Origin: Streptomyces sp. NBC_00190
GTDB lineage: Bacteria > Actinomycetota > Actinomycetes > Streptomycetales > Streptomycetaceae
Assembly: GCF_036203305.1 (NCBI RefSeq)
Contig: NZ_CP108131.1
Location: 8,184,001-8,248,000, forward strand
Reading direction: 5' to 3'
Length of the DNA stretch: 64,000 nt
Shown here: piece by piece, positions 1 through 64,000 of the stretch
Layout: each line of letters opens with the position of its first letter
Numbering within the stretch: position 1 is the first letter of the stretch
The notes under the pieces: generated by a model
Told to the model about the DNA's origin: nothing
Database searches by the model: none
Seen by the model: the letters and a program-made list of their open reading frames with translations, nothing else
Made by a program: the position numbers and the translations under genes

Positions 1-1071
1 GGCCTGGGCGCGATGCCAGGCCCGCCGGTCGGGGTCGGTGACCGGGTCGGTCACGGCGGCCAGCGCCTCGTGCGCCCTGCGCCGCTCCTCCGGCGCCGCG
101 GCGCGGTAGGCGGCCGAGCGGGCGAGGGGGTGGCTGAACCGGATCCGGGTGCCGAACTCGACCAGCGGCGCGGACTCCGCGGCGGCGGCCGCGTCGATGC
201 CCAGGAGTTCGGCCGCGCGCCACAGCAGGCCGGGGTCGCCGATCGGGTCGGCGGCGGCGACCGTCACCAGCAGCCGGGCCGCCGGCGGCAGGAGTTCCAG
301 CCGGGAACGGAAGCTCTGCTCGATCACTGCGGGTACCGAGTCGGGCTGGGCGAATCCGCCCGCCATCCCGGCAAGTCCGGCGGTCCTGGGAAGTTCCACC
401 AGCGCGAGCGGATTGCCGCGCGCCTCGGCCAGGATGCGGTCCCGCACCCGCTCGTCCAGCGGGGCGCGGATCGCCGCGGCCAGCAGCGCGCGCGCATCCT
501 TTTCGCCGAGCCCCTGAAGCGAACGGCTGGGCAGCTCGTCCAGCTCGGGCAGGCGGCTCGGCTCGCGCACCGCGAACACGAGGGCGATCGACTCGGCCGA
601 GACCCGGCGGGCCAGGAAGGCCAGCGCCTTGGCCGACGCCTGATCCAGCCACTGTGCGTCGTCGACGACGCACAGGAGCGGGCGTTCCCGCACGGTCTCC
701 ACCAGGAGTCCCAGCGACGCGACGCCGACCAGGAACGGATCGGGTGTGCCGGTGTCGAGGCCGAAAGCGATCTCCAGCGCCTTGCGGTGCGGCGCGGGCA
801 ACGCCGTCAGCCCGTCGGTGACGGGCGCGAGCAACTGGTGCAGCGCGGCGAACGGCAGCTCCGTCTCGAATTCCGCGCCGGACGCCCGCATGACGAGGAA
901 CCCGGCCGCGGCCTCGTCCAGGTGGCGCAGCAGCACGCTCTTGCCGATGCCCGCCTCACCGCGCAGGACCAGGGCGCCGCCCCGGCTCTCCCGCGCCGCT
1001 TGAAGCAGGGCATCGAGCCGTCGTATCTCGTCCTGACGGCCGACCAGCGCATCCGTGTGTGTCTCGGGCAT
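1..1071 (-). CDS. LuxR-family AAA-ATPase transcriptional regulator (N-terminal part, runs off window)
   Basis: The reading frame opens at ATG 1071 (MPETHTDALVGRQDEIRRL) and stays open to base 1, so the C-terminus lies outside the window. The start of the protein is a typical STAND/LAL-type NTPase: a GRQDEIRRL lead-in, a Walker A P-loop GEAGIGKS near residues 40-47, and a Walker B-like LLCVVDDAQWLD near residues 120-135. Large LuxR regulators of this type end in a LuxR helix-turn-helix, which is not visible here. The gene is divergent from the MFS exporter at 1207, with about 135 bp between starts, so control of that transporter is a reasonable inference. Another STAND ATPase without a LuxR tail cannot be excluded. 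Confidence 0.85.
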   Translation of the reverse strand, partial: MPETHTDALVGRQDEIRRLDALLQAARESRGGALVLRGEAGIGKSVLLRHLDEAAAGFLVMRASGAEFETELPFAALHQLLAPVTDGLTALPAPHRKALEIAFGLDTGTPDPFLVGVASLGLLVETVRERPLLCVVDDAQWLDQASAKALAFLARRVSAESIALVFAVREPSRLPELDELPSRSLQGLGEKDARALLAAAIRAPLDERVRDRILAEARGNPLALVELPRTAGLAGMAGGFAQPDSVPAVIEQSFRSRLELLPPAARLLVTVAAADPIGDPGLLWRAAELLGIDAAAAAESAPLVEFGTRIRFSHPLARSAAYRAAAPEERRRAHEALAAVTDPVTDPDRRAWHRAQA

Positions 1072-1206
1072 GGTCGAAAACCTATGCGGTCATGGGCCTT
1101 AGGGGAATCCGAGGCCGACCGGCGTCACCTAAGTGCCTACCGCGGGCGGTCGTATAGGCGATGACTACCGACGCGAGCGGGAGGCTCCCGCTGCGAGTGT
1201 CGAGAC

Positions 1207-2496
1207 ATGACCCGCACCGCACCGCAACGGACGACAACCGGCTGGACACCGCTGGTGGTTCTGGCCACGGCCCAGTTCCTGGTCGTACTGAGCACGTCGA
1301 TCGTGAACGTCGCCCTGCCGCAGATCCGGGCCGGGCTCGAACTGTCGGACACGGGCCAGGCATGGACGGTCAACGCCTATGTACTGGCCTTCGGCGCCCT
1401 GTTGCTGCCGGGCGGGCGGGCCGGCGACGTATACGGCCTCCGTCGCGTGTTCCTGCTCGGCACTGGCCTGTTCGCCCTCTCCTCCCTGGGCGCCGCTCTG
1501 GCGCCCACGGCGATCGCGCTGATCGCCTGCAGGGCGGTGATGGGAATCGGGGCCGCGCTGCTGGCGCCCACGGCGCTCGCCCTGGTGCTGACGCTCTACT
1601 CCGGCAAGGAGCACCGTGGCACCGCACTCGGTGTGTGGGGCGCGGTCTCCGGGGCCGGCGGGGCGGCGGGCGTGCTGCTGAGCGGGCTGCTCACCAGCGT
1701 GTTCGGCTGGCGCGCGGTGTTCGTCGTGATGGTGCCCTTCGCCCTGGCGGTGTTGGTGGCCACCGTGTGGCTGGTCGGCGCGGACCGCCCACGCGGCGGA
1801 AGCCTGGACGTCCCGGGCACGGTGACGGTGACGGCGGGGCTGGTCGCGCTCACCTACGGCCTGTCAGGGTCTTGGCCGCTGGCCGTGCTCGGTCTGGCGC
1901 TGCTCGCCCTGTTCGTCGTGCTCCAGCGCCGGGGCGCCGAGCCGCTGCTGCCGGCGCGGATGAGGGTGGTGGCGGTGCCCAACGTGCTGATGGCCCTGCT
2001 GGGCGCGGTCTGGCTCGGACTGTTCTACTTCCTGCCCCTCTACCAGCAGCACGCCCTCGGCTACTCGCCCCTGGAGGCCGGGCTGACCCAGCTTCCCCTC
2101 GCCCTCATGATCACCCTCGCTTCGTGGGTCACGGGCAAGGTCTCCGGCCGTCACGTGCTCCCCGTGGGCCTGCTGGTCCTCGCGGCCGGACTGGCCTGGC
2201 TGTCCAGGACTCCGGCCGACGGCACCTTCCCCGTGGACCTGATCGGTCCGATGCTCCTCATCGGCACCGGGCTGGGGGTGGCCTTCGTACGGCTCACCGC
2301 GATGTCTTCCACGGGCGTCCCGGCCGCCGACAACGGCCTGGCCGGCGGGCTGGTCAACGCCGCCCGGCAGATCGGCGGAGCCGTCGGCCTGTCCTTCCTG
2401 ACCCTGCTCCCCTCCACCGGCGCGGCATTCCTGGCCTGCGCCGCCCTGACTCTGCTCATCTCCGCTCTCTCGACTCTCTCCACCCGAAAGGCCTGA
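1207..2496 (+). CDS. MFS multidrug-type exporter (DHA2-like)
   Basis: A 429-residue integral membrane protein with many hydrophobic segments. It begins with the DHA2-type signature TAQFLVVLSTSIVNVALPQI, then WTVNAYVLAFGALLLPGGRAGDVYGLRR (motif A region) and the motif C-like GAVSGAGGAAGVLLSGLL. It probably exports small hydrophobic compounds by proton antiport. It is shorter than the usual 14-helix DHA2 member (about 480-520 aa), so it probably has 12-13 helices. It is followed after 2 bp by the carotenoid oxygenase at 2499, so the two are likely cotranscribed. The LuxR-type regulator upstream is divergent. An in-frame ATG at 1207 was chosen; no strong Shine-Dalgarno is seen. Confidence 0.85.
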   Translation: MTRTAPQRTTTGWTPLVVLATAQFLVVLSTSIVNVALPQIRAGLELSDTGQAWTVNAYVLAFGALLLPGGRAGDVYGLRRVFLLGTGLFALSSLGAALAPTAIALIACRAVMGIGAALLAPTALALVLTLYSGKEHRGTALGVWGAVSGAGGAAGVLLSGLLTSVFGWRAVFVVMVPFALAVLVATVWLVGADRPRGGSLDVPGTVTVTAGLVALTYGLSGSWPLAVLGLALLALFVVLQRRGAEPLLPARMRVVAVPNVLMALLGAVWLGLFYFLPLYQQHALGYSPLEAGLTQLPLALMITLASWVTGKVSGRHVLPVGLLVLAAGLAWLSRTPADGTFPVDLIGPMLLIGTGLGVAFVRLTAMSSTGVPAADNGLAGGLVNAARQIGGAVGLSFLTLLPSTGAAFLACAALTLLISALSTLSTRKA

Positions 2497-2498
2497 TC

Positions 2499-3836
2499 AT
2501 GACCCTGGACAAGCCGTACGTCACCGGTCACTTCACCCCCGTCACCGACGAGATCACCGGCCACGAACTGAAGGTGCGCGGCACCCTCCCGCCCGAGCTG
2601 AACGGCCGCTACTTCCGCAACGGCCACAACCCCAAGCCGGGCATCACCCCCACCCACTGGTTCCGCGGCGAAGGAATGATCCACGGCATCCGCCTCAAGG
2701 ACGGCCGGGCCGAGTGGTACCGCAACCGCTGGGTGCGCACCCCCTTCCTCGACGGCGTGCCGTTCACCGGAACCGAGCTCGAAGTCAGCGCCGCCGCAAC
2801 CAACATCATCTTCCACGGGGGCCGCTACCTGGCCCTGCAGGAAGCCAACCTGCCCTGGGAGGTCAGCGCCGACCTCGACACCATCGGCGTCCACGACTTC
2901 GGCGGCAAACTCACCAGCGCGATGACCGCCCACCCCAAGGAAGACCCGGAGACCGGCGAGCTGCACTTCTTCAGCTACAGCCCCTTCCCGCCGCACCTGA
3001 CCTACTACGTGGCCGACGCCTCCGGCGACATCGTCAGGTCGCAGATCGTCGACGGCGCCGGCCCGTCGCTCATGCACGACTTCGCCATCACCCGCGAGCA
3101 CGTCGTCTTCATCGACTCGCCGGTGGTCTTCGATCACGCCGAGCAGTCCGGCATTCCCTACCGCTGGCACGACGACGTCCCGCTGCGCATCGGCGTGATG
3201 CCCCGCGCCGGGGGCAAGACCACCTGGTTCGAGGTGCCCGACCAGGCCGTGCTGCTGCACGTGACCAACGCCTACACCGACGCGCGGGGCCGGATCGTCC
3301 TCGAAGCACCGCGTTTCGACCGTTCCGCCTGGGAGAGCTCGTGGAAGTGGTGGGTCGGCTCGCCCGGCTACGGCACCAGCCCCGCCACCGGCTCGACCCT
3401 CTACCGGTGGATCATGGACCCGGCCACGGGCAAGGTCACCACCGAGCCCCTGGGCGACCTGGTCACCGAGTTCCCGTCGATCAACGACGCCTACACCGGC
3501 TCGGACTACCGCTACAGCTACGCGATCGCGTTCCCCGGCGCGGGCCTGTCCGGCTTCCACACCGTCAAGTTCGACACCCGCACCGGCGGGCAGAAGCTCC
3601 GGGCCCACGGCGAGGGCCGGATGCCCGGCGAGGCCGTCTTCGCACCCGCCGAGGGCGGCACCGCCGAGGACGACGGCTACCTGCTCACCATCGTCAGCGA
3701 CCTCAAGGCCGACGCCTCGGAGCTGCTCGTCCTGGACGCGGGCGACCTGAGCACCGTGGCCGCCGTCGAACTGCCCCGCAGGGTCCCCGCCGGCATCCAC
3801 GGCCACTGGATCCCCGACGCCGAACTGCCTGCCTGA
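2499..3836 (+). CDS. carotenoid cleavage oxygenase (RPE65/CCD family)
   Basis: A 445-residue cytosolic non-heme iron dioxygenase of the carotenoid/stilbene cleavage family. Such enzymes split a conjugated C=C bond of carotenoids or stilbenoids to two carbonyls. The family start LNGRYFRNGHNPKP is present, and the four iron-binding histidines can be placed: His145 (TAHPKEDPETG), His193 (LMHDF), His254 (LLHVTNAY) and His434 (AGIHGHW). Length is normal for bacterial members. It starts 2 bp after the MFS stop, so exporter and oxygenase form an operon; the substrate cannot be told from sequence. Confidence 0.92.
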   Translation: MTLDKPYVTGHFTPVTDEITGHELKVRGTLPPELNGRYFRNGHNPKPGITPTHWFRGEGMIHGIRLKDGRAEWYRNRWVRTPFLDGVPFTGTELEVSAAATNIIFHGGRYLALQEANLPWEVSADLDTIGVHDFGGKLTSAMTAHPKEDPETGELHFFSYSPFPPHLTYYVADASGDIVRSQIVDGAGPSLMHDFAITREHVVFIDSPVVFDHAEQSGIPYRWHDDVPLRIGVMPRAGGKTTWFEVPDQAVLLHVTNAYTDARGRIVLEAPRFDRSAWESSWKWWVGSPGYGTSPATGSTLYRWIMDPATGKVTTEPLGDLVTEFPSINDAYTGSDYRYSYAIAFPGAGLSGFHTVKFDTRTGGQKLRAHGEGRMPGEAVFAPAEGGTAEDDGYLLTIVSDLKADASELLVLDAGDLSTVAAVELPRRVPAGIHGHWIPDAELPA

Positions 3837-3849
3837 CCCACCCCAGCCG

Positions 3850-3885
3850 CCCGGGCCGCCGTGTTCCCCCACACGGCGGCCCGGG
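3850..3885 (+). terminator. hairpin terminator after the MFS-oxygenase operon
   Basis: A perfect 15-bp inverted repeat (CCCGGGCCGCCGTGT at 3850-3864 pairing with 3871-3885) with a 6-nt C-rich loop, 14 bp after the oxygenase stop. There is no clear U-tract, as is common in Streptomyces. It also lies just after the convergent gene ending at 3927, so it may serve both strands. Confidence 0.75.
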
Positions 3886-3926
3886 CTTCCCACACCGGGA
3901 AACCGTGCGGACGACCTGGGAGCTCA

Positions 3927-4520
3927 TCATCGCGCGGGCATGGCGGTGGCAGGGCGATGAACCTCCAGGATGACTGCGGTACCGGCCACGGTTCTGTCCT
4001 CGTGCATGGTGATCTGCTGGCCGGGCTGGACGTGCGTCCAGTGGGAGGGGGTGAGGGGCACGAGGCGAACCGTGGCTTGCCCGCCGGGCTCCAGCAAGGT
4101 CATGTTCTCAATCCAGAGCCGGGCGATGCTGACCGCACGTCCGCCGGTGGGTGAGTGGTGTCCGATGTCCCACATGGGTCGCAGAACACCGGAGCCGATC
4201 GGTGTCGTGCGTCGCGCCTCGGTGGCAGGGCGGAGCGTCAGATCCGCCCGGATCACGCCGTTGCGGATCTCGGAGCATCGCCAATGGCACCAAGTCGCGC
4301 TCCGCTCCAGCCGGAGCTGCTCAGCCGCTTCGGCGAGCTGCTCCCAGAACGCCAGAGGGAGCGAGTGAGCGTCCCCGAGCTCCTCCAGCAGGCCCAGGGC
4401 GATCTCCCACTCGTCGTGGACGAGGTAGTCCCAGATGTCTCGCACCGTGATGTCGTTCTCGGTGGCGGTATCTTCCGGAACCAGCAAGGAAGCTGATTCG
4501 AGCAGCTCAGGTACGCCCAT
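3927..4520 (-). CDS. hypothetical protein with EF-Tu domain III-like C-terminus
   Basis: About 197 aa from ATG 4520 (MGVPELLESASLL); an in-frame ATG at 4559 is an alternative. I do not recognise the N-terminal half, which is acidic and helical (about residues 1-90, rich in Leu/Glu/Trp). The C-terminal half reads like the third beta-barrel of elongation factor Tu: a TPIGSGVLRPMWDIG segment, then LLEPGGQATVRLVPLTP, then HVQPGQQITMHEDRTVAGTAVILEV, which resembles the EF-Tu ending on 'F.IREGGRTVGAGVV'. There is no GTPase domain. It sits next to an IS21 remnant and may have arrived with mobile DNA. The domain assignment is by eye and tentative. Confidence 0.6.
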   Translation of the reverse strand: MGVPELLESASLLVPEDTATENDITVRDIWDYLVHDEWEIALGLLEELGDAHSLPLAFWEQLAEAAEQLRLERSATWCHWRCSEIRNGVIRADLTLRPATEARRTTPIGSGVLRPMWDIGHHSPTGGRAVSIARLWIENMTLLEPGGQATVRLVPLTPSHWTHVQPGQQITMHEDRTVAGTAVILEVHRPATAMPAR

Positions 4521-4543
4521 GCTCTCATTGTCGACCACGTGAG

Positions 4544-4700
4544 CTACCAGGCTGCGCATTCCTGGTCTCGCTCGATGGCAGCGAGCCGGTTCTTGAGCCG
4601 GTAGCTGGGGCCGTTGCTGGAGATCACATCGCAGTGGTGCAGGAGGCGGTCGAGGGTGGCGGTGGCCAGGACCCGGCGGCCGGCGCGGCGGGCCGTCTGT
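4544..4700 (-). mobile_element. IS21-family helper ATPase (istB) C-terminal remnant
   Basis: On the minus strand about 50 codons read VLATATLDRLLHHCDVISS then NGPSYRLKNRLAAIERDQE and a TAG at 4546-4544. This matches the end of IS21 IstB/DnaC-like helper ATPases, where 'LLDRLxHHCxIIxxxGxSYRLKNR' is typical. The Walker motifs and the IstA transposase are absent, and coding stops abruptly near 4700 in unrelated sequence, so this is a dead fragment. The open frame of the neighbouring hypothetical protein begins immediately downstream in another frame. Confidence 0.75.
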
Positions 4701-4726
4701 GTCCACCCCGTCGCCTGCATACGAAA

Positions 4727-4766
4727 GGCGGTCCTTGCCCTCCGCGATCGGAGGGCAAGGACCGCC
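4727..4766 (-). terminator. strong hairpin terminator downstream of the collagenase gene
   Basis: A perfect 18-bp inverted repeat (GGCGGTCCTTGCCCTCCG at 4727-4744, complement at 4749-4766) with a CGAT tetraloop, about 100 bp past the collagenase stop on the minus strand. It separates that gene from the IS remnant. Confidence 0.75.
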
Positions 4767-4868
4767 GTTACGTTCAGGCCCCGGTGGCCGGCAGTGCCGG
4801 CGAGGCGGGGTCCTCCTTGCCGAGCGGATGCCTGTTCAGTGGGGCCCAGTCGGCCCCGGCGGACCGGC

Positions 4869-7184
4869 TCACTTGGACTGCGTGGAGACGCTCACACCGC
4901 TGAAGTCCTGCGCGGCGGCGAGGCTGAAGTAGACCCAGCCGGAGGGCGGGTTGTCGATCGTCAGGGTCTCGCCGTTGCCGGCGTTGGTGGACTTCGCCTG
5001 GTAGCCGCTGGTGGTGGCCCAGCTGCTGCCGCCGTAGTACAGGTCGGCGTTGCCGGTGCCGCCGCTGCTCGTGATGGTCAGCTGCTTGACGCCGGCCGGC
5101 AGGTAGACGAAGTGGTAGCTGTAGTTGCCGGTGGAGGCCGCGAGGTTGTCCCGGCGGCAGTTCGCGTCGAACTGACGGGGGTCGCTGGCGGTGCAGAGCG
5201 GGGTGGACGGGGCCTCCGGCAGCGGGCCGCAGTCGTTGGTCGCGCAGGTGGTCGTCAGCCAGGTGGCGAACCCCGCGTCGTAGCTCGTGCCGATGGTCTG
5301 CTTCAGGAAGGTGCGGGCACCGTTCCAGTCACCGGTGCGGTACTTGCCCAGCACGGTCTGGACGTCGGCGGGGTGCGCCTGGAGCATGTAGCGGACCGCG
5401 AGGAAGCCCCAACGGTAGACCCGGTTCGAGTTGACCTGGGGGTCCTCGTCCTGGCCGTAGACGGTGTCGAACAGGTCGCTGAGCTTGTACGTGTTCTTGC
5501 GGGCCTCGGCGATCGCGTCGGCGTTGCGCTCACCCCGGTAGCCGAACGAGATGTTCTCGGCGATGCCCTCGACCCACCAGATGGTCGGCGTGGTGATGCC
5601 GGCCTCGAAGTCGCCGGCCATGTTGTAGCGGCCGTCGAGGTAGTGGGTGTACTCGTGGTTGAGGTTCCAGATCTGGAAGTCCGGGCGCAGCCAATGGGCC
5701 TCGTGGGCGATGAAGCGGGCCTGGTTGCCGGCGGCGGCCGGGTTGCCCTCCTCGTACATGCCGCCGTTGTCGACGTCGATGTTGTAGATGGCCCAGGCGT
5801 ACAGCGAGTACTGGGTGTAGTCGTCGAAGACGACGACCTCGAGGTTGGTGTTCAGGTCGCCGGGGATCGCGCCCTTGTCGCCGATGATCCGGTGGAAGTA
5901 GGCGTCCTGGTTGACCAGGCTGGTGCAGGTGCTCTCCAGCTGGCCGGGGGACATGTCCTGGGCGCGGATCTTCAGGCCCGGGGTGCACGTGTGCTGGATC
6001 GGCAGGACCGCCGGGAGCACGCGGTCGCCCAGGTCGCAGATGGCGTAGGCCGCGCAGCTGCCCCTGTCGTACTGGCGCGTGTACCAGCCCAGGTTCATGG
6101 TGATCGGCGCGGTGGGGCCGACGTTCGGGTAGCGGTTGATCAGGTCCTTCAGCAGCGGCCGGAGCCGGTCCTTGAGCTCGGGGACGTCGAGGGCGAAGCC
6201 GAGGTAGCGGCCGACGTTGCTGACGACGTCCAGGCGGTTCAGCTGCGCGCCGTTGCGCGTGATGAAGCCGGCCCAGGTGTTGAGGATGGCGGGGTCGGCC
6301 TTGAGGGCGGCGCGCCAGCCGCGGGCGTCGTTCTTGGCCTTGAAGCCGTTCTCGACGACCCACTCGACGTGCTGCATGGCGAGGTTCATCTGGCCGGGCC
6401 ACGTGGCGTCGTAGCTGCCGAGCATCCACTTGACGACGCCGGCGTACCGGCCGGCCGCGTGGGTGCTGTCGATCAGGGTGACGACCTCGTTGAAGATCTC
6501 GCCGTTGGCGTCGGTGACGTCCTTGCTGCGCGGGGAGGCGAAGAAGGCGTCCAGCGCGCCGAGCGCCGCGCTGTCCAGCGCCGTGCCGTAGTCGCCGACG
6601 ACGTCCGCGTGGTTGTCCTGCACGTAGTAGCCGGCGCGCAGGAACAGCACCAACTGCCCGACGGCGGCGCTGTTGTTGCCCGAGTAGGTGGCGGAGGCGT
6701 CGCGCAGCGCGTTGGCGACGGTCACCATCTGGGGTTCACGGAAGGCCTTCCGCGCGTCCTCCCCGGTGAGGCTGAACAGGGGGTACGTACAGTTGACCCG
6801 GGGGAGGGCCTTGAGCTGCTGGACCAACGCGCTGCCCGTGGCCTTGATCACGCCGGAGAGGTCGCCGCACTCGTCCCCGGCGGCGGCCGAGGACTGCTTG
6901 CCGGCCTTGACGGTGGGGGCGGGGGCCGGGGTGGACTCCAGGGGACTGTCCTGCGAGGAGATCCGGAAGCGCGAGCTGTTGGTCATCGCATCGGGCGACT
7001 TGGGGACCGGGATCGACCGCGGTGCCGAGGCCGCGGTTCTGCTCGCGTTCGTACCGGCCTGGGCCGTGGCGCGGGCGGTGGCGGCCTGGCTCTGTGGCGT
7101 GAGCAGGCCGAGCGCAATGAAGACGGCTGCGCCGAGCGCAGGAAGTCTGCGCGCGCCGGCCTTCGTTATGCGGAAGGGAAGCAT
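4869..7184 (-). CDS. secreted microbial collagenase (peptidase family M9)
   Basis: A 771-residue secreted zinc metalloprotease. The start MLPFRITKAGARRLPALGAAVFIALGLL gives a Sec signal peptide ending near AQA/ATA, followed by a Ser/Pro-rich pro-region. The collagenase activator-type helical region occupies roughly residues 100-390 and the catalytic region roughly 400-620. The zinc motif HEYTH is at residues 510-514, with a downstream WWVEGIAEN Glu ligand about 30 residues later. The last ~100 residues (from GNYSYHFVYLPAGVKQL to the FSGVSVSTQSK end) form a bacterial pre-peptidase C-terminal (PPC) beta-domain, often used for substrate binding. It is monocistronic, with its own terminator and a palindrome upstream. 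It probably degrades collagen or gelatin outside the cell. Confidence 0.93.
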   Translation of the reverse strand: MLPFRITKAGARRLPALGAAVFIALGLLTPQSQAATARATAQAGTNASRTAASAPRSIPVPKSPDAMTNSSRFRISSQDSPLESTPAPAPTVKAGKQSSAAAGDECGDLSGVIKATGSALVQQLKALPRVNCTYPLFSLTGEDARKAFREPQMVTVANALRDASATYSGNNSAAVGQLVLFLRAGYYVQDNHADVVGDYGTALDSAALGALDAFFASPRSKDVTDANGEIFNEVVTLIDSTHAAGRYAGVVKWMLGSYDATWPGQMNLAMQHVEWVVENGFKAKNDARGWRAALKADPAILNTWAGFITRNGAQLNRLDVVSNVGRYLGFALDVPELKDRLRPLLKDLINRYPNVGPTAPITMNLGWYTRQYDRGSCAAYAICDLGDRVLPAVLPIQHTCTPGLKIRAQDMSPGQLESTCTSLVNQDAYFHRIIGDKGAIPGDLNTNLEVVVFDDYTQYSLYAWAIYNIDVDNGGMYEEGNPAAAGNQARFIAHEAHWLRPDFQIWNLNHEYTHYLDGRYNMAGDFEAGITTPTIWWVEGIAENISFGYRGERNADAIAEARKNTYKLSDLFDTVYGQDEDPQVNSNRVYRWGFLAVRYMLQAHPADVQTVLGKYRTGDWNGARTFLKQTIGTSYDAGFATWLTTTCATNDCGPLPEAPSTPLCTASDPRQFDANCRRDNLAASTGNYSYHFVYLPAGVKQLTITSSGGTGNADLYYGGSSWATTSGYQAKSTNAGNGETLTIDNPPSGWVYFSLAAAQDFSGVSVSTQSK

Positions 7185-7538
7185 CTGTGGGGGCCTCCGG
7201 GGCCGTTGTGGCCGCGCGCTGGGGACACGGGCCGCTGATGTGTGACATGTAAAATTTCACATGTCGTATCGCGCTGGAAGGCTTCTGGCCAGATTTCCGG
7301 CCACCGCAACTGAAACGTTGTCAACTGCCGACTGCGGGGCCGCCAACCAACCTCAGCGGCCTCCGAGTTGGGAACGCCCCGGGGGCCGCCGGAGCGTCTT
7401 CCTCTCCCATTTCGGCCAGCCCGGAAGTTGTGGGGCCCAGGCCAGGCCGGGCGCGGCCGCGAAGTGGCTCAGAGGCGTCGTGTCCGGCCGCGTTCGGCTG
7501 AGTTAGCGTCGCCCGCAGGAAACCGATGGGGAGGTCTC
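7185..7538. other. divergent intergenic region between collagenase and dehydrogenase operon
   Basis: 354 bp without a credible gene. It holds a perfect 7-bp dyad at 7244-7265 close to the collagenase start and is less GC-rich around 7250-7260. It must carry promoters for both directions, but I cannot assign -35/-10 boxes with confidence. Confidence 0.6.
7244..7265. promoter_or_regulatory. dyad-symmetric operator candidate upstream of collagenase
   Basis: GACATGT (7244-7250) and ACATGTC (7259-7265) are perfect inverted 7-mers separated by the A/T-rich spacer AAAATTTC. The element lies about 60 bp upstream of the collagenase ATG, in the only AT-rich patch of the region. Its position and symmetry suggest a repressor or activator site; the factor is unknown. 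Confidence 0.5.
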
Positions 7539-8675
7539 GTGCGCGCTCTCGTCTATCTGGGTCCAAGCTCCGCCGAACTGCAGGACCGGCCCGCCGCACA
7601 GCTCGTGAACCACGATGACGTCGTGGTGGAGATCGTCGGTACGGGGGTCTGCGGAACGGACCGCAAGATCCTGCTCGGGCGGTTCCCCGCCCGGCCGGGC
7701 GTGGTGCTCGGGCACGAGTCGGTAGGTGTGGTGCGAGAGGCGGGGCCGCAGGTTCGTTCGGTCGGGGTGGGGGACCGGGTGGTGGTCAACCCCACGCTGT
7801 ACTGCGGCTGGTGCGTCCCGTGCCGCCGGGGAGCGACCAACTTCTGCCGTCACAAGGCCGGGACCGAGGTCGGTGTCGACCGCGACGGCACGTACGCGGA
7901 GGCCGTGACTCTGCCGGAACGTTTCGTCGAACGGGTTCCCGCCGGTCTGCCCTTCCGCAGCGCGGTCCTGATCGAGCCGCTCGCCTGCGTCCTGAACAAC
8001 GTCAAGGCCGCGTCCGTAACCTTCGACGACACCGTGGTGGTGCTCGGCGCAGGCCCGATCGGGATGCTGACCGCACTCGTCGCCGCCCGCCGGGCGCGCC
8101 GGGTCACCGTCGCCGAACCGGACGGCTACCGGCTGGAGCGGGCCCGCGAACGGTGCGCGCACGTGGTGGACGTGGCCGGAACGGACCCGGCCGAAGCCGT
8201 GGTGAAGGCCACGGGCGGCGAGCGTCCCTCCGTCGTCTTCGACACCACGGGCACCGGCCTGGACGCGGCGCTGCGGCTGATCGACGACGGCGGCCGGGTG
8301 GTGGTGATGGGCTTCGACGACACCTACACCGTGCCGTTGCGCCCGCTCCAGCTCACCAACCGGGGCATCCAGCTGATCGGCGCCGGGGACTACCGGGCCG
8401 ACATCTTCCCGGTCGCCGTGGACCTGGCCGCAGAGCTCGACGGCCTCCAACGACCTGGCTCCGGCACCGGACCGGTCCTGGAGCGGCTGGTGACGCACGA
8501 GTTCCCGCTCGAACGGTACGCGGAAGCCTTCACCGCGCTCGGCGGGCTCACCCGGGGCGACGGGGCAGGCGGCACCGGCGGCACCGGGCGGCCACCGCGC
8601 TACGACGCGCTCAAGGTCGTCATCCGCTCGCACCCCGGCCCGGTCGGCGCCGACGGCTGGCCGGTGGGCGCGTGA
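7539..8675 (+). CDS. zinc-dependent alcohol/polyol dehydrogenase (MDR family)
   Basis: About 378 aa from GTG 7539, chosen because a GGGGAGG Shine-Dalgarno lies about 6 nt upstream. The catalytic zinc region GTGVCGTDRKIL...PGVVLGHESVGVVREAG is present, as is the structural-zinc-type Cys cluster (CGWCVPCRRGATNFCRHK) of medium-chain dehydrogenases. The Rossmann motif VVLGAGPIGML lies near residue 170. It should oxidise a sugar or polyol alcohol with NAD(P)+. Its stop overlaps the start of the kinase gene (GTGA), so the two are translationally coupled. Confidence 0.88.
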   Translation: MRALVYLGPSSAELQDRPAAQLVNHDDVVVEIVGTGVCGTDRKILLGRFPARPGVVLGHESVGVVREAGPQVRSVGVGDRVVVNPTLYCGWCVPCRRGATNFCRHKAGTEVGVDRDGTYAEAVTLPERFVERVPAGLPFRSAVLIEPLACVLNNVKAASVTFDDTVVVLGAGPIGMLTALVAARRARRVTVAEPDGYRLERARERCAHVVDVAGTDPAEAVVKATGGERPSVVFDTTGTGLDAALRLIDDGGRVVVMGFDDTYTVPLRPLQLTNRGIQLIGAGDYRADIFPVAVDLAAELDGLQRPGSGTGPVLERLVTHEFPLERYAEAFTALGGLTRGDGAGGTGGTGRPPRYDALKVVIRSHPGPVGADGWPVGA

Positions 8676-9616
8676 GCGCGCCGCGCCTCGGGTCGATCGA
8701 GTCGGGCGGGACCAAATTCGTCTGCCTGGTCGGCTCGGCCCCCGACCGGATCGAGGCCGAGACCCGGTTCCCGACCGGCGAACCGGGCCCCACCCTGGCC
8801 CGGGCCATCGCCTTCTTCCAGGAGACGGCCGCCGAGACCGGTCCGCTGGACGCGATCGGCATCGCCTCCTTCGGGCCCCTCGAACTGCGCCCGGGCCATG
8901 CCCGGTTCGGCCGCCTCGCCGCCACCCCCAAACCCGGCTGGTCCGGGGTGGACGTCGCCGGTCCGGTCGCCGCAGCGCTCGGCGTACCGGTGGGCATCGA
9001 CACCGACGTCAACGGCGCGGCCCTCGGCGAGGGCCGCTGGGGCGCGGCCCGGGGCCTGGACGCCTACGTCTACCTCACCGTCGGCACCGGGATCGGCGGC
9101 GGCGCGGTGATCGGCGGCAGGGTGGTCAGCGGGCTGGTCCACACCGAGATGGGCCACCTCGCGGTGCCCCGGGTCGCGGACGACGCCTTCCCCGGCTCCT
9201 GCCCCTTCCACGGCGACTGCTGGGAGGGGCTGGCGGGCGGCGAGGCGATGGGCGCCCGCTGGGGGACCCCGGCCGAAGAACTGACCGGCGACGCACTGCG
9301 CGAGGCGCTGCGACTGGAGGCGTCCTACCTTGCCGCGGGGCTGCGCAACATCGTCTACACGGCCGCGCCCCAGCGGATCGTGATCGGCGGCGGCGTCGCG
9401 GAACTCCCCGGGCTGTTCCCGCTGCTCCGTGCCGAACTGACCTCGGCACTGGGCGGATACCCCGGGCTGCCCGAGCACACGGCCGAGGACTTCGTGGTCC
9501 CGGCACGGCTCGGCCGGCTCGCCGGACCGGCCGGCGGACTGGTCCTGGCGGCCGGGGCGGCCGCCGCCGCACGGGCGCGGCCCGGCGCTGGGCCATCGGG
9601 GGGACCGGACGCATGA
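8672..9616 (+). CDS. ROK-family sugar kinase (fructokinase-like)
   Basis: 314 aa from GTG 8672, overlapping the dehydrogenase stop by 4 bp. The N-terminal phosphate loop is IESGGTKFVCLVG, the catalytic Asp is in VPVGIDTDVNGAALGEGRWG, and VYLTVGTGIGGGAVIGGRVV is the ROK glycine-rich motif. The zinc-binding region of BsFrk/GmuE-type fructokinases is present as HTEMGHL followed by CPFHGDCWEGLAGGEA. It transfers ATP phosphate to a hexose such as fructose or mannose; specificity is inferred from that subfamily. Confidence 0.88.
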   Translation: MSAPRLGSIESGGTKFVCLVGSAPDRIEAETRFPTGEPGPTLARAIAFFQETAAETGPLDAIGIASFGPLELRPGHARFGRLAATPKPGWSGVDVAGPVAAALGVPVGIDTDVNGAALGEGRWGAARGLDAYVYLTVGTGIGGGAVIGGRVVSGLVHTEMGHLAVPRVADDAFPGSCPFHGDCWEGLAGGEAMGARWGTPAEELTGDALREALRLEASYLAAGLRNIVYTAAPQRIVIGGGVAELPGLFPLLRAELTSALGGYPGLPEHTAEDFVVPARLGRLAGPAGGLVLAAGAAAAARARPGAGPSGGPDA

Positions 9617-9647
9617 GGACGGCCCCGGACCGGGCAGGCTGGCCGGT

Positions 9648-10649
9648 GTGACGCGCCCCGACCTGGTGGGCCTCCTGGACCCGGCCACCCGCGCCTGGCT
9701 GACCCGGCACGCCCTGCCCGGCGCCCGGCTGCACGAGGTGGACCCGCTGCCCGGCGGGTTCACCAACGACATGGCCCTGCTCACGACCCGGTCCGCCGAC
9801 GCGCCGGGCGTGGAGCGCTACGTGCTGCGCCGCTACCGGCCCAGCGGCAGCCGGGTCCCGCGCAACACCTGTGCGGTCGAGGTCGCCGTCCTCGGCCGGG
9901 CGGCGGCCCGTACCGTCCCGGTGACCGCGGTGGTCGCGGCCGATCCGCACGGCCGGGCCACCGGCCGCCCCACCCTGCTCTACCGGTTCGTGGACGGGAC
10001 CCCGCTCAGCCAGGTGCTCGCGGACGGCCCGGTGAGCGGCGAGGCGCGGGCCCTGGGCCGGGCCGTCGGCGGGGTGCTGGCGCGGATCGGCCGGGTCAGG
10101 CTGCCCCGCCCGGGCGTCTTCGGCGACTCTTCGCTGGTCCCGGCCCCGGACGGCGCAGCCCCGCTGGGTGACCTGCCCGGTTTCGTCGAGCGCTGTCTGG
10201 CCACCGCGGCCGCGGACGGTCCGCTGAGCGGGACGGACGCGGCCGTACTGCGCGCCCTGGCCCGCCGAGGGCCGCGGGCACTCGCCGCCGTGGCGGGTGA
10301 ACGCAGCCTGGTGCACTGCGACTTCAACCCGAAGAACGTCCTGGTCCAACGACGCGCCGGACAGTGGACGGTGGCCGCCGTGCTCGACTGGGAGCTGGCG
10401 TTCAGCGGCTCCCCGCTCTTCGACGTCGGGAACATGCTGCGCTTCGCCCACGAATACCCGCCCGCCTTCACCGCGGGCTTCCTCAAGGGCTTCCGGGGCG
10501 GGAACGGCCGACTGCCCGGGGACTGGCTGGGGCTCAGCCGGACGCTCGACCTCTTCGCGCTCGCGGACATCCTCACCGCACCGCCCGACCCGGCCTACTT
10601 CGCCCGCGCCCGTACCGTGCTGCGCCGGTCCACCGCCCACCGGTACTGA
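9648..10649 (+). CDS. aminoglycoside phosphotransferase (APH)-fold kinase
   Basis: 333 aa from GTG 9648, 31 bp after the ROK kinase. The APH/choline-kinase fold motifs are intact: the catalytic loop HCDFNPKNVLV (Brenner motif HxDxxxxN), the metal-binding Asp in VLDWELAFSGSPLFDVGN, and an N-terminal GGFTNDMALL phosphate-clamp-like turn. It phosphorylates a hydroxyl of an unknown small molecule. Its place in the operon with a dehydrogenase and a ROK kinase suggests sugar or cyclitol metabolism, or self-protection for the biosynthetic operon that follows, rather than antibiotic resistance as such. Confidence 0.82.
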   Translation: MTRPDLVGLLDPATRAWLTRHALPGARLHEVDPLPGGFTNDMALLTTRSADAPGVERYVLRRYRPSGSRVPRNTCAVEVAVLGRAAARTVPVTAVVAADPHGRATGRPTLLYRFVDGTPLSQVLADGPVSGEARALGRAVGGVLARIGRVRLPRPGVFGDSSLVPAPDGAAPLGDLPGFVERCLATAAADGPLSGTDAAVLRALARRGPRALAAVAGERSLVHCDFNPKNVLVQRRAGQWTVAAVLDWELAFSGSPLFDVGNMLRFAHEYPPAFTAGFLKGFRGGNGRLPGDWLGLSRTLDLFALADILTAPPDPAYFARARTVLRRSTAHRY

Positions 10650-10875
10650 TCGCGGCCGGACGAGTGCACGCCACCGGTCGTCACCTTCCCATCCGGCCCG
10701 TGCGCCGCTCCATTCCCAGGAGGCAACTGCTGTCCGTGCGGTTCGCGGAAGTCCTGGCAATAAGTGTCGAATAAATGGCGGAGAGGTGACGCATGGCCTT
10801 CTTCTCAACATCGAGAACGCCGGTTAGTCTGCCTGGACCGAAGCGAAAGATACTTGACCGAGGGGGAATTCCGCC

Positions 10876-11403
10876 GTGGAGAACGGAAGTCCGCAGAATG
10901 TCCTGAAGACGCTCACGCCGACCGTTCGCTGCAACGGGACGCCTCCCACGCCCGCCCTGCGCGAAGGGCCGTACTACAAGCCCGACACCCCCTTCAGGAC
11001 CAGCTTCCGGGGCGATGTGGAAGACGGCGTCCCGATGCTGCTGCACGGCGGCGTGCGCACCCCCGAAGGCGAGCCGATAGCAGGCGCCCTGCTCGACTTC
11101 TGGCAGGTCGGGGACTCCGGGGTCTACGACGACGACGGTTTTCGGCTGCGCGGCCACCAGTTCGCGGACGCCGAGGGGCAGTGGCGGCTGGAAACGGTGC
11201 TGCCCGCCGTGTACCCCGGGCGGACGCGGCATGTGCACGTGAAGGTGCAGCCGCCCGGCGGATCCGTACTGACCACGATGCTGTATTTTCCCGGCGAACG
11301 CCGAAACCATCTTGACAAGTATTTCCGGCCAGAATGTCTGATGGATGTGCGGGAGACCCCCGAGGGTTGGGACGCCGCGTTCACCTTCATTCTGGACGTG
11401 TGA
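10876..11403 (+). CDS. intradiol ring-cleavage dioxygenase family protein
   Basis: 175 aa from GTG 10876, preceded by a GAGGGGGAA ribosome site. It has the catalytic beta-sandwich of catechol 1,2- and protocatechuate 3,4-dioxygenases. GGVRTPEGEPIAGALLDFWQVGDSGVYDD carries the first Tyr ligand (GVY), and AVYPGRTRHVHVKV carries the second Tyr and both His ligands, so the 2Tyr-2His iron(III) site looks complete. The helical N-terminal dimerisation domain of catechol dioxygenases is missing; the length is closer to protocatechuate dioxygenase subunits. As first gene of the operon it may open an aromatic diol precursor or act on another enediol. Confidence 0.85.
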   Translation: MENGSPQNVLKTLTPTVRCNGTPPTPALREGPYYKPDTPFRTSFRGDVEDGVPMLLHGGVRTPEGEPIAGALLDFWQVGDSGVYDDDGFRLRGHQFADAEGQWRLETVLPAVYPGRTRHVHVKVQPPGGSVLTTMLYFPGERRNHLDKYFRPECLMDVRETPEGWDAAFTFILDV

Positions 11404-11506
11404 ACTCCCGCTGTCCGTAATCCCGGGGAGTCTTTTATTTCGCTGCCCGGAGATATTGATATCCGTCGACCGTCGTGTCCGCGGGACGGAAGCCGACAGG
11501 AGATTC

Positions 11507-12841
11507 ATGGCCGACCTCATGCGCGACCAGCGCGATACGAAGAGCGGTGCCCGGAGTGACGTCCGCGGTGATGCCCTGAGCTACGCCCAGAACCATCTGT
11601 ACTACCCGGTCAGCGCGTACGAGATGGACCACGGCGAGGGCATCCACCTGTACGACACCGACGGCAACGAGTACCTCGACTGCGCGTCCGGCACCTTCAA
11701 CCTGAGCCTCGGCTACGGGCACCCCGAAGTGGTCAAGGCCATGCGCGACCAGGCCGAGCGGCTGGTGCATACGACCTCGACCTTCCAGACCGCCCCCGTC
11801 AACGAGCTGGTCCGGCGGCTGGTCGAGGTCACCCCGCCGAACCTGACGAAGGTGCACCTCAAGGTGTCGGGCGGTTCCACCGCCAACGAGGGTGCCGTCA
11901 AGATGGCGCAGCTCGCCACCGGCCGCCGCGACGTCATCACCCTGTTCCGCAGCCACCACGGCCAGACCATGATGACGACCACCATGTCGGGCGAGTCGTT
12001 CCGCAAGGCACCCTTCCCGCACCTGATGCCGGGCGTCCTCCAGGTGCCCGACCCCTACTGCCTGCGCTGCTTCTACCGCCAGGCGGGGCCCGACAGCTGC
12101 GGCATGCTGTGCGTCGAACGCATCAACGACTTCCTCGACCACGCCAGTTCCGGCAGCGTCGCCTGCGTGGTCGTCGAACCGGTCTCCGGCAGCGGCGGCA
12201 ACATCGTGCCCCCCGAGGGCTACCTGCCCGCGCTGCGCGCCCTGTGCGACGAACGGGGCATCGTCCTCGTCTTCGACGAGATCCAGACCGGCATAGGCCG
12301 GGTCGGCCGGATGTTCGCCGCAGAGCACTACGGGGTCCGGCCCGACATCCTGACGACCGCCAAGGGCCTCGGCGGCTCCGGCGCCCAGATCGCGGCCATC
12401 GTCGCCGACGAGCGGATGTCCGGGCTCAGCAGCGACCACCACTCCTTCACCTACGGCGGCAACGTCCTCGCCGCCGCCGCGGCGGCCACCACCCTCGACG
12501 TGATCGGCCGCCCCGGCTTCCTGGAGAACGTCCGGGAGGTCGGCGCCCACGTCATGGAACGGCTGCGCGTGCTGGCCGCCCTGCACCCCGCCGTCGTGGA
12601 CGTGCGAGGCCTCGGCCTGATGATCGGGATCGAGATCGGTGACGACCAGGGCCGCCCGCACAGCGAACGGGCCCAGGCCCTCGCCCGGCGCGGCATGGAC
12701 CACGGCCTGATCCTGCGCACCTCCCGCTACGGCCGGGGCAACGTGATCAAGATTCGCCCGCCACTGATCCTCACCCGTGCGCAGGCCGATCTGCTCTGCG
12801 ACCGGCTCGAAGCCCTCTTCGCCGCCGAGGCCGCCGCGTGA
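11507..12841 (+). CDS. class III PLP-dependent aminotransferase
   Basis: 444 aa from ATG 11507 with ACAGGAGA upstream. It has the class III (omega-aminotransferase/GABA-AT) layout: LYDTDGNEYLDCASGTFNLSLGYGHP, the phosphate-binding SGGSTANEGAVKMA, the Asp in VLVFDEIQTGIGRVG that holds the pyridine nitrogen, and the Schiff-base Lys in LTTAKGLGGSG. A Cys-rich insert (PDPYCLRCFYRQAGPDSCG) occurs in several 4-aminobutyrate-type members. It would install an amine on a keto or aldehyde intermediate, presumably before the diiron oxygenase acts. Its stop overlaps the next start (GTGA). Confidence 0.92.
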   Translation: MADLMRDQRDTKSGARSDVRGDALSYAQNHLYYPVSAYEMDHGEGIHLYDTDGNEYLDCASGTFNLSLGYGHPEVVKAMRDQAERLVHTTSTFQTAPVNELVRRLVEVTPPNLTKVHLKVSGGSTANEGAVKMAQLATGRRDVITLFRSHHGQTMMTTTMSGESFRKAPFPHLMPGVLQVPDPYCLRCFYRQAGPDSCGMLCVERINDFLDHASSGSVACVVVEPVSGSGGNIVPPEGYLPALRALCDERGIVLVFDEIQTGIGRVGRMFAAEHYGVRPDILTTAKGLGGSGAQIAAIVADERMSGLSSDHHSFTYGGNVLAAAAAATTLDVIGRPGFLENVREVGAHVMERLRVLAALHPAVVDVRGLGLMIGIEIGDDQGRPHSERAQALARRGMDHGLILRTSRYGRGNVIKIRPPLILTRAQADLLCDRLEALFAAEAAA

Positions 12842-13794
12842 CCGCCTCCGCGTACGGCGGCCCTCCACCCGCCGCGGCCGTGCGGCTGTACGTGACCGGC
12901 CTCGCCGGCGCCGTCCGCGAGGCCGTACTGGCCGCCCAGCACCAGCGCGGCAGCCGGCTGGTACGCGGCCACTCGCCGGGCGGGGACGCCCAGTTCGGCC
13001 TCGACGAGGTCGCGGAGGCCGCTGTCTGGGAGTACGTCGTCGGACACGACCTGCCCGTCGCGGTCTACTCCGAGGACCGGGGCCTGAAGTACCACGGCAC
13101 GGACCCGGCCCACCTGCTGGTCGTCGACCCGATCGACGGCACCCGGCCCGCCGTCGCCGGCCTGGAGTCGGCCACCGTCTCGGTGGCCGTCGCCCGCATG
13201 TCGCACCGCCCGCGCATCGCCGACGTCGAGCACGCGCTGCTGATGGAGCTGCGCACGGGCGCCTACCTCTACGGGGACCTGGCGACGCCCGGCATCACCG
13301 CGCACGGCTACGACCACCCCGTCCCGGCGCTGACCCGCACCACCGACCCCGCGCGGATGTTCTGGTCGCTGGAGTTCAACGGCCACCCGGCCCGCCTGAT
13401 GACCGAGGCCTACGGCCACCTCATCGACCGCTCGGCCAACACCGGCGGGGTCTTCGTCTTCAACAGCGCCACCTGGTCCATCTCCCGGCTGCTCACCGGC
13501 CAGCTCGACGCCTACGTGGACATCGGCAACCGGCTGCTGCGCGACGACCCGGCACTGCTGCCCGAGTTCGAACGCGTCGGCAACGGCCGGGTCCTGCACC
13601 TGTTCCCGTACGACATCGCCGCGGCCGTCTTCCTCGCAGAGCGGGCCGGGGCGGTCATCACCGACGGCTACGGACAGCCGCTCGGCGAGACGGTCCTGAC
13701 CGATCTGACCATCACCAACCAGCGGTCCTGTGTAGCCGCATCCACCCCCGAGCTCCACCGGGCCCTGCTGTCGGCCGTCCGATGGAAGGAGTGA
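12838..13794 (+). CDS. inositol monophosphatase/FBPase-like phosphatase
   Basis: 318 aa from GTG 12838, overlapping the aminotransferase stop. The metal-binding motifs are AVYSEDRG (Glu-Asp) and LVVDPIDGTRP, the canonical DPIDGT signature. A later DIAAAVFLAERAGAVITDGYGQPL corresponds to the family's C-terminal WDxAAGxxLxxEAGG element, although the leading Trp and its Asp context are altered (FPYDIAAAVF). It should remove phosphate from a sugar- or cyclitol-type phosphate under Mg2+. In this operon it could dephosphorylate a product of the upstream kinases; this is inference. Confidence 0.85.
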   Translation: MTASAYGGPPPAAAVRLYVTGLAGAVREAVLAAQHQRGSRLVRGHSPGGDAQFGLDEVAEAAVWEYVVGHDLPVAVYSEDRGLKYHGTDPAHLLVVDPIDGTRPAVAGLESATVSVAVARMSHRPRIADVEHALLMELRTGAYLYGDLATPGITAHGYDHPVPALTRTTDPARMFWSLEFNGHPARLMTEAYGHLIDRSANTGGVFVFNSATWSISRLLTGQLDAYVDIGNRLLRDDPALLPEFERVGNGRVLHLFPYDIAAAVFLAERAGAVITDGYGQPLGETVLTDLTITNQRSCVAASTPELHRALLSAVRWKE

Positions 13795-13799
13795 CGACC

Positions 13800-14714
13800 A
13801 TGCGCCCCCAGAACACCCAGCCCACCGGATCAGCCGGCACCGCGACAGCGGACGACACCGAGTTCCGGGCCCTGCTCGACCGGCTCTCCGACAAGGCCAC
13901 CGCGGACTACTACAACCCGTTCACCACCTTCGACTGGCCGCCCGCGATCCCCACCGACGGGCTCTGGATGTCCCCCGAACTGCTCTCCGTCCACGGCACC
14001 GAGCTGATCGACGAACTGAGCCCGGCCCAGCTCCAGGCCCTGAGCCGGTGGGAGAGCGTCAACTTCTACAGCCTCAACGTGCACGGCATCCGCGAACTGC
14101 TCATCGAGGTCACCCGCCGCATCCACACGCCCGGTTTCGAGCTCCCCTCCGAGTTCTTCCACCACTTCATCGGTGAGGAGAACGACCACATGTGGTTCTT
14201 CGCCACCTTCTGCCTCAAGTACGCCGACAAGATCTACCCCGACAAGTCGGTCAAGCTGCCCGAGGCTCCGCGCGACCCGGACGTCGAGAGTTTCCTGGTC
14301 TTCGCCCGGATCCTGATCTTCGAGCAGATCGTGGACCATTACAACGTCCAGCTGGCCGCTGACCAGCGCCTGCACCCGACCGTCCGGCACATCAACCGGC
14401 TGCACCATCAGGACGAGTCCCGCCACATCGCCTTCGGCCGCCGCCTGGTGCAACTGATGTGGAAGCGGCTCCTCGACAGCGGCCTGGACGAGGTGGCGCG
14501 GCTCGAACTGCGCAGCTACCTCGGCCGCTACCTCACCACCAGCATGGAGTCCTTCTACAACCCGGCCGTCTACCGGGACGCGGGCCTCGCGGACGGCTTC
14601 GCGCTGCGCCGGCGGCTGCTCGCCCACCCCGCCCGGCAGGCCGCCCACGCCAAGGTCCTGCACAAGACCACCGATTTCCTCCACCGGATCGGGGTGTTCG
14701 ATGCCCGTCACTGA
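13800..14714 (+). CDS. AurF-like diiron oxygenase (putative amine N-oxygenase)
   Basis: 304 aa from ATG 13800, preceded by GAAGGAGTG. The four-helix carboxylate-bridged diiron ligand set can be read in order: Glu in WESVNFYSLNVHGIRELL, GEENDHMWFF (ExxH type), EQIVDHYN, and HHQDESRHIAFGR (HxxExxH type). This pattern, with helix-rich architecture and about 300-340 aa, is that of AurF/CmlI-family N-oxygenases, which convert amines to hydroxylamine, nitroso or nitro products. A nitronate monooxygenase and a MOSC protein in the same operon fit N-O chemistry. Hydroxylation at carbon is the main alternative. Confidence 0.85.
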   Translation: MRPQNTQPTGSAGTATADDTEFRALLDRLSDKATADYYNPFTTFDWPPAIPTDGLWMSPELLSVHGTELIDELSPAQLQALSRWESVNFYSLNVHGIRELLIEVTRRIHTPGFELPSEFFHHFIGEENDHMWFFATFCLKYADKIYPDKSVKLPEAPRDPDVESFLVFARILIFEQIVDHYNVQLAADQRLHPTVRHINRLHHQDESRHIAFGRRLVQLMWKRLLDSGLDEVARLELRSYLGRYLTTSMESFYNPAVYRDAGLADGFALRRRLLAHPARQAAHAKVLHKTTDFLHRIGVFDARH

Positions 14715-15576
14715 CCCCACGGCCACCGGGAACACCGCGGCCACCTGGTCGGTCCGGGACGGACTGGCCACCCTCGACGAACCCGCCGTCCTGCTGAAGG
14801 GCGCACTCGACGCGGTGTTCACCCGCTGGGGCGCCGACGCCGGAGCCCGGCAGCAGAGCTACCCGCCGCTGCTGAGGGCCGAGGACCTGCGCACCCTCGA
14901 CTACTTCCGCAACTTCCCGCACCTGGGCAGCCCGGTCGCCCGGATCCGCCCCGACCGGCTGGCCGCCGTCGCCGCGGACCCGCCCGGAGCCACCGCGCTG
15001 CCCCCGGCCGACCTGGCCGACGCCACCCACCTGCTGCCCTCCGCGGCCTGCTACGGCTGCTTCCTGCACCTCACCGGCAGCAGTGCCGACACCCCCGTCC
15101 TGATCACCACCGTCGCGCAGTGCTTCCGTAACGAGGACCACCACGACGGGCTGCGCAGGCTCTGGGGGTTCACCATGCGGGAGATCGTGTGTGTCGGCTC
15201 CGCCGAAGCGGTACGGGCCCACCTCGACCGGCACCAGGAGCGGATCGCCGCCTTCGGCGCGGCCCTCGGCCTCTCCCTGGACCGGCAGCCCGCCACCGAC
15301 CCCTTCTTCGAGAAGGACGGCGCCCGCACCGTCATGCAACTGCTCGCCCCGGTCAAGGACGAGTACCTGCACACCGACGGCACCGCCGTCGCCTCCACCA
15401 ACAACCACCGCAACTTCTTCGGCGAACGCCGCGCCATCCGCCACGCGGGCCGCCCGGCCTTCACCGGCTGCGTCGCCTTCGGCCTGGAGCGCTGGGTGCA
15501 CGCCCTCGGCGACCGCTTCGAGGGGGACCTGGCCGCCGCGCACCGCGCGGTACGGCAGGCGGGGGAGGGCTCGTGA
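14701..15576 (+). CDS. SerRS-like amino acid:[carrier protein] ligase
   Basis: 291 aa, starting 14 bp inside the diiron oxygenase gene. This is a class II aminoacyl-tRNA-synthetase catalytic core with no tRNA-binding arm. Motif 2 is QCFRNEDHHDGLRRLWGFTMREI and motif 3 is CVAFGLERWVHAL. Candidate Zn ligands resemble those of atypical SerRS and aa:CP ligases: Cys in SAACYGCF, Glu in TMRE, Cys in TGCVAFGLER. Proteins of this type adenylate a small amino acid and load it on the phosphopantetheine of a carrier protein; the free-standing carrier protein at 16619 is the obvious partner. A true SerRS would be about 420 aa with a coiled-coil arm. Confidence 0.85.
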   Translation: MPVTDPTATGNTAATWSVRDGLATLDEPAVLLKGALDAVFTRWGADAGARQQSYPPLLRAEDLRTLDYFRNFPHLGSPVARIRPDRLAAVAADPPGATALPPADLADATHLLPSAACYGCFLHLTGSSADTPVLITTVAQCFRNEDHHDGLRRLWGFTMREIVCVGSAEAVRAHLDRHQERIAAFGAALGLSLDRQPATDPFFEKDGARTVMQLLAPVKDEYLHTDGTAVASTNNHRNFFGERRAIRHAGRPAFTGCVAFGLERWVHALGDRFEGDLAAAHRAVRQAGEGS

Positions 15577-16616
15577 CCCGGCTGGCCGCTCGGCTGGGTC
15601 TCGAACTGCCGCTGCTTCAAGCGGGGATGGGCGCCGTAGCCGGGGCCGCGCTGTGCGCCGAGGTGTCCCGGGCCGGAGCGGGCGGCACCCTCGCGCTGTT
15701 CAAGGAACCGCCCGCGCGGGCCGCCCGGCTGGTTCAGGAGGTGGCGGCCGCGACGTCCCGCCCGTTCGGGGTGAACGTGGTTCCCGAGGTCGCCGGCCCG
15801 GCCGCCTGCCTGAACCAGCTTCGGGCCGTCCTGCCCGAACTGCCCCGGGGCGGCTTCGTCACCTCCTTCGGGCTGCCCGACGCCGACGCGGCCCGGGCCG
15901 TGCAGGGCGCCGGACACCCGCTGGTGGTCCAGGTCGGCACCCTCGAGGACGCCGACACCGCCCTCGGGCTGGGTGCGGCCGTCCTCGTCCTCCAGGGCAC
16001 CGAAGCCGGCGGCCACCTGCTCGGCGGGCTGCCCGTGGACGCCCTACTGGCCGGCGTCCGGTCCCGCCACCCGCACGCCGTCCTGGCCGTCGCGGGCGGG
16101 ATCGCGACGGGGAGGGACATCGCGGGCGCCCTGGCGCGCGGCGCGGACGGGGCCATGGCCGGAACCCTGTTCGTTCCTGCCGCAGAATCCACCGCGCACC
16201 CGGAGTTCAAACGGCGAGTGGTCGAAGCCGTGGCCGAGGACACCCTCATCACCTCCCTCTTCGACATCGGCTGGCCGCACCGCCCGCACCGCGTCCTGCG
16301 CAACCCCCTCACCGACACCGCGGACCGCGCCCCGGCCACCTTCATCGCCACCACCCGGGTGGACGGGCGGGAGTACCCGGTACCGCGCTACAGCGCGGCG
16401 GCTCCGGGGGACGGGACCACCGGCCGCATCGAGGAGATGGCCATGTACTGCGGCCGGTCCTGCACCCGCGTCACCGCCCTGCACCCGGCCGCCGCGACCG
16501 TCGCCCGGGTCCGCCAGGAGTACGAGAGCGCGCTGCGGACCGGCGGGGGCCCCCGAATGCCATCAGGGTCGCGCACGAGCAAGACCGAAGAACTGCACCG
16601 GATCCAGAAGAGGTGA
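15573..16616 (+). CDS. nitronate monooxygenase-like flavoprotein
   Basis: 347 aa from GTG 15573 (GTGA overlap). A TIM-barrel FMN enzyme of the 2-nitropropane dioxygenase/nitronate monooxygenase family. It starts with ELPLLQAGMGAVAGAALCAEVS, has the phosphate-binding VLQGTEAGGHLLGG containing the family Gly/His elements, and VAGGIATGRDIAGALARGADGAMAGTLF for FMN phosphate. These enzymes oxidise alkyl nitronates to carbonyl compounds and nitrite; related barrels act as enoyl reductases. Next to a putative N-oxygenase it could either process or detoxify a nitro intermediate. The C-terminal ~40 residues are low-complexity and basic. Confidence 0.87.
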   Translation: MTRLAARLGLELPLLQAGMGAVAGAALCAEVSRAGAGGTLALFKEPPARAARLVQEVAAATSRPFGVNVVPEVAGPAACLNQLRAVLPELPRGGFVTSFGLPDADAARAVQGAGHPLVVQVGTLEDADTALGLGAAVLVLQGTEAGGHLLGGLPVDALLAGVRSRHPHAVLAVAGGIATGRDIAGALARGADGAMAGTLFVPAAESTAHPEFKRRVVEAVAEDTLITSLFDIGWPHRPHRVLRNPLTDTADRAPATFIATTRVDGREYPVPRYSAAAPGDGTTGRIEEMAMYCGRSCTRVTALHPAAATVARVRQEYESALRTGGGPRMPSGSRTSKTEELHRIQKR

Positions 16617-16618
16617 CC

Positions 16619-16852
16619 ATGGACGACACCATCAAGCCGGTCGTGGACTGGCTGCGCGAACGCAACCCCACCGTCGATGAGATCCCGGAGGACCTCGACC
16701 TGATCGAGAACCGGCTGATCGACTCGCTCGGCTTCATGGAGTTCATCCTGCTGCTGGAGGACCTGATCGGCCGGGAACTGCAGCTCGACCAGATCGACGT
16801 GAACCAGTTCCGCACCCTGCGCTCCCTCACGGACAACTTCCTGAAGGGGTGA
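16619..16852 (+). CDS. free-standing acyl/peptidyl carrier protein
   Basis: 77 aa from ATG 16619, 2 bp after the flavoprotein stop, with GAAGAGGTG upstream. The phosphopantetheine attachment site is the Ser of LIDSLGFMEFILLLEDLIG (about residue 35), followed by the usual helix III ending in LRSLTDNFLKG. The fold and length are those of a discrete carrier protein. It probably receives an aminoacyl group from the SerRS-like ligase at 14701 and carries it while the diiron oxygenase or dioxygenase acts. No condensation or ketosynthase domain is nearby, so chain extension is not implied. Confidence 0.92.
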   Translation: MDDTIKPVVDWLRERNPTVDEIPEDLDLIENRLIDSLGFMEFILLLEDLIGRELQLDQIDVNQFRTLRSLTDNFLKG

Positions 16853-16859
16853 GCAGCCC

Positions 16860-17426
16860 ATGGCGCAGGATCCGCCGCCGCCCGGACCCGGCCGGGTCAC
16901 CTCCCTGCACCTCGCCGTGCGCACCGGCGAACCCACCTTCCGCGTCGCGCAGGCCCGCGCGGTGACCGGCCGCGGCCTGGCGGGGGACCGCAACTACTGG
17001 GCGGGCGAGGGCCCCCGGCCCCGGCGCCGGGGGACCGGCCGGGCATCCGGGGTCTGCGACGTCACCCTCATCGAGGCCGAGGCCCTCGACGCCCTGGCCC
17101 GCGAACACGGCATCTCGCTCACTCCCGCCGAATGCCGCCGCAACCTCGTCTGCCGCGACATCTGGCTCAACCCGCTGGTGGACCAAGAATTCCAGATCGG
17201 CGCGGTGATCCTGCGCGGCCTCAAACTCAGCGAGCCCTGCGCCCGCCTAGAACAGCTGGTCCGCCCCGGCCTGATCCGCGGTCTGCTGCACCGCGGCGGG
17301 CTGCGGGCCGAGGTGGTCCGCGGCGGGACGATCCGGGCCGGCGACCGGATCCTCCCGCTGCCGCACGACGCGCGGCCACTCCCGCGTTCGCAGCGCGCGC
17401 CCGCGACCCAGTGGCGCGTTCGCTGA
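16860..17426 (+). CDS. MOSC-domain protein
   Basis: 188 aa from ATG 16860, 7 bp after the carrier protein. MOSC signatures: an early VTGRGLAGDRNYW segment, then TLIEAEALDALAREHGISLTPAECRRNLVCRD (the ExR(R)N element), and the conserved Cys in LKLSEPCARLE. The strand order matches YiiM/Moco sulfurase C-terminal domains. MOSC proteins bind molybdenum cofactor or sulfur through that Cys, and YiiM/YcbX/mARC-type members reduce N-hydroxylated compounds. Such an activity would complement the N-oxygenase in this operon. It is the last gene of the operon. Confidence 0.85.
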   Translation: MAQDPPPPGPGRVTSLHLAVRTGEPTFRVAQARAVTGRGLAGDRNYWAGEGPRPRRRGTGRASGVCDVTLIEAEALDALAREHGISLTPAECRRNLVCRDIWLNPLVDQEFQIGAVILRGLKLSEPCARLEQLVRPGLIRGLLHRGGLRAEVVRGGTIRAGDRILPLPHDARPLPRSQRAPATQWRVR

Positions 17427-17613
17427 CGGCGGGCGGCCGAACGGCTACTTGTCCGCACCGGCGCTCCCGATGAATCGTGGGGAGCCCGCAAGCCCGGCAC
17501 GCACCCGCGGGACCGGGCCGCAAGCGTCCATGTCCGCGGGTCCGGACGGTTCGCCCGCGCACGGCGCGGAGGGCACGCTGTCCGGCCCGTGGCCCTGCAG
17601 GCAGGAAGACAGC

Positions 17614-18981
17614 ATGGCGATCGAAGGCACCGCCCCCTGGCGGGCGAGCGGCACGGCACCGGAGTTCGGCACGGACACCCCGTCAGCCAAAGCCGTGGAG
17701 CGGGCGGAACGGGCGGGCGAGGAGCTCGCCACGGAGGGGGCGGCCGTTTCGGTCCGCCTGCTGGGATGGGGCTTCGCCCTCCGCCTCGACCAGCGGGCCG
17801 CTGACCGCCTAGCTCCCTCGGACGGCGGGCCCGTCAGCGGCTTCCGCAGCCTGGTGTCGGAGGTGCTCGCGGGATCCCTGCCCGAAGCCATGGCCGAAGC
17901 CGTCGGCGCGGAGTTTGCCGGACGCGCCGACCGGATCCGGTCGGCCGCCCGGGGCGCCGGGTGCGATCTGCTCTCTTCGTGGGCCGCGCCCACCCTCCTC
18001 GCCCCCATGGCCCTCGACGCGCCGCCGCGCGAGACCGGCCTGTGGTTCAGCGTGTTCGAAGCGGGCGCGGGCTGGGGACCCGACGTGCAGTTCACGGCCC
18101 GCTACGCCTCCGAAACCCCCGCCCTGGCCGTCTTCCGCGATGACCTGTACTGCGTCTACCAGGGCCGGGGCGACGACCCCGACCTGTGGTGGACCGCGCA
18201 CCGCGCGGACGGCAGCTGGTCCGAGGACCTGCCGTTCCCCGCCCACCACACCCTGGGCAGCCCGGCCCTGGCCGTGTTCCAGGACCGGCTGTACTGCGCG
18301 CACCGCGGCGGCTCGGGCGACTGGAGCATCGCGCTGAGCTCGTACGACGGCGGTACCTGGAGGCCGGACAGGCCGGTCCCGAACGCCGAGAGCGTCTACG
18401 GCCCGGCACTGGCCGTCTTCCGCGACGCACTCCACCTCGCCTACGCCGACGCCGCCCAGCGGATCATGGTCACCACCAGCCGGGACGGCCGCAGCTGGAC
18501 AGCCCCCGAACCCGTCCCCGGCTGCGCCACCACGAGGTCACCGGCGCTCGCCGTGTACGACGGCGCCCTGCACCTGCTGCACGGCAACCCCAAGGACGGG
18601 GCGATCCACTGGAGCCGGCTGCGCGGCACCACCTGGACCCTCGAGGGCGCGCTACCCGGACACCGTACTCGGAGCAACATCGGCCTCGCCGTCTTCGACG
18701 GCAAGCTGATGTGCGTCCACCGCGACCCCACCCGCCAGCAGCTGTGGTGGTCCGCCTTCGACGGCACCGCGTGGAGCACGGACACCGAGATGTCGGGGCA
18801 CAGCAGCAAGTACGGTCCGGCACTGGCCGTGCACCGGAACCGGACCGGCACCCGCGACCAACTCCTGTGCGTCCACCGGGGCCACGCCCAGCGGTTCGTC
18901 ACCGCGACCGGGGAGGTGCTGACCGACGAGGACCCGGCGGGGCTGCACGAACTCGACGACCCGGCCTCCGCCACCGACTGA
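17614..18981 (+). CDS. beta-propeller (lectin/sialidase-like) repeat protein
   Basis: 455 aa from ATG 17614, chosen because GCAGGAAG lies about 7 nt upstream; the frame is open from 17449. The N-terminal ~130 residues are non-repetitive. From about residue 145 on there are six repeats of about 50 residues, each with a (S/T/G)PALAVF-type strand followed by LYCVYQG or LxCVHRx and a Trp-rich strand (DLWWTAH, QQLWWSAF). This is the signature of a six-bladed propeller like fucose-binding lectins and sialidase-fold proteins. No signal peptide is seen. It may be the distal gene of the preceding operon or independent; the ligand is unknown. Confidence 0.8.
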   Translation: MAIEGTAPWRASGTAPEFGTDTPSAKAVERAERAGEELATEGAAVSVRLLGWGFALRLDQRAADRLAPSDGGPVSGFRSLVSEVLAGSLPEAMAEAVGAEFAGRADRIRSAARGAGCDLLSSWAAPTLLAPMALDAPPRETGLWFSVFEAGAGWGPDVQFTARYASETPALAVFRDDLYCVYQGRGDDPDLWWTAHRADGSWSEDLPFPAHHTLGSPALAVFQDRLYCAHRGGSGDWSIALSSYDGGTWRPDRPVPNAESVYGPALAVFRDALHLAYADAAQRIMVTTSRDGRSWTAPEPVPGCATTRSPALAVYDGALHLLHGNPKDGAIHWSRLRGTTWTLEGALPGHRTRSNIGLAVFDGKLMCVHRDPTRQQLWWSAFDGTAWSTDTEMSGHSSKYGPALAVHRNRTGTRDQLLCVHRGHAQRFVTATGEVLTDEDPAGLHELDDPASATD

Positions 18982-19145
18982 GACCAGGCCCTGCCCGACC
19001 CATTCCGTGACGTCCTGCTCCACGGCGACACCCACAACCGTCCCGACCCAACCACCAGGGTCGGCCCGTACATCGAGCGGGCCCGACCCGGCGACGCCCA
19101 CGACACAACGCTGCCCGCGCGGGTGGCTCGCTCGGTGCCCCTGGC

Positions 19146-19412
19146 TCATGCCTCTCGGCGAAGCATCGACAGGCGGCTTGCGGTCCGGTCCAGGTCGCGC
19201 GTCAGGGTGCTGCCGGGGGTGAGGGCCGCCAGCGGGTCACAGCCTATGAGGACGAGACGGATGTCCCGGTCGCAGGCCACGTCCACGAGGTTCGCGAACC
19301 GCTGGCGGCCGTCGGGGGAGGCAGTGGCCAGCGCGGGGACGCCGTCAAGGACGAGGGTGTCGAACCTCTCGGCGAGCGCCAGATAGTCGGGTACCGCCGT
19401 CGTGGTCTCGCA
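19146..19412 (-). pseudogene. AFG1/ZapE-family ATPase C-terminal fragment
   Basis: About 89 codons on the minus strand ending at TGA 19148-19146. They read VPDYLALAERFDTLVLDGVP, later RFANLVDVACDRDIRLVLIG, and end in DLDRTASRLSMLRREA. That is the C-terminal part of the AFG1/ZapE ATPase family (intact proteins about 340-380 aa). The Walker A/B part is missing, and the fragment abuts a PEP-utilising-enzyme fragment at about 19412. It is a relic of a rearrangement. Confidence 0.7.
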
Positions 19413-19868
19413 CCGCCGATGTTCGTCATCGTGGTCACCAGGATCTCGCCCGGCCGGATCACCTCGCCCTCCTCGACGGTGGCGACGATCCGGGCGATGC
19501 CCTCCACCACGCCTCCGGAAGCAGGCGAGCCCACGACCGTGTCCGCGGCGGGCGCCGTCCGGTGCGCGTCGAACAGGTCGGCCCGGCGGTTAGGGTCGGC
19601 GGCCCAGGCAGCCGGATCGAACTCGCCCCGGATCAGGGTCGGGTAGACCGGGAGTGCCCGGTAGCCCTCGTACGCGGCACGGCGGGCCGGTACCACCACG
19701 AGCGGGGCCCGGTCACCGTCGAGCACGGCGAGGATTTCGTCCCAGGACAGGAAGAACAGGTCCCCACCTGCTTCGGTGACCTCGCCGGCGCGCAGGGCGA
19801 ACGTGCGCAGCAGCCAGAAGACGCGGGCGACCTCGGTACGGGCGGCCTCCCGCAGCCGTGCTGACGCC
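19413..19868 (-). pseudogene. PEP-utilising enzyme internal fragment
   Basis: About 150 codons without a proper start or end. The frame reads [56 protein letters not shown] and ASGGVVEGIARIVATVEEGE, then PGEILVTTMTNIG. This is the region just before and into the swivelling phosphohistidine domain of PEP synthase/rifampicin phosphotransferase-like proteins. The sequence switches to the ZapE fragment exactly where the phosphohistidine segment should continue. ATP-grasp and catalytic His parts are absent. Confidence 0.7.
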
Positions 19869-20110
19869 GCCCATGGCTCCCTGCCGTGCGTCGTCGAGTA
19901 CGTGGGCTACAACGCGGGCCGCGGACTGCCCCACGAATGGCTGCTGTGGGCCGCCGCCGGATACGCCCACTTCGTGATGGACAACCGGGGCCAGGGGTCC
20001 GGGTGGCGCACGGGGGACACCCCCGACAACGGCGCAGGCGGCGAACCCTCCCACCCCGGATTCATGACACAGGGCGTCCTCGACCCCAAGGACTACGGCT
20101 GCGGCGTCAG
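19869..20110 (+). pseudogene. acetylxylan esterase (AXE1-type) internal fragment
   Basis: About 80 codons on the plus strand: [51 protein letters not shown] and [13 protein letters not shown]. These match the core of acetylxylan esterase/cephalosporin-C deacetylase alpha-beta hydrolases, up to just before the nucleophile elbow. The similarity ends abruptly at KDY (near 20098), and the catalytic Ser, Asp and His regions are absent. It is the third unrelated gene piece in 1 kb. Confidence 0.72.
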
Positions 20111-20257
20111 TCAGGGGCATCTGCCGAGACCGAGCGGGCGGCGAACCGGGCCTGCGGACCCAGTGGAGACCGTTTGCTTTCGTGGCGCGCAGGGGAGTGG
20201 CGGCCGCCATGGGCTAGAACAGGATTCCCATGCGGTGCGCGGATCCGGAGTGATGTG

Positions 20258-21922
20258 GTGGAGCAAACGGGGGTGCCGGGCGGGGCGGTGGAATCCCGAA
20301 AGGGGCCCGGGCGTCGGCTGCTTTTGGGCTTTGCCGCTGCCGCGCTCGCTTCGTGGCCTGCCGGTATGACGACATCCGCGAGTGCGGCCGTCGGTCTCGA
20401 GGACACCGCGGACCGCGTCCAGAGGGGGCGTGGACTCGATGTGAAGGCTGAGAACGCGCTGCCCGGCTCCCCTGAATGGCGGATCACCCGGGCCGGGCCG
20501 GCGCGTGCTGTCGAGGGTTTCGCCGACCGGGTCAGTGTCTGCCCGGGAGAGTCGTTCGGATTGCGGGTTTCGACGACGTCCGCGTTCTACACCGTCTCCG
20601 CGTACCGGATGGGCTGGTACGGCGGCGCCAGGGCCCGTCTGGTCTGGAAGTCGGCCGCTCTGCCGGGTGTCCTCCAGCCGCCGGCCAGGACCGATCCCGG
20701 CACGCGGATGGCGCGCACCGAGTGGGAGCCGACGGCGCAAGTGGACACCTCGGCGTGGCCGGAGGGCTGTTACCTCCTGCGGCTGGACACCCAGGACGGG
20801 CGGGCCCAGCGCTACGTGCCACTCACCGTCCGGTCCTCCTCGACCGCCGGCCGTACGGTCGTGGTCAACGCGGTGGCCACCTGGCAGGCGTACAACCGGT
20901 GGGGCGGCACGGACCTCTACAGGGGCCCGACGGGCAAGGGCGGGTCGCGGTCCCTCCAGGTCTCCTTCGACCGCCCGTACGCCAACAGACAAGGCGCCGG
21001 CCAGTTCCTCGTGTTCGAGGCGCCAGTGATCGCGCTCGCCGAGCGCCTGGGAATTCCCCTGGCGTACGCGACGGGCCTGGACGTGGCCCGCGATCCGCAT
21101 CTGCTCCACGGGGCGGCCGCCATGGTCTCGCCGGGCCACGACGAATACTGGAGTCCCGAGCAGCGCCGCCACGTGACCCGGGCGCGCGATGCGGGGATGA
21201 ACCTGGCCGTGCTCGGTGCCAACTGCTGCTACCGAAGGATCCGCTTCGCGGCCTCCCCGGCCGGGCAGGACCGCATCGTGGTCTGCTACAAGAACGACTA
21301 CGCCCAGGACCCCGGCTTCCAGCAGGGCTCCGCGCCCACGAACGAATTCCGGCGCGAGCCCGCCTCCGACCCCGAGAGCTCGCTGCTCGGCGTGATCTAC
21401 GACGGCTATCCGGTCGACGCCCCCTACGTCGTCTCCCACCCGGACCACTGGCTCCTGGAGGGTACCGGGGCGCGGGTCGGCGACTCCTTCCCCCACCTGG
21501 TAGGGGTCGAGTACGACCGGGTGAATCCGGCCTTCCCGACGCCGCGGCCGATCGAGGTGCTCGCGCACTCGCCGGTGGTGTGCAAGGGCCGGCCCTCGTA
21601 CGCGGATACGGCCTACCTGTCCCTGCCTGGGGGTGGCGCGGTGTTCGCGACGGGCACCATGCGCTGGGTCGAGGCCCTCGACGCGAGCGGGCCCGGTGGC
21701 GGCAGGGGCAACCACGGCCTGGACGCACGCGCTGGGCACTTCACGCGCACGGTCACCGCCAATGTCCTACGGGCGTTCGCGCGCGGGGCAACGGGGCGGG
21801 CCAAGCCCGCCCAGGACAATCTGGCCGCCCACCACGGGGACACAAACGCCGCGATCGCCACCCGCTGGCCGCTACTCCCGGTCCGAGCCCAAAGCCTCGG
21901 GCCATTGCCGAGGCCGTCCTGA
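20258..21922 (+). CDS. secreted N,N-dimethylformamidase beta-subunit-like protein
   Basis: About 554 aa from GTG 20258 (GTG 20255 also possible; CCGGAG lies just upstream). The N-terminus has a twin-arginine-like [19 protein letters not shown] segment, then TTSASAAVG, so export is likely. The mature part has the DMFA2-type fold: [50 protein letters not shown] and [20 protein letters not shown]. Members with this domain include the large subunit of dimethylformamidase, but most are uncharacterised exported actinobacterial proteins. The substrate cannot be assigned. The segment just upstream is the gene-fragment patchwork. Confidence 0.82.
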
Positions 21923-22189
21923 CGCCCGAGCAGTTCAGCGTCATCACCGATCGCCTCCTACCCGCGTCCTGGCCGGCGGTCGGCTACCGGCTGCGGAGTG
22001 GAGGACCCACCGGTTCTCTTTCACGACTCGGTGCCGCTGGCCCCGGGGGCCGGCTGCCCCTGGCAACGGAGGCGGCAGGTGCTCCTGGACCTGGTCGGGT
22101 TGGTCCGGTATCCGTTACCAAGCGGTGTCGGCGAAGTCCGGCGCCGGTCCGGTCCGATCCCTCACCGCACGTATCAGCCACTCTTCCCC

Positions 22190-22222
22190 ACGGATCGTGG
22201 GGGCGAAGCCCCGACGATCCGT
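22190..22222. terminator. hairpin between convergent genes
   Basis: ACGGATCGT...ACGATCCGT arms enclose a GGGGC-GAA-GCCCC stem, giving a long interrupted hairpin, located between the plus-strand gene ending at 21922 and the minus-strand gene ending at 22284. It is a likely bidirectional terminator. The remaining ~360 bp of this gap hold no gene that I can support. Confidence 0.6.
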
Positions 22223-22283
22223 TTCTCGCGGAACTTCGGCTGGCCCGCTTGGCCCCGGCGTGCCTGCCTGCGGGGACCGACCA

Positions 22284-22901
22284 TCACAGGCCGGCGAAGA
22301 GGTCGTCCAGCGGGGCGGGCACCTGGTCAGGGGCCAGGGCTTCGACCAGGAGGCGGCCGTAGCGGATCTTGCGGCCCTTCTTCGTGCCGATGAAGCGCCG
22401 CAACTGCTGGTGGCGGGGCCGACCGTGCTGGGCGGGCTGCTGTACGAAGGTCTGCCAGGCGCGCAATTCGTCCTCGGTCTGGACGATCTGCTCGACCCGC
22501 GCCGGGCCCAGCGCACGGATGAGCTCGTCCTCCAGGTCCGCCGTACAGACGAAGACGTCCGGGCGCGGTGCCCAGGCCGGGTTGAGGCCCCGGTCGAAGA
22601 AGGGTTTCTCGTGCTCGTCGCACAGACCGATCAGGCGCAGACCGAGACCGGACGGCCCGAGGAGCCCTGCGTAGCGGCCGACGCTCATCGCCCCGCCCAT
22701 CGGCACCACGCACACCCCCTCGGCCGCCAGGTCACGGCCTCGCCCTGCGGCCAGCGCCTCGACGGCCGCCAGGTCGCTCGGTCCTTCCAGCAGGACCGCC
22801 GTGTGCACCCCCAGGAGCTCCACCAGCTCCCTCGCCGCCCCGCCGGACCCACCGCCCGCCCAGCCTGTGACCTCGTCCCGGAACATGCTCATGTCGACCA
22901 T
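22284..22901 (-). CDS. TOPRIM-domain protein (OLD-nuclease-like)
   Basis: About 205 aa from ATG 22901 (MVDMSMFRDEVTGW). The TOPRIM core is visible: VLLEGPSDLAAVEAL supplies the catalytic Glu, VCVVPMGGAMSVGRYAGLLG follows, and GLRLIGLCDEHEKPFF supplies the acidic pair. DVFVCTADLEDELIRALG and RFIGTKKGRKIRYGRLLVEAL resemble the C-terminal part of OLD-family nucleases. No ATPase domain is present, so this is a stand-alone TOPRIM protein, a type common in streptomycetes. It probably binds Mg2+ and acts on nucleic acid; the actual role is unknown. Confidence 0.8.
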   Translation of the reverse strand: MVDMSMFRDEVTGWAGGGSGGAARELVELLGVHTAVLLEGPSDLAAVEALAAGRGRDLAAEGVCVVPMGGAMSVGRYAGLLGPSGLGLRLIGLCDEHEKPFFDRGLNPAWAPRPDVFVCTADLEDELIRALGPARVEQIVQTEDELRAWQTFVQQPAQHGRPRHQQLRRFIGTKKGRKIRYGRLLVEALAPDQVPAPLDDLFAGL

Positions 22902-23641
22902 GCCGGGGAGTCTGCTACGTCCACCGACGGCAGCGCACGCGATATTCGGCCCCGCGACCGCGCAGGCTCGGGCGCCGGGCGCGCCCTGAGCAGGAGCAGC
23001 TCTGGCGGCGTCCGGTGGATCAGCGGCGGGATCATCCGTACCCGCTGATCCGGATCGGGCCGTCCGTGTGCTCGGCGAGCACATCGGAGAGCTCGTTCGG
23101 CGGCCGGGCCGGCGTGACCAGGCAGCGGGACAAGCGCGACGCTGCCCGGTACCGAGGCGGGTGGCCGGCTGCTGGTGCAGACCCGATGTGCCGCCGGGCA
23201 GGATCAGGGACGGCCAGTGCTCAGGGGAAGGGTCGCTCCGGCACGTACGGAATGGATGACCGCGTCATGCAGGGCCCGGCTCGCCTCTTCGCTGGGGCAC
23301 GGGACGGGGCTTCCGGCGAGGGGGAGCCAGTCGGACCCCCCGCTGTTACTGCACCTGGCCTCCCAGTCGGCGCCGTCCAACGGCCGGTTCTCCCATCTGG
23401 AGCGCCCGTTGTGGCAATTCCAGCGCTACCTCGCGGAGCGACTGCTGTGACTGCCGCAACGTTGGTCAAGGGGGAGGGGGAGTCGATGCGCACCACTGAC
23501 ATCGGCCTCGCTCCTTTCCTGTCCTGAACCGAGTGGGGAGCGGAAGTGAGCGCCTCTCAGGTTGGCATGCCGGGCCGCCACCTTGGGCGAGCCGTTTTCT
23601 GCGCATGTGGACCGGGCAGGCCGAGCCCAGCAAGCTCGATG
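22902..23641. other. 740-bp spacer without a convincing gene
   Basis: Open frames here have poor codon bias. One short plus-strand stretch ending at 23450 (LLLHLASQSAPSNGRFSHLE...FQRYLAERLL) reads like the C-terminus of a lost protein, which I cannot name. A 10-bp inverted repeat (GGATCAGCGG at 23017-23026 with its complement at 23042-23051) is present. Confidence 0.45.
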
Positions 23642-24871
23642 TCAGTCGATGGCCTGGTAGAGCGTGGTCCAGAAGTCGTGGATGAGGCGCGCCGAGTCCG
23701 GGGTGGACATCCCGACCTGGGTGAGCAGGATTCCGGTGAGCCGGTTGTCCGGGTCGGCGTAGGCCGTGGTGCCGGTACCGCCGTCCCAGCCGAACTGGCC
23801 GATGGGCGCGTAGTCGCCACGATAGGTGCGCACCGCCATTCCCAAACCCCAGCCTCCGTGCTGCCCTTGGCCGACCGTGATGTGGGCGATGTTCCTGTAC
23901 GTGGCGTCACGGGCGGCTTGTTGCCCGGGCGTGAGGCGGTTGGTGGTCATCAGCTCGACGGCAGGCCGGGACAGGATCCGTTCGCTGCCGTGCATGCCGT
24001 GGTTCAGCAGCATCTGGAAGTAGGCGTGGTAGTCGTCGGCGGTGGAGACCAGCCCGCCGCCGGCGCCCTGGAACGCCGGAGGCCGGCTGGACCTTCCGCC
24101 GGCTGCCTCGTCCCACACGAGGAACTCTCCCGTCTGCGGGTCGGGCCCGTACAGGGGCGGCAGCCGGTCGATCTTGTCGGCGGGCACGTGGAACCCGGTG
24201 TCCTTCATCCCCAGCGGAGCGAGGATGCGTTCGCGCAGGAACGTTTCCAACGGCTGGCCCGTGACCCTGGCGACCAGCACGCCAAGTACTTCGTTGCTGA
24301 GGTCGTACTGCCACCGCTCGCCGGGCTGGTAGGACAGCGGCAGCTCGCCGAGGCGGCGCATCCACTCGCCCGGGTCGGGTGCCGGGCCGGATGCCACGCT
24401 GTAGTCGAGACGCTCGAAGGTCGCGGCCCTGATCGGGGAGTCCAGCAACTCGAAATCCATTCCCAGCCCGAACGTGGAGGTCAGCAGGTCCCGTACGGTG
24501 ATCGGCCGTCGCGCCGGCACAGTGTCCTCCAGCGGGCCGTCGGGCCGCTTCAGCACCCGGCGGCCGGCGAGTTCGGGCAGCCACGGATCCACCGGGTCAT
24601 CCAGCCGCAGCCTGCACTCATCAAGCAGAACCATTGCCGCTGCCATCGTGACCGGCTTGGACGTGGACGCCATCCGGAAGATCGTGTCCCGGCGTATCGG
24701 CGCGCCACCGTCGTGACGCATCGTCCCGATCGCTTCGACGTGGGTCCGGCCGCCGCGGCTGACCAGGGCAACGAGCCCGGGAATCTTCTTGGACTCGACA
24801 TGCTGTGCCAGCACCTTGCGCAGTCTGCGCAGTCCTGCTTCGGAGAAGCCGCCGTTGCTTGTTCCCATCAT
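23642..24871 (-). CDS. serine hydrolase of the class C beta-lactamase/esterase family
   Basis: 409 aa from ATG 24871. The beta-lactamase-fold catalytic motifs are FRMASTSKPVTMAAAMVLL (SxxK) near residue 70 and QYDLSNEVLGVLVARVTG (YxN) near 185. A GTGTTAYADPDNRL segment holds the third-motif position (HxG/KTG replaced by GGTG). There is no signal peptide, which points to an intracellular EstB-type esterase or D-aminopeptidase-like enzyme rather than a drug-resistance beta-lactamase. A perfect palindrome at 24959-24975 lies upstream and a MerR regulator follows on the other strand, so MerR control is likely. Confidence 0.87.
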   Translation of the reverse strand: MMGTSNGGFSEAGLRRLRKVLAQHVESKKIPGLVALVSRGGRTHVEAIGTMRHDGGAPIRRDTIFRMASTSKPVTMAAAMVLLDECRLRLDDPVDPWLPELAGRRVLKRPDGPLEDTVPARRPITVRDLLTSTFGLGMDFELLDSPIRAATFERLDYSVASGPAPDPGEWMRRLGELPLSYQPGERWQYDLSNEVLGVLVARVTGQPLETFLRERILAPLGMKDTGFHVPADKIDRLPPLYGPDPQTGEFLVWDEAAGGRSSRPPAFQGAGGGLVSTADDYHAYFQMLLNHGMHGSERILSRPAVELMTTNRLTPGQQAARDATYRNIAHITVGQGQHGGWGLGMAVRTYRGDYAPIGQFGWDGGTGTTAYADPDNRLTGILLTQVGMSTPDSARLIHDFWTTLYQAID

Positions 24872-24958
24872 GAATCTCCTTGTCCACAGTGTTGGAGCTC
24901 ACGGCCGGCCCTGGTGGGTACCTGGCCCCTTCGGGTGGCCATGCGAAGAGCCTGCACC

Positions 24959-24975
24959 CTTGACCTAGGGTCAAG
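24959..24975. promoter_or_regulatory. perfect palindrome, likely MerR-type operator
   Basis: CTTGACC-TAG-GGTCAAG is a perfect 7+3+7 dyad, about 90 bp upstream of the hydrolase start, with a further GGTCAA directly after it. MerR-family operators are palindromes of this size lying in the promoter spacer. The MerR gene at 25361 is the natural candidate to bind it. Confidence 0.6.
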
Positions 24976-25360
24976 GTCAACCTGCATCGAGACGATGGGG
25001 TGACGGCAACGATCGCAAGCACCCTGGTTCTGGACCAGGTGTCGGCCGCGGTCCGCGCCGGCCGGCACGCCGAGATCGTCATCGAGGCCCACGTGATCCA
25101 CGCCGCGCTCGGCCCGGTCCTCGACCCGTTGACCGTCCCGGTGAGGCACGTGGTCGCCTCAGCTGCCGGTCCCGGCAGCAGGGGGATGGGCTGGAGCAGA
25201 TGCGCGCTATCCTCGCCCGTGTGATCGTCCGCAACCCCTACCTCAAGGTGAGCGCGAAGGTCGCCGGCGCTCGCGGCTCGATCCTGCGCAAGGACTCCGA
25301 ACGTCGCCGACGCGGTTCGCGAGACTGCGGCCGCCCACGATCCGGAGGTGCGCTGAGCCG
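24976..25360. other. 385-bp spacer with unrecognised short coding-like stretches
   Basis: A GTG-initiated frame at 25000-25224 (starts MTATIASTLVLDQVSAAVRA) and a downstream stretch VIVRNPYLKVSAKVAGARG have fair actinobacterial codon bias, but neither resembles a family I know nor has a clear ribosome site. They could be remnants of a deleted gene between the hydrolase and its regulator. Confidence 0.35.
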
Positions 25361-26137
25361 ATGACAGACGGGCTCACGATCGGTCAGGCGGCCGCGTTCG
25401 TCGGCGTCACGATCAAGACGGTGCGGCACTATCACCGACTCGGCTTGGTCGCCGAGCCGGAACGCGACGGTTCCGGCTACCGTCGTTACCGATCGGCCGA
25501 CCTGTTCCGGCTGGTCCGGGTCCGGACCCTGGCCGGGGCCGGCGTGCCGCTGGCCGAGATCGGTGACCTGCTCGATGCCGATCCCGAACAGTTCGCCGCC
25601 ACCCTGGACGACGTTCATCGTCGGCTCACCGAACAGATCGAGGACCTGATCGCGCGCCGCGACAGGCTGCACCGTCTCGACCATGGTGACCGGGCCCTGC
25701 TGCCCGACCAGGCCTGCGCGGTCTTGGACCGGCTCCCCGGTCTCGGCTTCAGTCCCGACTACGTGGCCGGCCAACGCGAGGCTCTGGTGCTGGCCCGGGC
25801 GCTGGTTCCGGAGATCTTCGACAGCTTCTTGGCACGGCTCGGACATTTGCTGGACGATCCCGAGCACGTTGAGCTGACCAAGCGCGGCTTGGATGCGATG
25901 TCCTGGGATCCGGACGACCCGCGGATCGAGGAGCTGGCGCAGACGCTGGCCGACAAGCTGCTGGCCAACCGCGCGCTGCTGGCGATGCCGACCGGGTTCC
26001 AGAACCAGTCCGACGCCGCCTCCCGGTACGGACTGGTCAACCACCACCGCGAAGACCAGGCACCATCCATCGCCCGCTTGAACACGTTGGTCGAGGCGAA
26101 CCTGCGCGCAGCCGGCATCGACATCCCACATCAGTGA
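25361..26137 (+). CDS. MerR-family transcriptional regulator
   Basis: 258 aa from ATG 25361, with CCGGAGG about 14 nt upstream. The N-terminal winged helix is canonical: LTIGQAAAFVGVTIKTVRHYHRLGLVAEPERDGSGYRRY, followed by RLVRVRTLAGAGVPLAEIGDLLDADP and the long dimerisation helix to about residue 110. The C-terminal ~140 residues are an all-helical ligand domain without metal-binding Cys, so the inducer is likely an organic compound. It probably controls the divergent hydrolase at 23642 through the palindrome at 24959. Confidence 0.92.
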   Translation: MTDGLTIGQAAAFVGVTIKTVRHYHRLGLVAEPERDGSGYRRYRSADLFRLVRVRTLAGAGVPLAEIGDLLDADPEQFAATLDDVHRRLTEQIEDLIARRDRLHRLDHGDRALLPDQACAVLDRLPGLGFSPDYVAGQREALVLARALVPEIFDSFLARLGHLLDDPEHVELTKRGLDAMSWDPDDPRIEELAQTLADKLLANRALLAMPTGFQNQSDAASRYGLVNHHREDQAPSIARLNTLVEANLRAAGIDIPHQ

Positions 26138-26199
26138 CGGCCGCCCAGCAGAACCGGTGCTGCGGCGGGACGCCCGCCCTTTCCCACCGCGTCGGGACC

Positions 26200-26220
26200 G
26201 GGCCGCCTGACGGGCGGCCC
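26200..26220 (+). terminator. hairpin terminator after the MerR gene
   Basis: GGGCCGCC (26200-26207) and GGCGGCCC (26213-26220) form a perfect 8-bp stem with a TGACG loop, 63 bp past the MerR stop. Confidence 0.6.
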
Positions 26221-26227
26221 CCACGCT

Positions 26228-26789
26228 GTGGCATCCGACCGAAAGCCAGCGCGCCGTCGATCGGGGACCAAGGCGAGCAGGTCTGGCCCTCGTCCCACGT
26301 ATGCCCCTCTTGACCTCGACCGCTATCCGAGGAGGCGTTCGGATTGGCTGCATGGGCAGATCAGGTCAGGCAAAGCCGACAACAGCATCGAGAACTTGCA
26401 CGCGGCTCTTCGGAAGCTTGCTGAGACGTGCCGGGAAGCCTCGGTGGTTGCCCCGGTCCTGGACCTTCCCGACGTTCATCCACCCCGGCATCGCAAGCTT
26501 CCCGACGGTGTGATCGCCCGGGTCCTTGCGAAGGACATCACTGCGGCCATCGCCCAAGGCCGGGCACTTGACGCGAACCTTGCCACAGGCTTGACGCCGG
26601 GAGGAGCTGTAGCGCTCCGGCTCGGGTGTGCCCGCCAGCAGGGTGAGGGGCAAGACGCCGTTGCGCCAGGCCGTCGACTCCCGGGCCGCAGCCTGCTCCT
26701 TGAGGACCACGACGACGTTCGGGGTGCGGCCGTCCGGTGTGCGCAGCGGCGGCCAGGCGGGCTTCTACTCGGCGAAGGAGCGGGAGTGG
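26228..26789. other. degenerate spacer with probable gene remnants
   Basis: Base composition from about 26290 to 26590 is visibly less GC-rich than the neighbours. A plus-strand stretch (SDWLHGQIRSGKADNSIENL, then RHRKLPDGVIARVLAKDITA) and a minus-strand stretch (TPNVVVVLKEQAAARESTAW, then LTLLAGTPEPERYSSSRRQA) look like fossil coding sequence, but no start, stop or family can be assigned. It is probably horizontally acquired debris at the edge of the sulfur island. Confidence 0.4.
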
Positions 26790-27377
26790 TCACGCGCGAG
26801 GTTCCCTGGGGGAAACCGAGGGGAACGAGGTGTCCAGGGGCGCTTCCCTCCGCCGGTTGAAGGGAAGTCCGCCGAGCACGACCGCCATGCCGCAGGTGTT
26901 GCTGAGGGCGGAGAAGACCAGGCCGGCCGCGATCCCCGCGGACAGCCACCGGAAGGCCGGGTGGACGAGGAAGCCGAGGGCCAGGCCGAGAAGCACGACG
27001 GAGCCCGCCGTGAAACGGACTTGGCGCTCCATGGACCAGACGTTCCGCGTACGGCCTTCGGGGCGGTCGAGCCCGTGCCCCGCGGCCGCCCAGGCGGCGG
27101 TGCCGCCGGTGAGGTTCGACGCGTCGATGCCGTGGGAGGCCAGGGTGGCAACGGCGTTCTCCGCCCGGGCGCCGGAGGCGCACACCACCAGCAGGGTCCT
27201 GTGCTCGGCGGCCTGCCGGAGATCCGGCAGCGCCCGCCCGATGCGGTCGAGGGGGACGTTGACGGCGTTCGGCAGGTGGCCGGACGCGAACTCGCCCGGA
27301 GTACGGACATCGACGACGGTCAGCTCGTGGCGGCGGGAGAACGCCTCGCTCACGCTCAGGGCGGCGGAAACACTCAT
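26790..27377 (-). CDS. rhodanese domain protein with membrane-anchored DUF2892-like tail
   Basis: 195 aa from ATG 27377. The N-terminal rhodanese domain (residues 10-105) has VDVRTPGEFASGHLPNAVNV and the active-site loop VVCASGARAENA, with Cys as the persulfide carrier. The C-terminal part (RQVRFTAGSVVLLGLALGFL, then LSAGIAAGLVFSALSNTCGM) forms two or three membrane helices typical of the YgaP/DUF2892 type. It probably moves sulfane sulfur at the membrane. It is the last of three minus-strand genes with the sulfatase and its activator, so a role in the sulfur released there is plausible. Confidence 0.88.
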   Translation of the reverse strand: MSVSAALSVSEAFSRRHELTVVDVRTPGEFASGHLPNAVNVPLDRIGRALPDLRQAAEHRTLLVVCASGARAENAVATLASHGIDASNLTGGTAAWAAAGHGLDRPEGRTRNVWSMERQVRFTAGSVVLLGLALGFLVHPAFRWLSAGIAAGLVFSALSNTCGMAVVLGGLPFNRRREAPLDTSFPSVSPREPRA

Positions 27378-27447
27378 GGCGGATCGTGGTCCTTGGCAGA
27401 AGGGGGAGGGCCTGGGCGGAGGTGTCTCGACGGGTGTGCGGGCGCCG

Positions 27448-28374
27448 TCAGGACGGCCGTATCGTGCCGGCGGCCGCGCCGCTGTCCGCGGCCACTCGGA
27501 AGCCGATGTTGCCGGTGGAGCTGTCGGGCGTGTTGGAGCTGCGGGCCGCGACGCGGTAGCGGTTGCAGTACGAGTCGTGGCAGAGGTAGGAGCCGCCGCG
27601 CATCACGCGGCCGGCTCCGGGTGCGAACCAGTCGGCGCACCATTCCCATACGTTGCCGACGACGTTGTAGAGCCCGAAGCCGTTGGGGCGGAAGGACTTC
27701 GCCGGTGCCGTGCCCTCGTAGCCGTCCTCCGCGGTGTTCAGGGTGGGGAAGTCGCCCTGCCAGATGTTGCACATGTGCCGGCCGCCGGGGGTGAGGTCGT
27801 CACCCCACGGGTAGCGCCGCTGCTCGAGCCCGCCGCGGGCCGCGTACTCCCATTCGGCCTCGGTGGGCAGGCGGGTGCCGGACCAGGCGCAGTACGCCTG
27901 GGCGTCGTTCCAGGAGACGTGGATGACGGGGTGGTTCTGGCGTGCGGTGACGGACGATCCGGCGCCCTCGGGGTGCCGCCAGCTCGCGCCCGGGACGGCC
28001 CGCCACCAGGGGACGGCCGCCACGGGTTGGGAGACGGCGGCGACGTCCTCGGCCAGGAAGCCGCCGAAGACGAAGGAGAAACCGAAGTGTTCGGCTTCGG
28101 TGACGTGGCCGGCGGCTTTGACGAAGGTGGCGAACTGGGCGTTGGTCACCGTCGTGGGCGCGATGCGGAACGGGTCGACGGCGACCTGGCGTACCGGCCC
28201 TTCGCCGTCGGCCGGGAAGGAGTCCGGGTCGTCGGTGCCCATGAGGAAGTGCCCGCCCGGAAGGTCGACGAGCCGCCGGGCGGCCCGCTGGCCGGCCGCG
28301 GCAGGTGGCCGCGGCGCGAGGGAGAGCGCGACGGGGGCGGCGTCGCCCTGTCCGGGGGTGCAGCAGGAAAGCAT
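27448..28374 (-). CDS. formylglycine-generating enzyme (sulfatase-activating)
   Basis: 308 aa from ATG 28374. The FGE/SUMF1 fold is clear: VDLPGGHFLMGTDDPDSFPADGEGP, HPVIHVSWNDAQAYCAWSGT, RLPTEAEWEYAARGG, NVVGNVWEWCADWF. The copper/thiol active site RGGSYLCHDSYCNRYRVAAR holds both catalytic cysteines, followed by SSTGNIGFR. It converts the Cys of a CxPxR motif in nascent sulfatases to formylglycine in the cytoplasm. The partner sulfatase at 28450 lies 75 bp upstream on the same strand, and a second CxPxR sulfatase is at 49977. Confidence 0.95.
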   Translation of the reverse strand: MLSCCTPGQGDAAPVALSLAPRPPAAAGQRAARRLVDLPGGHFLMGTDDPDSFPADGEGPVRQVAVDPFRIAPTTVTNAQFATFVKAAGHVTEAEHFGFSFVFGGFLAEDVAAVSQPVAAVPWWRAVPGASWRHPEGAGSSVTARQNHPVIHVSWNDAQAYCAWSGTRLPTEAEWEYAARGGLEQRRYPWGDDLTPGGRHMCNIWQGDFPTLNTAEDGYEGTAPAKSFRPNGFGLYNVVGNVWEWCADWFAPGAGRVMRGGSYLCHDSYCNRYRVAARSSNTPDSSTGNIGFRVAADSGAAAGTIRPS

Positions 28375-28449
28375 GGCGGCTCCGTCGGTGTGAGTTGCGG
28401 GGGGCGGGTGCCCCGCGGGTGATGCCGCGGGGCACCCGGCCGGGTACCG

Positions 28450-29853
28450 CTACGCGGCGCGGTCAGCCGCGAGTTGTGCTGCCAGGGCGGGGATGCCCAG
28501 GTTCTGCTCTTCCGCCGGGGTGGCCTGGTACAGCTTGTTCGTCAGCTGGTAGGGGTCGCCCGCCAGGTCGTAGTACTCGCGGAACTTCACCTGCCCCGTC
28601 CCGGACACGGTGCCGTTGCCGTCGGTGGTGAGGTCGTAGTACTCCGTGTACTGCTTGTTCTGGCCTACGTACGACGCCCAGGTGGGCGGGCCGCCCGCGT
28701 TCGTGCCCTGCTGCCACCACTCGACGAGCAGGTGGTCGCGGCTGTACGAGGAGAGCAGGGACCTGCCGTCCACCGAGTGGGTGGGCGTGATGCCGGCCGC
28801 GTCGAGGACCGTGGGGGCGATGTCGATGTTCGCGGTGATGCGGTTGTCGGTGGTCCCCGAGCTCAGGCCGCCCGCCGGCCAGGAGAGGTAGCACGGCACC
28901 TCGTGCGCCGGGCGGTAGGGGACCGACTTCTTGGTCCATCCGTGGTCGGCCCAGGTGAAGCCGTTGTCGGCGATGTAGATGACCAGGGTGTTGTCGAGCT
29001 GTCCGAGCGCCTGGAGCTTGTTCTTGAACGCCTGGACCGTGTCGTCGACGGTGCGCAGGGTGCGCAGCTGTTCCGCTCGGATCTGCTGCCCGTCGGCCAG
29101 GGTCCCGGTCGCGTTCCGGATGTAGGCCGGTTTGTCGCTGCGGTCGTTCTCCGGGACGGAGGGTCGGCCGTCCCAGTCCGGGACGGCCGTGCCGGCGTAC
29201 TTCGCCTCGGGGGTGCGCGGACCGTGGGAGGCGTACGGGGTGACGTACGCGAACCAGGGCCGGGAGTCGGCCGCCGCCTTGTCGAGGAAGCTCAGTGTGC
29301 GGTTCTTGATGATGTTGGTGGTGTAGCCGTTGATCGTCTGGACCGTGCCGTTGACGTTCCACTGCGCGTCCACGTAGCCGGGCTGGAGGAGGGCGAAGTC
29401 CTCGAAGTGCGGCGGGTTGTCCGACAGGGTCCAGGAGTTGAGCCACTTGCCGAACAGGCCCGTGCGGTAGCCGGCCTGCTTCAGGTACCGGGGCAGGGTG
29501 GTGCTCTGGTCGAGCTGGTACGAGGCCTTGTTGTTGCGGACGCCGTGGTGGTGGGCGTAGCGGCCGGTGAGGACCGACGAACGGGAGGGCGAGCAGAGCG
29601 GGGTGGTGACGTGCCCGTTGGTGAACTTGACGCCCTGGTCGGCCAGCCAGGCCGTGGTCTTCGGCAGTGCCCATTCGGTGTGCTTGGGCTGGTCGTCCGT
29701 GACGATGAGCAGGATGTTGGGACGGGTCGCGGCAGCGGCGGGACTGGCGGCCGCCACCTGGGCGATCGCGGGAACCGCCGCGGCGGCCGCGGCGGCCGCC
29801 GTGCCGGCGAGGAATCCGCGGCGGCTCACCCGGGGTCTGCTGTTGTCGCTCAT
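28450..29853 (-). CDS. Tat-exported type I sulfatase
   Basis: 467 aa from ATG 29853, chosen over upstream starts because ACCAGGAGA precedes it. The signal is twin-arginine (RVSRRGFLAGTAAAAA). The catalytic domain opens with RPNILLIVTDDQPKH (metal Asp pair) and has the modification motif LCSPSRSSVLTGRYAHHHG, whose Cys becomes formylglycine. VIYIADNGFTWADHGW supplies the second metal site. It probably releases sulfate from sulfate esters outside the cell. A cysteine-type leader peptide lies about 165 bp upstream (30017-30109), and the activating enzyme follows, giving a sulfur-starvation operon. Confidence 0.93.
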   Translation of the reverse strand: MSDNSRPRVSRRGFLAGTAAAAAAAAVPAIAQVAAASPAAAATRPNILLIVTDDQPKHTEWALPKTTAWLADQGVKFTNGHVTTPLCSPSRSSVLTGRYAHHHGVRNNKASYQLDQSTTLPRYLKQAGYRTGLFGKWLNSWTLSDNPPHFEDFALLQPGYVDAQWNVNGTVQTINGYTTNIIKNRTLSFLDKAAADSRPWFAYVTPYASHGPRTPEAKYAGTAVPDWDGRPSVPENDRSDKPAYIRNATGTLADGQQIRAEQLRTLRTVDDTVQAFKNKLQALGQLDNTLVIYIADNGFTWADHGWTKKSVPYRPAHEVPCYLSWPAGGLSSGTTDNRITANIDIAPTVLDAAGITPTHSVDGRSLLSSYSRDHLLVEWWQQGTNAGGPPTWASYVGQNKQYTEYYDLTTDGNGTVSGTGQVKFREYYDLAGDPYQLTNKLYQATPAEEQNLGIPALAAQLAADRAA

Positions 29854-30016
29854 GGGATGTCTTCTCCTGGTTCCGCAGCTCGTACGGGTACGGCAGATCA
29901 ACTGCCGTGAAGGGGTGGAAGAGAGACGAGGATCAGGCATCGACCGGTCGGCCCCTTCGGGGGCGGACAGGGGCGAGATGCCAGGTGGGGATCCCGTGCG
30001 AAGAGGCGATGCGTGA

Positions 30017-30109
30017 TTACCGTCGCGCCCAGGCGATCGGACACAGAGCGCTCGCCAGCCTGCCCAGATCGACGTGGCGGCGTGCAGTGAGAGGGCTTCC
30101 AGCTGCCAT
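30017..30109 (-). CDS. cysteine-type regulatory leader peptide upstream of sulfatase operon
   Basis: A 30-codon ORF starting at ATG 30109 and ending in TAA. Its core is ARRHVDLGRLASALCPI, matching the actinobacterial sulfur-gene leader pattern R-x-H-x-D-L-x-R-x-x-S-x-x-C. The same pattern is seen twice more in this window (33310-33408 and 35794-35877). Such leaders let ribosome stalling or speed at Cys codons report cysteine supply. A -10-like TAGCCT ends 7 nt before the ATG, so the mRNA may be leaderless. No protein function is expected beyond regulation. Confidence 0.8.
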   Translation of the reverse strand: MAAGSPLTARRHVDLGRLASALCPIAWARR

Positions 30110-30116
30110 GCGGATG

Positions 30117-30145
30117 AGGCTAGGGGCGGGGGTGAGGCCGGTCCA
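30117..30145 (-). promoter_or_regulatory. promoter for leaderless leader peptide/sulfatase transcript
   Basis: On the minus strand TGGACC (30145-30140), 17-bp spacer, TAGCCT (30122-30117). The predicted start point falls at about 30109, the A of the leader ATG, so translation would begin at the 5' end of the mRNA. Confidence 0.5.
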
Positions 30146-30242
30146 TGTACGGCATGTGAAAAGTGGAACTCTGCTCGGCGCGGCAGGTCCGGCGCCTGCC
30201 GGACCGGTGTCGCGGCTGGTCAGTGTCGAGCGTGACCGCTGA

Positions 30243-31127
30243 TCAGCTCTTGACCAGCAGGCCGCGGCTGCGCAGCACCCAGCGCTCGACCGGGCTGAAG
30301 ATCAGGAGGTCGATGGCGATGCCGACGACGAGGATGAGGATGATCGCGAGGAAGACGCCGGGCAGGTCGATGTTGTTGCGGCCGTTCTCCAGCAGCTGGC
30401 CCAGGCCCAGGCCGAGGTCGGGGGAGCTGGCGATGATCTCGGCGGCCATGAGGGAGCGCCAGGAGAAGGCCCAGCCCTGCTTGAGGCCGGCCAGGTAGCC
30501 GGGCAGTGCGGCCGGCATGACCACGTGCCGGGCACCGCTCAGCCCGGTGGCGCCCAGGGTGCGGCCGGCCCGCAGGTAGAGGGGCGGGATCTGGTCGATG
30601 CCGGAGACGAGGCCGTTGGCGATGGACGGGACGGCGCCCAGCAGGATCACCGTGTACATCATGGCGTCGTTGAGGCCGAACCAGAGTACCGCCGGTGGCA
30701 CCCAGGCGACTGAGGGCAGGGACTGCAGGCCCTGCAGGATCGGGCCGATCGCGGCGCGGACGAACTTCACCCGGGCGACGAGGAGGCCGAGCGGGGTGCC
30801 GATGGCCAGGGCGAGGAGGAAGCCGAGCAGGCCGCGGGAGACGCTGGTCCAGATGATGTCCAGGAGCGTGCCCTTGAGCCACATGCCGGACAGGCTGTTC
30901 CATACGGCGGACAGGGCGGGGAGTTTGGTCTCCTCGGTGACCTTGGCCGCGACGAGGATCTGCCAGACCAGCAGGACGAGGCCGACGGCCAGGAACGGCG
31001 GCAGGACCTTCTTGACGAGGAGTTCGCGGACGGGGGTGCGGTGGGTCTGGACCGCGTCCAGGGCGTCGAGGCCGGCCTCCAGGCCCGCCAGGTCGTCCGT
31101 CTTCGCCTTCGTGTCAGTGCTGGCCAT
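30243..31127 (-). CDS. ssuC: sulfonate/nitrate/taurine-type ABC transporter permease
   Basis: About 294 aa from ATG 31127 (MASTDTKAKTDD), overlapping the ATPase gene by 14 bp. Six or so membrane helices start at FLAVGLVLLVWQILVAAKV. The permease EAA-like loop is GRTLGATGLSGARHVVMPAALPGYLAGLKQG. The order solute-binding protein, ATPase, permease on the minus strand is that of SsuABC/TauABC importers. It forms the membrane channel for a sulfonate or sulfate ester; the exact ligand is unknown. Symbol by family resemblance only. Confidence 0.88.
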   Translation of the reverse strand: MASTDTKAKTDDLAGLEAGLDALDAVQTHRTPVRELLVKKVLPPFLAVGLVLLVWQILVAAKVTEETKLPALSAVWNSLSGMWLKGTLLDIIWTSVSRGLLGFLLALAIGTPLGLLVARVKFVRAAIGPILQGLQSLPSVAWVPPAVLWFGLNDAMMYTVILLGAVPSIANGLVSGIDQIPPLYLRAGRTLGATGLSGARHVVMPAALPGYLAGLKQGWAFSWRSLMAAEIIASSPDLGLGLGQLLENGRNNIDLPGVFLAIILILVVGIAIDLLIFSPVERWVLRSRGLLVKS

Positions 31128-31908
31128 GGCGGCGGATCTCCCCACGCAGGTGTTCAGTGATCTCAAGGGACAGTTCCGCGACGTCCGCGTCCTCGATGCG
31201 GCGCGGCTGGGCGATGTCCACGGTCCATTCCTTGGCGACCCGGCCGGGCCGCGAGGAGAGCAGGACCACCCGCTGGGCGAGGCGCACGGCCTCGCGGACG
31301 TTGTGGGTGACGAACAGGACGGACAGCGAGGTCTCGGCCCAGATGCGGGTGAGTTCGCCGTGCAGTACGTCCCGGGTGATGGCGTCGAGCGCGGCGAACG
31401 GCTCGTCCATCAGCAGGAGCTGGCTGTCCTGGGCGAGTGCGCGGGCCAGGGCGACGCGCTGGCGCATGCCGCCGGACAGTTCGTGGACGCGCTTGCCGTA
31501 GGCGCCGCCGAGGCGGACCAGCTCCAGGAGGCGTTCGGCTTCGGGCTTGCGGTCGGTCTTGGGCAGCCCGCGCAGGCGCAGGGCGAGTTCGATGTTCTTG
31601 CCCGCGGTCAGCCACGGGAACAGGGCGTGCTCCTGGAACATCAGGGCGGGACGGCCGCCGGGGGTTTCGATGGTGCCCGCGCTGGGCTTGTCGAGACCGG
31701 CGACCAGGTTCAGCAGGGTGGACTTGCCGCATCCGGAGGCTCCCAGGATGGTGACGAACTCGCCGGGAGCGACATCGAGGCTGATGTCGTCCAGGACGAG
31801 CTGCGATCCGGCCGGGCCGGAGAAGGACTTCGAGACGTGCTCGATGCGCGCGGCGTGCGTGTGCTCCGCTGCGATGCCCTCGGCAGCCTTGGCGAGCGTG
31901 GTGGCCAT
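31114..31908 (-). CDS. ssuB: sulfonate-type ABC transporter ATP-binding protein
   Basis: 264 aa from ATG 31908, chosen because AGGAGG lies 8 nt upstream. Walker A is GASGCGKSTLL, Q-loop MFQEHALFPWL, signature [15 protein letters not shown], Walker B LLLMDEPFAAL, and the switch His is in VLFVTHNVREAVRLAQR. Spacing and sequence match SsuB/TauB ATPases. It powers uptake with the permease at 30243 and the lipoprotein at 31943. Confidence 0.92.
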   Translation of the reverse strand: MATTLAKAAEGIAAEHTHAARIEHVSKSFSGPAGSQLVLDDISLDVAPGEFVTILGASGCGKSTLLNLVAGLDKPSAGTIETPGGRPALMFQEHALFPWLTAGKNIELALRLRGLPKTDRKPEAERLLELVRLGGAYGKRVHELSGGMRQRVALARALAQDSQLLLMDEPFAALDAITRDVLHGELTRIWAETSLSVLFVTHNVREAVRLAQRVVLLSSRPGRVAKEWTVDIAQPRRIEDADVAELSLEITEHLRGEIRRHGQH

Positions 31909-31942
31909 GGTCGTCACCTCCTGGGGTTGCTGGATTTCGGGG

Positions 31943-33052
31943 TTACTTGGCGCCGAGACCGGCGTCGGAGACCTCGGGCTTGCCGGCGGCCTTGAGGACC
32001 TTGTTCAGCAGCGTCAGGTCGTAGATCCCGGCCAGGTCGGGCTGCTCGATGAGCTTGGCCTTGACGGCCCACTCGGACTCGGTCTTCAGCGTCGTCGCCA
32101 GCGGGTCGTCGGTGACCAGGATGGACGGCCACGCCGGGTCGATGACCTTGGCGTCGAGTGCCTTGCCGCTCTCCGCCTGCAGCTTCGCGTTGGCGGAGGC
32201 CTTCGCCTTGTCCGGGTTCGCGTTGATCCACTCGTTGGTCTTCACCGTGCCCGCCAGGACGGCCTCGACGACGTCCGGGTGCTCCTTGAGGAACTTCTGC
32301 GACACGATGACGTTCGTGATCACGAACTTCTTGTCGGGCCACAGGGCGGTCTCGTCGAGGAGTACGGAGCCGCCGTCGGAGACGAGCTTGGAGGCCGTGG
32401 GCTCGGGCACCCAGGCGCCGTCGATCGAGCCCTGCTTGAAGGCGTCCGGGGTGACCTTGTTGTCCGTGCGGACGACGGAGACGTCACCCTTGCCGGACTC
32501 CGGGTCGACCGACCAGCCCTTCTCGGAGATCCAGTTGAGGAACGCGACGTCCTGGGTGTTCCCCTTCTGCGGGGTGGCGATCTTCTTGCCCCTGAGGTCG
32601 TCCAGGGTCTTGATCTTGTCCGGGTTCACGACCAGCTTGACGCCGCCGGAGGCGGAGCCGGAGATGATCCGCAGGTTGGTGCCCCTGGACTTCACGTAGG
32701 CGTTGATCGACGGCGAGGGGCCGATGAAGCCGATGTCGAGAGAGCCGCCGTTGAGGGCCTCGATCTCGGACGGACCGGCGTTGAAGGACTGCGGCTTGAT
32801 CGCGGTGCCGCCCAGCTCCTTCTGGATCAGGCCCTCCTGGAGGCCGACCAGCGCGGTGGCGTGCGTCAGATTCGGGAAGTACCCGATACGCACCTCGGCA
32901 GCCGACAGCTTCTTGCCGCCGGTCGCGGCGGCGTTGGCCTTGTCGTCGTCCTCCTTCGCCTCGGAACCGTAGCCGCAGGCGGTGAGCAGCAGGGGGAGCG
33001 CCGCTGTGACGGCGATGGCGCGCAGGGTGGTGAGCGGTCTTGCGGCAGACAC
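31943..33052 (-). CDS. ssuA: sulfonate-type ABC transporter substrate-binding lipoprotein
   Basis: 369 aa from GTG 33052, with GAAAGGA upstream. The signal peptide ends in a lipobox LLTACG, so the protein is lipid-anchored outside the membrane. The SsuA/NrtA-type fold is shown by VRIGYFPNLTHATALVGLQE, SFNAGPSEIEALNGGSLDIG, FIGPSPSINAYVKS and GAWVPEPTASKLV. A cysteine-type leader peptide (33310-33408) and an Rrf2-box candidate (33431-33453) precede it, so the operon is likely induced by sulfur limitation. Confidence 0.92.
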   Translation of the reverse strand: MSAARPLTTLRAIAVTAALPLLLTACGYGSEAKEDDDKANAAATGGKKLSAAEVRIGYFPNLTHATALVGLQEGLIQKELGGTAIKPQSFNAGPSEIEALNGGSLDIGFIGPSPSINAYVKSRGTNLRIISGSASGGVKLVVNPDKIKTLDDLRGKKIATPQKGNTQDVAFLNWISEKGWSVDPESGKGDVSVVRTDNKVTPDAFKQGSIDGAWVPEPTASKLVSDGGSVLLDETALWPDKKFVITNVIVSQKFLKEHPDVVEAVLAGTVKTNEWINANPDKAKASANAKLQAESGKALDAKVIDPAWPSILVTDDPLATTLKTESEWAVKAKLIEQPDLAGIYDLTLLNKVLKAAGKPEVSDAGLGAK

Positions 33053-33309
33053 GGGGGTGTCCTTTCACGGGATGGTGTTCAGGGAGGTGCGGAGATGGGC
33101 GACGCGAAGCCTTCGGCACACACGGCACCCGCTCCCGGCCGTCGGCGGCGGGATCGCGGGCGCAGGCTGAGGAACGGAGAGGTGTCGGACGCCCGCGCTC
33201 GAAGGCGCGCGGTCGGTGAGGTCGGCCGAGGGGCCCGCACGGCCGCCGGTGAGCGGACTGGGGCAGCGCCCGATGGCGTACTACGCGGAGCCCGGCCCGG
33301 CGAAGGGTG

Positions 33310-33408
33310 TCAACAGGGCTGACAGATGGCGCTGGACGTACGGACCAGGTCAATGTGTCGGCGGGAGGTCAGAGGCAGCATCCGGCCTGCGTGGTGCAGT
33401 GTTCGCAC
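33310..33408 (-). CDS. cysteine-type regulatory leader peptide upstream of ssuABC-like operon
   Basis: 32 codons from GTG 33408, with AGGGAGGTGG as a strong ribosome site, ending TGA at 33312-33310. The C-terminal half SRRHIDLVRTSSAICQPC is an almost ideal member of the actinobacterial cysteine leader family, with two Cys codons at the end. The transporter lipoprotein begins about 257 bp downstream on the same strand. Scarce charged tRNA-Cys would stall the ribosome at the end of this ORF; a coupling or attenuation mechanism is inferred. Confidence 0.88.
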   Translation of the reverse strand: MRTLHHAGRMLPLTSRRHIDLVRTSSAICQPC

Positions 33409-33430
33409 GGCCACCTCCCTGATTCCTAGT

Positions 33431-33453
33431 TTTCCCACCTGGTTGGTAGGCAT
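33431..33453 (-). promoter_or_regulatory. candidate Rrf2-family operator, copy A
   Basis: Minus-strand core CCTACCAACCAGGTGGGAAA, an imperfect dyad. It sits immediately upstream of a TAGGAA -10-like hexamer (33428-33423) in front of the leader peptide. It is nearly identical to copy B at 35473-35495 and related to copy C at 35732-35754. The Rrf2 gene begins to the right at 34003. Confidence 0.65.
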
Positions 33454-33544
33454 CTTGGCAGAGGCGGGCACCCGCCCCAAGGGGGTGGCCGCATGGTGGA
33501 CGCCTAGATCTCGCGATGCGAGACGGTGCAGGTGGGGCGGGGGG

Positions 33545-34003
33545 TCAGGGATTGGACCAGGCCCCGGGGGTATCGGCCAGCGCCGATACGCCAGAGGGCA
33601 GGGCGGACGATGCGACATCGGCCAGTGACACGCCGTCGAGGATCTCGCGCACGTTGGCCCGCAGTGCGATCCACAGGGGGAGCAGCGACTCGGCGGGGCC
33701 GGTGTAGGACAGGTCCGGTGGGCGGACCCCGCGCACCGAGACGAGCGGTCCGTCCACGATGCGGATGACATCCGCGATGCTGATGGACTGGGCGGGCTTG
33801 GCCAGCCGGTAGCCGCCGTTGCCGCCGCGCTGGCTGAGCACGAGACCGCCTCGGCGCATGTCGTTCAGGATGCCCTCGAGGAACTTGTGCGGGATGTCCT
33901 GGGCGTCGGCGATGGCTTCGGCCTTCACTGGCCCGTCACCCTGTGACGCGGCAAGCTGCAGCGCGGCACGTACCGCATAGTCCGCCCTGGCTGAGATCCG
34001 CAT
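33545..34003 (-). CDS. Rrf2-family transcriptional regulator (CymR-like)
   Basis: 152 aa from ATG 34003 (MRISARADYAVRAALQLA), the usual Rrf2 start; an upstream ATG at 34021 is in frame. The winged helix includes AIADAQDIPHKFLEGILNDMRRGGLVLSQRGGNGGYRLAKP. The three iron-sulfur cysteines of IscR/NsrR are absent (the loop reads VRGVRPPDLSYTGPAESL), which places it with cysteine-free CymR-like members that sense sulfur status through a partner or metabolite. It lies directly upstream of a sulfonate transporter with matching dyad sites nearby, so it probably represses this island. Confidence 0.9.
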   Translation of the reverse strand: MRISARADYAVRAALQLAASQGDGPVKAEAIADAQDIPHKFLEGILNDMRRGGLVLSQRGGNGGYRLAKPAQSISIADVIRIVDGPLVSVRGVRPPDLSYTGPAESLLPLWIALRANVREILDGVSLADVASSALPSGVSALADTPGAWSNP

Positions 34004-34131
34004 AGGGACATTATCCGGCATGGACTCGGCCGGCGTCGGTCGAGGGTGGCCGCAGGCTGCCGGGCAGGTGGCCATGCCCGGCAGCCGAGGGGATCAGGTC
34101 CGGATCCGCGTGCTGAGCGGTGCCCTGCGGG

Positions 34132-35334
34132 TCAATGGAAGGCTGCCGTCACCGCGCGGTGGGAGCCGTTGAGATAGTGCTCGCCGATGGAGCGCAGGCG
34201 GTGCGCGACCGGGCGATGGGCTGTCAGGACCCGGGCGTTGCGCCAGAACCGGTCCAGGCCGGGGGCGTCGGCGAGTTCCAGCACCCGGGCGGTGATGTGC
34301 AGGGTGGCCTTCGACGTCACGGCCTCGGCGGTGGCGACCAGGGCGGCGACGCCCGCGGGTACCTCGGCATCGAGCTGCGCACCCGCGGCGAGGGCCTGCG
34401 CCATCACCTCCGTCGCCCGGTCGACCACGGCGGTGGCCGTCTGAGCGGCAGAGGCGAGTTCCCCGTACGTCAGGAAGAGGTCCGGGTCCTCGCCGGGCAG
34501 CCGGTGTGCGCGGCCGCCCCTGCTGAGGTCGCGCGCTTCGGTGAGAGCGCCCTCGGCGATGCCGAGGCCGACGTGGCACAGGGCGAGCCGGAGCGTCGGC
34601 TCCGCGAGCGCGGTGAAGGGCGCGGTCGACTCCTCGTCGTGCGGCCGGCGGCCCAGCACCTGCCCGGGCGTGACGGTGACCCGGTCCAGGACGACCTCGC
34701 CCGCGCCGGCGACCCGCTGCCCGAGGCGGTCGTGGGCGGGTTCGACGGTCACGCCCTGTGCGCCGGATGGGATCCGTACGACCAGGACGTCACCGGTCGC
34801 GGCGCAGACGGCGTCCACCACGATCTGGTCGGCCGCGGCCACCGCCGTGTCCACGGACCGGCGCCCGTTCAACAGGTAGCCGGTGACGCGCGGCCTCAGT
34901 GTGAGGTCCGGTCCCTCGGTGTCGCCGTTGGGCGCGGGAGTGCGGACCGCCCCGGTCCACAGCCACCGCTCGCGCACCGACTCCTCTTCGAGGGCGGTCG
35001 CGTGCTCGTGACTCGCGTAGAAGCGTCCGCTCCAAGCGTGTACGTAGTGGCGGGCGAGTACGTCGCCGACAGAGCTGTCCGCTGCGGCGATCTCCCGTAT
35101 GACGGCGCATCCGGTACGCCAGTCCGCCCCGCGGCCCGGCCCGGGCGGGGTGAGGGCCGCCGGCAGGCCGGCCTCGCGCAGCCGGGCCGCCTCGTCGGTC
35201 GGCGGCCTGCCCGCCTGATCGCGGACGATGGCGTCCGCGGCGAGGTCGTCCGCCACGTCACGGGCGGTACGCAGGAGCGCGCGGCGCCGCTCGTCGGCGG
35301 ACCGGAGGCCGGCGGGGCCGGGTGTCGTCCGCAT
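34132..35334 (-). CDS. SfnB/DszC-like flavin-dependent monooxygenase (acyl-CoA dehydrogenase fold)
   Basis: About 400 aa from ATG 35334 (MRTTPGPAGLRSADERRR). It has the acyl-CoA dehydrogenase fold but no catalytic Glu of dehydrogenases that I can place. Landmarks are GCAVIREIAAADSSVGDVLARHYVHAW, a central beta-domain GYLLNGRRSVDTAVAAADQIVVDAV, and LALCHVGLGIAEGALTEARDL. This is the pattern of SfnB/DszC/DmoA-associated monooxygenases used to strip sulfur from organosulfur compounds with FMNH2. It is preceded by a 25-codon ORF and an Rrf2-box candidate, supporting sulfur control. Confidence 0.82.
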   Translation of the reverse strand: MRTTPGPAGLRSADERRRALLRTARDVADDLAADAIVRDQAGRPPTDEAARLREAGLPAALTPPGPGRGADWRTGCAVIREIAAADSSVGDVLARHYVHAWSGRFYASHEHATALEEESVRERWLWTGAVRTPAPNGDTEGPDLTLRPRVTGYLLNGRRSVDTAVAAADQIVVDAVCAATGDVLVVRIPSGAQGVTVEPAHDRLGQRVAGAGEVVLDRVTVTPGQVLGRRPHDEESTAPFTALAEPTLRLALCHVGLGIAEGALTEARDLSRGGRAHRLPGEDPDLFLTYGELASAAQTATAVVDRATEVMAQALAAGAQLDAEVPAGVAALVATAEAVTSKATLHITARVLELADAPGLDRFWRNARVLTAHRPVAHRLRSIGEHYLNGSHRAVTAAFH

Positions 35335-35339
35335 GGGCG

Positions 35340-35417
35340 TCACCGGCAGGCCCCGGTGCCGCTGTGTGGCGCGGGGGCTGGGCGGACAGCGGTGCCATGG
35401 GGGATGGCGGTGGTCAT
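35340..35417 (-). CDS. possible short upstream ORF before the SfnB-like gene
   Basis: 25 codons from ATG 35417 with TCCGGAG 8 nt upstream. It ends ...HSGTGACR with a Cys codon two before the stop, 6 bp before the downstream ATG. It lacks the R-x-H-x-D-L core of the other leaders. It could be a divergent cysteine-responsive uORF coupled to the next gene, or chance. Confidence 0.35.
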   Translation of the reverse strand: MTTAIPHGTAVRPAPAPHSGTGACR

Positions 35418-35472
35418 GTCGGCTACTCCGGAACGTTGTTGGGTGGCGTCGGCCGGCTGCCGGATCCCCACC

Positions 35473-35495
35473 TTTCCCATCGGATTGATAGGGAT
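35473..35495 (-). promoter_or_regulatory. candidate Rrf2-family operator, copy B
   Basis: Minus-strand core CCTATCAATCCGATGGGAAA, upstream of the SfnB-like gene. It is the best dyad of the three (TATC ... GATG). A block about 50 bp further upstream (35529-35575) is also conserved with the region above copy A. Confidence 0.65.
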
Positions 35496-35731
35496 ACTCG
35501 CCCTGGAGCGGCCTTCCCGGCAAGGCGTGACCGAATGGTGGACACTTCGATCTCGGGATGAAGGACGGCGCAGGTCAGCGGCCGGCTTGCGGGCTGGGTC
35601 GTCGCCGGATCCTCCGTCAGGGAGTGTGTGAACCCATGGAGTTCGCCCGATGGGATACCTGCCGGTGAGCCTTCGCCCAGGCGGAGATCCGCTGCGGCGA
35701 CAGGGGTAGCCAGGCCCCCTTCGCCCACACA

Positions 35732-35754
35732 TTTCCTATGCAATCAGTAGGGAA
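35732..35754 (+). promoter_or_regulatory. candidate Rrf2-family operator, copy C
   Basis: Plus-strand core CCTATGCAATCAGTAGGGAA with TTCCTA and TAGGGAA arms, located 40 bp before the third leader peptide. The orientation relative to transcription is the same as in copies A and B. Confidence 0.6.
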
Positions 35755-35793
35755 GTATTGACGCGTGCCCGCCACGCACTTCACGATGTGGTC

Positions 35794-35877
35794 ATGTCCC
35801 CGTCGCAGCCGTTGCTCGTACGCCGCAGGCACGTTGACTTCCGTCTCGTCGCCAGCGCCATCTGCCGACCCGTTTAG
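35794..35877 (+). CDS. cysteine-type regulatory leader peptide upstream of winged-helix regulator
   Basis: 27 codons from ATG 35794 (GTG 35788 possible), ending TAG at 35875-35877. Its C-terminal part RRRHVDFRLVASAICRPV matches the same leader family as the two on the minus strand. The next gene starts at 36102, leaving a 224-bp leader region that could fold into alternative structures. It indicates that this regulator is itself cysteine- or sulfur-controlled. Confidence 0.82.
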   Translation: MSPSQPLLVRRRHVDFRLVASAICRPV

Positions 35878-36101
35878 GGCTGCTTTCGACAGGGCATTTG
35901 CTCGAAGCGCGCCGGTGTTCCGGCTGCCGCTTCTCGCTGTGCTCCGCGCCTTTCGTGACCCCGGCCCTTTGGGTCGTACGGATCCGCCCGGCGTGCGACG
36001 CGACGGCTCTCCCGGTCGACTCCGTCGCGGAGACCCCACGCCCTGTCGTGCCCGAACACCCGGCATCCGTACCTCGATCCGCGCAGCCGAAGGGGCTCAT
36101 C

Positions 36102-36650
36102 GTGACCACCGCAATTCCCGCACCCGCCGTCCGCCGTTACCCGGCCCCGCGCCTCCAGCTGGTCGGCGACCGTCCGCCCGCCGTCTTCGCCGACGGTACC
36201 TATGGCGGCCGTGTCGGATACCTCGTGTTCCTGCCGGCGGACGTCGACCCGGTGGCGCTGATGAAAGCGCACGGTATACGCCCGGAGATCCGCTCCCTGG
36301 AGCCCGGGACGCTTCCGGTTCCCGAGCCGGAACCGGCCCCGTACCCCGACCCCGTCGAGCACGACGCCATCCGGGTCGACCGCGCACGTCGGCTGGTCGA
36401 GGTCGACGGACGCGAACTGGAGCTCACCTACCTGGAGTTCGACCTCCTGGCCCACCTCGTGTCCCATCCGTACACGGTCCACACGCGTGATGCCCTCATC
36501 TCGGGCATCTGGGGTTACGGGCACATCGGTGACGGCCGTACGGTCGATGTCCACATAGCCCGGCTGCGCCGCAAGCTCGGCCCCGCCTACCGGGACCGCA
36601 TCTCCACCGTGCGCCGCGTCGGCTACAAGTACGCCCCCGACCACCAGTAG
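36102..36650 (+). CDS. winged-helix (OmpR/PhoB-type) transcriptional regulator without receiver domain
   Basis: 182 aa from GTG 36102, with GAAGGGG upstream. The N-terminal ~80 residues are not a receiver domain (FADGTYGGRVGYLVFLPADVD, then a Pro/Glu-rich linker). The C-terminal ~95 residues are a classic OmpR-type winged helix: IRVDRARRLVEVDGRELELTYLEFDLLAHLV, then DGRTVDVHIARLRRKLG and RRVGYKYAPD. Without a phospho-acceptor domain it may be controlled by abundance, consistent with the cysteine-type leader in front of it. It probably activates genes of the surrounding sulfur island. Confidence 0.88.
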   Translation: MTTAIPAPAVRRYPAPRLQLVGDRPPAVFADGTYGGRVGYLVFLPADVDPVALMKAHGIRPEIRSLEPGTLPVPEPEPAPYPDPVEHDAIRVDRARRLVEVDGRELELTYLEFDLLAHLVSHPYTVHTRDALISGIWGYGHIGDGRTVDVHIARLRRKLGPAYRDRISTVRRVGYKYAPDHQ

Positions 36651-36697
36651 CCCCACGCCGGTCAGGCGGAACTTCTGTCGCCACCGCCGCCGGTTTC

Positions 36698-37267
36698 TCA
36701 GGCGCTCGCGATGACCAGCAGAGTTCGGGCGGCGGCGGGGCCCGCCAGGCGGCAGCGGTGCGGGACTTCGCCCCGGTGGTGGGCGCTCTGTCCGGCGCGC
36801 AGGGTCAGCGGTTCCTCGCCCTCGACTTCGAGGATGATCTCGCCCTCCAGTACGTAGAGGAAGTCCTCGCCGGGGTGCTCGAACCAGCCGCGCTCGCCCT
36901 GGCCGGGCTCGAAGTGGTGCTCGTAGGCCTCCATCAGCGCGCTGCGCCCGCCGGGGATGAGGACCTGGGCGATCTGCCCGGCCGCCTCGCTGACGCGGAT
37001 CACCTGCGGGTCGCTCTCGTGGCTGACCGCACCCCGTCGGGCGGGCGGTCGCAGGAAGGTTCCCGGGGTGACGTCCAGCGCCTCCGCGATCCGGTAGATC
37101 GAGCTGAGGCTGGGCGTGGCGAGGCCGCGTTCGAGCTGGCTGAGGAACGGCTGGGAGAGGCCCGAGCGGGTGGCGAGGACGGCCATGGAGACGCCGCGCT
37201 GTTTGCGGCAGCTCCGGATCACCCGTCCGACCTCGATCGCCTCGGGCGTGGGTTCAGGTCGAGACAC
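36698..37267 (-). CDS. XRE-cupin transcriptional regulator
   Basis: 189 aa from ATG 37267. The N-terminal helix-turn-helix reads GRVIRSCRKQRGVSMAVLATRSGLSQPFLSQLERG (residues 13-47). The C-terminal cupin spans about residues 100-185 (HHFEPGQGERGWFEHPGEDFLYVLEGEIILEVEG, LTLRAGQSAHHRGEVPHRCR) with several His that could hold a metal or ligand. It is divergent from the second sulfonate-type transporter operon, with a perfect GGTCAAT palindrome between them that it probably binds. Confidence 0.9.
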   Translation of the reverse strand: MSRPEPTPEAIEVGRVIRSCRKQRGVSMAVLATRSGLSQPFLSQLERGLATPSLSSIYRIAEALDVTPGTFLRPPARRGAVSHESDPQVIRVSEAAGQIAQVLIPGGRSALMEAYEHHFEPGQGERGWFEHPGEDFLYVLEGEIILEVEGEEPLTLRAGQSAHHRGEVPHRCRLAGPAAARTLLVIASA

Positions 37268-37351
37268 GCAGGTGAACGTACCTCATCACCGATCAAGCAC
37301 CGGGGGTCCCGACGAGGTTTCGTACTGCCGCAACACTCCCGTCATAAGCGT

Positions 37352-37366
37352 GGTCAATTATTGACC
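37352..37366. promoter_or_regulatory. perfect palindromic operator in the XRE-cupin/ABC intergenic region
   Basis: GGTCAAT-T-ATTGACC is a perfect 15-bp dyad, followed by a further ATTGAC half-site (37373-37378). It lies 41 bp before the permease start and 85 bp from the regulator start. It is the likely binding site of the divergent XRE-cupin regulator. Confidence 0.65.
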
Positions 37367-37406
37367 TCACTTATTGACGACGAGGAACCGAACGAGGAGC
37401 CGCCCC

Positions 37407-38186
37407 GTGCACGCCACCCCCTCACCGCCCGGCCGGAGCCTCAGCCGGCTCGGGCCGGCCCTGGGCGCGGCAGGTGCCCTGCTCGCGCTGTGGTCCCTGC
37501 TCGCCTGGTCCGGTGCGGTGGCCCCGGGGCTGCTGCCCACCCCCGGCGAGACCGCGGCCGCGCTCGCGGACAGCGCCCGCAGCGGCATCCTGGCCGCTGA
37601 TCTCGGCGCCAGCCTGGCCCGCGCCGGGCAGGGTTTCGTGCTCGGTGCCCTCGTGGGCAGCGCGCTGGGCTTCGCCACCGGCCATCTGCCGAGGCTGTCC
37701 GCCGCCGTCACCCCGCTCGTCTCCTTCCTGCGCCCGATCCCGGCCATCGCGCTGGTGCCGCTCGCGACCGCCTGGTTCGGCATCGGGGAGACCGCCAAGC
37801 GCCTGCTCATCGCGTACGCCGTGCTGCTCGCCGTCTGGCTGTACGTACACGACGGGGTCTCCCGGGTGCCGGCGTCCCATCTGAGGGCGGCTCGGTCGCT
37901 GGGCGCGCCGCTGCACCGGCGGTTCACCGAGGTGCTGCTGCCCGCCGCCGCGCCCGCACTGCTCGCCGCGTTGCGGTACGGGGCCTCGGTGGCGCTGCTC
38001 GCCCTGGTGGCGGCGGAACTGGGCGGCGCGGACAGCGGGTTGGCGTACCGGCTCCAGGTGGACGGCCAGTTCCTGCGCGTGGACCGGATGTTCGCCGGGC
38101 TGTTCGTGCTCGGGCTGCTCGGCGTGGCCGTCGACCTCGTACTGGCCGCGGTCGGCCGCCGGTTCGTGCACTGGAGCGCCTCATGA
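37407..38186 (+). CDS. second sulfonate-type ABC transporter permease
   Basis: About 259 aa from GTG 37407, chosen for AACGAGGAG 7 nt upstream; a TTG at 37374 is in frame. Membrane helices start at [20 protein letters not shown], and the permease loop is [30 protein letters not shown]. It is related to SsuC/TauC. In this operon the permease comes first, then ATPase (ATGA overlap) and lipoprotein, unlike the 30-33 kb operon, so the two systems are not a recent tandem copy. Confidence 0.88.
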
Positions 38187-38899
38187 GCCTGGGAGTACGA
38201 CTGGAGGGGCTATCGGTCCACTACGGGGCCGCCCCGGTGCTGGAGCGCACCGATCTGGAGCTCCCGGCGGGCTCGTTCACGGCGCTGCTGGGGCCCAGCG
38301 GGTGCGGCAAGTCCACGGTTCTCAATCTGGTGGCCGGGTTCGTGCGGCCCGCCGAAGGGCGGGTGACGGTGGGTTCCGCCCCCGTGCGCGGGCCGGGCCC
38401 GGAGCGGGGCGTGGTCTTCCAGCACTACGCGCTGTTCCCCTGGCGCACCGCCCGCGGCAACGTCGAATTCGCCCTCAAGCGGCTCGGCCTGCCGCGTCCG
38501 GAGCGCCGCCGGCGCGCCCTCGCGGCACTGGCCGAGGTAGGGCTGGCGGACGGCGCCGAGAAGTACCCGGCGCAGCTGTCCGGCGGCATGCAGCAGCGTG
38601 TGGCACTGGCCCGTGCCCTGGCCGCCGAGCCCGAAGTGCTGCTGATGGACGAGCCGTTCGGAGCGCTGGACGCACTGACCCGGACCCGGATGCAGACCCT
38701 GCTGCGGGAGCTGTGGCAGCGCCGCGGAACCACCGTCCTGTTCGTCACGCACGACATCGACGAGGCACTGGCCCTCGCCGAACGGGTCGTCGTCCTCGGC
38801 GGAACCCCTGGGCGGGTGCTGGCCGACCACACCGTGCCCGCCGGGCCGCCCGACCTGGACCTGCGCTCACTGATCGCCCGTCATCTCGGCTCCGACTGA
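38183..38899 (+). CDS. second sulfonate-type ABC transporter ATP-binding protein
   Basis: 238 aa from ATG 38183, overlapping the permease stop by 4 bp. Walker A is [12 protein letters not shown]-loop [13 protein letters not shown], signature [15 protein letters not shown], Walker [12 protein letters not shown], and switch His in [17 protein letters not shown]. It is an SsuB/TauB/NrtD-type ATPase that energises the permease at 37407. Confidence 0.92.
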
Positions 38900-38953
38900 A
38901 GTTCCCTCGGCTCCCTCCCCTGCTCCCACCTCCGTCCCCGGAAGGACTTCCCC

Positions 38954-39940
38954 ATGCTCAGACCCCGTGCAGTGGCCGCACTGTTGACGGCGGCCGTGCT
39001 CACCTCGGCCTGCGCCGGCGGCTCCGGCCCCGCGGCCGGCGGCCGCTCCGCCGTCTCCCTCGCCGGGAGCGACCACCTCGGCGGGGCGCCCGTCTACGTC
39101 GCCCAGGAGCACGGGCTGTGGTCCGCCGAGGGCATCGACGCCACCGTGACCGCCCAGCCCAGCGGGCGGGACGCCCTGAACGCCGTGCTCGGCGGTCAGG
39201 CGCAGCTCGGCGTCGTGGGTGATCTGCCCGCGGTGACGGCCGCGCTGAGTGGGCGCGAGCTGCGGATCGTCGCCGACCTGTCCCGGTTCTCCGACTGGCG
39301 CCTGCTGACCCGGACCGACCGGCAGATCACCGGGTTCGCCGCGCTGAAGGGCCGCACGGTCGGAGTCCCGCAGGGTACGAACGTCGAGTACGCCCTGTCA
39401 CGGATGCTCGCCTCCGCGCAGCTGACGGCCGCTGACGTGACCGTGGTCAACCTCGCCCCGAACCAGGTCACTTTGGCGCTGGCCCGAGTCGACATCGACG
39501 CCGGGGTCACCTTCCCCAGCTTCTACGACGCCGCCCGCACCACCCTCGGTGACCGCTACGCCGAGCTCCCCTTCACCGGCTACACGGCCCGGACCCTGCT
39601 CGTCGCGGGTCCGGCGGCGACCGAGGGGACCACCACGGCCGTGCTTCGGGCGCTGCTGAAGGCCCAGGGCGAGATCGCCGCCGACCCGGCCGCCGCGCGA
39701 AAGGCCGTACTCGCCCAGTCCAAGGGCGCGCTCCAGGCCGGCTATGTGGACGCCTTCCAGCCCCGCTACGGCTACGGCGCGACCCTCTCGCCCGAGCTGC
39801 TGGCCCAGTTGGAGCAGGAGGCCGGCTGGGCGAAGGCCGCCCAGAGCCTGCCGGGCTCCGCCGACCGCGCCGCGCTGCTGAAGCATCTGCACCCCGCGCC
39901 CCTGACGGCCGTCGACCCGGCCGCCGTCACCGTCCGCTGA
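38954..39940 (+). CDS. second sulfonate-type substrate-binding lipoprotein
   Basis: 328 aa from ATG 38954 with CCGGAAGGA upstream. The signal peptide ends in the lipobox LTSACA. The SsuA/NMT1-type fold is shown by LGGAPVYVAQEHGLWSAEGIDATVTAQPSGRDALNAVLGGQAQLGVVG-like segments and RTVGVPQGTNVEYALSRML. The C-terminus is longer than minimal members. It delivers an unknown sulfonate, sulfate ester or similar anion. An arylsulfotransferase-like gene follows after 26 bp and may act on the imported compound. Confidence 0.9.
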   Translation: MLRPRAVAALLTAAVLTSACAGGSGPAAGGRSAVSLAGSDHLGGAPVYVAQEHGLWSAEGIDATVTAQPSGRDALNAVLGGQAQLGVVGDLPAVTAALSGRELRIVADLSRFSDWRLLTRTDRQITGFAALKGRTVGVPQGTNVEYALSRMLASAQLTAADVTVVNLAPNQVTLALARVDIDAGVTFPSFYDAARTTLGDRYAELPFTGYTARTLLVAGPAATEGTTTAVLRALLKAQGEIAADPAAARKAVLAQSKGALQAGYVDAFQPRYGYGATLSPELLAQLEQEAGWAKAAQSLPGSADRAALLKHLHPAPLTAVDPAAVTVR

Positions 39941-39966
39941 ACCCGCCCCCGAGACAGGAGATCCCC

Positions 39967-41076
39967 ATGACCGTCGACCAGAACACCCTGCGCCGCCGCG
40001 GCGTCGGCCTGAACGCCCATGACCCCGCCCGCAGTTACGGCGGCTACACCCTCTACACGCCCATCACCAGCACCGGCGAGATCCACCTCGTCGACATCGA
40101 GGGCCGGCCCGTCCACACCTGGAACTCCCCGCACCCGCCCGGCCGCCAGGCGCAGCTCCTCCCGGGCGGCAACCTCTTCTACGCGGCCAAGGACACCAGC
40201 AGCCCCACCCTCTTCCCCATCTGGGACGTCTACCACGGCGGCATCTTCCAGGAACTGGCCCCCGACTCCACGGTCCTGCGCGAGGTCCGCCACCCCTTCC
40301 ACCACCACGACGCCTCGATCCTGCGCAACGGCAACCTCATCGTCACCGTCGTCGAACCCCTGGACCCGGCCGACGCGGCCCGCATCCGGGGCGGCATCCC
40401 CGGCTCCGAAGCCGCGGGCGGGGTGATCTACGGGGACGTGGTGTACGAGCTGACCTGGGGCGGGGAAGAGGTGTGGCGCTGGGCCGCCATCGAGCACCTC
40501 GACCCCGAGGAGTTCCCGCTGGACACGCACTTCGCCCGTGAGCACTGGCCCATGGCCAACACCGTCAACGAACGCGCCGACGGCTCGATCGTCCTGGGCT
40601 TCCGCAGCGCGTCCTCCACCGTGGCCGTCGACCGCGCCGACGGGTCCGTGCTGTGGCACATCGGCCCCGACGTCCTGGCGCAGCAGCACCACCCGCACGA
40701 GCTGGCGGGCGGCAACATCCTGGTCTTCGACAACGGCACCTACCGCGACACCACGTCCGTTCCGTACTCGCGGGTGCTGGAGCTCGACCCGCGGACGGGC
40801 AAGGAGGTGTGGTCGTACGAGGACAACCCGCCGCAGAACTTCTACAGCCCGTACATGTCCAGCGCGCAGCGCCTGCCGAACGGGAACACCTTCATCGCGG
40901 AGGGCTCCTTCGGCCGGCTCTTCGAGGTGACGCCCGCCGGTGACGTGGTGTGGGAGTTCGTGGTCCCGCAGTTCCGGTCCTTCGGCGAGGGCGTGGGCCT
41001 GGAGTCCTCGGCCGGCGCCCAGAACTCCGTCTTCCGCGCCTACCGGTACTCCGCCGACCAGTTCCCCTGGCTGTGA
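39967..41076 (+). CDS. arylsulfotransferase (ASST)-like beta-propeller protein
   Basis: 369 aa from ATG 39967 with AGACAGGAGA upstream. No signal peptide, so cytoplasmic. The repeated strands (GGYTLYTPITSTGEIHLVDIEGRPVHTW, GSIVLGFRSASSTVAVDRADG, QQHHPHELAGGNILVFDNG, SSAQRLPNGNTFIAEGSFGRLFEVTPAGDVVWEF) match the bacterial ASST propeller. Conserved His residues occur in FHHHDASILRNGN and QQHHPHEL. It would transfer or release sulfate from aryl or alkyl sulfate esters. It is cotranscribed with the second sulfonate-type transporter. Confidence 0.82.
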   Translation: MTVDQNTLRRRGVGLNAHDPARSYGGYTLYTPITSTGEIHLVDIEGRPVHTWNSPHPPGRQAQLLPGGNLFYAAKDTSSPTLFPIWDVYHGGIFQELAPDSTVLREVRHPFHHHDASILRNGNLIVTVVEPLDPADAARIRGGIPGSEAAGGVIYGDVVYELTWGGEEVWRWAAIEHLDPEEFPLDTHFAREHWPMANTVNERADGSIVLGFRSASSTVAVDRADGSVLWHIGPDVLAQQHHPHELAGGNILVFDNGTYRDTTSVPYSRVLELDPRTGKEVWSYEDNPPQNFYSPYMSSAQRLPNGNTFIAEGSFGRLFEVTPAGDVVWEFVVPQFRSFGEGVGLESSAGAQNSVFRAYRYSADQFPWL

Positions 41077-41165
41077 ACGACAGTCCGGTTCATTTCACCG
41101 GAAGGCGTTGTGTGTACGGCGGATGAAATTGCCGCACGCTTCCGCCAATACCGATATCAGGACCG

Positions 41166-41195
41166 TTGACAGCCCTTCTCCAGGCTGCCTAACTT
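41166..41195 (+). promoter_or_regulatory. housekeeping-type promoter for the amino-acid-type ABC operon
   Basis: TTGACA (41166-41171), 18-bp spacer, TAACTT (41190-41195). The predicted start near 41202 gives an ~85-nt untranslated leader, containing a TTCGAT-TT-ATCGAA dyad close to the start codon. Confidence 0.65.
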
Positions 41196-41286
41196 ACGCC
41201 GCAGATAACGACATCAGCGGCCTCTTCTGTCCGGCATGACGGCTGCTTTTCGATTCTTCGATTTATCGAATGCTGCTGGAGTGCCC

Positions 41287-42236
41287 TTGACTGAATCTCT
41301 CGTCCTCACCGCGCCCCCGGGACCGCCGGCGCCGGCCGAGCGGGTCCTCCCGCTCCGCCGGCCCGGGCGGTGGGTCGCCACCGCCCTCGTGCTGGTGCTG
41401 GTCTCCCAGGCCGCCCACGGGCTGCTGACCAATCCCTTCTACCAATGGGACCGGTTCGGGTACTGGTCCGTCCGGCCGGTCATCCTGGAGGGCCTGTTCA
41501 TCACCCTCCAGGTGGCCGCGTACAGCGCGGTCCTGGGCCTCGCGGGCGGCATCCTGCTCGCCCTCGGCAGGCTCTCCACGAACCCCGTACTGCGGTCGGT
41601 GAGCTGGACGTACATCTGGCTGCTGCGCTCGGTGCCGCTGATCGTGGTCCTGCTCTTCCTCTACAACCTGAGCGCCCTCTACCCCACCCTGAGCATCGGG
41701 GTGCCCTTCGGGCCCGCCTTCTTCACCTTCGACGAGTCGCGGCTGGCCACCGACATCGTCGTGGCGGTCGTGGGACTGAGTCTGAGCGAAGCGGCGTACG
41801 CGGCCGAGGTGGTACGGGCCGGTGTGCTCTCCGTCGACCAGGGCCAGCACGAGGCGGCGGCCGCGCTGGGACTGCCCAGGCGGTACCAGTTCGCCCGGAT
41901 CGTCTTCCCCCAGGCGCTGCGCTCCATCGTCCCCGCCTACGTCAACCAGCTGATCGGGCTGGTCAAGGCCACCTCGCTGGTCTTCTACGTATCGCTGCTC
42001 GACCTGTTCGGCACGGTGCAGAGCCTCGGCAGCACCTACTCCGGCGACGTCGTGCCGCTACTGCTGGTGGCCACCTCCTGGTACGTGGTGCTCACCAGCG
42101 TCCTCTCGGTCGTCCAGTTCTACGTCGAGCGGTACTACGCGCGCGGCGCGCTGCGCACCGTCCCGCCCACCCCCCTGCAGCGGGCCCGGACGGGCCTGCG
42201 CGATCTCCGGGACCGCTTCCGGAAGGAGACGGCGCG

Positions 42237-42240
<4 letters not shown>
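41287..42240 (+). CDS. polar amino acid-type ABC transporter permease
   Basis: About 317 aa from TTG 41287, chosen because CTGGAG lies 5 nt upstream and the preceding bases are AT-rich and unlike coding DNA; ATG 41236 is the in-frame alternative. HisM/GlnP-type features: VILEGLFITLQVAAYSAVLGLAGG, LLRSVPLIVVLLFLYNL, and the EAA loop EAAAALGLPRRYQFARIVFPQALRSIVPAYVNQL. It is an importer channel, probably for cystine- or sulfur-amino-acid-like solutes given the surroundings. It has ATGA overlap with the ATPase. Confidence 0.87.
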
Positions 42241-43013
<773 letters not shown>

Positions 43014-43067
43014 CTCCGCCGCGCCCCACCCCGCCCCACCAACCCTTCCGAACCGAAAAGGAACACC

Positions 43068-44084
43068 ATGCAACGCCGACGCTCCCTGCGCACCAGATTC
43101 GTCCGCGGCCTCGGCGCCGCCACCGCCACCGTGGCGCTCGCCTCCGGCCTCACCGCGTGCGGGGGCGACGCCGAGGCCACCGGACCGGGCTCCGGCAAGG
43201 TCACCGTCGGCGCTGTGTCCAACGGCGCCGCCCAGCAGGCCGAGCTGTCCGTCCCGGTGGTCGAGTCCCTGCGCGCTCAGCTGCCCGCTGAGGTCCGCGA
43301 GCGCGGCGAACTCGTCATCGGGGTCGGCGCGCTGCCCGCCGGCTTCCCGCCACTGGCGTACGTCGGCACCGACCAGAAGACCCTGACCGGGGCGGAACCG
43401 GACCTCGGCCGTCTGGTGGCCGCCGTGCTCGGGCTCAAACCGGTGGTGAAGAACTCCACCTGGGAGAACCTCTTCGTCGGCATCGACAGCGGCAAGGTGG
43501 ACGTGGCCTTCACGAACGTCACGGTCACGGAGGAGCGCAAGAAGAAATACGAGTTCGCCTCCTACCGGCAGGACAACCTGGCCTTCGAGACGCTGAAGGA
43601 CAACCCCTGGAACTTCGGCGGCGACTACCGCAATCTCGCGGGAAAGACGGTCGCGGTCAGCTCGGGCACCAACCAGGAGAAGATCCTGCTGGAGTGGCAG
43701 AAGAAGCTCCAGGCGGAGGGCAAGGACATCACCGTCAAGTACTTCCCCGACGCCAACAGCACCTACCTGGCCCTGAGCGGCAGGAAGATCGACCTCAGTT
43801 TCGGCCCGAACCCGTCCATCGCCTACCACATCACCCAGACGGCGAGCGGCAACGCTCCCACGCGCAGTGCGGGTTCGTTCTCCGGGGCCGGTGAGTCGCT
43901 CCAGGGCCTGATCGCCGCGACCGCGAAGAAGGACAGCGGGCTCGCCAAGCCGGTGGCAGAGGCGATCAACCACCTGATCAAGAACGGCCAGTACGCGCAG
44001 CTGCTCACCGCCTGGAACCTGGCCAACGAGGCCGTCACCACCTCGGAGGTCAACCCTCCGGGCCTGCCGGTGACCAACTCCTGA
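43068..44084 (+). CDS. amino acid-type ABC transporter substrate-binding lipoprotein
   Basis: 338 aa from ATG 43068 with CCGAAAAGGA upstream. It has a signal peptide with lipobox LTACG. The periplasmic-binding family 3 fold is shown by ERGELVIGVGALPAGFPPLAYVG, EPDLGRLVAAVLG, LFVGIDSGKVDVAFTNVTVTEERKKKYEF and GKTVAVSSGTNQEKILLEW. These proteins bind amino acids such as cystine, glutamine or arginine; a sulfur-containing ligand is inferred from context only. Confidence 0.9.
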   Translation: MQRRRSLRTRFVRGLGAATATVALASGLTACGGDAEATGPGSGKVTVGAVSNGAAQQAELSVPVVESLRAQLPAEVRERGELVIGVGALPAGFPPLAYVGTDQKTLTGAEPDLGRLVAAVLGLKPVVKNSTWENLFVGIDSGKVDVAFTNVTVTEERKKKYEFASYRQDNLAFETLKDNPWNFGGDYRNLAGKTVAVSSGTNQEKILLEWQKKLQAEGKDITVKYFPDANSTYLALSGRKIDLSFGPNPSIAYHITQTASGNAPTRSAGSFSGAGESLQGLIAATAKKDSGLAKPVAEAINHLIKNGQYAQLLTAWNLANEAVTTSEVNPPGLPVTNS

Positions 44085-44127
44085 ACCCCCGGCCCCCGGG
44101 CCGCGCCACGGAGGGAGAGCCCGCCCC

Positions 44128-44925
44128 ATGAGCACGAACGCAGGTCCCAGCACCAGTACGGGTACGCGTGCGCGTGCGAGTGCGAGCCTGGGCACTGTGG
44201 TGTCCCCGCATGTCCTGGACAACCCCGCCTGGGCCTCGTTGTCCGGCGCGCACGCCGCCTTCGCGGAGCGGGCGACCCGGCCCGGGGCCGACCCCTCTAC
44301 CTCCCGCGCCGCCCGCTATCCGTCGGACGTCTCGCCGTTCGCCGCCCTCGCGGACCCGGCCGACCCGGACTCCTGGGCCGACCTGCGCAGGCTGGTCGGC
44401 GACGGCGGGATCGCCGCGCTCGCAGGCGTGCTGACCCCGCCCGACGGCTGGGAGACCGTCGGCTCGGTCCCCGGCGTCCAGCTGGTCGACACCTCGCTGC
44501 TCGCAGAACCCGCCCCGGAGGCGGTTCGGCTCGGCCCCTGTGACGTACTGGAGATCCTCGGTCTGATCGGGCTCAAGAAGCCGGGTCCGTTCCTGCCCCG
44601 CACCGTCGAGCTGGGCACGTACCTCGGCATCCGGCACCGGGGCCGGCTGATCGCGATGGCCGGAGAGCGGCTGCGGCCGCCCGGCTGGACCGAGATCAGC
44701 GCGGTGTGCACCCATCCCGACCACCGGGGCGGGGGGCTGGCGACCCGGCTGGTCCGTGCCGTCGCCGCGGGCATCCGGGAGCGTGGCGACGTCCCGTTCC
44801 TCCACACCGCCGCGAGCAACACGACGGCGATCCGACTGTACGAGTCGATCGGCTTCACCGTGCGTCGCCGCCCCTCCTTCGTGGCGGTCCGCGCGCCCGG
44901 CAATACCGCTGCCAACTTCTCTTAA
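44128..44925 (+). CDS. GNAT-family N-acetyltransferase
   Basis: 265 aa from ATG 44128 with GGAGGGAGAG upstream. The acetyl-CoA-binding motif is in TEISAVCTHPDHRGGGLATRLVRAVAAGI, followed by FLHTAASNTTAIRLYESIGFTVRRR. The N-terminal half (about 140 aa) is less conserved, as in the FR47/double-GNAT type. It is cotranscribed with the amino-acid-type importer, so it may acetylate the imported amine or cysteine derivative; that is inference. Confidence 0.87.
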   Translation: MSTNAGPSTSTGTRARASASLGTVVSPHVLDNPAWASLSGAHAAFAERATRPGADPSTSRAARYPSDVSPFAALADPADPDSWADLRRLVGDGGIAALAGVLTPPDGWETVGSVPGVQLVDTSLLAEPAPEAVRLGPCDVLEILGLIGLKKPGPFLPRTVELGTYLGIRHRGRLIAMAGERLRPPGWTEISAVCTHPDHRGGGLATRLVRAVAAGIRERGDVPFLHTAASNTTAIRLYESIGFTVRRRPSFVAVRAPGNTAANFS

Positions 44926-44936
44926 TATTCCGGTCA

Positions 44937-44965
44937 TTGTATGGCACCGCTATCGGGCGTAGCGT
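44937..44965 (+). promoter_or_regulatory. promoter candidate before the monooxygenase cluster
   Basis: TTGTAT (44937-44942), 17-bp spacer, TAGCGT (44960-44965), in an AT-rich patch right after the acetyltransferase stop and about 110 bp before the first luciferase-like gene. Confidence 0.5.
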
Positions 44966-45076
44966 TTCCAAGGGATATGGGTGACGGGCCTTTTCTCCGC
45001 CCCCTCGTACGCCCTCAAATCCGCGACGCGCATCGGCCTTCTTTTCGCACGGCCGATCAGGAAGGCGTAATTCGAC

Positions 45077-46300
45077 GTGTCCGCATTCCCGCCGGAATCC
45101 GCATCGACATCAGCATTCTCCGAACCGCTGCACCTCGCCGTCGCGCTCGACGGCGCGGGCTGGCACCCTGCCGCCTGGCGCGAGCCGGGTGCCCGGCCCG
45201 GCGAACTCTTCACGGCCCGCTACTGGGCCGATGCCGTGGCCGAGGCCGAAGCCGGACTGCTCGACTTCGTCACCTTCGAGGACGCCCTCGCCCTCCAGTC
45301 GTCCTCGGCGGACGGGCCCGACGGGCGCACGGACCAGGTCCGCGGGCGGCTGGACGCGGTACTCACCGCAGCCCGCGTCGCGCCGCTGACCCGGCACATC
45401 GGACTGGTCCCGACCGTGACCGCCACCCACACCGAGCCCTTCCACATATCCAAGGCGATCGCCACCCTGGACCACGTCAGCCGCGGACGTGCGGGCCTGC
45501 GCGTCCAGGTGTCACAACTGGCCTACGAGGACCAACACTTCGGACGCCGGGCGGTCCCGCTCCCCGATGCGGAGTCCTACGAGGAGGCTGCCGACCACAT
45601 CGAGGTGATCCGGCGGCTGTGGGACAGCTGGGACGACGACGCCGAGATCCGGGACGTGGCCACCGGCCGGTTCGTCGACCGCGACAGGCTGCACTACATC
45701 GACTTCGAGGGCCGTCACTTCAGCGTCCGCGGGCCGTCGATCACCCCGCGCCCGCCGCAGGGGCAGCCCGTTGTCACCGCGGCGGGCGTTGCCGGCGCCC
45801 TCGGTGACGGCAATGCCGCGTACGGCCTCATCGCCCGGTCCACCGATGTCGGATACGTCGCCGTGCGCGACGCCGACGGGGCGCGCGCGGCGGTCACGGA
45901 GATCCGGCAGGCCCGGGGATCCGCCGGGCTCCCGGCGCAGCCGTTGCACCTCTTCGCGGACATCACCGTGTTCCTGGACGAGGACGCCCCGGCGGCCGAG
46001 GCTCGCCGCAGCCGCCTCGACGCGCTCGCGGGCGCCGCGTACACCAGTGACACGGCGATCTTCACCGGCACGTCCGCGCAGCTGGCGGACCTGCTCCAGG
46101 ACTGGCGGACGGCCGGCCTGTCGGGTTTCCGGCTGCGGCCGGGCGTACTCGCCCACGACCTGCCCGCGATCACCCGGGGGCTGGTGCCGGAGCTCCAGCG
46201 GCGCGGGGTCTTCCGCCGCGCGTACGAGGCGGACACCCTGCGCGGACTGCTGGGCCTGGAGCGCCCGGTCGGCCGTTATGCCGCCCACCCCGCCGCCTGA
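45077..46300 (+). CDS. luciferase-like FMN-dependent monooxygenase, first of four
   Basis: 407 aa from GTG 45077 with CAGGAAGG about 11 nt upstream. A bacterial luciferase-like TIM barrel: LHLAVALDGAGWHPAAW, ARYWADAVAEAEAGLLDFVTFEDA, VAPLTRHIGLVPTVTATHTEPFHISKAIATLDHVSRGRAGLRVQVS. The middle insert and C-terminal FRLRPGVLAHDLPAITRGLVPELQRRGVF match the SnaA/NtaA/DszA-like group. It should oxidise a substrate with FMNH2 and O2, plausibly cleaving a C-S bond. No flavin reductase is in the cluster, so FMNH2 must come from elsewhere. Confidence 0.85.
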   Translation: MSAFPPESASTSAFSEPLHLAVALDGAGWHPAAWREPGARPGELFTARYWADAVAEAEAGLLDFVTFEDALALQSSSADGPDGRTDQVRGRLDAVLTAARVAPLTRHIGLVPTVTATHTEPFHISKAIATLDHVSRGRAGLRVQVSQLAYEDQHFGRRAVPLPDAESYEEAADHIEVIRRLWDSWDDDAEIRDVATGRFVDRDRLHYIDFEGRHFSVRGPSITPRPPQGQPVVTAAGVAGALGDGNAAYGLIARSTDVGYVAVRDADGARAAVTEIRQARGSAGLPAQPLHLFADITVFLDEDAPAAEARRSRLDALAGAAYTSDTAIFTGTSAQLADLLQDWRTAGLSGFRLRPGVLAHDLPAITRGLVPELQRRGVFRRAYEADTLRGLLGLERPVGRYAAHPAA

Positions 46301-46323
46301 TCCCGGACCCGGAAGGACCCATC

Positions 46324-47706
46324 ATGAGCAGCAAGCCGCTCAAGCAGATCCATCTCGCGGCCCACTTTCCCGGCGTCAACAACACCACCGTGTGGAGCGA
46401 CCCGGCGGCCGGCAGCCACATCGACTTCGCCTCGTTCGTCCACTTCGCGCAGACCGCCGAACGCGCCAAGTTCGACTTCCTCTTCCTCGCCGAGGGGCTG
46501 CGGCTGCGCGAACAGGGCGGAAAGATCCATGACTTGGACGTGGTCGGACGGCCCGACACCTTCACGGTGCTCGCCGCCCTGGCGGCCGTCACCGAGCGCC
46601 TCGGCCTGACCGGGACGATCAACTCCACCTTCAACGAGCCCTACGAGGTGGCCCGCCAGTTCGCCTCGCTCGACCACCTTTCCGGGGGCCGGGCCGCGTG
46701 GAACGTCGTCACCTCCTGGGACGCCTTCACCGGCGAGAACTTCCGGCGCGGCGGGTTCCTGCCGCGCGAGGAGCGCTACTCCCGCGCGAAGGAGTTCCTG
46801 GCCACCGCGACCGAGCTGTTCGACTCCTGGGACGGCTCCGAGGTCGTCGCCGACCCCGCGTCGGGCGCCTTCCTGCGGGACGCGCGGGCCGGGGCCTTCG
46901 CCCACCACGGGCGGCATTTCGACATCGAAGGCCACTTCAACGTGCCGCGCAGCCCGCAAGGCCGGCCGGTGGTCTTCCAGGCGGGCGACTCCGACGAGGG
47001 CCGCGAGTTCGCAGCCTCCTCCGCCGACGCGATCTTCGGCCGCTACGGGACGCTCGACGAGGGCCGGGAGTTCTACGCCGACGTCAAGGGCCGCCTTCCC
47101 CGGTACGGGCGCTCCCCGGACCAGTTGAAGATCCTGCCCGCGGCCACCTTCGTACTCGGCGACACCGACGCCGAGGCACACGAGGCCGCGCACGAGGTCC
47201 GCCGCCTCCAGGTCAGCGGGCAGACCGCGATCAAGTACCTGGAGCACGTCTGGAACCGCGACCTGTCCGCCTATGACCCGGACGGCCCGCTGCCTGCCGT
47301 CGACCCCGAGGCCGGTGAGAACACGATCGCCCTCGGCCGGGCGAGCGTCCGCCAGTTCCACGACCCGCTCGAAACCGCCCGGCAGTGGCGCGAGCTCGCC
47401 GGGGCCAAGAAGCTGTCGATCCGCGAACTCGTCATCGCCACCACGTCCCGCCAGACCTTCGTAGGCTCCGCCGCCACGGTCGCCGAGCAGATCAACGACC
47501 TGGTGCAGGCGGACGCGGCCGACGGGTTCATCCTCGTCCCCCACATCACGCCGGGCGGCCTGGACGCATTCGCGGACACCGTCGTCCCGCTGCTCCAGGA
47601 GCGCGGCGTCTTCCGCACCGAGTACGAGGGCGCCACCCTGCGCGAGCACCTCGGGCTCGCCGTGCCCGGCGCCGAAGCGGTTGCCCGGCAGGCCGCGACC
47701 TCGTGA
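46324..47706 (+). CDS. NtaA/SnaA/DszA-family FMN-dependent monooxygenase
   Basis: 460 aa from ATG 46324, 23 bp after the previous gene, with GGAAGGA upstream. It matches the ~450-aa nitrilotriacetate/alkanesulfonate-like group: KQIHLAAHFPGVNNTTVWSDP, ERAKFDFLFLAEGLRLREQGG, LGLTGTINSTFNEPYEVARQFASLDHLSGGRAAWNVVTSWD. This subfamily includes DszA (sulfone cleavage) and DmoA (dimethylsulfide). Its stop overlaps the next start (GTGA). Organosulfur degradation is the favoured role. Confidence 0.9.
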   Translation: MSSKPLKQIHLAAHFPGVNNTTVWSDPAAGSHIDFASFVHFAQTAERAKFDFLFLAEGLRLREQGGKIHDLDVVGRPDTFTVLAALAAVTERLGLTGTINSTFNEPYEVARQFASLDHLSGGRAAWNVVTSWDAFTGENFRRGGFLPREERYSRAKEFLATATELFDSWDGSEVVADPASGAFLRDARAGAFAHHGRHFDIEGHFNVPRSPQGRPVVFQAGDSDEGREFAASSADAIFGRYGTLDEGREFYADVKGRLPRYGRSPDQLKILPAATFVLGDTDAEAHEAAHEVRRLQVSGQTAIKYLEHVWNRDLSAYDPDGPLPAVDPEAGENTIALGRASVRQFHDPLETARQWRELAGAKKLSIRELVIATTSRQTFVGSAATVAEQINDLVQADAADGFILVPHITPGGLDAFADTVVPLLQERGVFRTEYEGATLREHLGLAVPGAEAVARQAATS

Positions 47707-48749
47707 AGTTCCTGGCCATCACCCTGATCACGAACTCCGCGGATCCGGTGACGGGTGCCCTCACACCCACCCGTGAGCGGTTCCGCGAGGTGGTTGCCGC
47801 CGCGCTTTTCGCGGAGGAGCTCGGCTTCGACGGCTTCGGGGTCGGCGAGCGCCACGAGCGGCCGTTCCTGTCGTCCTCGCCGCCCGTGGTGCTCAGCCAC
47901 ATCGCCGCACTGACCCGCAGGATCCGGCTGTTCACCGCCGTGACCACGCTGAGCCTGCTGGACCCGGTGCGGGCGTACGAGGACTACGCGACGCTCGACC
48001 ACCTCTGCGACGGCCGCCTGGAGCTGATGATCGGCAAGGGCAACGGCACGGCCCAGCGCGAGCTGTTCCACGTGACTCCGGAAGACCAGTGGGAGCGCAA
48101 CGCCGAGGGCTACGAGCTGTTCCGGCGGATCTGGCGCGAGGACAAGGTGAGCGCCGAGCCGCGCTTCCGCCCCGCGCTGGCCGGCGCCGAGGTGCTGCCG
48201 AGGCCCTTCCAGCCGGCCCTGCGGGTCTGGCACGGCAGTGCGACCAGCCGGGACTCAGTCGATCTCGCGGCGCACTACGGAGACCCGCTCTTCTCGGCGA
48301 ACGTCACCCACCCAATCGGCCCGTACGCCGAACTGATCCGCCACTACCGCGAGCGCTGGGAGCACTACGGACACGATCCGGCGCACGCTGTCGTCGGCGC
48401 GGGCACGGCCGGCTACCACGCGGCCCCCACCTCGCAGCAGGCGGTGGCGGCGTACCGGCCCGCGTTCGCCCGGTACCTCGCTTCCCACAAGCAGCAGGGT
48501 GTGGATCCCGTCTTCCCGACACTGGAGGACTTCGTCGAGCGGAGCTCGGCGCTGATCGGCAGCCCCCAGCAGGTGATCGAAAAGGTCCACCGCTACCACG
48601 AGGCGTTCGGCCACACGGCCCTGCACCTCCAGGCGGAGCCGGGCGGGCTCGCCCCTGCGGAGCACCGCGCCTCCCTCGAACTCTTCCAGTCACAGATCGC
48701 CCCGGTGTTGCGCCGCGAGATCCCCGACCCCGCCTTCCCCGACCTGTAA
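47703..48749 (+). CDS. luciferase-like FMN-dependent monooxygenase, third of four
   Basis: 348 aa from GTG 47703, overlapping the preceding stop. Typical elements: LGFDGFGVGERHERPFLSSSPPVVLSHIAALTRRIRLFTAVTTLSLLDPVRAYEDYATLDHLCDGRLELMIGKG, and GSPQQVIEKVHRYHEAFGHTALHLQ near the C-terminus. It belongs to the two-subunit-luciferase-like branch. Its substrate is unknown; the operon implies sulfur acquisition. Confidence 0.88.
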   Translation: MKFLAITLITNSADPVTGALTPTRERFREVVAAALFAEELGFDGFGVGERHERPFLSSSPPVVLSHIAALTRRIRLFTAVTTLSLLDPVRAYEDYATLDHLCDGRLELMIGKGNGTAQRELFHVTPEDQWERNAEGYELFRRIWREDKVSAEPRFRPALAGAEVLPRPFQPALRVWHGSATSRDSVDLAAHYGDPLFSANVTHPIGPYAELIRHYRERWEHYGHDPAHAVVGAGTAGYHAAPTSQQAVAAYRPAFARYLASHKQQGVDPVFPTLEDFVERSSALIGSPQQVIEKVHRYHEAFGHTALHLQAEPGGLAPAEHRASLELFQSQIAPVLRREIPDPAFPDL

Positions 48750-48759
48750 GGAGCCCTGC

Positions 48760-49902
48760 ATGTCCGGCATCCCCCTCGGGGTCCTCGACCTCGTCCCCGT
48801 CTCCTCCGGCTCCACCGCCGCCGAGGCCCTGCACCACAGCATCGACCTCGCCCGGCAGACGGAGGCGTTCGGCTACGCCCGTTACTGGTTCGCCGAGCAC
48901 CACCTCAATCCGGGGGTCGCCGGGACTTCTCCGGCGGTCGTCCTCGCGCTCACCGCCTCCGCGACCTCGACCATCCGGCTCGGCTCCGGCGCCGTCCAGC
49001 TGGGACACCGCACCGCGCTGTCCACGGTCGAGGAGTTCGGCCTGATCGACGCGCTGCACCCCGGGCGCCTGGACCTGGGCCTGGGCCGCTCGGCCGGCCG
49101 TCCGCAACAGTGGACCTCGCAGGACCCTCCGTTCGAGGGGTACACCCCGAACGGACTGCGCATCCCGGCCCGGTTCTCCTTCGCCCATCTGCTGGGCCAT
49201 CCGCGGGTCGCCCTCCAGCAGAGGCTCCTGAACCTGCCCGGTGCCCAGCCGCAGGACTACGCCGAGCAGGTCGACGACGTCCTCGCGCTACTGCGCGGCG
49301 ACTACCGCTCACCGGAGGGGGTGGAGGCGCACGCCGTCCCGGGGGAGGGGGCCGACGTACAGGTATGGATCCTGGGCAGCGGCGGCGGAGTCAGCGCGGA
49401 GACCGCGGGCCGCAACGGGCTGCGGTTCGCGGCCAATTACCACGTCAGCCCCGCTTCGGTGCTGGAGGCGGCCGAGGGCTACCGGGCCGCCTTCAAGCCG
49501 TCCGCCGAGCTGGACCGGCCGTACGTGACGGTGTCCGCCGATGTCGTCGTCGCCGAGGACGACGCGACCGCCCGCGAACTGGCCACCGGATACGCATCCT
49601 GGGTGCGCAGCATCCGTACCGCCGAGGGCGCCATCCCCTTCCCCACGCCCGCCGAGGCGCGCGCCCTGCCCTGGACGGAGGCGGACCGGGAACTCGTCGC
49701 CGATCGGGTGGACACCCAGTTCGTCGGCTCGGCACGGACCGTCGCCGATCACCTGGAGCGGCTCCAAGGAGCCACGGGGGCGGACGAGTTGCTGATCACC
49801 ACCATCACGCACGACCATGCGGACCGGGTCCGCTCCTACCGTCTGCTGGCCGAGGAGTGGCGGCGCCGCTCAGGCGCCGGCCGAGCTGTCACACGCTCTT
49901 AA
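48760..49902 (+). CDS. luciferase-like FMN-dependent monooxygenase, fourth (MsnO8-like)
   Basis: 380 aa from ATG 48760, 10 bp after the third gene, with TAAGGAG upstream. Features of the short 'MsnO8' branch: LGVLDLVPVSSGSTAAEALHHSIDLARQTEAFGYARYWFAEHH, IRLGSGAVQLGHRTALSTVEEFGLIDALHPGRLDLGLGRSAG, then FVGSARTVADHLERLQGATGADELLITTITHDHADRVRSYRLLAEEW. It is a flavin monooxygenase of unknown substrate and the last of the four. Confidence 0.88.
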   Translation: MSGIPLGVLDLVPVSSGSTAAEALHHSIDLARQTEAFGYARYWFAEHHLNPGVAGTSPAVVLALTASATSTIRLGSGAVQLGHRTALSTVEEFGLIDALHPGRLDLGLGRSAGRPQQWTSQDPPFEGYTPNGLRIPARFSFAHLLGHPRVALQQRLLNLPGAQPQDYAEQVDDVLALLRGDYRSPEGVEAHAVPGEGADVQVWILGSGGGVSAETAGRNGLRFAANYHVSPASVLEAAEGYRAAFKPSAELDRPYVTVSADVVVAEDDATARELATGYASWVRSIRTAEGAIPFPTPAEARALPWTEADRELVADRVDTQFVGSARTVADHLERLQGATGADELLITTITHDHADRVRSYRLLAEEWRRRSGAGRAVTRS

Positions 49903-49976
49903 TGCCATGTGCATAGCCATCAGACCGGCGTTCTCCGCATGATCGAATTCCGTCCGCGAGAGCCAAGGAGCCCCCG

Positions 49977-52181
49977 ATGCCCACCCGCCGCCACTTCCTC
50001 GCCGGGTCCGCGGCCGCCCTCGGCCTCGCCTCCCTCCCCGCCGCACCGGAGGCCCAGGCCGCAACGACCGCCGGCACGGCGACTCCCAACCTCGTCGTGA
50101 TCCTCGCCGACGACCTCGGCTACGGCGACCTCGGCGCGTACGGCCAGAAGCTGATCACCACACCGCGGATAGACCAGCTCGCCGCCGAGGGCCTGAGGTT
50201 CACCGACGCCTACTCGACGGCCGCGGTCTGCGCGCCGTCCCGCTGCTCGCTGCTGACCGGCCTGCACACCGGCCACTCCACCGTCCGGGCCAACCCCAGC
50301 GGCGCCCAGGGCGCGCTGAAGGCCGGTGACACCACCTTCGCCGAAGTGCTGCGCGCCCGTGGCTACCGGACCGCGGTCATCGGGAAATGGGGCTTCGGGC
50401 CGGAGGAAGGCGACCAGCCCAGCCACCCCAACTCCCGCGGATTCGAGGAGTTCTACGGCTACATCGACCACGGGCACGCGCACGAGTACTACCCGCAGTA
50501 CCTGTGGCACAACGGCGCGAAGGAGACGATCGCCGCCAACGCGGGCGGCGCGAAGGGGGCCTACGCCCCCCAGCTCATCGAGCAGCGCGCGCTGGACTTC
50601 ATCGGCGACCACGCCGCCGAGCCCTTCCTGCTCTTCCTCACGCCGACCGTGCCGCACGCACCGAGCGACATCCCCGACGTCGGCGCGTACGCCTCCCGTA
50701 CCTGGACCCAGCAGAACAAGGGCCACGCCGCCCAGATCACCTACTTCGACACGCTCGTCGGGAAGGTCACCGACCGGCTGCGCGCGCTCGGCATCGCCGA
50801 CAACACGGTCCTCCTCGTCACCAGCGACAACGGCCCGCACGAGGAAGGCGGGGTCAACCCCGACCTGTTCGACGCGAACGGCCCGCTGCGCGGCTACAAG
50901 CGCAACCTCTACGAGGGCGGCATCCGCGTCCCGCTGATCGCATGGTCCCCGGGCCGGATCGGCGCGGGGACCAGCGACCGCCCCACCTCGCTCACCGATG
51001 TGCTGCCCACCCTGGCGGAACTCGGCGGCGCACCCGCACCCACGGACATCGACGGACTGTCGGCCGCCCCGCTGCTCGCCGGAAGCCCGGACGCCGCACG
51101 TCACAATCACCTGTACTGGTACCGGGACGAACGCGGCGTCACCAGCCGGGCCAACACCGAGGACGACGGCCGCGCCACCTGGCTCGCCGAGGCGGTACGC
51201 AAGGGCCACTGGAAGGCGGTGCGGTTCGCGCCCGTCAGGGACCACGCACTGCCCGATGCACAGTGGCAGGTCGAGCTGTACGACCTCGCCTCCGACCTCG
51301 GTGAGCAACGCAATGTCGCCGACGTCAACCCGTCCGTGGTGACCGGCCTGGTCGCCCTCATGCGTTCCTCGTGGGTGGACACGTACCTCCGCAAGCCCTT
51401 CGGAGTCCGCGCGGAGATCCAGGGGCCGGCCGTTCCCGGTGAGGCCTTCACGGTCACCGCGACCCTGGGCAACGGGTCGGGCAAGCCCTGGACCCGCGCA
51501 CTCCTCACGCTGCACGCCCCGGCGGGCTGGCAGGTCCAGGCCACCACCGCGACCGGCAAGGACCAGCTGACCGCCGGCGCCACGCTGACCACGACCTGGC
51601 GGGTCACCCCGCCCGCGAAGGCCACCGCCGGCACGCAGTGGCCGCTGACCGTCGACGGCACCGCGGAGTCACCGACCGGGCCCCTGCGCTACTCCGCCAC
51701 GGAACGGGTCTCCACGGTGCCGGCGGCGCCGGTCGCCGACTCCTATCTGAGCGATCTCGAATGGGTGTCGGCCACCAACGGCTGGGGTCCGGTGGAACGC
51801 GACCGGTCCAACGGGCGACAGGCGGCCGGGGACGGCACGCCGATCTCGTTCGGCGGCGTGACGTACGCGAAGGGCCTCGGCGTGCATGCTCCCTCCGAGA
51901 TCGTCTACCACCTCGGCGGCGCGGCGGACCGCTTCACCGCGCTCGTCGGCATCGACGACTTCTCGACCAACCAGGCCGCCACCGGCGCGACGAAGGCCTC
52001 GGTGCGGGGCGACGGGAAGGTGCTGTTCACCAGCGGCAAGCTGACCGGCGCGGGCGGTCCCGTACAGGTGGATCTCGACGTACGAGGGGTGAAGCTGCTG
52101 CACCTGGTCGTCGAGGACGCCAACGCCAGCACGGCGTTCGACCACACCTCCTGGGCCCTCGCCCGGGTGACCGTGCTCTGA
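49977..52181 (+). CDS. Tat-exported sulfatase with C-terminal NPCBM domain
   Basis: 734 aa from ATG 49977 with CAAGGAG upstream. Tat signal TRRHFLAGSAAALGLA. The sulfatase core starts PNLVVILADDLGYGDLG and carries the modification motif VCAPSRCSLLTGLHTGH (Cys to formylglycine), then GKWGFG. VLLVTSDNGPHEEGG gives the second metal site. From about residue 480 there is an NEW3-like beta-domain, then NPCBM (SYLSDLEWVSATNGWGPVERD ... FGGVTYAKGLGVHAPSEIVYHLGG), a carbohydrate-binding module. It therefore probably attacks sulfated glycans. It needs the FGE encoded at 27448. Confidence 0.93.
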   Translation: MPTRRHFLAGSAAALGLASLPAAPEAQAATTAGTATPNLVVILADDLGYGDLGAYGQKLITTPRIDQLAAEGLRFTDAYSTAAVCAPSRCSLLTGLHTGHSTVRANPSGAQGALKAGDTTFAEVLRARGYRTAVIGKWGFGPEEGDQPSHPNSRGFEEFYGYIDHGHAHEYYPQYLWHNGAKETIAANAGGAKGAYAPQLIEQRALDFIGDHAAEPFLLFLTPTVPHAPSDIPDVGAYASRTWTQQNKGHAAQITYFDTLVGKVTDRLRALGIADNTVLLVTSDNGPHEEGGVNPDLFDANGPLRGYKRNLYEGGIRVPLIAWSPGRIGAGTSDRPTSLTDVLPTLAELGGAPAPTDIDGLSAAPLLAGSPDAARHNHLYWYRDERGVTSRANTEDDGRATWLAEAVRKGHWKAVRFAPVRDHALPDAQWQVELYDLASDLGEQRNVADVNPSVVTGLVALMRSSWVDTYLRKPFGVRAEIQGPAVPGEAFTVTATLGNGSGKPWTRALLTLHAPAGWQVQATTATGKDQLTAGATLTTTWRVTPPAKATAGTQWPLTVDGTAESPTGPLRYSATERVSTVPAAPVADSYLSDLEWVSATNGWGPVERDRSNGRQAAGDGTPISFGGVTYAKGLGVHAPSEIVYHLGGAADRFTALVGIDDFSTNQAATGATKASVRGDGKVLFTSGKLTGAGGPVQVDLDVRGVKLLHLVVEDANASTAFDHTSWALARVTVL

Positions 52182-52193
52182 GCGTCGGCCTTC

Positions 52194-52772
52194 TCACAGG
52201 CCGGGGGCTCCCCAGAGGGGGAACCATCGGCTCAACTCCGGTTCGATGCGCAGATCGTCCTTGATCACCGCCTTGACCTGGAGTTCCAGGGGGTTGTCGC
52301 GCTTGTGACCGGGCAGCGGAGCGAAGGGGTAGAAGGTGCCGCGCTTGTACAGGTAGACCAGGGCGAGGGAGCGCAGCTCGGCATCGCGGAAGGAGACGAG
52401 GGAACACAGGAGCTGCGGGCCGAAGCCGCTGTCCTGCAACGCGGTGTTGACCGCGTGCAGGTCCCCCACCAGCGCGGGCAGGTCGTCGGGGGCGCGGTGG
52501 GAGAGCAGCCACGAGTAGCCGTAACTGTCACGGCTGAACTCCACCGGTGCGCCGCCGCGCTCGGAGTCCGCGTCCAGCAGGGCCCGTACCTCTTGCTGTA
52601 CCTGGGTGAAGGCGCCGCCCTCGATGGAGGCGAAGCAGACCGAGCCCGCTCCGGTCGGGGTGAAGCCGATGGCCGCCTGGAGGGTGATGGCCGCCGAGGG
52701 CAGGCCGAAGAGCTGGTCCAGGTCGGGTCTGACCGGCTTGGACCGCCCCAGCAGCGTGTCCCAGAAACCCAC
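52194..52772 (-). CDS. PspA-associated protein PspAB
   Basis: 192 aa from ATG 52772 (MGFWDTLLGRSKPVRPDLDQLFGLPSAAITL). It matches the actinobacterial PspAB family encoded after HtpX in Psp loci; no enzymatic motif is seen. It ends 12 bp from the convergent sulfatase stop. It probably assists PspA in membrane-stress control; its biochemical role is not known to me. Confidence 0.85.
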   Translation of the reverse strand: MGFWDTLLGRSKPVRPDLDQLFGLPSAAITLQAAIGFTPTGAGSVCFASIEGGAFTQVQQEVRALLDADSERGGAPVEFSRDSYGYSWLLSHRAPDDLPALVGDLHAVNTALQDSGFGPQLLCSLVSFRDAELRSLALVYLYKRGTFYPFAPLPGHKRDNPLELQVKAVIKDDLRIEPELSRWFPLWGAPGL

Positions 52773-52789
52773 GGGGCCTCAGCTCCCTC

Positions 52790-53704
52790 TCACGGTGTTC
52801 CGCCGCCCGGTCCGCCCAGCTCGGCGGCAAGCTCCGCGAGGGCCGCGAGCCGGCGTTCGAGGCTGGGGTGGGTGGAGAACAGGTTGGCCACCGCCGTGCC
52901 GGGGCCGAGGGCGGGGGTGAAGAAGAACGCGTTGAACGCCTGCGCGGTACGCAGGTCCTCCGTCGGGATGCGGGCGATGTCCCCGGTGACCTTGGTCAGG
53001 GCCGAGGCGAGGGCGGACGGCTTGCCCGTGAGCATGGCTCCGGCGCGGTCGGCGGCCAGTTCGCGGTAGCGGGAAAGCGCCCGGATCAGCAGGAAGCTGA
53101 GCGCGTAGACGAGGGCGGAGACCACCATCACGGCCATGAAGACGACGGCGGTGTTCTGGTCGCGTCCGCGTCCGCCGAACAGCTGGGAGTAGAACGCGAA
53201 GCGGACGATGAGTCCGGCGATCACGCCCAGGAACGAGGCGATGGTGATCACCGCGACGTCCCGGTGCGCGATGTGGGAGAGTTCGTGCGCGAGGACGCCT
53301 TCGAGTTCTTCCACGGTCAGGCGGCGCTGGAGCCCGGTGGTGACGCACACCACGGCGTGGTTGGCGTTGCGTCCGGTCGCGAACGCGTTGGGCAGGTCCA
53401 TGCGCGAGACCGCGACCCGCGGCTTGGGCATGTCGGCCGTCGCGCACAACCGGTCGATGATCCCGTGCAGCTCGGGCTGCTCCTCGGACGTGACGATCTG
53501 CCCGCGCATGGCGTACAGGGCGATCCGGTCCGAGTACCAGTACTGCGCGCCGAGCAGTGCGGCGGCGATGACGACGACCAGGACGGTGGACTTGAGCAGC
53601 ACGATCAGCGCGGCGATGAACGCCACGTACACCAGCCCCAGCAGGAACATCGTGACCGCCATTCGGGCGGTAAGCTGCCGGTCGGGCTCGAAACGGCTGC
53701 GCAT
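52790..53704 (-). CDS. htpX: HtpX-family membrane zinc metalloprotease
   Basis: About 304 aa from ATG 53704 (MRSRFEPDRQL), with GGGGTGA 6 nt upstream; GTG 53713 and ATG 53710 are alternatives overlapping PspAA. The catalytic motif is LAHELSHIAHRDV (HExxH), with a Glu ligand further on in LSRYRELAADRAGAML. It has two N-terminal helices (MAVTMFLLGLVYVAFIAALIVLL, VVVIAAALLGAQYWY) and two more after the active site. It degrades damaged membrane proteins; position between PspAA and PspAB supports an envelope-stress role. Confidence 0.93.
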   Translation of the reverse strand: MRSRFEPDRQLTARMAVTMFLLGLVYVAFIAALIVLLKSTVLVVVIAAALLGAQYWYSDRIALYAMRGQIVTSEEQPELHGIIDRLCATADMPKPRVAVSRMDLPNAFATGRNANHAVVCVTTGLQRRLTVEELEGVLAHELSHIAHRDVAVITIASFLGVIAGLIVRFAFYSQLFGGRGRDQNTAVVFMAVMVVSALVYALSFLLIRALSRYRELAADRAGAMLTGKPSALASALTKVTGDIARIPTEDLRTAQAFNAFFFTPALGPGTAVANLFSTHPSLERRLAALAELAAELGGPGGGTP

Positions 53705-53709
53705 CGCCA

Positions 53710-53988
53710 TCACCCCGGGATCAGGCCCTCGTCGGACAGCGGTTCGCGCACTTGGGCGAGGCTGGTGTCCGCATCGGGAAGTACCAGGTCGGACGGCGTG
53801 ATCGCCTCGTCCGGCAGCGGTGTGCCCAGCGTGCGCACGGCGTCCAGCAGGGCCGACAGCGCGGCCGTGAACGCCGCTTCGTTGCCCGCGTCGGCAGCCG
53901 ACTGCAGGGCGGTGTCCAGCTCGTCGAGTCGGACCAGGTGCCCTTCGGCGATCTCGTACTGGCCCTCGCCGAGAATCCGCATGATCAT
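53710..53988 (-). CDS. PspA-associated protein PspAA
   Basis: 92 aa from ATG 53988 (alternative ATG 53982, MRILGEGQYEI), overlapping the PspA stop (ATGA). The pattern MRILGEGQYEIAEGHLVRLDELDTALQSAADAGNE is that of PspAA, a small partner of actinobacterial and archaeal PspA. Its last codons overlap the HtpX start region. Confidence 0.88.
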   Translation of the reverse strand: MIMRILGEGQYEIAEGHLVRLDELDTALQSAADAGNEAAFTAALSALLDAVRTLGTPLPDEAITPSDLVLPDADTSLAQVREPLSDEGLIPG

Positions 53989-54761
53989 GACGTCGCCTCC
54001 GGGTCCGACGGCCCCTTCGACCGTTCCGGCGCCTCCACCGCCGCCGGGCCGGAGGCGGCAGGCAGCTCGGCCTTCATCCGGGCCAGCTCCCTGTCCACGT
54101 CCTGGCCTGCGGACATGCGCTCGAGCTCGGCAAGGATGTCGTCGTGCCCGGCCGGCACGGTGGCGTCCTCCAACGCCCCGGAGGCCATCAGCTCATCGAG
54201 TGCGCCGGCGCGGGCCTGCATCTGCTCGGTCTTGTCCTGGGCCCGCTGCATGGCCAGCCCGACATCGCCCAGCTCCTCGCCGATGCCGGTGACCGCCTCG
54301 GTGATCCGCGTCTGGGCCTCGGCCGCGGTGTAGGCGGCTTTGATCGTCTCCTTGCGGGTACGGAAGGCGTCCACCTTCGCCTGAAGGCGCTGTGCGGCCA
54401 GGGCCAGCTTCTCCTCCTGCTGCCGCAGTGACAGCAGCTGCCCCTCCAGGTCGGTGATCTGCGAGGCGACGGCCGTACGGCGGGTCAGGGCCTCGCGGGC
54501 CGGGTCCTCCCGGCCGGCCGCCAGAGCCTGCTGGGCCTGAGCCTGGAGCTTGTCTCCGGACTGCTGGAGCTGGTTGACCTGGAGCTCGACGCGTTTGCGG
54601 CTGGTCGCGACATCGGCCACCCCGCGCCGTACCCGTTGCAGCATCTCCCGCTGCTGTTCGTAGGAGTGGTCCAGGACTTCACGCGGATCCTCGGCCCGGT
54701 CCAGGGCCTTGTTCGCCTTGACCCGGAACAAGGCGGTGATGCGGGCGGTGATGCTGGTCAT
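53985..54761 (-). CDS. pspA: PspA/IM30-family membrane-stress protein
   Basis: 258 aa from ATG 54761 with GAGGAGG upstream. It is nearly all helical and coiled-coil: ITALFRVKANKALDRAEDPREVLDHSYEQQREMLQRVRRGVADV, then long heptad-rich stretches to about residue 185, then an acidic Pro/Ala tail. PspA/Vipp1 proteins polymerise on damaged inner membranes (ESCRT-III-like). It is the first gene of the pspA-pspAA-htpX-pspAB operon. Confidence 0.92.
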   Translation of the reverse strand: MTSITARITALFRVKANKALDRAEDPREVLDHSYEQQREMLQRVRRGVADVATSRKRVELQVNQLQQSGDKLQAQAQQALAAGREDPAREALTRRTAVASQITDLEGQLLSLRQQEEKLALAAQRLQAKVDAFRTRKETIKAAYTAAEAQTRITEAVTGIGEELGDVGLAMQRAQDKTEQMQARAGALDELMASGALEDATVPAGHDDILAELERMSAGQDVDRELARMKAELPAASGPAAVEAPERSKGPSDPEATS

Positions 54762-55106
54762 GACGACCGCCTCCTCGGGCCTGACGCATCCTGCGTGACC
54801 GGCGGCCCACCCCCCGTGCCTTCGGCGTGTGGGAGCGGTTCCGTCGCAGGTCACGACCATCGCGCTGGTTCCATTCTCCGGGCACATCCCCTGACCGGCA
54901 GCCCGTAACCATCACCCTTGGCGCGGCAAGCGCCCGGAGCCGGGAGGGAGCATCTGGTCGGTCGCGGTGTCCTTTCGGCCGGGGCGGAGCCTCTGGCTCG
55001 GCAGTAGATGTCCGCGCCCTGCTCGACCAGGATCCAGGGCACCTCGGCCAGGTGGTCCGCGCAGGCCGGCTCCCCGGACCTCTCCTTGCGGCCGCGGGCC
55101 TTCACG
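54762..55106. other. 345-bp intergenic region upstream of pspA
   Basis: Promoter region of the psp operon on the minus strand and downstream region of the rhodanese gene. I see no gene, repeat or clear promoter hexamers in it. Confidence 0.5.
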
Positions 55107-55958
55107 TCAGCCCATCTCGACGGGGGCACGCACCAGGGAGCCGTACTCGGTCCAGGAGCCGTCGTAGTTCTTGACGTCCGGGTAGCCGAGCAGTTCGTGG
55201 AGTGCGAACCAGGTGTGCGAGGAGCGCTCACCGATACGGCAGTAGGCGATCACTTCGCGGTCGGGGGTGATGCCCTTCCCCGTGTAGAGCGCCTTCAGCT
55301 CGCCGGCCGACTTGAACGTCCCGTCGTCGTTGGCCGCCTGCGCCCAGGGGATGTTGGCCGCGCCCGGGATGTGGCCGGGCACCTGGGCCTGCTCCTGCGG
55401 CAGGTGAGGTGGTGCCAGCTTCTCGCCGCGGTACTCCTCCGGGGACCGGACGTCGACCATGCGGACGCCGGACCCCAGGCTTTCCAGCACTTCACTGCGC
55501 ATTGCGCGGAACTGCGGGTTCTCCTGACCCGTCACAGTGAAGTCGGTGCGCGGGCGCGTCTTGACCTCCGCAGTCATCTCGCGGCCTTCCAGCTCCCACT
55601 TCTTGCGGCCGCCGTCGAGCAGCTTCACCTTGTTGAAGCCGCGCAGCCGCAGGATCCAGTAGGCGTACGCGGCGAACCAGTTGTTGTTGCCTCCGTACAG
55701 GATGAGGGTGCTGTCGTACTCGACGCCGCCCTCGGCCAGCAGCTGCCCGAGCGCGTCGCGGTCCAGATAGTCGCGCCCCACGGCGGTGTGCAGGTCCTTG
55801 GTCCAGTTCCATCCCACGGAGCCCCGGATGTGGCCCTGCTCGTATGCGGTGGTGTCCTCGTCGACGTCGATGATGCGGACGGTCGGGTCGTCGAGGTGGG
55901 CGGCGAGCCAGTCGGTGTCCACCAGTGTCTCCGGATGGGCGTAGCCGTTGCTGCCCAT
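55107..55958 (-). CDS. sseA: thiosulfate sulfurtransferase (two-domain rhodanese)
   Basis: 283 aa from ATG 55958 (MGSNGYAHPETLVDTDWLAAHL). Two rhodanese domains are present: an inactive N-terminal one (IIDVDEDTTAYEQGHIRGSVGWNW) and a catalytic C-terminal one with MVDVRSPEEYRGEKL and the active-site loop VIAYCRIGERSSHTWF (Cys nucleophile). It transfers sulfane sulfur from thiosulfate to cyanide or thiols. It follows the MBL-rhodanese and sulfite-oxidase-like genes on the same strand, consistent with persulfide/thiosulfate/sulfite handling. Confidence 0.93.
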   Translation of the reverse strand: MGSNGYAHPETLVDTDWLAAHLDDPTVRIIDVDEDTTAYEQGHIRGSVGWNWTKDLHTAVGRDYLDRDALGQLLAEGGVEYDSTLILYGGNNNWFAAYAYWILRLRGFNKVKLLDGGRKKWELEGREMTAEVKTRPRTDFTVTGQENPQFRAMRSEVLESLGSGVRMVDVRSPEEYRGEKLAPPHLPQEQAQVPGHIPGAANIPWAQAANDDGTFKSAGELKALYTGKGITPDREVIAYCRIGERSSHTWFALHELLGYPDVKNYDGSWTEYGSLVRAPVEMG

Positions 55959-55990
55959 GGTCCTCCACTCCTCTCCTCCTCTTCCCGCTG

Positions 55991-56852
55991 TCATGCGTGT
56001 GCCATCAGGTCCTGTACGCCTCCCCTCGTCACCGCCGTGACGGGGATGCCCGCCCGGTCGAGCGGGCTCGCCGCGATGGCCGCCCGGCGGCCGCTCCCGC
56101 ACACCGTCCAGATTTCCCGGCCCCGGGGTGTCTCGGCGAGCGGTACGGCGAGCGTGCCCGGGATTCCGCCCTCCGGGCGCTCCGGCCGTACGTCGAGTAC
56201 CCGCTTCCCGGCGCGATGTGCCCGGCCAGCTCGGACGCGTCCGCGGTGCGGAAGGCGCGCAGCGGGCGGCCGGCTGCGACCCAGATGTTGATGCCGCCGG
56301 CCAGATACCCAGGGACGTTCTCGTAGCCGATCCGCAGCAATTGCAGCATCGCCACGTCGGGCAGCCGCGCCAGTCGCCGGAGCGTGCGGAACTGCGCCCG
56401 TCCTCGCCGGACAGGTCGGTGCGGCCGACGCCGCCGACGAGGAGGCTGCCCCCGGTGAAGACGGCCGTCGGCGCCTCCCGCAGGTCGTCGAAGACGAGGT
56501 ACGAGGTGTGTTCGGCGGTATGACCGGGGGTCTCCATCGCCCGTACGGTCAGATCGCCGACGGTGATCTCGTCGTCCTCCGCCAGGGGCAGGTGGTCGAA
56601 CGCGTACGGCGCGCGGGCCGGGCCTGCCACCGTGGCTCCGGTCGCCGCGCGGACCTCCAGAGCGCCGGAGACGTAGTCGTTGTGCACGTGCGTCTCCAGG
56701 ACGTAGCGGATGCGCACCCCCCTGGCGGGACACGACTCCATCAGGCCCCAGCTGTCCCGCTGCGGGTCGACCAGCGCGGCCTCGTCACCGCTCACCAGGA
56801 GATGGCTGGTGTCACCGAGCGAAGCCGTGGTCATGATCTCGATCTCGTTCAT
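55991..56852 (-). pseudogene. MBL-fold/rhodanese fusion (persulfide dioxygenase-like) with two frameshifts
   Basis: The gene starts at ATG 56852 (MNEIEIMTTASLGDTSHLLV), overlapping the upstream stop. The metallo-beta-lactamase part is normal: VLETHVHNDYVSGALEV (HxHxD) and METPGHTAEHTSYLV. Near 56400 the frame must change to continue as AQFRTLRRLARLPDVAMLQL, ENVPGYLAGGINIWVAAGRP and ELAGHIAPG. Near 56212 it must change again to read KRVLDVRPERPEGGIPGTLA and IWTVCGSGRRAAIAASPLDR (rhodanese Cys), ending at TGA 55993-55991. Either a recent pseudogene or two sequencing errors. Confidence 0.8.
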
Positions 56853-57964
56853 ACGACGACCACCGCCACGGATGCCACAGGGTTGCAGCCGTAGCCATGG
56901 GCGTTCCACGGTGCCCGCGGCGGCTGGGTGTCGCCGAGCGCGTCGGTCGCGCGGGACAGCAGCCGGTACGGGCCGGGCCGCTGCGGCGTCCACCGGTACG
57001 ACCAGCCGGTCCAGCCGTACGGCCCGGCCGACGGCTCGAGCACGGCGTCGTGCCACTCCCGGCCGCAGTCTTCGCCTTCGCCTTCGCCGTTTCCTTCGCC
57101 TTCCTCGTTCTCGGCCCGGACTTCCACCCGCCGCACGGGCACCCCGCCGCCCGACCAGGCGTGGCCGCGTACGACGGCCTCGTGACCTCGGCGGATGGCG
57201 GCGTCGGGCTCGGGTTCGGTGATGTGCGACTTGATCCGCACGGTCGTCACGGGGCCCTCGGGAATGCCGAGCGAGGCGGCGTAGACGTACTCCTCGGCCT
57301 GGAAGACACCGGTGAACGGCTCTGTCACGGCCCGTGCCTCGACCAGCCATTTCACGTCGGCTACCGCGTACCGGCCAGGAACCACCAGGCGTACCGGCGC
57401 CCCGTGCTCGGGGGCGAGCGGCTCGCCGTTCATATGAGTGGCGAGGAGGGTGTCGGGGTGCAGGGCCGCCTCCAGCGGCAGGCTGCGCTCGAAGGCCGTC
57501 GGGAGCCCGTGCACCGTGCCGGAGTCGGCCCCGGCGAAGACGACCTCCACTGCTCCCGGCTCGATCCCGGCCCGGGCGGCGAGGGCGCGGAACGGCACTC
57601 CCGCGAAATGTGCACAGCCGACCGCCCGCTGGCCCCAGGGCAGGCCCGGTGGACGGGGTGTCATCAGACTGCGGCCGTTTCCGGCGCACTCCAGCACCAC
57701 GTCGAGCTCCCGGCGCTGCAGAGCGGCCAGCTCGTCGTAGCCGATGTCCAACGGGGCCGCCACGGCCCCGCCGACACGCAGCCGCCACCGGCTGGGGGTT
57801 GTTCGCGGGGTGCCGAAGTGATCGCGTACGAAGAAGGCACCCACGGGCGTGACCGGCTCGGCGAGGGCGGCCGCCGGCGTCTGGGCGTTGTACGGGTCGG
57901 CCGTGACCTGCTCCGGTGTCCAGGCCGTCGCACCGGGCCCGCTTGGAATTGGCCATGGGGTCAT
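56849..57964 (-). CDS. sulfite oxidase-like molybdopterin enzyme
   Basis: 371 aa from ATG 57964 (MTPWPIPSGPGATAW). The Moco domain has AFFVRDHFGTPRTTPSRWRLRVGG and the molybdenum-ligating Cys in VVLECAGNGRSLMTP, then VGCAHFAGVPFRALAARAG and GRYAVADVKWLVEARAV. A C-terminal dimerisation domain ends in NAHGYGCNPVASVAVVVV. No heme domain and no Tat signal, so it is cytosolic. An unusual acidic low-complexity insert of alternating Glu/Gly (about residues 292-305) lies in the dimerisation domain. It probably oxidises sulfite to sulfate. Confidence 0.9.
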   Translation of the reverse strand: MTPWPIPSGPGATAWTPEQVTADPYNAQTPAAALAEPVTPVGAFFVRDHFGTPRTTPSRWRLRVGGAVAAPLDIGYDELAALQRRELDVVLECAGNGRSLMTPRPPGLPWGQRAVGCAHFAGVPFRALAARAGIEPGAVEVVFAGADSGTVHGLPTAFERSLPLEAALHPDTLLATHMNGEPLAPEHGAPVRLVVPGRYAVADVKWLVEARAVTEPFTGVFQAEEYVYAASLGIPEGPVTTVRIKSHITEPEPDAAIRRGHEAVVRGHAWSGGGVPVRRVEVRAENEEGEGNGEGEGEDCGREWHDAVLEPSAGPYGWTGWSYRWTPQRPGPYRLLSRATDALGDTQPPRAPWNAHGYGCNPVASVAVVVV

Positions 57965-58370
57965 GCCCGCGCCTTCCGTCGGGCTCGTGACGAGCACGAC
58001 GCGATTTCTTCCAGTCTAGGTCTCTTGACTACGGGGAAATGGGGACGAATCGACGGTTCGTCCAGGATCTGGCCAAGCCCCGGGCCGTCGTTGCGGGGGG
58101 TCTGGGCGATGTGCCTGGTGGCCGGTCAGTGAGACTGCGTAGTCGTGACGCTTGTGACCTGGGGTTGTAGGGTTCGCCGAGCGAGGAGTGATGAGCGACG
58201 TGTGATGTGCAGTGGCTGGCGACTGTCGTCCGCACTGGATTCGAATGGCGTTCCTGGTCGGAAGGGCCGTTTCCCAGCGATGTTCTGGTGTCGCTCGTGC
58301 AAGTGGGGACGGCGGAGCGGCTGACGGGGGGCCGTGCGGTTCCCGCTGTTTGCGTGGTTAGGCTGATCGC
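57965..58370. other. 406-bp divergent intergenic region
   Basis: No gene seen. A TAGGCT -10-like hexamer ends 6 nt before the ATG at 58371, suggesting a leaderless transcript for the following gene; no good -35 is found at the matching distance. Confidence 0.4.
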
Positions 58371-59375
58371 ATGACTGTGCTCGTGTACGAAGACTTCGGT
58401 AACGGACGCCACCGCGAGGCCTCCCTGATCCGGCACGCTCTGGGCAGTGTCCACGACGAGGAGCTCGTTGCCGGCCTGGCCGGGGGGATCGGCTTCATGT
58501 ACTTCGTCTTCGAATACGAGGGCCGGCTGCCCATCGTCACGATTGTGGCCCAGGCCCATCCGGAGCCGTGGGTCCAGGTCGCCCTCGGCCGCCTGGGAAT
58601 TCCGTACGACGCCACGCGCGCGATGAAGCCCCGCTGGGGCCGGGTCCGTGCCGCGCTCGACGAGGGGCAGCCCGCCTTCTGCGTGGTCGACCGCTCCTCT
58701 CTGCCCTGGCATGGGGCCGATCCGGACGCCGAGATGACCGGCACCGACCCGTACACCGTCGTCATCGCCGGGTACGACGGCGACGACCTGCTGATCGAGG
58801 ACGGTGCCGATACTCCGTACCGGATCGACCGCGAAGAGTTCGGTGCTGCCTGGACCGCGCACCGCAACGGCCGCCACCAGCTGATCGTGCCCACTGGGCC
58901 GGCCGAGGGGGAGCCGGACGTGGCAGGGGCGATCGCCTCCACCGTCATGCACCTCACCGGGCCGGTTCTGGGGAACAAGTTCGACGTGAACTTCGGCTTC
59001 ACCGGGATGGAGAAGCTCGCCGCACAGCTGCGCGACAGCACTACCAAGACGGGTTGGGAGCGCCGGTTCGGCAGCTCGCCCGAGGCCTTCCGTGCCGGCA
59101 CAGGGCGGCTGCACGCCTGCTTGGAGGAGGAGTGGACCGCGCCGGGCGCGACCCGGCCGCTGTACGCGGACTTCCTCGACCTCGTCGGGCGCCCAGAGGC
59201 CGCCGGACTCTTCAGAGAGTCCGCCCGGCACTGGTCGGAGCTGGCCGTGCTCGCCCGGGACGCCGCCCCGGATGCCGGTGCCCAGGGGCTGCGAGCGCTG
59301 TTCGACGCGTGTGCGGAGCGTGTGGACCGCTGCCTGGACCTGGAGCGGCAGGCGGTACGGGCGCTGCAGAATTAG
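58371..59375 (+). CDS. BtrH N-terminal/DUF4872 domain protein
   Basis: 334 aa from ATG 58371. The N-terminal half resembles the BtrH-type acyltransferase/papain-like domain: CC-less variant with DFGNGRHREASLIRHALGS, a GIGFMYFVFEYEG oxyanion-like region, and GTDPYTVVIAGYDGDDLLIEDGADTPYRIDREEF. The C-terminal half matches DUF4872 (GNKFDVNFGFTGMEKLAAQLRD ... AGLFRESARHWSELAVLARDA). The catalytic Cys of BtrH cannot be confirmed: the usual N-terminal HCxS region reads NGRHREAS. Function is unknown; a peptide or acyl-transfer role would be speculative. Confidence 0.78.
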   Translation: MTVLVYEDFGNGRHREASLIRHALGSVHDEELVAGLAGGIGFMYFVFEYEGRLPIVTIVAQAHPEPWVQVALGRLGIPYDATRAMKPRWGRVRAALDEGQPAFCVVDRSSLPWHGADPDAEMTGTDPYTVVIAGYDGDDLLIEDGADTPYRIDREEFGAAWTAHRNGRHQLIVPTGPAEGEPDVAGAIASTVMHLTGPVLGNKFDVNFGFTGMEKLAAQLRDSTTKTGWERRFGSSPEAFRAGTGRLHACLEEEWTAPGATRPLYADFLDLVGRPEAAGLFRESARHWSELAVLARDAAPDAGAQGLRALFDACAERVDRCLDLERQAVRALQN

Positions 59376-59516
59376 TGCCCGCCGCGTGGTCCTGCCGGGC
59401 GTCGTCTCCGAACGTGCGGTGAGTGAGGCCTTCTCAGCGAATGGGCAGCTGGTCGACCTGATCGGCGAACCGGCAGGTCGTCAGAGGTCGTTGCGTTGGC
59501 GTGACACCATCTGTGC

Positions 59517-59633
59517 ATGCGATTGGAGGAGCCGTTCACGCCCGCCGGGGTCTGCGCGTTCCTAATCACGGAGTTCACGGCTACCAAGACGGACCCGGAG
59601 CTGCCCTCGGTGCGCGAGCAGCTGCTGGCCTGA
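59517..59633 (+). other. short ORF or gene remnant
   Basis: 38 codons (MRLEEPFTPAGVCAFLITEF ... VREQLLA) with a ribosome-site-like stretch absent and no family recognised. The codon bias is actinobacterial, so it may be the head of a deleted gene. Confidence 0.25.
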
Positions 59634-59662
59634 ACCGGGGGAGGGGGTTCGGGGGGCGTCCT

Positions 59663-60136
59663 TCAGCGGGCGCGGCGGCGCGATCGGCGGCTCAGTCGAA
59701 GACGCGGGCCCAGGGCGAGCGGGGCCAGCAGGGTCAGGGTCAGGGTCCCCACCGACTCGACGACGAGGGTGGCCCCGACCAGTTCGGCATCAAGGGTCTC
59801 GTGGAAACCGAACACCCCCGAGGGCGTCAGGCTGAGCACCAGCGCGCCCAGGGTCCCCGCCGTGAACAGCGCGCCGAGCGCGGCCACGGCACCCAGGTAT
59901 CGCCGGGGGGCGGCCAGCAGCGCCAGCGCGAGCAGGCCGCCCCCGATGGCGTTGAGCAGGAAGAGCACGCCGATGGTGGCCAGGTCCTGGTAGCCGCCCG
60001 CCCAGAGGTGCAGGTGGATGGCGGCCATCGCCGCCGTCAGCCCCGCGCCGACCAGGCGCAGGGCGAGCAGGGCCGCGGTCATGGACCGGCCGGCGGGCGG
60101 GGCCTCGGGCCGGGCTGCGGGGTGGCGGACGGTCAT
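59663..60136 (-). CDS. small integral membrane protein, four predicted helices
   Basis: 157 aa from ATG 60136. Four hydrophobic segments: LLALRLVGAGLTAAMAAIHLHLW, LATIGVLFLLNAIGGGLLALALL, YLGAVAALGALFTAGTLGALVL and AELVGATLVVESVGTLTLTLLA. The C-terminus is strongly basic. His residues in helix 1 (IHLHLW) could bind a metal or heme. It follows the copper lipoprotein by 5 bp on the same strand, so the two are probably cotranscribed and act together at the membrane. No named family recognised. Confidence 0.78.
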   Translation of the reverse strand: MTVRHPAARPEAPPAGRSMTAALLALRLVGAGLTAAMAAIHLHLWAGGYQDLATIGVLFLLNAIGGGLLALALLAAPRRYLGAVAALGALFTAGTLGALVLSLTPSGVFGFHETLDAELVGATLVVESVGTLTLTLLAPLALGPRLRLSRRSRRRAR

Positions 60137-60141
60137 GGCGG

Positions 60142-60627
60142 TCAGTAGCCATCGCTCGACGACGGGGTCTGGTTCACCGGCGCCTCGCTACCGCCAGCCA
60201 CGGTGATCTCCGTCTTCATGCCCTTGTCCTTGTGCCCGTCGACGGGGCAGTAGATCTCGTACGTGCCGGACGCGAGGGTGACCTTGAGCGTCTCGGACGC
60301 GCCGGGCTCCAGCGTCTTGGTGGCCTTCTCGTCCGTCGGCCCCTCGATCTCCAGGGCGTGGTCGTGCTGTCCGCTGTTCTTCACGGCGAAGCTGTAGTCG
60401 CCGGCCTTGAAGGTCTGCTGTGACAGCGCGATGCGGAAGTCGGTCAGATCCGCCGTGACCTGGGTGACGCCCGCCTCCTTGGCCGGCTCGGGGGGTTTGG
60501 CGGTCGATGTACCGCCCCCGCCGCCGTTCCCGTCTCCGCAGGCGGCGAGTACGCTCGCCAACGCGCCGGCTGCCAGGCCCAGCGCCACGCGGCGGCGTGC
60601 TCGCGGTCGGGTGAGTGTGGTTGTCAT
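60142..60627 (-). CDS. cupredoxin-domain lipoprotein (type 1 copper)
   Basis: 161 aa from ATG 60627. The signal peptide ends with LAACG, a lipobox, followed by a Gly-rich linker. The cupredoxin fold (about residues 55-150) has one His ligand in QHDHALEIEG and the C-terminal ligand loop IYCPVDGHKDKGM, giving Cys, His and Met, a complete type 1 copper set. It is an exported electron carrier or copper-binding protein. It is divergent from the ECF sigma operon across a 14-bp triple repeat, so shared control is plausible. Confidence 0.88.
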   Translation of the reverse strand: MTTTLTRPRARRRVALGLAAGALASVLAACGDGNGGGGGTSTAKPPEPAKEAGVTQVTADLTDFRIALSQQTFKAGDYSFAVKNSGQHDHALEIEGPTDEKATKTLEPGASETLKVTLASGTYEIYCPVDGHKDKGMKTEITVAGGSEAPVNQTPSSSDGY

Positions 60628-60655
60628 GGCTCAGCCCTCCGTAAGGCCTCCGCGG

Positions 60656-60697
60656 GACCGGTCGTCCCCGATCGGTCGTCCCGGACCGGTCGTTCCG
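60656..60697. repeat. three perfect-length 14-bp tandem repeats
   Basis: GACCGGTCGTCCCC, GATCGGTCGTCCCG and GACCGGTCGTTCCG lie head to tail (60656-60669, 60670-60683, 60684-60697), each differing by one to three bases. They start 29 bp upstream of the cupredoxin ATG and about 130 bp upstream of the sigma factor. The array looks like iterated regulator sites (14-bp phase) or a recent slippage product. Confidence 0.75.
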
Positions 60698-60828
60698 CAA
60701 GTGATACGGACGAACCGCCTCCAGGGATGGGAGGACCCAGGAACGGGGCGCAGACTGGGACGGTGACCTCCGGCGCGGGGCATGAGCCGAGGGCAATCCC
60801 TTGGCGTGGGCCGGCCGTATGAACTGGT

Positions 60829-61449
60829 GTGCACACAATGGGCCTCCCCCTCGGACAGGTGCCGGACGAGGCACTGCTGTCCGGTCTGACGACCGGCGAT
60901 CCCGAGATCGCCGTGGCCTTCGTGCGCCGCTTCCAGCGCACCGTTTTCGGTGTGGCCGTCGCGGTCGTCGGCGATCCGCAGCTGGCCGAGGACATCGCGC
61001 AGCAGACCTTCGAGCGGGCCTGGCGGCACGCGCAGGTCTACGACTCGCGGCGCGGTTCGGTGCGGACCTGGCTCACGACCATCGCGCACAACCTGGCCAT
61101 CGACGCGGTGCGCGCCCGCCGGGCCCGGCCGGTCGCGCCCGAGGACCTGGAGGCGCTGCTCGACGTCGTGACCGAGACCCCTGAGCTGCGGGCGCTGGCG
61201 GACGACACCTCGGCGCGGGTGCGGGCGGAAGTGGCGGCGCTGCCCCGGGAGCAGGGCCGGGCCCTGGTGATGGCGGGGATCTACGGGATGACGGCCCAGC
61301 AGGTCTCCGAGTTCGAGGGGATCCCGCTGGGCACGGCCAAGACCCGGATCAGGACTGCGATGGGCAAGCTGCGGACGGCCCTGGGGGCTGGAGAACGGCG
61401 TCTGGTGGCCGGGGAGCGGCGTACGGAGACCGAGGAGCGGCGGCGATGA
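60829..61449 (+). CDS. ECF-family RNA polymerase sigma factor
   Basis: 206 aa from GTG 60829 (ATG 60838 also in frame). Region 2: FVRRFQRTVFGVAVAVVGDPQLAEDIAQQTFERAWRHAQVYDSRRGSVRTWLTTIAHNLAIDAVR. Region 4: LPREQGRALVMAGIYGMTAQQVSEFEGIPLGTAKTRIRTAMGKLR. The tail is rich in Glu/Arg. Its last bases overlap the anti-sigma start, so the pair is coupled. It may recognise its own promoter and that of the copper lipoprotein. Confidence 0.93.
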   Translation: MHTMGLPLGQVPDEALLSGLTTGDPEIAVAFVRRFQRTVFGVAVAVVGDPQLAEDIAQQTFERAWRHAQVYDSRRGSVRTWLTTIAHNLAIDAVRARRARPVAPEDLEALLDVVTETPELRALADDTSARVRAEVAALPREQGRALVMAGIYGMTAQQVSEFEGIPLGTAKTRIRTAMGKLRTALGAGERRLVAGERRTETEERRR

Positions 61450-62159
61450 ACGGGATGAGCTGCGAACGGCTGCGGGAGCTCGGTGCCGAGCTTGCGCTGG
61501 GCGTCCTGCCCGCCCGCGAGCGGGCGCAGGCGGAGGCCCACCTGGACCGCTGCCCCGGCTGCCGGGAGCACGTCGAGCAGCTGACGCTGGCCGGGGACGG
61601 CCTGCTCGGGCTGATCCCGGCCGGCGAGCCGCCGGTCGGCTTCGAGACCCGGGTACTGGACCGGCTGCTGTCGGCCGCGCCGCCGACCCGGCGCCGCAAC
61701 CGGCTGCGCCTGGCCGCCGCGGCCGCCGCTCTGGCCGTCGCGTGCGGCTTCGGCGGCTGGGCCGTGGGTACGGCCGTCGACGACAGTGCCGGATCCGGAT
61801 CACAGACGCAGGACGGGACCCCGCGGCCGGCTCTGCTCCAGGCGGCGCTGGTGTCGGGCGGCCAGGAGGTAGGCCGGATCTTCGCGTACCCCGGTGGGCC
61901 GGGCTGGGTGTACATGTCCGTGGACCTCGACGCGGCCGGCGCCCCGGGCGGCGGGGCGGGCGCAGGAGCGGTCCGATGCCTGCTCGAACGCTCCGACGGC
62001 AGCACCGTTGCGGTGGGCGCGTTCTCCCTCAAGGACGGCTACGGCTCCTGGGGCGCCCCCGCCCCCGTGGACCCCTCGACGCTGACCGGAGCCCGGGTCC
62101 TCGCCGCCGACGGATCCGTCCTGGCCACAGCGCGGTTCCCGGCCGCCGACCGCTCATGA
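61446..62159 (+). CDS. zinc-finger anti-sigma factor
   Basis: 237 aa from ATG 61446. The N-terminal zinc-binding anti-sigma domain contains ELGAELALGVLPARERAQAEAHLDRCPGCREHVEQL, with the HxxxCxxC metal motif. A single membrane helix (RLRLAAAAAALAVACGFGGWAVGT) follows near residue 90. The extracytoplasmic part is an RskA/anti-sigma-K-like domain (GRIFAYPGGPGWVYMSVDL). It should hold the ECF sigma factor inactive until a membrane or redox signal arrives. Confidence 0.92.
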   Translation: MNGMSCERLRELGAELALGVLPARERAQAEAHLDRCPGCREHVEQLTLAGDGLLGLIPAGEPPVGFETRVLDRLLSAAPPTRRRNRLRLAAAAAALAVACGFGGWAVGTAVDDSAGSGSQTQDGTPRPALLQAALVSGGQEVGRIFAYPGGPGWVYMSVDLDAAGAPGGGAGAGAVRCLLERSDGSTVAVGAFSLKDGYGSWGAPAPVDPSTLTGARVLAADGSVLATARFPAADRS

Positions 62160-62181
62160 CGTGGAAACCGGAGTCGGACCG

Positions 62182-63213
62182 ATGACATGGGATTCGCGCA
62201 GGTGGGGAAGGGTCGTCGGGCCGGTGGCCGTGGTGGCGGGGGCGGCCACGGCGGTCGCACTGTTCGTCCTGCCGTCGTGCGGGCGCGAGCCGGAGTCAGC
62301 GAAGCCACCGACGGCTACGCCGACGCCGCAGCCGACCCCGACCCCGACCCCGACGACGGCGCCGGCCGCCGTCTCTCCGTTCACCGGGCGCCCGGGCCGG
62401 ACGGCCCCCGTGCTCGCCGTGAAGATCGACAATGTGGGACCCGCCCGCCCCCACACGGGTCTGGCCGCGGCGGACCTCGTCTACGTCGAGCAGGTCGAGG
62501 GCGGCCAGAGCCGGATCCTGGCCGTGTTCTCCTCCCGGGAGCCGCCCGAGGTCGGCCCGGTGCGCAGTGCGCGCCAGTCCGACCTGGAGCTGCTGCGGCA
62601 GTTCGGTCGGCCCGCGCTCGCCTACTCCGGTGCGCAGACGGCGCTCAAGCCGCTGATCCGCGCGGCCCCGCTGTACCCGCTGCCGCCGGAAACAGCACCT
62701 CGGGCGTATACGCGCGCCCCCTCCCGGCCGGCCCCGCACAACCTGTACCTGAATCCGCGCGCGGCACTGGCCGCGGCCCCGCGGGCGAGCATCGCCAAGG
62801 ACATCGGCTTCCGCTTCGGCCCGGCCCCGGCGGGCGGCCGGCAGGTGAACGAGCAGACGGTCCGCTACCCCGCCGCCCGCTTCACCTTCACCTGGTCCGG
62901 CACCGGTCACCACTGGCTCGTGTCGATGGACGGCGCCTCGGCCCGGAGCACCGACGCCGGGCGCCTGACCGCGTCCACCGTGGTGGTCCAGCACGTGATG
63001 GTGCATCCCTCGCGGTTCAAGGACCGGCTGGGCGCCGTCTCGCCGTACACCGAGACCGTCGGCAGCGGCTCGGCGCTGGTCCTGCGGGACGGCAAGGGCT
63101 ACGACGCCCGCTGGTCCCGCCCCACTGCCGAGTCCGGCACCTCCTTCACCACCGCTGCCGGCCGACTGAACTTCGCCCCCGGTCAGACCTGGATCGTGTT
63201 CACCGGCAGCTGA
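62182..63213 (+). CDS. DUF3048 (YerB-like) secreted protein
   Basis: 343 aa from ATG 62182 (MTWDSRRWGR), chosen for CCGGAG 8 nt upstream, 22 bp after the anti-sigma stop. A hydrophobic N-terminal helix ends near LPSCG (possible lipobox), followed by a Pro-Thr linker of repeated Thr-Pro. The DUF3048 domain has APVLAVKIDNVGPARPHTGLAAADLVYVEQVEGG, RSARQSDLELLRQFGRPALAYSGAQ, and a C-terminal beta domain ending GRLNFAPGQTWIVF. Function unknown; it probably belongs to the ECF sigma operon. Confidence 0.9.
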   Translation: MTWDSRRWGRVVGPVAVVAGAATAVALFVLPSCGREPESAKPPTATPTPQPTPTPTPTTAPAAVSPFTGRPGRTAPVLAVKIDNVGPARPHTGLAAADLVYVEQVEGGQSRILAVFSSREPPEVGPVRSARQSDLELLRQFGRPALAYSGAQTALKPLIRAAPLYPLPPETAPRAYTRAPSRPAPHNLYLNPRAALAAAPRASIAKDIGFRFGPAPAGGRQVNEQTVRYPAARFTFTWSGTGHHWLVSMDGASARSTDAGRLTASTVVVQHVMVHPSRFKDRLGAVSPYTETVGSGSALVLRDGKGYDARWSRPTAESGTSFTTAAGRLNFAPGQTWIVFTGS

Positions 63214-63480
63214 GGCGCCACCTCTCCAGCTGGGCCAAGAGGCCGTTCACCCCCGCGGCCCAGCAGGCGCCCGGGCCCGCGCAGTCCACGGTGCCGAAGG
63301 AGCCGGCGTCCAGCGCCCGCCACGTGCGGCCGGCGTCGTACGTGATGTCCGTGCCGGTCGGCCCGCTGCCGGCGCGGTGCGCGCGTACGAGAGCCAGGCC
63401 ACGCCCGACCGGTAGGCGGGCGGCGGTGTCGTGGCGGGTGCCCAGCTGCCGCCGCCGAGAATTTGGGCTCCTGACGTGAG
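63200..63480 (-). pseudogene. BNR/Ycf48-like secreted protein, C-terminal remnant with frameshift
   Basis: On the minus strand one frame reads GGGSWAPATTPPPAYRSGVA and WLSYARTA. Near 63380 another frame takes over with GSGPTGTDITYDAGRTWRAL, DAGSFGTVDCAGPGACWAAG and NGLLAQLE, stopping at 63202-63200 inside the end of the DUF3048 gene. This is the last part of a BNR-repeat (Ycf48/sialidase-like) protein; the rest is missing. Confidence 0.6.
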
Positions 63481-63718
63481 CAGAGGGCCCAACACCGCCT
63501 TTCGGACCTGTTCGGCCTGGCTGGCTGGTCGAAGGGAGAGCTCGCGAGGCTGGTCAACCGGCAGGCGGCGGCCGTGGGCCACCGCCAGCTGGCGACCCGA
63601 CACCTCGCGGGTGGGGTCCGTAAAGTTAACGGCCCTGCCTCATACCCGGTGGTGACGCAGTGCCGTGAGGAGTCGCTGGCGTTCGCGCCCCGAGACGACC
63701 CAACTGGCTCCCAGGATC

Positions 63719-63877
63719 GTGGACTTCGCTGAACTCCTGACGCCTCGTGCAGGAAACTCCGACGGACTCTCCCACTGGATCGTTCAGGTCCGCGGAGCCG
63801 GTCTGCCCCATCTGCACGCCTTCACCAGGGGCCTGGACCGAGCTCTCGACCGGAGAAAGTCACTTACGCCAATCGGG
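63719..63877 (+). pseudogene. ISL3-family transposase fragment
   Basis: About 53 codons: VDFAELLTPRAGNSDGLSHW, IVQVRGAGLPHLHAFTRGLD, RALDRRKSLTPIGY. This resembles the C-terminal segment of ISL3 transposases before the final catalytic Glu ('LPxLHAFxxGLxRDLDAVxxGLTL'). Sequence degenerates immediately after; no inverted repeats or other transposase parts are seen nearby. The rest of 63481-63963 holds no supportable gene. Confidence 0.5.
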
Positions 63878-63963
63878 TACAGGCGGAGGGTCTCGCGCAG
63901 TGGACGGACGAGTCACGGGCAGAGGACGGGGGAGGGAACCCCCACACTTCGGAGGCGCTTCAC

Positions 63964-64000
63964 ATGTCCGTGCTCTTCTTCGACATCGGGGCCACTCTGG
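63964..64000 (+). CDS. start of a HAD-like hydrolase gene (runs off window)
   Basis: ATG 63964 begins MSVLFFDIGATL, which resembles the first motif of haloacid dehalogenase-type phosphatases (hhhhDxGxT/DxDGT), and GGAGGC lies upstream. Only 12 codons are visible, so the call is tentative. Confidence 0.45.
   Translation, partial: MSVLFFDIGATL

Follow-up and report, generated by a model that had tools for sequence, protein, structure and literature searches.

Results

A conserved block of eleven genes

The window analysed here, a stretch of 64,000 nucleotides from Streptomyces sp. NBC_00190 (contig NZ_CP108131.1, positions 8,184,001 to 8,248,000), carries a conserved unit of eleven genes at window positions 7605-17426, all on the + strand (Table 1). 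An earlier note on this DNA had described eight + strand genes as an operon at 10876-17426. Indeed, all eight open reading frames are present and their domain assignments hold, but these bounds were too narrow, since three + strand genes upstream (7605-10649), which encode a Zn dehydrogenase and two kinases, one of the ROK and one of the APH type, belong to the unit. The azasugar half of the block, including these three genes, had been missed. Within the eight-gene set, 103 nt lie upstream of the aminotransferase gene and all other spacings fall between -14 and +7 nt; the phosphatase gene (to 13794) overlaps the AurF-like gene (from 13791). The eleven genes include no PKS or NRPS, as had been stated before, and within the block we found neither a transporter nor a regulator. 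The related expectation that cluster detectors could miss such a locus is supported by a survey (PMC8466323) according to which antiSMASH did not predict one of the 'disordered' azasugar clusters, that of S. nojiriensis.

Table 1. Features of the locus (window coordinates) with the family or structure matches on which each assignment rests
Gene	Assignment	Position	Strand	Match	Remark
ADH	Zn-type medium-chain dehydrogenase, GutB1-like	7605..8675	+	NCBIfam L-threonine dehydrogenase 2.3e-42, below cut-off	ORF opens at 7368; start codon uncertain
ROK	ROK-family sugar kinase	8672..9616	+	ScrK fructokinase, closest NCBIfam model, 8.2e-60; 203 bits vs cut-off 400	
APH	APH-type phosphotransferase	9648..10649	+	PF01636 2.8e-31	
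DIOX	Intradiol-type dioxygenase	10876..11403	+	PF00775 (Dioxygenase_C) 9.4e-16; PDB 4ilv 4.1e-49	
AT3	Class III aminotransferase, GabT1-like	11507..12841	+	PF00202 (Aminotran_3) 2.4e-93	ORF opens at 11345; start used 11507
IMP	IMPase-family phosphatase, YktC1-like	12838..13794	+	PF00459 (Inositol_P) 7.6e-15	
AURF	Ferritin-like diiron N-oxygenase	13791..14714	+	AurF family 6.4e-31	
LIG	SerRS-derived amino acid:[carrier protein] ligase	14701..15576	+	NCBIfam amino acid--[ACP] ligase 1.3e-34	Below cut-off (see text)
NMO	Nitronate monooxygenase / FabK-type flavoprotein	15573..16616	+	PF03060 5.6e-33; FabK model 1.6e-28	
ACP	Free-standing carrier protein	16619..16852	+	PF00550 (PP-binding) 17.2 bits, below 20.8 cut-off	
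MOSC	MOSC-domain protein	16860..17426	+	PF03473 2.8e-9	
BNR	Beta-propeller-like protein, accessory, not core	17695..18981	+	BNR_2 6.7e-6, below cut-off	ORF opens at 17449

Recurrence and conservation of the block

Is the eleven-gene block a recurrent unit? The earlier note had proposed looking for the gene set in other genomes and had named, as an outcome that would refute it, homologous loci at which the genes never occur together; the full set was found together in other genomes, so that this test does not refute the note. We examined two ligase samples, the 20 best-scoring loci among 118 matching genomes (of 392 genomes) and 80 loci kept from 290 relatives, together with an IMPase sample of 16 loci, all of which were examined. 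The eleven genes occur in identical order and on the same strand at 8 of the 80 ligase loci kept, and two further full copies lie outside these, in genome G019 (L035) and in Kitasatospora kifunensis (L153). These same eight loci are exactly the ones among the 80 at which the AurF homologue reaches at least 60% identity, the best value elsewhere being 58%. L035, which is 96.5% identical to L056, was omitted from the ten-locus comparisons (spacing, dN/dS, flanks, trees and motif residues); L034 and L054 represent identical DNA.

Across the ten compared loci, from three genera, the gene order is constant and syntenic flanks are not shared. Two identical deep splits appear in 10/10 gene trees built; ROK was omitted from the trees because its reading frame in L061 is wrong, and the aminotransferase of L061, split over two ORFs, was entered as a fragment. 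For all eleven genes dN/dS is below 1, both between the window and S. niveus L058 (0.13-0.50) and between the window and K. kifunensis L153 (0.13-0.89, with the ligase highest). The recurrence of eleven genes in fixed order, together with dN/dS below 1, argues for a grouping that is more than chance. A plasmid search matched just one 2% fragment. The BNR gene follows the block in 6/10 compared loci (window, L054-L057 and L153).

The azasugar half

A GutB1-like dehydrogenase gene lies less than 10 kb from the class III aminotransferase gene, which is adjoined by a PF00459-type phosphatase gene, and by their sequences these three genes are the three-gene signature of azasugar clusters. The azasugar-type motif of the aminotransferase (residues 161-188) matches 14 of the 16 fixed positions of the consensus of PMC8382821, with a spacer two residues shorter, and its PLP lysine was assigned by motif to K286. 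In relaxed form the motif is found in 7/10 full clusters compared, being absent from L059-L061, and in 10/13 other azasugar loci, where these ten Streptomyces loci likewise have the spacer two residues shorter; the strict published pattern occurs in none. The phosphatase has intact DPIDGT and YDIAA motifs, whose residues are kept in 10/10 copies, and those of its best 120 listed homologues that bear a Bacillus name share 56-60% identity with it (e.g. B. velezensis P0168, 59%).

The dehydrogenase is 63-91% identical to its counterparts in the 8 full clusters and 89% to that of K. kifunensis L153, in all of which the ROK gene (tblastn for the eight) and the APH gene are also present. Three of the 16 IMPase loci carry the full set. 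At the remaining 13, three-gene homologues were found in every case, with the dehydrogenase homologue adjoining the aminotransferase and phosphatase genes, and the N-oxygenase cassette in 0/13; their dehydrogenases, taken as the comparison set, are 44-50% identical to that of the window. One of these 13 sets lies in the window's own genome; 11 are compact and 2 have a gap of ~2.3 kb between phosphatase and dehydrogenase.

The N-oxygenation cassette

The AurF-like protein has a complete set of seven diiron ligands (E88, E130, H133, E178, H205, E209 and H212), a pattern that we compared with the one given in PMC13061610. Its best structural matches are AurF and CmlI, so that it has both the fold and the diiron site of these arylamine N-oxygenases; a sequence search against solved structures gave no match at E<=0.001 with either the protein or a profile as query. 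The gene context points to an aminoacyl carrier as the substrate, and away from an arylamine.

The ligase scores below the family cut-offs (119.5 bits vs 357 for NCBIfam, 21.6 bits vs 29.3 for Pfam tRNA-synt_2b), and it matches Bll0957 (PDB 3mey) at 1.9e-23, with 88 of 234 aligned residues identical (38%). C117, E161 and C257, invariant in 10/10 copies, align with the Zn ligands of Bll0957. Unlike Bll0957, a 346-residue chain, the ligase is only 291 aa long and stands in a different operon. Bll0957 prefers glycine. The carrier protein has its attachment serine, S36, in a D-S-L motif in 10/10 copies compared. The locus thus holds a carrier protein with a loading enzyme, as well as a seven-ligand ferritin-like diiron N-oxygenase, as found in glycine-nitronate cassettes. 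The tethering to a carrier protein and the diiron N-oxygenation proposed in the earlier note accordingly gain credence as predictions from the Zn-site residues of the ligase, the AurF/CmlI fold and the seven ligands.

Against the PDB, the nitronate monooxygenase matches FabK (3.7e-23) and NMO (5.8e-17); it carries a GTEAGGH motif at 142-148, of which H148 is kept in 10/10 copies. An NMO gene is present in 35/80 ligase loci. The triad of ligase, carrier and AurF also occurs in many other gene contexts, and in other bacteria it is partnered with an NMO or a methyltransferase. Roughly typed, these other contexts include PLP lyase/agmatine-deiminase-like, NRPS and lipid-like ones.

The intradiol-type and MOSC genes

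Y84, Y113, H119 and H121 of the intradiol-type enzyme, which match the Fe(III) ligand positions of this family, are present in 10/10 copies. Among its best 120 homologues listed, 23 are 66-91% identical, two fragments 91-92% and the others at most 58%, which sets a separate clade apart. In the MOSC protein the cysteines C66, C98 and C127 are invariant in 10/10 copies, and we take C127 to be a candidate Mo ligand; the structure model of the protein (pLDDT 44.7) was unusable.

Discussion

Judged from their genes, two known modules, an azasugar signature and a glycine-nitronate-like cassette, are fused here in one block. The first resembles the gabT1-yktC1-gutB1 cluster of Bacillus and Streptomyces, with which it has in common the aminotransferase motif, the PF00459 phosphatase and the Zn dehydrogenase (PMC8382821, PMC8466323). 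In the window, however, the order is altered, the ROK, APH and intradiol genes are interleaved, and a block of five genes is added (diiron N-oxygenase, ligase, NMO, carrier and MOSC). Also close are the 'disordered' clusters of Streptomyces, including S. nojiriensis and S. subrutilus, which resemble the present block in that most of the genes interleaved in them encode APH, ROK, intradiol dioxygenase or sugar-nucleotide/NAD(P) proteins (PMC8466323). S. subrutilus also has an AurF homologue, at 85%. Unlike our reading of this block, the available text of that survey leaves the product unassigned and makes no mention of an N-oxygenase cassette or MOSC; 'nitronate' and 'MOSC' occur 0 times each in its main text.

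For the second module, the earlier note had considered the logic to be undescribed. Yet glycine-derived nitronates were reportedly already described by He & Ryan in 2021 (Nat Chem 13:599) as being formed on a carrier protein, with denitrification as one of their fates. The cassette of the window (diiron N-oxygenase, ligase, carrier and NMO) resembles these, and in them, as in enteromycin carboxamide, the diiron oxygenase is said to act on a carrier-bound amino acid, as proposed here. It differs in its coupling to an azasugar pathway, a MOSC protein and an intradiol-type enzyme, and also from enteromycin, for which PMC9967187 gives a nitronate O-methyltransferase. Valanimycin-type logic (in part from PMC2922099) was rejected, since the SerRS homologue there charges tRNA and the short ligase here matches carrier-protein ligases. 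We also set aside lipothrenin (PMC10616846), actinonin/matlystatin (PMC5719088), a class-I synthetase survey (PMC2922099), diazo biosynthesis (PMC13061610), a heme-oxygenase-like review (PMC13108848) and a strain survey naming enteromycin (PMC11205464), the available parts of which do not describe this gene set.

What could such a block make? The kifunensine source is named in the literature as 'Kitasatosporia kifunense', the same taxon as Kitasatospora kifunensis. Genome G546, taken as this species from one protein (P0085) with a 100% match to an NCBI-named sequence, contains the whole block with 92.4% DNA identity to the window over 11,692 bp. Each of its eleven genes is 89-94% identical to that of the window, and in the concatenated tree this locus is the nearest to the window (support 0.995). 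In this genome a single IMPase homologue reaches E<=1e-5 and a single aminotransferase exceeds 36% identity, and in a search limited to homologous enzymes the block is the sole azasugar set detected. Kifunensine consists of a mannojirimycin core and a C2N unit; its formula follows from mannojirimycin and oxamic acid (C6H13NO5 + C2H3NO3 - 2 H2O = C8H12N2O6). The sequences show the gene set with its bounds and conservation, intact active-site residues and the presence of the block in the producer; from these we propose, with a probability of about three in four, that window positions 7605-17426 encode the biosynthesis of kifunensine or of an oxamide-bridged azasugar very similar to it. No publication on a kifunensine gene cluster was found in the open-access literature, to which the search was limited, so that one may have been published elsewhere. 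It counts against this proposal that, to our knowledge, none of S. lavendulae, S. goshikiensis, S. subrutilus and S. nojiriensis is a reported source of kifunensine; if our reading holds, the pathway would be silent or unnoticed in the first two.

For the route itself, we infer all substrates, the order of the steps, the retention of nitrogen and any roles of the APH, intradiol-type and MOSC proteins. The ROK kinase would supply fructose 6-phosphate, the class III aminotransferase would aminate its C2, the IMPase would remove the phosphate and the Zn dehydrogenase would oxidise C6, whereupon the product would ring-close to mannojirimycin. PMC6713920 gives an inferred route in S. lavendulae from fructose 6-phosphate via aminomannitol to a nojirimycin-type ring, and it calls mannojirimycin an intermediate in S. 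subrutilus; against this, mannojirimycin was not detected in S. lavendulae UN-8. In the other half, the ligase would activate an amino acid, probably glycine, and load it onto the carrier protein, where the AurF-like enzyme would take the amine to the oxime/nitronate level. The NMO, perhaps with the MOSC protein, could then turn the oxime/nitronate into an oxamoyl thioester that still holds the nitrogen of glycine. An oxime intermediate would be an isomer of this thioester; alternatively, the nitronate might give a hydroxamate that is reduced by the MOSC protein, which could reduce an N-OH. Finally, mannojirimycin would receive the oxamoyl group on its ring nitrogen, and ring closure of the oxamoyl amide nitrogen on C1 would give the bicyclic oxamide. 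We put forward this route, with N-oxygenated carrier-bound glycine rearranged to an oxamoyl thioester and a double closure on mannojirimycin, tentatively and at somewhat less than even odds; we know of no earlier proposal of its kind for kifunensine. Among the eleven genes, no dedicated enzyme for joining the oxamoyl group to the azasugar is recognisable. Further points against the kifunensine reading are the weak constraint on the ligase between the window and K. kifunensis (dN/dS 0.89), the lack of a transporter or regulator in the block, and the aminotransferases of L059-L061, which lack the relaxed motif and of which that of L061 is split.

The product could instead be of the kifunensine type with an NMO that denitrifies, turning the nitronate into a glyoxylyl thioester and nitrite, so that the amide nitrogen would come from another donor. 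The frequency of NMO genes at ligase loci fits this, as does the title of He & Ryan 2021, in which denitrification is named among the fates of nitronates derived from glycine; an NMO partner, and the denitrification branch reportedly described there, would remove the very nitrogen that the preferred route keeps. We nevertheless regard it as unlikely, since it would require an additional amination and one more two-electron oxidation, with no obvious enzymes for these among the eleven, and nitrogen retention would give the more economical balance. Still less probable is an azasugar with a different glycine-derived acyl group (glyoxylyl, oximino or nitroacetyl), K. kifunensis using an unrelated route to kifunensine. 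Streptomyces species related to those that carry the block are known for nojirimycin or deoxynojirimycin and not for kifunensine, and disordered clusters have been suggested to make other azasugars (PMC8466323). Yet the homology searches of the K. kifunensis genome showed no second azasugar-type phosphatase or aminotransferase, and the skeleton of kifunensine contains a mannojirimycin core with a C2N unit.

The earlier note had favoured a stand-alone route in which a tethered amino acid ends up as a small metabolite with a nitro or N-hydroxy group. The four cassette genes (AurF, ligase, carrier and NMO) are indeed genuine and tightly packed with overlapping ends, and the triad is at home in many other contexts, but we consider this outcome very improbable, as the block invariably includes the azasugar genes, both at the eight of 80 loci with an AurF of at least 60% identity and in G019 and K. 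kifunensis, and the gene trees agree. Least credible of all are two unrelated neighbouring pathways or a catabolic operon centred on the intradiol enzyme: cassette and azasugar sets do occur apart, but the fixed order in ten loci of three genera without shared syntenic flanks, the overlap of the phosphatase and AurF genes and the deep splits common to 10/10 trees argue against mere adjacency.

In summary, a cluster that would hold both halves of the kifunensine skeleton occurs in the producer as well as in several Streptomyces, and it makes kifunensine biosynthesis directly testable. Kifunensine, a mannosidase I inhibitor, is used for therapeutic glycoprotein manufacture and glycan engineering (PMC8628514), and engineered production of it and of analogues could follow. 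The finding also suggests a likely role for some of the 'disordered' azasugar clusters left open by the survey (PMC8466323) and offers a defined setting for asking whether glycine nitronates keep or lose their nitrogen. If the proposed route is true, N-oxygenation would have a new biological use, the oxidation of an alpha carbon to an amide.

An eleven-gene unit of fixed order

The earlier note had described eight plus-strand genes as an operon for an N-oxygenated metabolite. Indeed, all eight are present, with slightly corrected coordinates, and belong to the Dioxygenase_C, Aminotran_3, Inositol_P, AurF, amino acid--[ACP] ligase, NMO/FabK, carrier protein and MOSC families. The Pfam scores of the carrier (PP-binding) and the ligase (tRNA-synt_2b) lie under the curated cut-off; both assignments are based on motifs and NCBIfam, and that of the ligase additionally on matches to solved structures. 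The reading frames overlap by 4 or 14 nt at the aminotransferase-phosphatase, phosphatase-AurF, AurF-ligase and ligase-NMO junctions, and a gap of 103 nt lies 5' of the aminotransferase gene.

How far does the unit extend? Seventeen ligases were aligned, relatives were taken from named genomes, and the best 80 of 290 loci were retained. Along with the ligase, 79 of the retained loci encode a carrier protein, 73 an AurF and 35 an NMO. Eight of them (L054-L061) keep the order Zn dehydrogenase, ROK sugar kinase, APH phosphotransferase, intradiol-type dioxygenase, class III aminotransferase, IMPase-family phosphatase, AurF, ligase, NMO, carrier, MOSC; the hosts are five Streptomyces (S. lavendulae CCM 3239, S. 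goshikiensis and S. niveus among them), two Kitasatospora and Protofrankia coriariae. An additional full copy is found in genome G019 (L035). Since the eleven genes recur in fixed order, the upstream trio of dehydrogenase, ROK and APH genes belongs to the unit.

We compared ten loci, namely the window, L054-L061 and the Kitasatospora kifunensis copy (L153). No gene outside the block is common to them in syntenic position, and four flanking families occur in two or three of the ten, differently placed. In L061, the aminotransferase is divided between two ORFs and ROK is detected by tblastn only. Each of the eleven genes has a dN/dS under 1, at 0.13-0.50 in the comparison with S. niveus and 0.13-0.89 in that with K. 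kifunensis, where the ligase has the highest value. The two deep splits tested are common to 10 of 10 gene trees (ROK left out), and this agreement indicates that the sugar and N-oxygenation genes travelled jointly.

Coordinates of the cluster and of further features in the window and in two genomes (G000, the window's own; G546, K. kifunensis)
Feature	Location	Strand	Remark
Eleven-gene block	window 7605-17426		
Upstream trio	window 7605-10649		
Eight genes, dioxygenase to MOSC	window 10876-17426	+	
Beta-propeller-like accessory gene (BNR)	window 17695-18981		3' of block in 6 of 10 loci compared (window, L054-L061, L153)
N,N-dimethylformamidase beta-subunit-like C-terminal domain (3.6e-96)	window 20708-21922		downstream of cluster; not common to other cluster copies compared
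Sulfur-scavenging-looking region	window 26790-33052 and 39967-52181		
Second, canonical three-gene azasugar set (L135)	G000:C1:6949223-6952451		
Two more AurF-family genes (L001, L003)	G000:C1:5308846-5310802	opposite	adjoining
Second AurF-ligase-carrier triad (L152)	G546:C1:7629890-7630783		away from azasugar block; 58%, 44%, 43% identical

The azasugar module

Three genes define bacterial azasugar clusters: one for an aminotransferase with a consensus motif, one for a phosphatase, which in Bacillus and Streptomyces is of the PF00459 type, and one for a dehydrogenase (PMC8382821). The window aminotransferase carries 14 of the 16 fixed positions of this motif, with a shorter spacer. The strict published pattern matches neither this protein nor the other azasugar loci, and a relaxed motif is present in 7 of the 10 full clusters and in 10 of the 13 remaining azasugar loci. 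The phosphatase is 56-60% identical to Bacillus-named proteins (among the best 120 homologues listed), and the dehydrogenase completes the signature. Close phosphatase homologues occur in 15 of 392 genomes of the genus, at 16 loci. Full sets account for three of these loci (the window and two others, whose phosphatases are 91% identical). The remaining 13 hold a three-gene set, which is compact at 11 of them and has ~2.3 kb separating phosphatase and dehydrogenase at two; none of the 13 showed a cassette gene (AurF, ligase, NMO, carrier) in 18-20 kb.

'Disordered' azasugar sets were reported in 41 Streptomyces genomes, the insertions being mostly APH, ROK, intradiol dioxygenase or sugar-nucleotide/NAD(P) genes (PMC8466323). 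Both kinds of set are present in S. nojiriensis and S. subrutilus, antiSMASH did not predict the disordered set of S. nojiriensis, and the authors suggested that disordered sets lead to other azasugars. The window block fits this description. The N-oxygenase cassette finds no mention in the consulted passages on disordered sets.

A probable link to kifunensine

A kifunensine-like molecule would need an azasugar pathway fused to a glycine-oxidising cassette, as is probably encoded here. Kifunensine is mannojirimycin with an oxamide bridging the ring nitrogen and C1; its formula is the sum of those of mannojirimycin and oxamic acid less two waters. The source given for it is 'Kitasatosporia kifunense', currently K. 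kifunensis. The prediction to be tested was that this producer has the cluster, and G546 was taken as its genome upon a 100% match to a protein that NCBI names K. kifunensis (P0085). Indeed, the whole block is found there, on a contig other than that of P0085, 92.4% identical to window 7456-18997 over 11,692 bp, and 89-94% for the eleven genes. The block holds the only close aminotransferase in G546 (96%; next best 36%), and no second phosphatase homologue was found in that genome at E<=1e-5. The copy nearest to the window in a concatenated tree is that of K. kifunensis (support 0.995), ahead of two other Kitasatospora copies, and this points to horizontal transfer in the history of the cluster.

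Proposed route

ROK, aminotransferase, phosphatase and dehydrogenase would most likely yield mannojirimycin from the proposed substrates, modelled on a route inferred for S. lavendulae and S. subrutilus; mannojirimycin was not detected in S. lavendulae UN-8 (PMC6713920). Ligase, carrier and AurF would turn glycine, the proposed substrate, into a glycyl thioester at the oxime or nitronate level, which NMO, possibly with MOSC, would convert to oxamoyl, followed by acylation and then ring closure. Since the oxime and oxamoyl thioesters are isomeric, the nitrogen could be kept without an extra redox step; in the main rival, the same product would arise with nitrogen released as nitrite. The dioxygenase keeps four ligand positions in 10 of 10 copies.

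Other contexts and novelty

The AurF-carrier-ligase triad also occurs elsewhere. In L064, L065, L067-L069, L072, L074, L075, L080 and L083 it is joined by an agmatine-deiminase-family protein, mostly with a condensation-domain-like protein and a beta-eliminating-lyase-type PLP enzyme; this is a separate N-oxygenation cluster type (representatives from L064 scanned). An actinobacterial cluster (L085, L091, L109 and ~15 alike) combines the triad, NMO, a ~296-aa protein (no Pfam match at 1e-4 for the L085 member), a hydrolase and a PPTase, with a 900-aa aminotransferase-dehydrogenase fusion at 9 loci. Plasmid pTM2 of the alphaproteobacterium Tistrella mobilis (L078/L134) carries AurF, carrier, ligase, NMO and methyltransferase consecutively, and triads lie on contigs of Blastocatellia (L062, L063) and Elusimicrobia (L076). 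In the window itself, the sulfur-scavenging-looking region encodes a rhodanese and an FGE-type sulfatase-modifying enzyme adjoining both a sulfatase and the binding protein of an NMT1-type ABC transporter. Next come an arylsulfotransferase, monooxygenases of the luciferase-like type and another sulfatase, which has an NPCBM domain.

Searches of an open-access library aimed at a kifunensine gene cluster listed no paper that describes one; it may be published in subscription journals. Each module is already known. New, as far as could be seen, are the fixed combination of the two, their association with MOSC and an intradiol-type enzyme, and the proposed link to kifunensine. The canonical set L135, one of the 13 three-gene sets, encodes proteins 66% (aminotransferase), 58% (phosphatase) and 44% (dehydrogenase) identical to those of the window, and given this set the strain may produce two azasugars.
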